From a virus, in the IMG/VR virus record IMGVR_UViG_3300043410_001766, positions 1 to 20,087 of that record: 20,087 bases of DNA. One strand, 5' to 3'. Positions 1-20,087 of this stretch are shown piece after piece. The position numbers and the translations under genes were made by a program. How positions within the stretch are numbered: the first letter of the stretch is position 1; the number at the start of each line of letters is the position of its first letter. The notes beneath the pieces are model-generated. The model worked only from the letters and a program-made list of their open reading frames with translations. It ran no database searches and had not been told where the DNA came from.

Positions 1-225
1 TTCATCCTGTTCAACCTTTTTCTTCGGATCAAACTTAGGAAGAACTTCAATTTCTTCTGCAGCTTCCGCCACTTCTTTGTTAGACTTGGAATATAGAGCC
101 CAAGTTACACCTTCATCCGCCATCGCAGCAATTATATTAGCCTTACCCTTTAGGCCTTCTACATCAACGCCAAAATCGTCTGCAATTTGTTTTAGTTCAG
201 ATATCTTTAATGTCTCAAATGACAT
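1..225 (-). CDS. SAP/Rho-N-like small protein, 3' end outside window
   Basis: ATG at 223-225 on the minus strand opens a frame that stays open for 75 codons to the window edge, so the C-terminus is missing. It is preceded by a good ribosome-binding site (AAAAGGAG at about 231-238). Residues about 5-38 follow the pattern of a SAP or Rho N-terminal helix-extension-helix (LKISELKQIADDF, then GLKGKANIIAAMA), a small nucleic-acid-binding or scaffold-like fold. The rest is rich in Glu and Lys and looks flexible. It lies just downstream of the capsid terminator, where tailed phages often keep head-completion genes, but no specific head role can be assigned. The fold call rests on pattern resemblance only. 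Confidence 0.7.
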   Translation of the reverse strand, partial: MSFETLKISELKQIADDFGVDVEGLKGKANIIAAMADEGVTWALYSKSNKEVAEAAEEIEVLPKFDPKKKVEQDE

Positions 226-249
226 ATATTCTCCTTTTATCGGTATTTA

Positions 250-258
250 ATTATAGCA
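250..258 (-). promoter_or_regulatory. Putative extended -10 promoter for the leftmost gene
   Basis: On the minus strand this reads TGCTATAAT, a full extended -10 element. It sits between the capsid terminator and the start codon at 225, leaving room for a leader of about 20 bases. A weak -35 candidate (TTTTCA, 17-base spacing) overlaps the terminator tail. The same nine bases occur at 12391-12399 upstream of the oxygenase block. Inferred from sequence only. Confidence 0.5.
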
Positions 259-260
259 TT

Positions 261-301
261 AGTCAATTAAAATGAAAAGCCCCCCGAATTTCTTCGGGGG
301 G
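261..301 (-). terminator. Intrinsic terminator after the major capsid gene
   Basis: Bases 280-288 (six C then GAA) pair perfectly with 293-301 (TTC then six G), giving a 9-bp GC-rich stem with a 4-base loop. On the minus strand the stem is followed by CTTTTCATTTTAATT, a T-rich tract. This is a classical rho-independent terminator for leftward transcripts ending the capsid gene. On the plus strand no T tract follows, so it is directional. Confidence 0.9.
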
Positions 302-333
302 ACAAATCTATTTGCAGGATATTCTTAAATTAA

Positions 334-1374
334 TTAAGAAGCTACCTTAACGTTCTTTACAACTACCCATGCATCTGCTTGCTCGATCTGTGTACCAACA
401 CGAGTATACATTGTATATTCGATGCTGTCCTTACGAGGCCAGAAGAAACGATAAACAGTTACATCACGCTTGATACCAATAACAACGTTATTTGGGAATG
501 TCAAGTGGATATCACCGTGTGATCCTTCTGCATCAACATAATCGCCGTCCTGTGTTTCAGGTAGAAGTGGAACTTCTACGATTGGAATACCGAATGCGAA
601 TGGTGATACGAAGCCTGCTGGTCCACCCAAACCTGGCTGATCGCCACGGATAATGCTTGAAGCGATATCCTGTGGGTTAGCAAAGTTGGTTGAATTAGAT
701 GTGCTGTATAGATAATCCTGGATCAGGTTTGAACCTGAAAGGAAACGAAGATCTGTACGACGCTGCTTGTACTTACGAGGAAGTGCCTTAAGCGCCTTAT
801 TAAATACTTCACGAGATACTGCTGCACCTGCTGCATCGACAACGTGACCGTTAGCCTTTGCTCTCTTTACAACACCATCAAATGCTGACATCAAACCTGA
901 TGCAGTGGTGTCACCGTTAAGTACGACATCTTCAATGTCATTACCTGCCTGTGTTGCCATCAAACGTGCAATGTGATCTTCAAGATCTGCACCTTCAATA
1001 TTGTCTTCTAGAGACTCAGTTGAGATTTCCCAGTCAAGACGAAGCTTACGAGTTGTAAGATTAATCTTCGAGAAGGTCACAGCTGCGTTAGAGCCTGTAT
1101 CCTGAGCTTCGGAAGCAACAGTCATAAGTCTCTCACCAACTCCGATGCGGTCAATCTCTGTAGTATCAGCCTTCATACGGACGGTACGTGCTACCTTGCC
1201 GATGACTGTAGCATCGAACATGTAGTCTAGAAAACGTGCTGACTGCTCAGGGTTTAGTAAACCACCCTTTGAAGAAGCACCGACGTGAATACCAGTTCCT
1301 GAAAGGGAACCAGAGAAATCACCTGTATCTACAGCGCCTGCTGCGATAGCTTTTTCTAATGTTTCATTACTCAT
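334..1374 (-). CDS. Major capsid protein, HK97 fold
   Basis: 346 residues. This is the main shell protein of the phage head. The sequence follows the HK97-type capsid layout: a variable N-terminus with GGLLNPEQ near residue 37, an extended-loop region around 70-105, then a long spine-helix segment (about 115-150) ending in VLNGD, followed by the P- and A-domain segments. There is no roughly 100-residue N-terminal delta domain as in HK97 itself, which agrees with a separate scaffold encoded just upstream. ATG at 1372-1374 follows AGGTAGGTG. The gene is the last of the head block and is followed by a strong terminator at 261-301. Its G+C content is much higher than that of the enzyme genes. The family call is based on gene order plus sequence pattern. 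Confidence 0.87.
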   Translation of the reverse strand: MSNETLEKAIAAGAVDTGDFSGSLSGTGIHVGASSKGGLLNPEQSARFLDYMFDATVIGKVARTVRMKADTTEIDRIGVGERLMTVASEAQDTGSNAAVTFSKINLTTRKLRLDWEISTESLEDNIEGADLEDHIARLMATQAGNDIEDVVLNGDTTASGLMSAFDGVVKRAKANGHVVDAAGAAVSREVFNKALKALPRKYKQRRTDLRFLSGSNLIQDYLYSTSNSTNFANPQDIASSIIRGDQPGLGGPAGFVSPFAFGIPIVEVPLLPETQDGDYVDAEGSHGDIHLTFPNNVVIGIKRDVTVYRFFWPRKDSIEYTMYTRVGTQIEQADAWVVVKNVKVAS

Positions 1375-1396
1375 TTATTTTTTTCACCTACCTTTA

Positions 1397-1969
1397 TTAG
1401 TTAAAAAGTTCATCAACGGAACCGAGGAAAGAACCGTTCCATTTTGATTTTTTGATTGTTACTTCCTGAGACCCGCCAAGGTCTAAGGACTTCTTAATTG
1501 CAGTATCTGATTCTACTGCGTCTACACGCTTTTCAACATTATTAATTGTTGAGCGGATATCTGAAACCGCTTTGCTTAGGGCTTCATGCTGTGTTGTTAA
1601 TTCTGAAATTCTTCCTTCAACGCTCTTGCTAAAAGTCTCAACCGTTTCTTTGATTGCTGATACCTGTTGTGCGCTTGCTTCAGTAGCCTTATTCAGAGTC
1701 TCTGAGAAAAATCCTTTAAGGTCTACAAGAGCTTTTGCAAAATCAGGTTCAATTGTTTCAACTTCTGAAACATCGGCTGCTTTTTCAATAACATCTACAG
1801 GAGTATCTTCAGACGTTGCTTCCTCAGCAACTGGTGTTTCTTCAACAGAAACTTCTTCTGAAACAGGTGTCTCAACTTCAACAACTGGAGTTTCGACAAC
1901 TGGTGTTTCTACAACAGCTGCAGCACCTGAAAGGTCCTGTACAGCTTTTTCAATATTTGTATCTGACAC
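1397..1969 (-). CDS. Putative separate scaffold protein from an internal in-frame GTG start
   Basis: GTG at 1967-1969 is in frame with the protease-scaffold gene and is preceded by AAAGGAGGT with a 6-base spacer (ATAAAC), a far better start signal than that of the full-length gene. Translation here would give a 190-residue protein beginning MSDTNIEKAVQDLSG, containing only the acidic ETPV repeats (about 1800-1915) and the coiled-coil C-terminus. In lambda, Nu3 scaffold is made in the same way from inside the C protease gene. The start resembles that of the capsid protein (MSNETLEKAI). What I see is the start signal and frame; use of this start is an inference. Confidence 0.72.
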   Translation of the reverse strand: MSDTNIEKAVQDLSGAAAVVETPVVETPVVEVETPVSEEVSVEETPVAEEATSEDTPVDVIEKAADVSEVETIEPDFAKALVDLKGFFSETLNKATEASAQQVSAIKETVETFSKSVEGRISELTTQHEALSKAVSDIRSTINNVEKRVDAVESDTAIKKSLDLGGSQEVTIKKSKWNGSFLGSVDELFN

Positions 1970-2743
1970 GTTTATACCTCCTTTTGCGTTAGCCTGATTT
2001 GCAGGCAACGGTTTTCTTGACTTCTTAAATGAATCAAGAATCTTATCTATTTCTTTCGCTTTGTTTGTATCTGCTTGCTCAACCCAACCAATTAATGTTG
2101 CTGGCTTTCCAGTGATTGGGGAGTCGTAAGTTTTTTCTGTTGAAACGAAAACTGAATCACTGTCTTCGCAATAAAAAATATTTTCTGTTTTAATTTCTGC
2201 TGCCATTCCCTTAAATACTAATTGACCGTTAGCTTTTGAAATAGAAAGAATGTTGCAAAGTTCATTTGCTGGTGAATCTACAATTGATAATTCTACAAGA
2301 TCATATGCTTTGATAAAACGAACTGATGTTCCGTCTGCTTTGTTAACCTGATTATCTGATTCTGTAATTTTTCCGCCGATTGAAAATCCTGAAAGTGTTC
2401 CGTCTAAAACTTTTTCCCATGTATCTTGTGCGCCCTTCGATACATAAGTTTCTACATAAACACCACTATAAAATTTTTGAGTTGCCGCATCATAAAATGT
2501 TTCTGGCTTGAATGAAAGTAATTTACCTACAGCTACTGGCATATGCATTTCACGAATATTTCCACGGAAATTTTCAAATGCTTTTAATGATGCTTCTGCT
2601 GTTACAACATCACCTGTCTGATCTACGTTATCTAGGGTTGCAAATCCAGACACAGTTCTGCGTTCACGATTGACCTTAGTGAACGGTACTGATAAACTAA
2701 CAGTATCGCCGTGGGAAACCCATAGTGATTTTTCAATATTCAT
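1397..2743 (-). CDS. Prohead protease fused to a scaffold domain
   Basis: 448 residues from ATG at 2741-2743. A longer frame would need TTG at 2777-2779, which has no ribosome-binding site, so the ATG is preferred although its own site is weak. Residues about 1-170 match caudoviral prohead serine proteases: catalytic-type His67 in REMHMP, Ser118/Ser121 in LSGFSIGGK, and a conserved LVELSIVDSPANE segment near 148-161. A short extra domain of unknown role follows (about 180-240). The C-terminal 190 residues are scaffold-like: a low-complexity acidic stretch of repeated ETPV units, then a long predicted coiled coil ending in a basic KKSKWNGSFLGSVDELFN tail. It lies between the portal and capsid genes, the usual place. 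The protease would cut the scaffold and itself during maturation. Which serine is catalytic cannot be settled by eye. Confidence 0.85.
   Translation of the reverse strand: MNIEKSLWVSHGDTVSLSVPFTKVNRERRTVSGFATLDNVDQTGDVVTAEASLKAFENFRGNIREMHMPVAVGKLLSFKPETFYDAATQKFYSGVYVETYVSKGAQDTWEKVLDGTLSGFSIGGKITESDNQVNKADGTSVRFIKAYDLVELSIVDSPANELCNILSISKANGQLVFKGMAAEIKTENIFYCEDSDSVFVSTEKTYDSPITGKPATLIGWVEQADTNKAKEIDKILDSFKKSRKPLPANQANAKGGINVSDTNIEKAVQDLSGAAAVVETPVVETPVVEVETPVSEEVSVEETPVAEEATSEDTPVDVIEKAADVSEVETIEPDFAKALVDLKGFFSETLNKATEASAQQVSAIKETVETFSKSVEGRISELTTQHEALSKAVSDIRSTINNVEKRVDAVESDTAIKKSLDLGGSQEVTIKKSKWNGSFLGSVDELFN
1976..1984 (-). promoter_or_regulatory. Strong internal ribosome-binding site for the scaffold
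   Basis: Minus strand AAAGGAGGT, almost the full anti-Shine-Dalgarno complement, lies 6 bases before an in-frame GTG inside the protease gene. In the long protein these bases merely encode Lys-Gly-Gly in a linker. This placement exactly at the protease/scaffold boundary argues for function. Confidence 0.75.
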
Positions 2744-2797
2744 ATGCTTAATTTTATTACTATAAAAATAAAAAGGCAAATAATGGTTGAGTAATAA

Positions 2798-4384
2798 TTA
2801 TGCAGTTACTCGACCTTCTCCTTTTGGATTCCTAGCCTCCCCCGATTTATCTGGAGAATTAGCATCTCTTTGTTGGGTGCGATCTCTAGTATTCATTGCC
2901 TGAGCCTTTATTTCGGCTGCCTGTGCCTGCAAATCAACTACTGTATCTCCGCCTTCAATCGGTGGCATACCCTTTCTAATTCTAACTTCATTAGGGGTAT
3001 ATACCTGCATTCTTAAATAACGTTCATCAATTTTAGATTGAGTATCCTCATCTGTAAGAGTAAGTTCATTAAATTTAAGAATTAAAACATCTGTCATTTC
3101 CTGAATAATACTATTTAATTTCTTATCTAAAATATCCTGTGCTGGACGAGTTACTTGTTCTTTAAATGTCTTATCTGAATCTCTTGCTGCTCCTAAATTA
3201 ACACCTTCAGGCATACCAATTTTAGAAATAGGAGTTCTATGAGTTAATAGAATTTCATCTCTATTCATCTTACGATAAGTATTAAATGAAGCATCTTGAG
3301 CATCCGCCTCAACTGGCTCCATCTTAAATTCAACTTTTTGATCTGGAGTATCGGCAGGAAGTGGAATGTATAGAGAGCGGTGATTTTTGCCCTTTAAACC
3401 GACCTGGAAGAACTCTAGGAGCTTCTGTTCTGCTACTGGAGACAACTTTGCACCCTTAACTGTAATAATGTATCTAGGGACCGCCTTGTTCTCAAAATAA
3501 TCTAAATTATATCTGCCAGCAAATTCATTTCCAGCCATCGCATTTTGTGATGCAACAATATCTGGAATTCCATAATAATTATTCATAGGTGTATATTTCT
3601 TAAAATGAATAATTTCATTAGGTCTATCTAACCCACCAGAAATTGGATTTGGAGTTTCTTGATCTCCATAATTTCTAAAGAATACTGCTTTGCCGTAAAG
3701 CAATTGAATAAAGCCATCACGTAGTCTGCGTACACGCATTGTCTTTGATGGAATATGCCCCAGATATCCAATCTTGCCAGTTGTAGTTCTGCCAATTTCT
3801 AGGAAACCATTTCCTGTTGCTTCTAAATCCGTATAAACTTTTTTTAATGTTTCAATAAATGTTTCTTCATCGTTACAGTCTTCCAGCCATACTTCAAGCT
3901 CATCACGAATCTTGTCCATCTTACGACGAGCAAAATCTAATTTCTTAGAATCTTTTTCTGCTTCTAATCTTAATTTAGTTTTGCGAGATTCAACGAATTG
4001 ATATCCAAGTCCAACAATATTTTCAACCTTAGCATTAATTGCTGCATAGTTGAATGGTGAAATTTCATAAATACGTGCAAGATATTCTAAATTATACATA
4101 GGCTGAATAAGGTCAAACATTGCATATCCAGTAATTGCTTGTGCAAGCAAATTCTGCTGAGTCTTTGCACCATCTACACCTTCAAATGCCTTACTGAATT
4201 CTCTAGACATTTTACGCTTAAATGCTGGACCTAGTCCACGAACTTTCTTTAGTTCGTCACCTGAAATCTTAAATGGATCATTTTCTTTTGTTGCTTCTGG
4301 ATTATTAAATTTTACCCAATCAGAAAATGTACTAGCATCCACATCTGTATTTGGTGTTTCGTCATCAGGTATGTATTCAATCAT
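2798..4384 (-). CDS. Phage portal protein
   Basis: 528 residues. Portal proteins form the dodecameric ring at one head vertex through which DNA is packaged and ejected. The central region carries the familiar portal pattern: EIIHFKKYTPMNNYYGIPDI (about 258-277), a following AGNEFAGRYNLDYFENKAVPR-like helix, and a THRTPISKIGMPEG segment near 380-395. The N-terminus (about 44-65) has a helix-hairpin-like KKVRGLGPAFKRKM stretch. The last 40 residues are highly charged and probably disordered. ATG at 4382-4384 overlaps the stop of the upstream small gene in an ATGA arrangement, with GAAGGGG just before it, so translation is likely coupled. The closest family by pattern is the PBSX/HK97-like portal group. 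Position directly upstream of protease and capsid supports the call. Confidence 0.88.
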   Translation of the reverse strand: MIEYIPDDETPNTDVDASTFSDWVKFNNPEATKENDPFKISGDELKKVRGLGPAFKRKMSREFSKAFEGVDGAKTQQNLLAQAITGYAMFDLIQPMYNLEYLARIYEISPFNYAAINAKVENIVGLGYQFVESRKTKLRLEAEKDSKKLDFARRKMDKIRDELEVWLEDCNDEETFIETLKKVYTDLEATGNGFLEIGRTTTGKIGYLGHIPSKTMRVRRLRDGFIQLLYGKAVFFRNYGDQETPNPISGGLDRPNEIIHFKKYTPMNNYYGIPDIVASQNAMAGNEFAGRYNLDYFENKAVPRYIITVKGAKLSPVAEQKLLEFFQVGLKGKNHRSLYIPLPADTPDQKVEFKMEPVEADAQDASFNTYRKMNRDEILLTHRTPISKIGMPEGVNLGAARDSDKTFKEQVTRPAQDILDKKLNSIIQEMTDVLILKFNELTLTDEDTQSKIDERYLRMQVYTPNEVRIRKGMPPIEGGDTVVDLQAQAAEIKAQAMNTRDRTQQRDANSPDKSGEARNPKGEGRVTA

Positions 4385-4725
4385 AATAACCCCTTCGCCT
4401 TTTTAGCTTCTTCTTTATATACGCCAATATCAAGTGGGTCTGGAACTAATCCCCAGTTGAGTCTTTGCTGTTGATATGCGTATTCTTCATCGTCAATTTT
4501 TCTACGTCCCGCCAAAAATAGAGGCCTACCCTCATATATGCCGAACGAGCTAACTTCTCTAGCCAAAGCATCAATCTTCGCCTTATTTCCTTTCATAGAT
4601 GTGACGGAAAGATAATTACCTTCATCGTCTCCGATCCATCTACCGTCTGGCATTTCCCAGACATAGATCCCTAGTGTCGTTTCTTCTTCGACACTGTACT
4701 TCATATTTGAAAGATCCATAGACAT
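4381..4725 (-). CDS. Small conserved-type protein upstream of the portal
   Basis: 114 residues, soluble, no signal peptide or membrane segment. I do not recognise the family. The N-terminal half contains an aromatic and acidic stretch (GIYVWEMPDGRWIGDDEGNY at about 19-38) that looks like a small beta unit, and the C-terminal half has a charged helical segment (RRKIDDEEYAYQQQRL near 74-89) ending in Lys-rich residues. It is the first gene after the promoter at 4740-4768 and overlaps the portal start by four bases, so it is co-expressed with the head genes and is probably a head or packaging accessory factor. No function is assigned. Confidence 0.75.
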   Translation of the reverse strand: MSMDLSNMKYSVEEETTLGIYVWEMPDGRWIGDDEGNYLSVTSMKGNKAKIDALAREVSSFGIYEGRPLFLAGRRKIDDEEYAYQQQRLNWGLVPDPLDIGVYKEEAKKAKGLL

Positions 4726-4739
4726 TTATTTTACCATTC

Positions 4740-4768
4740 TTTATAACCAAAGTCCAGGTTTTTGTCAA
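4740..4768 (-). promoter_or_regulatory. Near-consensus sigma70-type promoter for the head operon
   Basis: On the minus strand: TTGACA (4763-4768), 17-base spacer, TATAAA (4740-4745). It lies in the 56-base gap between the LamG-like gene and the small gene before the portal. The -35 is perfect, the -10 has one mismatch and the spacing is optimal. It would drive the small gene, portal, protease-scaffold and capsid, ending at the terminator at 261-301. No intrinsic terminator is seen for transcripts entering from upstream, so read-through from the oxygenase block is also possible. Confidence 0.8.
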
Positions 4769-4781
4769 GCCTTATGACAAA

Positions 4782-6581
4782 TTATACAGACTTGACGACT
4801 CTCCAGTCATAGTCATAGGCAAAAACACCAGTTTCTGTCAAAGCTATTGACGTTACATCTGATTGAGCTAAATCTCTACCTGTATATAATAAATAATGCT
4901 TTTCTACTTGTCCCTGATTTAATTCAGTATCATATATGGCAATATTGCTATATGAGTTTCCAACACCTCCGACTGTCCAATCGTCCATCGAATTGATAAA
5001 TATTTGATCCGTAATAGGCTGGTCAAAAATTAAAACTATATGGTAAATTTCACCTGGCTCAAATAATTCAGATGCGTCAATAGATAGTTTTGCAGAAACT
5101 CCATTTATATAAATATCAGATAGATTATTATATGATATTGCTCCAGTTCCATCCCACCAATAATTTGAATCTCCACAGGAAACTAGGCAATTTTCTGATA
5201 GGCTGTTTCCATGTCTATAAATCATTTCAACAGAATAAATATCTTTAGCGGTTTCAATAGCAAACCCAGGGGCTCCGTATGGCCTAATTCCAGCCAATTT
5301 GTTTCTTTTTATTGTAGGATAATCTTTTGTTGAAGCAGAGATATCCCATACTGATGAGTCTATAGATCCACTTGTCGGCTGAACTATTGATATAGATTCT
5401 CCTGAATTTTCAGCATAAATATCTTTTTCAGAATAAAAATAAAAACTTAATTCATTTAATTGTGGTACTAAAACATTTAAATCGCTAGTCCACATAAATA
5501 CACTAAAATGTATAGTCTTAGAACCTTCATTTGTCCCATCACCTAAAACATATTCTGGAAGAGGCTTTCCATTTTCAAGAACAATCCATGTTCCATCATC
5601 GCCAGTGTCGCTAAATGATACTTCTATTCTAGTGTCAAAATTCCATTCTACTTTTGACGAAACAATATCTAATCCTGCTGGTATTGTAAATGAATCATAA
5701 AATATTGCTTCATCTACATCCTTATTTAAAGTTATACAATTATTATTTTTATCTATATAAAATGTAGAATTTAATTGAAGCTCTTCAAATCTTTTATTTT
5801 TAGGATATGAATATTCAAATATTTTACGAACATTAAAATCTGATCCACTAAATAACACACCATTTTCTGGAAATACTATTTGAGATGGTGGAATTGTTTG
5901 GTTAGCGTCATAATGATTTTTAATTTGCTCGGCAGATAATGCATATTTATATATAGCTGCATTATTTATAAGCATAGAATCTACAGTTAATTGAGTTGGT
6001 CCTATAAGAAAATAATCAAATGAATCATTTATAAATTTAAAATCTATCAAATTTTTTATGGATTTTAAAATTCCATTTAAATATAGAGATATTGTGTTAC
6101 CTCCATATACTGCAACAACATGTATAACTTCTCCATAATGATCTAAATGTGACCCTATTGAAATCTCATTAATATTAAAATAAATTGCACTATTCTTATA
6201 AGAAATTCCTACGACTGGATTATCGTTAGGGAGATTTAAGTTTGCATAAAATATATTAGTTGGATTATTTATTGTTTTAGGATATAGCCAAAATTCTATA
6301 GAGAATTCACTATCTGAACTATATTTATCTGCAATAGTAAATTTTGCATCTTCTCCAGTATATCCTTTTGAAAATGGCAACATTATTATTCCGTTAGGAT
6401 TTATTAAAAATGGTTGAAAGCTTTCTACCACCAATGGAAATCTAGGGTAGCTCACTGCTCCATTTGGATGAATTCCATTATTACCACAGGGGCTTAAATC
6501 ATATGCAATATCTCCCTCGTCTTCATCTAGTTTCCAGAAGCCTAGGGGATTATCTTTTAATACTGCATATGTATAACTCAT
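4782..6581 (-). CDS. Two-domain LamG/concanavalin-like protein
   Basis: 599 residues. Two jelly-roll lectin-type (LamG, concanavalin-like) regions are visible. The first spans about 5-225: it opens with LGFWKLDE, has FSIEFWLYP at about 92-100, then ISLYLNG near 164 and an AAIYKYALSAEQIKNHY ending. The second spans about 400-575, with an IYHIVLIF strand and an IAIYDTELNQGQVEKHY ending that mirrors the first. Between them is a beta-rich linker with no recognised family. Such proteins in phages are usually virion surface or host-binding components. ATG at 6579-6581 overlaps the stop of the preceding oxygenase gene in ATGA, so it belongs to the oxygenase operon rather than to the head operon. Carbohydrate binding is family knowledge; the actual ligand is unknown. 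Confidence 0.8.
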   Translation of the reverse strand: MSYTYAVLKDNPLGFWKLDEDEGDIAYDLSPCGNNGIHPNGAVSYPRFPLVVESFQPFLINPNGIIMLPFSKGYTGEDAKFTIADKYSSDSEFSIEFWLYPKTINNPTNIFYANLNLPNDNPVVGISYKNSAIYFNINEISIGSHLDHYGEVIHVVAVYGGNTISLYLNGILKSIKNLIDFKFINDSFDYFLIGPTQLTVDSMLINNAAIYKYALSAEQIKNHYDANQTIPPSQIVFPENGVLFSGSDFNVRKIFEYSYPKNKRFEELQLNSTFYIDKNNNCITLNKDVDEAIFYDSFTIPAGLDIVSSKVEWNFDTRIEVSFSDTGDDGTWIVLENGKPLPEYVLGDGTNEGSKTIHFSVFMWTSDLNVLVPQLNELSFYFYSEKDIYAENSGESISIVQPTSGSIDSSVWDISASTKDYPTIKRNKLAGIRPYGAPGFAIETAKDIYSVEMIYRHGNSLSENCLVSCGDSNYWWDGTGAISYNNLSDIYINGVSAKLSIDASELFEPGEIYHIVLIFDQPITDQIFINSMDDWTVGGVGNSYSNIAIYDTELNQGQVEKHYLLYTGRDLAQSDVTSIALTETGVFAYDYDWRVVKSV

Positions 6582-7198
6582 TTGTGTCTATTATACACCC
6601 AAAATCCTGGACACATATATTTATGACCTGAAAGTACCTCATTAGATTTATGAAGATATGGCTGATAAGAAGGAAATATAATTATACTTCCTGGATCTGG
6701 TTTAAACTTAATTCCATGATTAGCAAACTCCAGTTCTCCGCCCTCATAATCATCATTTAAATATGCAACTAAGGAATATCTTAAATTAGTATCCCCATCT
6801 GATTGATCAACATGATGACCCAATTCTGCACCCTTATGGTATCTATTAACAGCAAACATATCTAGAACAACAAGTTGATCTTCTAGATCTTTAATATGAG
6901 CAAAGCATTGTGCTGCATGCATCATTTGAGAATGAATACTATTCATAATGTATGTTGCTCTTAATCTTGAGTCTTTGTCCAAGAGCTCTAGGTTACCTTG
7001 AATTAATCTCTTTTGATGCCCATATTGAGTAGTTTTATCATTGCTAGAAAACCATTCATCCCATTTTGGAATAGCAGCTTGAATATTAGGATCATTCTCA
7101 GTATCTTCAATAAATTTTACAAGAAAATCTGGATTAGGAATTGCACCTGGAAAATATATAATTTCTGGATCTAATATTCTATGGTCTAACATTTGCAT
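6578..7198 (-). CDS. Fe(II)/2-oxoglutarate oxygenase, prolyl-4-hydroxylase type (oxygenase 1)
   Basis: 206 residues. This enzyme family couples oxidation of 2-oxoglutarate to hydroxylation of a substrate. The iron-binding triad is His129-x-Asp131 (GHHVDQS) and His183 (YLHKS), with Lys193 exactly ten residues after the distal histidine as the likely 2-oxoglutarate carboxylate ligand, as in collagen-type prolyl hydroxylases. The signature YLNDDYEGGELEF lies between. About 110 N-terminal residues form a helical lid typical of the family. ATG at 7196-7198 follows AGGAGA, which overlaps the stop of the preceding oxygenase. It overlaps the LamG-like gene by four bases. Substrate unknown; candidates are virion or host proteins. 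Confidence 0.88.
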   Translation of the reverse strand: MQMLDHRILDPEIIYFPGAIPNPDFLVKFIEDTENDPNIQAAIPKWDEWFSSNDKTTQYGHQKRLIQGNLELLDKDSRLRATYIMNSIHSQMMHAAQCFAHIKDLEDQLVVLDMFAVNRYHKGAELGHHVDQSDGDTNLRYSLVAYLNDDYEGGELEFANHGIKFKPDPGSIIIFPSYQPYLHKSNEVLSGHKYMCPGFWVYNRHK

Positions 7199-7208
7199 TT
7201 TATTTCTC

Positions 7209-7913
7209 CTAATATGTAGATGGGTCTAGAATAATGCCTTCGGCTTTTTTATCCTGCCAACCCTTGATCTGTTCTGCTTGTCTTAATCTTTCTTCTGAAA
7301 TTTCTTTTTCCCATGAAGCAATTTTTTCTTCAGAGTATTCAGATTCTTCGTTATCCCAGAATGAACCTATTGTATATCTATTTCCACCTAAAACTTGAGT
7401 AACCTGATGTTCATTATGAGCTCCTCCAGCAAATGCTGCTAACATCCCAGCCTTTGGCTTAATAGTTATATCATGATCTTTAAAATCTAATTCTCCACCT
7501 TCATATTCATCATTTAAATATAAAAATGCTGCCCATTTACTTCTTTCAAATGCATTATATTCACCATTTGTACTATTATCTGAATGAAATCCTGCAAATG
7601 CCCCAGGCTCCCATTGCTGTGCATGGTAGCTAACTTTTTTAACGGGAAGACCTCTAGTAATTGCTGTAGCTTCTTGCATTTTAGTTTCTAATTCTGTAAA
7701 GAAATTTTTTGGAATATTAAACTGTTTCATAAATTCATTTTCAGGAATAACAGATGCATATGACTCATAAAACGATATAGGTGTCCATTCAAGAAGGTTG
7801 TTATCTCTACAATACTCCCAATATGCTACTATCGCTTTGCTTTCTTCTGGGGTAAGAAATTCTTCAAAAACACAAATGTCTTCTTTTATTCTAATGCAAT
7901 TATCTAAATTCAT
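7209..7913 (-). CDS. Fe(II)/2-oxoglutarate oxygenase (oxygenase 2)
   Basis: 234 residues. The triad is His110-x-Asp112 (GFHSDNS) and His169 (NEHQV), with Arg179 ten residues later for 2-oxoglutarate. The YLNDEYEGGELDF signature and the KPKAGMLAAF strand are present. Using Arg instead of Lys at the co-substrate position separates it from oxygenases 1, 3, 5 and 6. A charged C-terminal helical extension of about 45 residues (from NEESEYSEEK) is an unusual addition. The start ATG overlaps the stop of oxygenase 3 (ATGA), and the TAG stop forms part of the ribosome-binding site of oxygenase 1, so translation is tightly coupled. Substrate not known. Confidence 0.87.
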   Translation of the reverse strand: MNLDNCIRIKEDICVFEEFLTPEESKAIVAYWEYCRDNNLLEWTPISFYESYASVIPENEFMKQFNIPKNFFTELETKMQEATAITRGLPVKKVSYHAQQWEPGAFAGFHSDNSTNGEYNAFERSKWAAFLYLNDEYEGGELDFKDHDITIKPKAGMLAAFAGGAHNEHQVTQVLGGNRYTIGSFWDNEESEYSEEKIASWEKEISEERLRQAEQIKGWQDKKAEGIILDPSTY

Positions 7914-8791
7914 TGAATTCTTACCGCACCTTCAATAACATTTCTCTGTGGATATTCTTGTCTATAAGCATCCATAATATCGCCTTGCATTTCTTTCCAG
8001 GTCTCTACACCGTATTCTTTTTCTTTTGCTAACCATTCTTCTGATGCTGGATAATGTTTCATCCAATACATCCTGGTCAGAATCTTTTCTGTTCCAGTAC
8101 ACTTATCTACGCTGTGTAAATATACTATACCGTCTTCTGATAAATAATCTGGATGACCCGCTGGGAATACTATAAAGTCTCCAGCTTTTGGTTTATACTT
8201 AAAAAGCTTTTTGCCTACAGCAAAATCAATTGCGCCGCCTTCATAATCATCATTTATATAAGTGGTCGTTGTAAATATAAATTTAGGCCCAGGGCTCTGA
8301 ATTGGCTCTCTAATATAATCTGTATGGTATCTCATTGCTAAATCTGCAGCATTGCCTGCATCTATATTGTATCTTGCAATAGTAGGTCCATTTACAACCC
8401 ATGTCTTTTCTTCATATCCAAATTGATTTATTATAGTATCGTTATCGGTTTCCATATCTATTCCGTAACGTTTAATATAATCATTATTTACTAAATGAAA
8501 ACCTTTAAGTAATTCAGTTACAAAATAAAATTGATCTTCCTGTCTTTTATTTTTAGGAGTAAATTCTGAAGTATAAATTAATTCATGTGCAGCTTTATCA
8601 AATCCAATTCCTAATTCTGTTATATATGTTCCAAAAATTGACCATTGATGCCAATCTCCCCACATTCCGTCCTTAGGTCCATCAAAAGTATCTTTTACAA
8701 TCTCATACATTCTATCTGGATCTTCAAATACATTATTATATACAACTATATATTTATATAACTCTTTAGATTCAAAGTTTGTATTAGTCAT
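7910..8791 (-). CDS. Fe(II)/2-oxoglutarate oxygenase (oxygenase 3)
   Basis: 293 residues, the longest oxygenase here. The triad is His156-x-Asp158 (RYHTDYI) and His226 (YLHSVD), with Lys236 ten residues after the distal His (Arg240 is another candidate). The core signature YINDDYEGGAIDF is present, followed by YKPKAGDFIVFP. The long N-terminal part (about 1-150) is helical, and its start (YKYIVVYNNVFEDPDRMYEI) is unlike its neighbours. Spacing between the two iron-binding sites is 70 residues, close to the 71 I recall for human collagen prolyl-4-hydroxylase. The ATG lies eight bases inside the end of oxygenase 4, so the genes are coupled. Function beyond family is unknown. Confidence 0.86.
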   Translation of the reverse strand: MTNTNFESKELYKYIVVYNNVFEDPDRMYEIVKDTFDGPKDGMWGDWHQWSIFGTYITELGIGFDKAAHELIYTSEFTPKNKRQEDQFYFVTELLKGFHLVNNDYIKRYGIDMETDNDTIINQFGYEEKTWVVNGPTIARYNIDAGNAADLAMRYHTDYIREPIQSPGPKFIFTTTTYINDDYEGGAIDFAVGKKLFKYKPKAGDFIVFPAGHPDYLSEDGIVYLHSVDKCTGTEKILTRMYWMKHYPASEEWLAKEKEYGVETWKEMQGDIMDAYRQEYPQRNVIEGAVRIQ

Positions 8792-9521
8792 TTACATTCT
8801 CTTTGTCTAGCAAAACACGATAATATTTTTTATTTGGATCAGGTTGTTCGCTACCAGTATGTTCTAGAATTTCCCAAAAAAATGGGCAAGTAAATCTGTT
8901 TCCAGATGTTATGTTTCTAACACCGTGAATATAATTCATATCACCTGGGAAAAAGTATGCTGCTCCCTTTTTAGGCTTAAACTCTATTCCTTGAATTGGA
9001 AAATATAATTCTCCCCCTGTATAATCATCTGTAAAATAAAACAAAGAGGCGATATCATAATGAGGAAAATCATTAGGTGTGCCTGCGTCTGGGCCAGTAT
9101 GCAATTCTTTATCAGCATGTGGTAACTGGAAGGAACCAGGTGGCCATTTAACTACCGCTGGTCCAGTTTCTCTTACTTTTACATTTAAAGAAGATTCTAC
9201 CACTTCCTGAAGACGACGCATTAGTTCTTGAATGATTTCTACAACTTTAGGATCTGTAGCTTTTAATGTATTAAATGTAGCAACCCTATCTTTCCAATAA
9301 TTTGCTTCATATATAACAGTTCCATTTTCATTTATATGGTCTTCTGTTATATCCCAACTATTATTGTTTGTAGCAAAATTATCCAAATAATCCATTTCTT
9401 CTTGGGTCATAAAATTTTCAAGTTCATAAATTTTATCTACTCCATATCCAAAAAATCCAGAAGGGGTTATGGATGTAAGTTTTTGATACTCATGATGACC
9501 ATTTGATAACATTTGTTCCAT
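8784..9521 (-). CDS. Fe(II)/2-oxoglutarate oxygenase (oxygenase 4)
   Basis: 245 residues. The triad is His135-x-Asp137 (LPHADKE) and His199 (YIHGV), with Arg209 ten residues later for 2-oxoglutarate binding. It carries the FTDDYTGGELYFP signature and the FKPKKGAAYFFPG strand. The C-terminal block NRFTCPFFW resembles HKYMCPGFW of oxygenase 1, suggesting these two are closer relatives. The start ATG at 9519-9521 is four bases from the stop of the upstream DUF6065-like gene. Like its neighbours it has no signal peptide or membrane segment, so it should act in the cytoplasm of the infected cell before lysis. Substrate not known. Confidence 0.87.
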   Translation of the reverse strand: MEQMLSNGHHEYQKLTSITPSGFFGYGVDKIYELENFMTQEEMDYLDNFATNNNSWDITEDHINENGTVIYEANYWKDRVATFNTLKATDPKVVEIIQELMRRLQEVVESSLNVKVRETGPAVVKWPPGSFQLPHADKELHTGPDAGTPNDFPHYDIASLFYFTDDYTGGELYFPIQGIEFKPKKGAAYFFPGDMNYIHGVRNITSGNRFTCPFFWEILEHTGSEQPDPNKKYYRVLLDKENVND

Positions 9522-9524
9522 ATA

Positions 9525-10250
9525 TCACTTATACTTTCTTCTTGTCCAGAATGACTTTTTATACACTCCGCCATCTTTTGTTCTAAATGTTTTAGCAGTC
9601 CATGCATGCCTATCCATAATTTCTTTCATATCATGAATGACATAATCGCTTTCCCAATCTTCTCTCTTAAAAGGAATTATTTGCATATACGGAGTGCCTG
9701 CTGGAATAATTCCAGTCCAGCCTTTCTTTAAAAAGAATGGCAAAAGTCCTGGGGTACTAAACTTATCGTTATCAATTATACCAGTGGTGTTTGTAAATGG
9801 TAGATCATATCTATTCATTGGAGTTAAATATAGTGCGCTATATCCTTCTGGAAGTTCTGGAGCCCAATTTGGCCACCAGTGATAGTGTCTGTCTTCATGT
9901 CCTGCTGGTGTTGGAAAAGAAGTCATAGCTTCTCTTTCTCCGCAAAATCCTTCATACATAGGTGGTACTTTAACTTTAATCTTGCCAGATTCTTCATAAA
10001 ATTCAATATCGCATGGAGTCTTCAATACATAACCTGTTGTAAATAAATCTAAAATTCCAGGACAGGCTTTAAATGTAGGTACTTTAAATCCTTCGGGAGT
10101 TACGTAATCCTGCTTAGTCATAGGATTTTTAAAATAAAGATCTTCTTTTTGAAACCATTCTGGAATACTTCTGCCTGAAGGTTCTGGCTGAAATCCATCA
10201 TCTGATTTACAATATGGTCTATTAGAATGAAAAATTATTTTATTTATCAT
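9525..10250 (-). CDS. DUF6065-like protein, divergent member
   Basis: 241 residues, rich in aromatic residues and proline, no membrane segment. I do not recognise a named enzyme. It shares a layout with the next gene upstream: an early CPGILDLFTTGYVLKTPCDI block (about 63-82), a middle SALYLTPMNRYDLPF block, and a WTGIIPAGTPYMQIIPF block (about 178-194) that matches ITIPAGTPVAALIPI in the neighbour. I infer the two are distant paralogues with a beta-sandwich or cupin-like fold. The C-terminus (from about 220) is strongly basic (KKSFWTRRKYK). It overlaps the neighbour by eleven bases inside the oxygenase operon, so a role with the oxygenases is likely. Biochemical function is unknown. Confidence 0.72.
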   Translation of the reverse strand: MINKIIFHSNRPYCKSDDGFQPEPSGRSIPEWFQKEDLYFKNPMTKQDYVTPEGFKVPTFKACPGILDLFTTGYVLKTPCDIEFYEESGKIKVKVPPMYEGFCGEREAMTSFPTPAGHEDRHYHWWPNWAPELPEGYSALYLTPMNRYDLPFTNTTGIIDNDKFSTPGLLPFFLKKGWTGIIPAGTPYMQIIPFKREDWESDYVIHDMKEIMDRHAWTAKTFRTKDGGVYKKSFWTRRKYK

Positions 10251-10953
10251 TTTTATCCCTACTATTTATTTTTAATCTAATAGCTTTAACTTCATGATTT
10301 CCTACTGAATTTCCTAGATAGTCAACAGCATCTCTATAAAAATTACTCCATATGCCTTTCATGTTCATCTCTCTAATAACTCTTGTATGTTCTTGTGTAG
10401 GCCAAAAATTATTAGGAATATCTGACATTGGTCTTTCATTCATTTCTGAATTATTTAAATCTGTTAATGATATTGGAATTAAAGCAGCTACTGGAGTTCC
10501 AGCTGGTATTGTAATTTCTATATTTGGTTCAGTAACTCTCCAAGCTATAGGAATTTCACCTTTAAAAAATGATGTACTTATTAGTGTAGTAAATGGAGAC
10601 ACTCCACGTAAATGTAAATTTGGAACTGGCATACTTAACATACTAATATTTTCATCTGTTTTAAACATAACTCCACTATTAAAACTAATAGTTGCATTTG
10701 ATCTTTCTGTATATGCGTATTGTTCACCTTTTAAAATTTTAACGTGATCTGGAGTTGAATCGGTAATTCCATCCCAAATAAATGTAATATCCTCTGGGAA
10801 AGCAATTCCCCAACCTAGACCATTTGTAAGGGTTACTGGAAAACAATTATAAGCATGCCTGTCATATGTTTCTTCCATCCAATCTCTTTTGATTGGTAGA
10901 TTGGTTAAATAACCCATATCAGGTCTTGTTTTAAAATAATCAATTGAATGCAT
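10240..10953 (-). CDS. DUF6065-family-like protein
   Basis: 237 residues. The pattern matches what I know of DUF6065: RDWMEETYDRHAYNCFPVTL near residues 24-43, GLGWGIAFPEDITFIWDG shortly after, a SGVMFKTD strand, then WRVTEPNIEITIPAGTPVAALIPI around 138-161 and a C-terminal helix. The family has no assigned activity that I know of; members often lie near 2-oxoglutarate oxygenases and other small-molecule enzymes, which is the case here. The ribosome-binding site AAAGGAG overlaps the TAA stop of oxygenase 5. The IPAGTP block is shared with the following gene. The assignment is from memory of the family pattern, so moderate confidence. Confidence 0.72.
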   Translation of the reverse strand: MHSIDYFKTRPDMGYLTNLPIKRDWMEETYDRHAYNCFPVTLTNGLGWGIAFPEDITFIWDGITDSTPDHVKILKGEQYAYTERSNATISFNSGVMFKTDENISMLSMPVPNLHLRGVSPFTTLISTSFFKGEIPIAWRVTEPNIEITIPAGTPVAALIPISLTDLNNSEMNERPMSDIPNNFWPTQEHTRVIREMNMKGIWSNFYRDAVDYLGNSVGNHEVKAIRLKINSRDKNDK

Positions 10954-10957
10954 TTTA

Positions 10958-11650
10958 TTACTCCTTTATGGAATAAGCTGTTGCAAATTGTTTATAAAAA
11001 TCTGGCTGATGTGCAGCATCATTATAATCTGTCATAGTTACAATAGAATATTTTGTGCCTTCTCCAACTGGCAAGGCAGCATGTGAAAACAAATAAGATG
11101 ATGGAAATACATATAAGTCTCCCGCTTTAGGTTTTATTTCAAGATCTAATTTATCAAATCTTAATCCTCCGCCAGTGTAGTTATCATTAGGATATGCCAC
11201 TAATGATACTGTTGAAATATATGAAAATCCATGATCTGCGTGATAATAAAAGTGTTGACCTGGACCGTATTTAATAAAATTCATTGCTTCCCAGTATGTT
11301 AAATTAATATTATACATTCTAGAATAATCTGTTAATACATTTAATTGTTTTGAATAAAGATCTTTCCAAATTGCTCCCGACTCTAAATCATTTTGCGAAG
11401 CTCCTGGGTACTCAATATTTCTAAGTTTATAATCAAAACAATCTCTATATTCTGGTCGCTTTTCACGATATCCTACAGTTGCCTCATTCCATTGATGAGC
11501 TGGATCACCTTTAGAAAGCAAAGATTCTACTCGATTAATTACATCCACATCCGCCGTGATAACATCACGATAAACCCAAATTCCTGGGAATAATTGTTCT
11601 TTTGAAGACCAAGTTTTTTCAATATCTGGCCATTCCTGATGTTGCATCAT
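10958..11650 (-). CDS. Fe(II)/2-oxoglutarate oxygenase (oxygenase 5)
   Basis: 230 residues. The triad is His137-x-Asp139 (YHADHG) and His190 (SHAAL), with Lys200 ten residues after the distal His. It is clearly a paralogue of oxygenase 6 just upstream: both have a RDCFDY/RDCVDF block, a YWEAMNF/YYEAFNF block, HADHG, KPKAGD followed by VFPS, and end in an MTD(Y/I)N motif. The signature here is diverged, PNDNYTGGGLRF, with Gly replacing the usual Glu of GGE. The start codon overlaps the stop of oxygenase 6 (TAATG), so the pair looks like a tandem duplication that stayed translationally coupled. Substrate not known. Confidence 0.87.
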   Translation of the reverse strand: MMQHQEWPDIEKTWSSKEQLFPGIWVYRDVITADVDVINRVESLLSKGDPAHQWNEATVGYREKRPEYRDCFDYKLRNIEYPGASQNDLESGAIWKDLYSKQLNVLTDYSRMYNINLTYWEAMNFIKYGPGQHFYYHADHGFSYISTVSLVAYPNDNYTGGGLRFDKLDLEIKPKAGDLYVFPSSYLFSHAALPVGEGTKYSIVTMTDYNDAAHQPDFYKQFATAYSIKE

Positions 11651-12366
11651 TATTTATGTCCTATCTCATTTATGTCTGTCATAATAACTACACAATATTT
11701 TGTTCCTGAATTGATTGGTAAAGAAGCATGTTCATATATATAGTTTGATGGGAATACTGCAATATCCCCTGCTTTTGGTTTATATGTTAAGTTATCTAAT
11801 CTTGGAAATTGAATTTCTCCACCTTCATAGTCATCATTTAGATATATTACTGCAGATACTGTACAGTTGTATGCTGGTCCGTGATCTGCATGGATTCGGA
11901 AATGCTTTCCCTCTCCTTCATATTTTACAAAATTAAATGCTTCATAATAGATAACATTTATTCCCCAATATCTTGCGTAGTCGTCTATACAAAGTTTTAA
12001 TTTTTGATAAACTTCTTCATGTAAATCTATTAATTCTGAATTTTTTTCTGTTCTTGGACCTAAATTTTCTTTTTTATATCTAAAATCTACACAATCTCTA
12101 GCTTTTTTAATAGGAATATTTGAATTGGTAACTTGAGCTTCTGACCAGACATAACCCTTGCTGCCGTTTAAATTAGATTCAAGAGTATTAATCAATCTTG
12201 ATATATCTTCTTTGGTAAAAGTATTATGATATATATTTAGCCCTAATGCTGGATTAGATACCGATATTGAATTATTTATTATACGATCTTCCATACGATG
12301 GACTGTAGTTTCAGACCTATCCTTATTGAACCATTCATCTTGTGGATCTTGATAATTAGATTCCAT
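11650..12366 (-). CDS. Fe(II)/2-oxoglutarate oxygenase (oxygenase 6)
   Basis: 238 residues, first gene of the nine-gene leftward block. The triad is His159-x-Asp161 (IHADHG) and His213 (YEHASL), with Lys223 ten residues later for 2-oxoglutarate. The canonical YLNDDYEGGEIQF signature is intact, unlike the drifted version in paralogue oxygenase 5. An N-terminal extension of about 40 residues precedes the conserved ALGLNIYHNTFTKED start. ATG at 12364-12366 lies about 25 bases downstream of a TGCTATAAT extended -10 element (12391-12399), with AGGAT as a modest ribosome-binding site. The gene is divergent to the plus-strand flavin monooxygenase. Substrate not known. Confidence 0.87.
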   Translation of the reverse strand: MESNYQDPQDEWFNKDRSETTVHRMEDRIINNSISVSNPALGLNIYHNTFTKEDISRLINTLESNLNGSKGYVWSEAQVTNSNIPIKKARDCVDFRYKKENLGPRTEKNSELIDLHEEVYQKLKLCIDDYARYWGINVIYYEAFNFVKYEGEGKHFRIHADHGPAYNCTVSAVIYLNDDYEGGEIQFPRLDNLTYKPKAGDIAVFPSNYIYEHASLPINSGTKYCVVIMTDINEIGHK

Positions 12367-12390
12367 TTAAATCCTAACTCTTATTTAGTC

Positions 12391-12399
12391 ATTATAGCA
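12391..12399 (-). promoter_or_regulatory. Extended -10 promoter for the oxygenase block
   Basis: Minus strand TGCTATAAT, an exact extended -10 element, identical to the one at 250-258. No good -35 is seen at 16-18 bases, which is acceptable for extended -10 promoters. It would start a leftward transcript covering oxygenase 6 through the LamG-like gene. It lies in the 82-base gap between divergent genes. Confidence 0.6.
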
Positions 12400-12413
12400 T
12401 AATGATTATATAA

Positions 12414-12443
12414 TTGCTAGTACTTTTTTAAATATAGTATACT
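12414..12443 (+). promoter_or_regulatory. Putative promoter giving a leaderless mRNA
   Basis: TTGCTA (12414-12419), 18-base spacer, TATACT (12438-12443). The A of the ATG at 12449 is six bases after the -10, the usual distance to a transcription start, and no ribosome-binding site precedes the gene. Transcription and translation could therefore start at the same base, as in many actinobacterial genes. A second -10-like TATAAT at 12409-12414 would give a leader of about 30 bases without a Shine-Dalgarno site. Confidence 0.45.
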
Positions 12444-12448
12444 TAGAA

Positions 12449-13444
12449 ATGATGAATAAAAAGAAATTAAAATTAGAATGGATGCTGGAAAGAGGTCATG
12501 ATTTTAATGACCCTACCCTAATTAAACTACTAGATGAAAATTTTTCTTCTATATTAATTAGGACTAGCACTTTTTTCCCAGACCCGTGGGCAATAGCTCA
12601 TAAGTATGCTTCTATAACAGATAATCTTAATTTTATTATAGCTGTTAATCCAATGATGATGAATCCAGTTTACTGTGCAATAAAAATTGTAACATTTCAA
12701 AAAATGTATGGGAATAGGGTTTCTATTAATGTTGTTTCTGGAGCAAGTACTGTTGAGCAGGCAGCTTATGGAGATAGTTTTCCAATATCTTTTAGATATA
12801 AGCGTTCAGCAGAATATGCCAAAATAATTAAACAACTTGTTGTTACTGGAAAGATTGATTCGTTTAATGGAAATTTTTATAATCTTAGTGATGTAGAAAT
12901 GGAATCTGGAAATGATTTTGAAATTGTATTTGCTGGATCATCAGATAATACAATAGATCTAGCTAATAATTTGGGAACTGCACACTATTATGCAATGGAA
13001 ACTTTACCTCAATATATTGAAAATAGACATAAAATATTTGTTGAGTCTGCAATTAAATCAACAATTATAGTTAATGAGAATTCTGATAAAGCTTGGGAGT
13101 TTGCAAATAATTTAATAAAAGATGTCACTGAAGATGACATAAATAAATTAAAAATAGATTTATCTAGTCATGAATCTCAAAATCAAAAACATCAGCAATC
13201 CCTTCATAATTTCTCTAAAGATAATTTAATTGTAGATAAAAATATATGGGCTGGATTTGGATTACTTAGGGGTGGTGGAATTACAGCCATGGTAGGTAAT
13301 AATATAGAAGTGGCTAATCTTATAGAAAAGTTTTATATTAATGGATTAGATAGATTGCTTATTGGAGGAACTCCAGAGTTGTTGTTTGCAAACAATTTTA
13401 TATCTGGAATAATTCCATTATTAGAAGATAGGAATATAATATGA
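12449..13444 (+). CDS. SsuD-like flavin-dependent monooxygenase (luciferase-like family)
   Basis: 331 residues. The family uses reduced FMN and oxygen; its best-known relative, alkanesulfonate monooxygenase SsuD, releases sulfite from sulfonates. Family blocks are clear: SINVVSGAS (92-100), RYKRSAEY (116-123), IVFAGSSDN (159-167), NIWAGFGLLRGGGITAMVG (265-283) and a final FISGIIPLL. Compared from memory with E. coli SsuD, it is about 50 residues shorter, and the positions of Cys54, Arg226, His228 and Tyr331 appear to hold Phe43, Lys203, Thr205 and Thr308, so the usual sulfonate chemistry is doubtful. The mobile-loop Arg (Arg274) is kept. It has no ribosome-binding site and may be leaderless; a second ATG directly follows the first. 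It overlaps the next gene by ATGA. It could also be an FMN-binding protein with a new substrate. Confidence 0.82.
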   Translation: MMNKKKLKLEWMLERGHDFNDPTLIKLLDENFSSILIRTSTFFPDPWAIAHKYASITDNLNFIIAVNPMMMNPVYCAIKIVTFQKMYGNRVSINVVSGASTVEQAAYGDSFPISFRYKRSAEYAKIIKQLVVTGKIDSFNGNFYNLSDVEMESGNDFEIVFAGSSDNTIDLANNLGTAHYYAMETLPQYIENRHKIFVESAIKSTIIVNENSDKAWEFANNLIKDVTEDDINKLKIDLSSHESQNQKHQQSLHNFSKDNLIVDKNIWAGFGLLRGGGITAMVGNNIEVANLIEKFYINGLDRLLIGGTPELLFANNFISGIIPLLEDRNII

Positions 13445-14205
13445 AATATGATCTCTTTTTTAATGTTCACATTCCTAGAACTGGCGGGACTCATTTTAGG
13501 GAAAACATTCTTAATCCTTTAGAACAAACATTTAAAGAAAATGGCATTAATATATATTCAAAAGAAAAATTAGATACAGCACACTGGTGTTGGTTCAAAC
13601 CATTTATACAAGATAGTACTTATATATATACCTCATTAAGGGATCCCGTCTCAAGACTATTAAGCCAATTTGCCTGGCAAGCAAAAGACTCTATTATAAA
13701 AAAAACCACTAACTACAAAATTGAAGATATTAATAAATTTAATTTTTATAAATGGTTAGATGATGGATATGATATTTATAAAAATTTTCAAGCAAAAAAT
13801 TTAGTGTATTATAATAAAGATCATTCTATATATACTGTAGCTACTAACACTAGATGGGAAGACGGTGGAGTTCCAAAGAGGGACCATTTTCTATTTGATC
13901 AAGACTTTATTAATTTTAATATAAATAAAGAAGACTTAGTCAATAATTTAAAAAGAATTAATATGGTTGTTGATGCCAGAGATCTTAAGGATAACAACAA
14001 ACAGTTTAAAATAATAAATAAAATGTTAAATGATTTAAATATTCCTCGTTTAAAATATCTAGATCAGTCTGTTCATACTGTATTTTCAAGTCATACTACT
14101 GATAAACTTATGGATAGTTTTACAGCAGCTGAAATTGATAAGCTATATGAATATAATGATATAGATTCGGAAATATATTTTTCAAATTATTTTACAGAAT
14201 ATTAA
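13441..14205 (+). CDS. Sulfotransferase-like protein A
   Basis: 254 residues. Sulfotransferases move sulfate from PAPS to a hydroxyl or amine on a glycan, lipid or protein. The 5'-phosphosulfate loop is HIPRTGGT at residues 10-17 close to the N-terminus, and the 3'-phosphate binding motif is SLRDPVSRLLSQF at about 65-77. This matches the Sulfotransfer_2 type of cytosolic-fold enzyme. There is no signal peptide or membrane anchor, unlike the eukaryotic Golgi enzymes. ATG overlaps the stop of the monooxygenase (ATGA), so the two are co-translated. The gene is extremely AT-rich. Its stop overlaps that of the opposing methyltransferase gene. The acceptor is unknown. It is a distant relative of protein B at 15429-16115. 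Confidence 0.78.
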   Translation: MKYDLFFNVHIPRTGGTHFRENILNPLEQTFKENGINIYSKEKLDTAHWCWFKPFIQDSTYIYTSLRDPVSRLLSQFAWQAKDSIIKKTTNYKIEDINKFNFYKWLDDGYDIYKNFQAKNLVYYNKDHSIYTVATNTRWEDGGVPKRDHFLFDQDFINFNINKEDLVNNLKRINMVVDARDLKDNNKQFKIINKMLNDLNIPRLKYLDQSVHTVFSSHTTDKLMDSFTAAEIDKLYEYNDIDSEIYFSNYFTEY

Positions 14206-14861
14206 TCTTTAAGACTATAAATAACTAATTCTGCAAAATCATATATTGGTTTTTTACCCAGATATCTTTGGAAATCATATGTATCTTCAAATAGAAATAC
14301 AAAATATGAATTAGTTTTTTTAATGGTTTCCCAATTCTTTTCCATAAACTTATGAAAAATTTCTGGATAAAATGGCAAATAAAAATAATAAACACAATCT
14401 TTTTCTTCTGCTTCATAGTCCAGGCCGTTCATTTCAAGAAACTTAACATCTTTAGTTATAGGCATATTAAATGTTTTTAAATTATTAAGAGCTATATTAT
14501 TAAAAAAATCATCTGCTTCAATTCCAATATAATCCTTGTATGGAGAATTTTGTATTAAGTTATAAAATATAACTTTTCCCTTACCGCTTCCAATGTCTAT
14601 AAACGTGTAATTACCAATTTCTGGATCTTTGCTAAGCTCTGCATTAACCATATCTAAATATTCTAATGCCGATGCTTCATATGCATTAGAACCCTCTATT
14701 GGCTTGCTATTCATTATAAATCCTGGACGCAAATCTCCACTGTTATCATCTGCCAGTCTACGTGGATGTCCTGTATCTATATTGTATTGTTCATCAAACT
14801 TTTCGTAATTTAAACAATCTCCTCTTCTAATTCTTTTAATAACATCGGGATTTTTTAACAT
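14202..14861 (-). CDS. Class I SAM-dependent methyltransferase
   Basis: 219 residues. Motif I, FIDIGSGKGKV, lies at 87-97 and binds S-adenosylmethionine; the acidic residue of the second strand is Glu115 in YIGIEADD; a motif-IV-like YYFYLPFYPEIF follows at about 158-169. The arrangement is like that of DOT1-like and related small-protein methyltransferases, where the aromatic motif replaces the NPPY of DNA methylases, so a DNA methylase role is unlikely. About 80 N-terminal residues before motif I form a helical cap. ATG at 14859-14861 follows GGAAAGG, which lies in the last codons of the hydroxylase gene upstream. It is the last gene of the right-hand leftward block. Substrate unknown. Confidence 0.82.
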   Translation of the reverse strand: MLKNPDVIKRIRRGDCLNYEKFDEQYNIDTGHPRRLADDNSGDLRPGFIMNSKPIEGSNAYEASALEYLDMVNAELSKDPEIGNYTFIDIGSGKGKVIFYNLIQNSPYKDYIGIEADDFFNNIALNNLKTFNMPITKDVKFLEMNGLDYEAEEKDCVYYFYLPFYPEIFHKFMEKNWETIKKTNSYFVFLFEDTYDFQRYLGKKPIYDFAELVIYSLKD

Positions 14862-14863
14862 AA

Positions 14864-15454
14864 TTACCTTTCCTGATTCATATATTTATTTTCTATTAAA
14901 TCTATTATTATATGTATTCTATCATATATTGAATTGTTATCTACGGAATGAGGTAAAGAATTATTTATATCGTACCATTTTCCAACTTCCATATTTATAG
15001 AATTTCCAAATATGGTGAAAACTACATCTTTATTTGTTATAAGCGGTACATGTATTCTTCTTCCAAGGTAAAGGAATTCTCCGCTATCAATGTGATCTGG
15101 GATATGACTGTTTGCATGCATTTTTATTATTTCGCATCTAACTACTTTTGCATCGTATTCTTTTTCTAAATAATTATATATTTGCTGCATACATATATTA
15201 CTATTTTCTTTTTTAAATTTATTTATAACTTTAGATTGATAACCTTGCCCAACTTCCCACCAATAATCCATGAATTGAAGTTGAAACATTTCTGTATCTT
15301 TATGTGTAGCTAATTTATCTTGTCTTGAAGTATCTAATTTCCATTCTTCGTCTAAAACTTTAACCTCTTCAATCAATTCATTTAAATTAACTGGAAGTTC
15401 ATCATATATAAATTGCCAACTTGTATCCTTAGTTTTTGCTCTTGACATAATCAT
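14864..15454 (-). CDS. Aspartyl/asparaginyl beta-hydroxylase-like oxygenase
   Basis: 196 residues (194 if the second ATG at 15446-15448 is used; the GGAAG site is better spaced for that one). The fold is the Asp/Asn beta-hydroxylase branch of 2-oxoglutarate oxygenases, distinct from the six prolyl-hydroxylase-like genes. Visible motifs are His121-x-Asp123 (PDHIDSGEF), Arg133-Arg-Ile-His-Val-Pro-Leu for 2-oxoglutarate, distal His169 (LPHSVDN), and a closing Arg179-Ile-His-Ile-Ile-Ile-Asp strand. It overlaps the end of sulfotransferase-like B by 20-26 bases and is followed two bases after its stop by the methyltransferase gene. Related bacterial enzymes act on peptides or lipids; the substrate here is unknown. 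Confidence 0.85.
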   Translation of the reverse strand: MIMSRAKTKDTSWQFIYDELPVNLNELIEEVKVLDEEWKLDTSRQDKLATHKDTEMFQLQFMDYWWEVGQGYQSKVINKFKKENSNICMQQIYNYLEKEYDAKVVRCEIIKMHANSHIPDHIDSGEFLYLGRRIHVPLITNKDVVFTIFGNSINMEVGKWYDINNSLPHSVDNNSIYDRIHIIIDLIENKYMNQER

Positions 15455-16115
15455 ATACTTCCATGTCTAATGAATTTAAATCTTCTATTTTTTTACGCAT
15501 ATCTTTACTTATGGTCATAATGCTAAAATTTTCATTCATTTGATTTCTGTTAGAAAATGAATAGAATCCGAAAGTTTGATACAAAAGATTATTCAAGTCA
15601 TCTATAAAATTTTTATGATTATCTATAGTATTTACTATTTCCATTGAATCTATTAAATTTTTAACTTCTAACATATTAATGGGTCCGCCTTCTAAGCACC
15701 ATCCATTTAAAGCTCTTTCTGTTCCATGATTCATAGAATTATAAAGCGATTCATCTAATGACTTATTTAAACTTTTTGCCTGTAAATTATATTGATCTTT
15801 ATTTTCCATCCATTGTTCTAATTGTGCATCTAGATGTAATCCTTTATAAGATCTATGCATATATATAAAATTACTAATAAATCTATCTACTGGATCTCTA
15901 ACTAAACAAATATTAATAAGATCATCTCTATATTTTAATGGAGTTAGCCCGAAATGTCCTGAAATAAATTTTTTATCTTTGAATGTTTCGGGAAAAACTT
16001 CTCCGTGATTTGTGGCAAAATAAGGAATTCTTTTTGCTTTTAAATCATTAACAATATGAGATTTTATATATATTCCAGAGCATCTAGGAATATGTATATG
16101 GTTTATAGATTTCAA
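15429..16115 (-). CDS. Sulfotransferase-like protein B
   Basis: 228 residues. PAPS-binding signatures are IHIPRCSGIYIKS near residues 7-19 and CLVRDPVDRFISNF at about 70-83. A family-typical FISGHFGLTP lies at 50-59. The P-loop is diverged (RCSG in place of K/R-T-G-G), so catalysis is less certain than for protein A. The start is TTG at 16113-16115: it is the only codon close to the P-loop and follows AAGGTAGGA with a 4-base gap. That ribosome-binding site is buried in a hairpin at 16119-16154 that also includes the stop of the upstream Hint gene, which suggests coupled or restrained translation. The acceptor is unknown. Confidence 0.75.
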   Translation of the reverse strand: MKSINHIHIPRCSGIYIKSHIVNDLKAKRIPYFATNHGEVFPETFKDKKFISGHFGLTPLKYRDDLINICLVRDPVDRFISNFIYMHRSYKGLHLDAQLEQWMENKDQYNLQAKSLNKSLDESLYNSMNHGTERALNGWCLEGGPINMLEVKNLIDSMEIVNTIDNHKNFIDDLNNLLYQTFGFYSFSNRNQMNENFSIMTISKDMRKKIEDLNSLDMEVYDYVKSKN

Positions 16116-16118
16116 GGA

Positions 16119-16154
16119 GTCCTACCTTCTAGAGATTATCTCTTCTGGTAGGAC
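16119..16154 (-). promoter_or_regulatory. Hairpin burying the ribosome-binding site of sulfotransferase-like B
   Basis: 16119-16126 (GTCCTACC) pairs with 16147-16154 (GGTAGGAC), and inside it 16131-16135 (AGAGA) pairs with 16139-16143 (TCTCT), leaving a TTA loop. On the minus-strand RNA, the GGTAGGA that would bind the ribosome is in the 3' arm, and the Hint gene stop (TAG) is in the inner stem. No T tract follows, so it is not a terminator. Confidence 0.6.
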
Positions 16155-17538
16155 CCTGGAAAGCACCTTTCTTATTGTGGGCAACAACATCGCCTGCAAT
16201 AAATAAGTCATATGGTGTTACTGAGAAATCATATACATCTACTGTTTCATCAAGATATCCAATGCTTTCTACTTTAACGTCTGTCATTCTATTATTGATA
16301 TCATATACTAGGAAATCTCCTACCTTTAATGTACCTGCCTGAATGAACATGTATGTATCTTCTCTTCTTGCAAGAAGCATATGCTCTAGTGAGAATCTTC
16401 TATTTTTAGCCTCATTAAGCATTACTGTTACTGCAGCTTGTCTAATCTTAATAGATTCTACAGTTGTTTCAACAATTTGATCTTCTGTAATTGATTCTGA
16501 AGACCATGTTTCTAATACATATTGGCTACGATCTAATGGTAATTCATTGAATCTGTATGAAGATAATGTATCTCCCACCTTTATATCTTTAGCAAGGACA
16601 TAACCTTCTGGTGTGCGAATTGGAGTATCTCCATGTACGCAGAAAGCTGGGAAGAATGGAGGGAAGAACGGTGCTGCAAAGTAAGGTGGGAAGAACGGGA
16701 AGAATGGGAAAAATGGTGGGAAGAATGGTGGCGCAAAGTAAGGTGGGAAGAACGGGAAGAATGGGAAAAATGGTGGGAAGAATGGTGGCGCAAAGTAAGG
16801 TGGGAAGAACGGGAAGAATGGGAAATAAGGTGGGAAAAACGGCGGGAAGAATGGAAAATAAGGTGGGAAAAACGGCGGGAAGAATGGAGCCAGTGTTGTA
16901 ACGGTTCCAGTGGTTGCTCCCAGAGAAGTACCATTTCCATTTGTTGCTGTAATGGTATAGGTTTGAGAAGTATTAGCTGTATCAGCAATTGTTGTACTTG
17001 TTGCAGATGCTGCTAAATTCAATGAAGAAGTTCCATCAGAGCCATTAACATCATGTTTTGTTAAAGATTTTCCTCCAGTTGCTCCAATTACCCAGTTAAT
17101 TGTATTTTGATTAACTCCTGCAGTTGCAGATGGACTTTGTGGGGCTTGTGGAACTGTTGTTGATAATGTACTACCTGACACAGTATTTGGTGTTTTTGCC
17201 GATCCAGAAGCATTTTTAGGGATAATAGTAAATGTATATGATACGTTTGATTCTAATCCCTGAAACGTATAAGATGCGGCAGAACTTCCTGAATTAACAG
17301 TAACAGTAGCATTATCAGATACTCTGGTTGCTTTAATATCATATGACGTTGCTGCTGGAGATGTTGCTGGTAATGTCCAAGATAAAGATACCGCACCGCC
17401 TTGTCCCGCTGTGCCATTAAATGTTGTTGAATAAGGTCTAGCTGTTCCAACATCTGTTGCTGTAAGACCTGTTACGTTTAGCGGTTCAAGAAAGTTGTCT
17501 TGTGCTGAAGACTTGATACCTATTCTTTTATTTGACAT
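16129..17538 (-). CDS. Fibronectin-III / Pro-Phe repeat / Hint autoprocessing protein
   Basis: 469 residues. Residues about 20-128 and 130-217 look like two fibronectin type III modules (VSLSWTLPATSPAATSYDI; then QAPQSPSATAGVNQNTINWV). Residues 218-298 are almost only Pro, Phe and Tyr in FFPPFFPPYF-like units. Residues 300-455 are a Hint (hedgehog/intein) domain: Cys300 with VHGDTPI, VLAKDIKVGD, a block-B His386 (FSLEHMLL), LKVGDFLVY, and the terminal VVAHN (His454-Asn455). Only 14 residues follow, and the next one is Lys456, not Cys/Ser/Thr. This is therefore a bacterial-intein-like or hedgehog-like cleavage domain rather than a standard splicing intein. ATG follows AAGGAG. It lies directly after the tail-fibre-like gene, suggesting a virion surface or tail-tip protein. 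Confidence 0.85.
   Translation of the reverse strand: MSNKRIGIKSSAQDNFLEPLNVTGLTATDVGTARPYSTTFNGTAGQGGAVSLSWTLPATSPAATSYDIKATRVSDNATVTVNSGSSAASYTFQGLESNVSYTFTIIPKNASGSAKTPNTVSGSTLSTTVPQAPQSPSATAGVNQNTINWVIGATGGKSLTKHDVNGSDGTSSLNLAASATSTTIADTANTSQTYTITATNGNGTSLGATTGTVTTLAPFFPPFFPPYFPFFPPFFPPYFPFFPFFPPYFAPPFFPPFFPFFPFFPPYFAPPFFPPFFPFFPFFPPYFAAPFFPPFFPAFCVHGDTPIRTPEGYVLAKDIKVGDTLSSYRFNELPLDRSQYVLETWSSESITEDQIVETTVESIKIRQAAVTVMLNEAKNRRFSLEHMLLARREDTYMFIQAGTLKVGDFLVYDINNRMTDVKVESIGYLDETVDVYDFSVTPYDLFIAGDVVAHNKKGAFQGPTRRDNL
16681..16794 (-). repeat. 57-bp tandem repeat encoding a Pro-Phe unit
   Basis: Two apparently identical 57-base copies (16681-16737 and 16738-16794) follow one another, and a third, partly diverged copy starts at 16795. 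Each encodes 19 residues of the type FAPPFFPPFFPFFPFFPPY. Shorter, related GGGAAGAA-type units extend to about 16885. The identity at DNA level suggests recent expansion by slippage or recombination. Length is an exact multiple of three, so copy number can change without shifting frame. Confidence 0.9.
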
Positions 17539-17543
17539 TATTT

Positions 17544-17549
17544 CTCCTT
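17544..17549 (-). promoter_or_regulatory. Ribosome-binding site of the Hint protein
   Basis: Minus strand AAGGAG, five bases before the ATG at 17536-17538, in the 17-base gap after the stop of the tail-fibre-like gene. No promoter is seen in this gap, so the gene is probably read from the upstream transcript. Confidence 0.75.
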
Positions 17550-17555
17550 AATTTA

Positions 17556-20087
17556 TTATGCAGTTAGGTCGCCCATTACTACCCAGGTATCTGTTGCTCT
17601 CTTGAATAGAGTTGCTGATGACCATTGTGTTCTTAATTTTAATCCTGGTGTTCCATTAACTGTAACTCCAGATCCAGCTGCAACAGTTACTTGTCCAGCT
17701 CCAGTTTGGAGGATATCAATAGATGTTCCTACTGGATATGCAACTGATGAGTTAGGTGGAATTGTTACAGTAATTGCTGAAGCATTATTTAATTCAACAA
17801 GTGAATCTCTGTCAGTTAATACAGTTGTATAGGATGTTCCAATTTGTGCGTTTATTGGAGTACGTGATGGAACACCTTCTTTAGACTGAGTTCCATCTGA
17901 GAATGCTATGCTTGTAGCAGATGCTGCTCCAAGTGTTGGTGTTGTCAAGGTAGGTGAAGTTGAAAGAACAACATTTCCGCTACCTGTTGAAGTTGTTACT
18001 CCTGTACCACCATTTGCTACTGGAAGAGTACCCGTCACACCTGTTGATAGTGGAAGACCTGTGACATTTGTCATAGTTCCAGAAGCTGGTGTTCCAAGTG
18101 CTGGTGAGGTAAGTGTAGGACTTGTTAGAGTCTTATTTGTAAGAGTTTGAGTTCCTGATAATGTAGCTACTGTTGAATCAATTGCTACGGTTACTGCAGA
18201 GCCACCATCAAATGATGTTCCTGAAAGACCAGTTCCAATTGTAAGAGCATTTGTAGTAGATGCTTTTACTGTAATTGCTGCTGAACCATCGAATGCAACT
18301 CCATTAATATTTCTTGCAGTTGCAAGTTTGGTTGCTGTGTCTGTATTGCCAGTAACATTTCCAGTTAAATTACCTTCAAATGTTCCAGCCTTGAATGTGT
18401 CATATGTTGCTCCAGTGAAGTCTATTGTTCCTGAAGGTTCTGTTGATACTCCTGAGAATACCTTCCACTTTCCGTCGGAAGCATCACGAACAATACCTGT
18501 GTGCTGGTAAGTGCCATTATCAAAATGTCCTACCATACCAAGATCATTAGCGTTTGCAGAATTACCAGTTCCGATATAAATTATTGGATCTGAAATTTCA
18601 AGGTTTGTTGAAGAAACTGTAGTTGTTGTACCGTTTACAGTTAAATTACCTGAAAGGGTTAGGTTTGTTCCTGAAATATCTCCTGTAAATGTTGCTCCAG
18701 CTAATGCTGCCTTTGCAGCTAAATCTGTTGTAAGGTTTGCAACCTTTGATTGAGCAATTGCTGCAGATGAGCTGATATCGCCATTAACAATTGTTCCATC
18801 TACGATATCTGCAGATGTTATAGAAGCTGTAAGATTTAATTTACTGTATGCAATTGCTGCTGAAGAAGATATATCTCCATTTACAATTGTTCCATCCAAA
18901 ATCATTCCTGATGTAACTGTACCTGAAGGTAATGTTACTGTTCCAGTAAATGTTGGAGATGCAAGAGGTGCTTTAAGATCTAAAGCTGTTTGAGTAGCTG
19001 TAGATACTGGCTTATTGGCATCTGAAGTATTGTCAACATTTCCAAGTCCGACATCCGCCTTAACTATTCCTGATGGACTTGTAATTGTCTTATTTGTAAG
19101 AGTTTGAGTTCCATCTGTAGTTACTAATTTTGAAGTATCTGTAATTCCGTGAATATTTGTTGTATCTGATTCATGTGAAGATAGTGCAGATACTGCAGCA
19201 GATTGTGCATCTGATGCCTTTCCATCTGCATAAGTCTTTGTTGCAAGAGCAGATGTATCAGCAATTCCATGAATATTAGTTGTATCTGATTCGTGTGTAG
19301 ACACAGCGGAATCTGCATATGATTTAGTTGCTAATAAAGAAGTATCTGGAATTCCATGTACAGATGTTGTATTAGAATTATGAGTTGATACTGCAGTATT
19401 TGCATAAGTTTTTGTTGCCAATTCTGCAGTATCTGCAATACCATGAACAGATGTTGTATCGTTTGCATGAATATCAAAATCTGTGGTAGATACCTTATCA
19501 TCTAATTGATTTTGAATAGCTGATGAAACTCCGTGTACATAATTTAATTCTTCTGCAGTTGTTGAAAGTTCATTAAGCTTGACTAATTCTGCATATGAAA
19601 CATCACCTATTGTTACTGTTGATGGAAGAACTACATCTCCTGTAAATGTTGGAGACTCTATAGGAGCTTTTGCTGTATCCAACGCATCAATTTGATCTTG
19701 AATTGAAGATGATACGTTTTCCAAATATGATATTTCTGTACCAGAAACAGCTCCAATTGTAGTTGTTGATGGAAGTTCAACATTTCCAGTAAATACTGGA
19801 GAGTTCTTATCAGCCTTATCATTTCCCAATGTATCAAATCTTTCTTGAACATTTACAGAAATGCCATTTAGGCTTTGAAGTTCTGTATTTGATACATTTC
19901 CAATATTTGCAGAAGTAGCATTTAACATTCCTACTTCTAATGTATCTTTGGTATATGTTGAAAAATCAACTGTAGTTGATGGTTCAGTAGCTACACCACT
20001 AAATAATTTCCATTTTCCATCGGTAGCATCTTTTACAAGGCCAGTGTGCTGGTATATTCCGTCATTAAATGCTCCGACAAAACCTAA
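17556..20087 (-). CDS. Tail-fibre-like repetitive protein, 5' end outside window
   Basis: The frame is open from the window edge: 844 codons visible, TAA at 17556-17558. The ATG at 19926-19928 is internal, since 53 in-frame codons precede it with clear homology to a later part of the same protein. Modules in order: a GxVGxFxDGxYQHTG..V.DA.DGKWK domain (truncated); units of EL/EI..L..VSSSIQ.Q with SPTFTGDV; four units of [15 protein letters not shown].LATK.YA; an [15 protein letters not shown] motif; SAAIA.SK repeats; a second full copy of the edge domain; [10 protein letters not shown] and ANGGTGVTT fibre motifs; and a C-terminal beta-rich tip ending in VVMGDLTA. Such motifs are typical of phage tail fibres and receptor-binding structures. 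There is no recognised chaperone or enzymatic domain. Confidence 0.85.
18390..18545 (-). repeat. Duplicated domain in the tail-fibre protein, copy 2 (copy 1 at 19932-20087)
   Basis: The segment [17 protein letters not shown] followed by [20 protein letters not shown] is repeated at the window edge as [16 protein letters not shown] followed by [20 protein letters not shown]. The copies are about 52 residues each, roughly 500 residues apart, and similar at protein and DNA level. This shows that the protein continues upstream of the window. Confidence 0.85.
19134..19478 (-). repeat. HGIxDT repeat array in the tail-fibre protein
   Basis: Four successive units of the form TTS/N-V/I-HGI-x-DT-x-x-L-x-T, mostly joined by TK.YA and AVSTHxS linkers, each about 30 residues. 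This is a common shaft-type repeat in phage fibres and probably forms a trimeric beta or coiled shaft. The DNA copies are similar but not identical. Confidence 0.8.

Follow-up and report, generated by a model that had tools for sequence, protein, structure and literature searches.

A P4H-like oxygenase array beside a Phe/Pro-repeat tail protein in phages: a candidate module for tail-tip decoration

In the phage described here, six P4H-like 2-oxoglutarate (2OG) oxygenase genes form an array next to the gene of a tail-fibre-linked protein with a Phe/Pro repeat. Repeat and oxygenases were found to be associated across phages in searches from either side, and they match each other within one lineage. 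The explanation which we consider probable, with some reserve, is a tail-tip decoration module, in which the array would hydroxylate the exposed repeat of the tail. Across many related viruses the oxygenase line stands nearly always beside a protein with a Phe/Pro repeat of the FFPPYF type, a pattern pointing to chemical decoration by phages of the tips with which they attach.

2OG oxygenases are recurrent in aquatic phages, and the roles published for them are vague (host nitrogen or energy metabolism). If the explanation is correct, phages modify, in several steps, proteins of the machinery by which they attach, with consequences for adhesion and host range. Such modules would also be a source of new peptide hydroxylases and sulfotransferases. 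A candidate substrate encoded by the phage beside a conserved array makes a role of 2OG oxygenases directly testable by mass spectrometry.

Genes of the Window

The window, i.e., the whole stretch of 20,087 nucleotides that was analysed (IMG/VR record IMGVR_UViG_3300043410_001766), was annotated by open reading frames and by Pfam and PHROG scans. Positions 6578–16115 encode six PF13640 oxygenases and one PF05118 oxygenase, two sulfotransferases with PAPS motifs, a probable methyltransferase and a flavin monooxygenase resembling SsuD. This gene content agrees with a sequence-only reading of the same DNA, the match of the methyltransferase being weak; the two DUF6065 proteins within the array and the Phe/Pro repeat just outside it had been overlooked. 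The features are:

4782..6581, minus strand: LamG/concanavalin-like lectin-domain protein, far end of the island, before the portal (PF13385, phrog_11584)
6578..7198, minus strand: ox1, P4H-like 2OG oxygenase (PF13640, 52 bits; HxD...H)
7209..7913, minus strand: ox2, P4H-like 2OG oxygenase (PF13640, 44 bits; HxD...H)
7910..8791, minus strand: ox3, P4H-like 2OG oxygenase (PF13640, 26.5 bits, slightly below cut-off; HxD...H)
8784..9521, minus strand: ox4, most conserved oxygenase of the array (PF13640, 29.8 bits)
9525..10250, minus strand: DUF6065-like protein a, GIIDxD retained (phrog_7084, E 9e-34; halovirus homologues)
10240..10953, minus strand: DUF6065 protein b, lacking motif 3, with a fold predicted as dUTPase-like (PF19541, 95 bits)
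10958..11650, minus strand: ox5, P4H-like 2OG oxygenase (PF13640, 47 bits; HxD...H)
11650..12366, minus strand: ox6, P4H-like 2OG oxygenase (PF13640, 48 bits; HxD...H)
12449..13444, plus strand: SsuD-like FMNH2-dependent monooxygenase, accessory insert, overlapping the start of ST1 (PF00296; SsuD structures)
13441..14205, plus strand: ST1, sulfotransferase-like, accessory insert (phrog_3347; HIPRTGG motif; sulfotransferase fold matches)
14202..14861, minus strand: probable class I SAM methyltransferase, accessory insert (weak TrmB-like match)
14864..15454, minus strand: Asp/Asn beta-hydroxylase-like (AspH-like) 2OG oxygenase, conserved partner of ST2 (PF05118)
15429..16115, minus strand: ST2, sulfotransferase, first gene past the repeat gene (PF03567; HIPRCSG and RDPVDR motifs)
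16129..17538, minus strand: tail-fibre-linked protein with fn3-like domain(s), repeat and Hint (Pfam fn3, Intein_splicing; phrog_38766, virion structural protein)
16642..16890, minus strand: Phe/Pro/Tyr repeat of 83 residues within the Hint protein, candidate substrate, FFPPFFPPYFPFFPP...
17556..20087, minus strand: tail fibre gene, immediately upstream of the repeat gene and truncated at its 5' end by the window edge (PHROG)

From ox6 to ox1 the genes overlap or almost abut, with gaps of -11 to +10 bases. Promoter and terminator scans gave no excess over shuffled sequence. The density of oxygenases, described as unusual before, is real and not due to chance, since the identical gene order recurs in many phages.

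Array Oxygenases

The curated cut-off of PF13640 is 27 bits, and five of the six window genes are above it. The catalytic HxD...H is invariant in an alignment of all six proteins and is present in 673 of 719 relatives; a Lys or Arg after the second His was also read from the alignment of the six. The PF05118 gene reached 44.5 bits (cut-off 22.6). Among solved structures, the best relatives of the array oxygenases are the peptidyl prolyl hydroxylases 3itq and 5hv0 (E about 5e-14), followed by PKHD enzymes and prolyl 3-hydroxylase 1. The array enzymes are similar in sequence to P4H and P3H structures and may act as peptide prolyl hydroxylases. For ox4, at least 600 relatives are present in IMG/VR, the best 80 being about 61–69% identical.

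Two other functions were considered. Modification of DNA bases by TET/JBP-like enzymes is unlikely, TET/JBP matches being under the cut-off, and for anti-phage defence PADLOC returned only generic 2OG and methyltransferase matches.

The Repeat and its Hint-Bearing Protein

Just beyond the array, an fn3-repeat-Hint protein contains the FFPPFFPPYF repeat, with 34 Pro, 38 Phe and 5 Tyr among its 83 residues; the repeat stops immediately before the Hint cysteine (Cys1), as it does in relatives with a Hint domain. Its codons are mixed synonymous ones (TTC/TTT, CCA/CCG/CCT), and it is of the FFPP/FFxPPx kind, not a collagen-type G-X-Y repeat. The gene sits directly after the tail fibre gene, as do 142 repeat genes that were compared, and in 81 of 220 repeat genes fewer than 20 residues follow the repeat. 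Among cellular genomes, of which 257 Gb were searched, no more than 12 contigs contained the pattern; it is therefore mainly a phage feature. Repeat-type peptides which could be tried as hydroxylation targets are FFPPYFPPFFPP and FFAPPGFFAPPG.

The Hint domain of the window has Cys1 and a C-terminal HN, and both Cys and C-terminal Asn are kept in 56 of 79 relatives. It thus possesses the residues of splicing inteins at position 1 (Cys or Ser) and at the C-terminus (Asn), and lacks the +1 nucleophile (Cys, Ser or Thr); the HN is followed by Lys, so that a cleavage-type Hint is predicted and classical intein splicing is not expected. Bacterial intein-like (BIL)/Hint autoprocessing domains likewise have an N-terminal Cys and a C-terminal His-Asn and are placed C-terminal to the functional part; unlike these systems, the window Hint belongs to a phage protein, where an aromatic/Pro repeat is joined to it, and it carries Lys after Asn.

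Association of Repeat and Oxygenases

Repeat loci were obtained by a DNA search of IMG/VR for Phe/Pro repeats, and collagen-repeat tail loci served as controls. 2OG genes adjoined the repeat in 131 of 174 loci, versus 4 of 96 collagen-repeat tail loci (p = 9e-33). After dereplication, an oxygenase was nearby in 52/61 repeat loci; about 15% had none nearby, some perhaps having one elsewhere in the genome. At the level of records, PF13640 was present in 45 of 50 with a repeat and in 6 of 50 controls. In the reverse direction, starting from ox4, the repeat was encoded in all 32 loci which had enough upstream DNA (30 by script, and loci L618 and L619 upon closer reading). Within the portal lineage, PF13640 genes occurred in 16/16 repeat-type records versus 0/12 repeat-less ones, and phages with an FGFTP repeat carry a different, smaller PF13640 set. 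The enzymes are genetically tied to the repeat protein, as would be the case in a virus modifying its own structural repeat. A search for a T4-like capsid (PF07068) gave no match in the repeat records, and none in the control genomes either.

Modification of virion proteins or of host envelope molecules had been suggested previously. The former is strongly supported by both search directions, specifically for the Phe/Pro repeat of the tail-fibre-linked protein, and the latter is disfavoured. Association is no proof of a substrate, since repeat and array may travel together as a receptor-binding module, with the enzymes acting elsewhere.

The oxygenases and sulfotransferases could modify the host envelope or the phage receptor, e.g., so as to block superinfection, and the linkage with the repeat would reflect an adsorption block that moves together. 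Receptor-binding loci are modular and often hold envelope-modifying genes; in some portal relatives glycosyltransferase-like genes occupy that place, and ST1-type genes are also found outside repeat loci. Yet we regard this explanation as unlikely, since the linkage tracks the repeat and not tail fibres generally (see the collagen-repeat loci), relatives with the same head genes and no repeat have no PF13640, the FGFTP unit comes with a changed enzyme set, and the nearest structural relatives of the array enzymes act on proline-rich peptides.

It appears quite improbable that the enzymes chiefly target another local virion protein (LamG, fibre shaft, fn3 or Hint), the repeat being an unmodified structural or hydrophobic element. 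In the portal lineage ox1 is immediately followed by the LamG gene, and the ST-AspH pair tracks Hint rather than the repeat (see below), but LamG is also found in portal relatives lacking any array and was not seen at many array-bearing loci, where the repeat is the common factor. That the array produces a small molecule or serves host metabolism (2-oxoglutarate or nitrogen balance) is hardly credible, for although nitrogen metabolism, host reprogramming and PiuC-like roles have been suggested (PMC9602691, PMC13184970, PMC10611076) and the SsuD-like monooxygenase and the predicted nucleotide-enzyme fold of DUF6065 would suit it, neither the linkage of ox4 to the tail repeat, nor the fixed order fibre-repeat-oxygenases, nor the absence of the array from repeat-less sister phages would be predicted.

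Sulfotransferases and Accessory Genes

ST2 matched PF03567 with 28.9 bits (cut-off 22); ST1 had no Pfam match, and was recognized by phrog_3347 (E 1.2e-6) and by weak fold matches, mostly to sulfotransferases (best E 0.015). Both contain HIPRxxG and RDPxxR, the 5' and 3' phosphosulfate-binding motifs. Sulfotransferases were near 18 of 174 repeat loci versus 0 of 96 controls (p = 5e-4), at a median distance of 4 bp from the repeat gene, and jointly with AspH in 16 loci; the pair follows 14/73 repeat genes with Hint versus 1/118 without. PF03567 alone was present in 6/50 repeat records versus 1/50 controls (p = 0.11). The relay proposed earlier, hydroxylation and then sulfation, is supported for a minority of loci only; most loci with repeat and oxygenase are without a sulfotransferase, and a link conserved over all loci was rejected. 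Sulfation is best explained as a later and optional addition, to which roughly one locus in ten points. Tyrosine as its general target was rejected, since the repeats of most ST-AspH loci are without Tyr.

The flavin monooxygenase is closest to SsuD (E 4.5e-34). The methyltransferase has FIDIGSGKGK and a weak TrmB-like match (E 8e-4); the layout of its region is common to the window and locus L561. ST1-type genes are found in many phages without a repeat in the locus. All three genes had been counted in the candidate cassette; they are present, but interrupt the conserved array, and are therefore read as an accessory insert, which looks like a side cassette and not a core step.

Proposed Modification Pathway

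The gene next to that of the tail fibre, just downstream, specifies a protein with the low-complexity Phe/Pro(/Tyr) repeat, which the P4H-like oxygenases, probably co-transcribed, would hydroxylate in the infected cell, with a need for O2, Fe(II) and 2-oxoglutarate. The hydroxylated residue would most likely be proline, although the repeat is Phe-rich as well as Pro-rich, and the paralogues may each serve their own positions. The Hint domain after the repeat should cleave itself off, exposing the repeat at the C-terminus. In Hint-less relatives the repeat is commonly at an exposed C-terminus. ST2 and the AspH-like enzyme would then sulfate hydroxyl groups of the same protein, and the two DUF6065 proteins would be core members, perhaps as scaffold or chaperone. 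The outcome would be a modified tip of polar character, serving adhesion or receptor binding.

Only tentatively do we extend this to many aquatic phages, which might make a hypermodified tail-tip adhesive from a Phe/Pro repeat hydroxylated at multiple defined sites by a dedicated line of paralogues, freed by Hint self-cleavage and, in some, sulfated. If so, part of the abundance of phage 2OG oxygenases, so far unaccounted for, would find its explanation here. The logic of such a polymer would be comparable to that of plant hydroxyproline-rich or mussel foot proteins.

Comparison with Known Systems

In PBCV-1, a single enzyme of a eukaryotic virus stands against the array of six in the window phage. 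The PBCV-1 P4H is not known to be linked to a repeat operon that contains a sulfotransferase or a Hint domain. Its proposed substrates were viral proteins (Eriksson 1999, summarised in PMC7019647); hydroxyproline was looked for in PBCV-1 virions and not detected, despite the encoded P4H (PMC7019647), a negative which counts against a virion-hydroxylation reading. Mimivirus, too, encodes a repeat-rich protein together with 2OG enzymes and transferases decorating it (PMC9546862), decoration being a candidate function in our case. There, collagen G-X-Y repeats, lysyl hydroxylase/glycosyltransferases and lysine targets are found in a giant virus; here, Phe/Pro repeats on a phage tail and a six-enzyme P4H-like array.

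Cyanophage S-SCSM1 contains 24 2OG-Fe(II) oxygenase genes (PMC9602691). Like the window phage it has multiple PF13640 genes, several of them flanking tail fibre genes and one with an F/R/P/Q-rich insert; an FFPP repeat was looked for in S-SCSM1, and none was found. Its 2OG genes were reported as genes for reprogramming of host metabolism, not for tail modification (PMC9602691). In a literature search no paper proposing phage oxygenases for a tail repeat was found, the published accounts treating them as host-metabolism genes.

DUF6065 Proteins

A PDB sequence search with DUF6065 gave no match. For DUF6065 protein b, an AF2 model was obtained with a pLDDT of 93.6, and its best PDB matches in Foldseek were dUTPases (E 1e-4, target TM mostly 0.6–0.7). 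The model thus predicts a dUTPase fold for DUF6065; dUTPase activity is not claimed. Motif 3 of dUTPases, GxIDxD, is present in 100 of 259 members, often in one copy of the two. The family hereby gains a predicted fold and a genomic context; its halovirus homologues adjoin thymidylate synthase or ribonucleotide reductase genes.

Organization of the region

ORF calls and profile scans confirmed the genes named in the sequence-only reading of this 20-kb virus record; a pair of DUF6065 genes and a Phe/Pro-rich repeat had been overlooked there. The features are, from right to left:

minus strand, tail fibre gene (cut)
16129-17538, minus strand, fn3-repeat-Hint protein
15429-16115, minus strand, sulfotransferase ST2
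minus strand, AspH-like enzyme (PF05118, Asp/Asn-hydroxylase-like)
minus strand, methyltransferase-like protein (MT)
plus strand, SsuD-like monooxygenase
13441-14205, plus strand, sulfotransferase ST1
minus strand, 2-oxoglutarate (2OG) oxygenases ox6 and ox5
9525-10953, minus strand, two DUF6065 proteins
minus strand, 2OG oxygenases ox4, ox3, ox2 and ox1
minus strand, LamG protein, then head genes

The portal is 55-60% identical to portals of large Streptomyces phages; thus, to judge from sequence, the host is probably an actinobacterium. The repeat, 83 residues of FFPPFFPPYFPFFPP type at 16642-16890 with mixed synonymous codons, is part of the fn3-repeat-Hint protein next to the array; neighbours among the oxygenase and DUF6065 genes overlap or nearly touch.

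All six PF13640 proteins kept HxD...H; their best profile matches were prolyl 4-hydroxylases (3itq, 5hv0; E about 5e-14), followed by PKHD enzymes and prolyl 3-hydroxylase 1. Identities of 22-26% to ox1 indicate that the other five are not its recent duplicates. For the array oxygenases we infer both enzymatic activity and target residues.

DUF6065 (phrog_7084) has a predicted dUTPase-like fold: AlphaFold2 models based on 63 sequences reached a pLDDT of 93.6, their best PDB matches were dUTPases, and GxIDxD is often kept by one of the two copies. A role as scaffold or chaperone in the array is a guess. Homologues are present in haloarchaeal tailed viruses (alignment A1), adjoining nucleotide-metabolism genes (thymidylate synthase or ribonucleotide reductase).

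Association of repeat and array

At least 600 relatives of ox4 are contained in IMG/VR, of which the best 80 were examined. A repeat gene was found by script in 30 of the 32 ox4 loci that extend 7 kb or more upstream; the remaining two (L618 and L619) also encode repeats, which ORF calling or the motif count had missed, so that the repeat is present in 32/32. All portal relatives that have a six-oxygenase array encode, wherever coverage extends that far, a protein with such a repeat (FFPPYF or FFxPPx); in one locus (L080) the repeat is on a separate PASTA-like protein without Hint. Recognizable orthologues recur in related phages in one order: repeat, (ST-AspH), ox6, ox5, two DUF6065, ox4, ox3/ox2, ox1.

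For the reverse direction, all IMG/VR contigs were searched with DNA patterns representing three repeat units, using no oxygenase sequence, in two scans capped at 120 stretches each, which are not random samples; loci flanked by 3 kb or more were counted. Among the matches listed, 54/80 and 77/94 loci had oxygenases no more than 4 kb from the repeat gene; at this distance, DUF6065 occurred in 40/80 and 69/94, and sulfotransferases in 8/80 and 10/94, versus 4/96, 0/96 and 0/96, respectively, in control loci found with a DNA pattern for collagen-like tail repeats (p 9e-33, 1e-29 and 5e-4; these statistics ignore kinship). Since the oxygenase profile had been built from portal relatives, Pfam's own PF13640 was applied at record level and matched 45/50 repeat records versus 6/50 controls, including one with ten PF13640 genes (G082), which was counted as control without reference to repeat content. 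When loci sharing any protein at 90% identity were merged, 52 of the 61 clusters had an oxygenase within 5 kb downstream, many arrays being truncated by locus ends. The module seems to be distributed over several lineages of phages: only 21 of the 50 repeat records, many of which are fragments, had a homologue of the window's capsid protein, four of these 21 at about 41%.

The strongest argument that the enzymes serve the repeat, and do not just share its neighbourhood, is that repeat unit and enzyme set vary together within the portal lineage. Portal-related records without repeat had no PF13640 gene anywhere (0/12), those with FFPP-type repeats (n = 5) had 5-8 each, and those of a third type (n = 11) had 1-3. 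The latter carry an (FGFTP)n repeat ahead of a Cys-less Hint domain (six checked, plus L044), with two oxygenases (portal-relative profile) and, from reading the sequences, glycosyltransferase-like and short-chain-dehydrogenase-like proteins. Sister phages with this FGFTP repeat, Cys-less Hint domain and different enzyme set, including the last two genes, are L033 and L637-L642. The module may function in attachment.

Relation to known systems

Phage 2OG oxygenases have been described as metabolic or left without assigned role (PMC9602691, PMC13184970, PMC10611076). The cultured cyanophage S-SCSM1 has 24 such genes, whose functions were not specifically investigated (PMC9602691). Several of them lie on either side of its tail fibre genes (L457:1-7793). 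A low-complexity insert rich in F/R/P/Q, present in one fibre, may be a further class of repeat that 2OG enzymes serve; this arrangement hints at a broader principle. FFPP was absent from S-SCSM1 and from a further nine marine phage records with 2OG genes. Modification by viruses of repeats of their own has precedents in the prolyl 4-hydroxylase of PBCV-1, in whose virions hydroxyproline was not found (PMC7019647), and in mimivirus collagens (PMC9546862). In the open-access literature we came across no description of Phe/Pro repeats associated with hydroxylases in phages, which is not proof of absence.

Hint domain, sulfation and accessory genes

In Hint-type proteins the repeat stops a few residues ahead of Cys1, and Hint-less proteins commonly end in the repeat, as 81/220 repeat genes encode fewer than 20 residues beyond it; Hint self-cleavage would thus expose the same end. 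Cys and C-terminal Asn occurred in 56/79 Hint-type proteins. In the window, Lys directly follows HN, and splicing is therefore not expected.

The ST-AspH pair followed 14/73 Hint-type repeat genes versus 1/118 others (p 6e-6, kinship ignored), with a median distance of 4 bp between sulfotransferase and repeat gene, and both window sulfotransferases have PAPS motifs. Hydroxylation followed by sulfation, as the sequence-only reading had proposed, is thus plausible for this phage; for the module in general it is optional. ST2, AspH, MT, ST1 and the monooxygenase look like later additions, due to their lower GC content (26-29% versus 30-35% in the array) and the inserted MT-ST1-monooxygenase layout common to the window and L561.

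In the window (12449-14861), L477, L478 and L561, genes for an SsuD-like monooxygenase, an ST1-type sulfotransferase and a methyltransferase occur as a group; the L478 locus has no oxygenase array. ST1-type sulfotransferases are also common in other phages without Phe/Pro repeat in the locus (L480-L556). A glutathione-peroxidase-like gene (PF00255; L178:9279-9896) belongs to a cluster present in 12 repeat loci.
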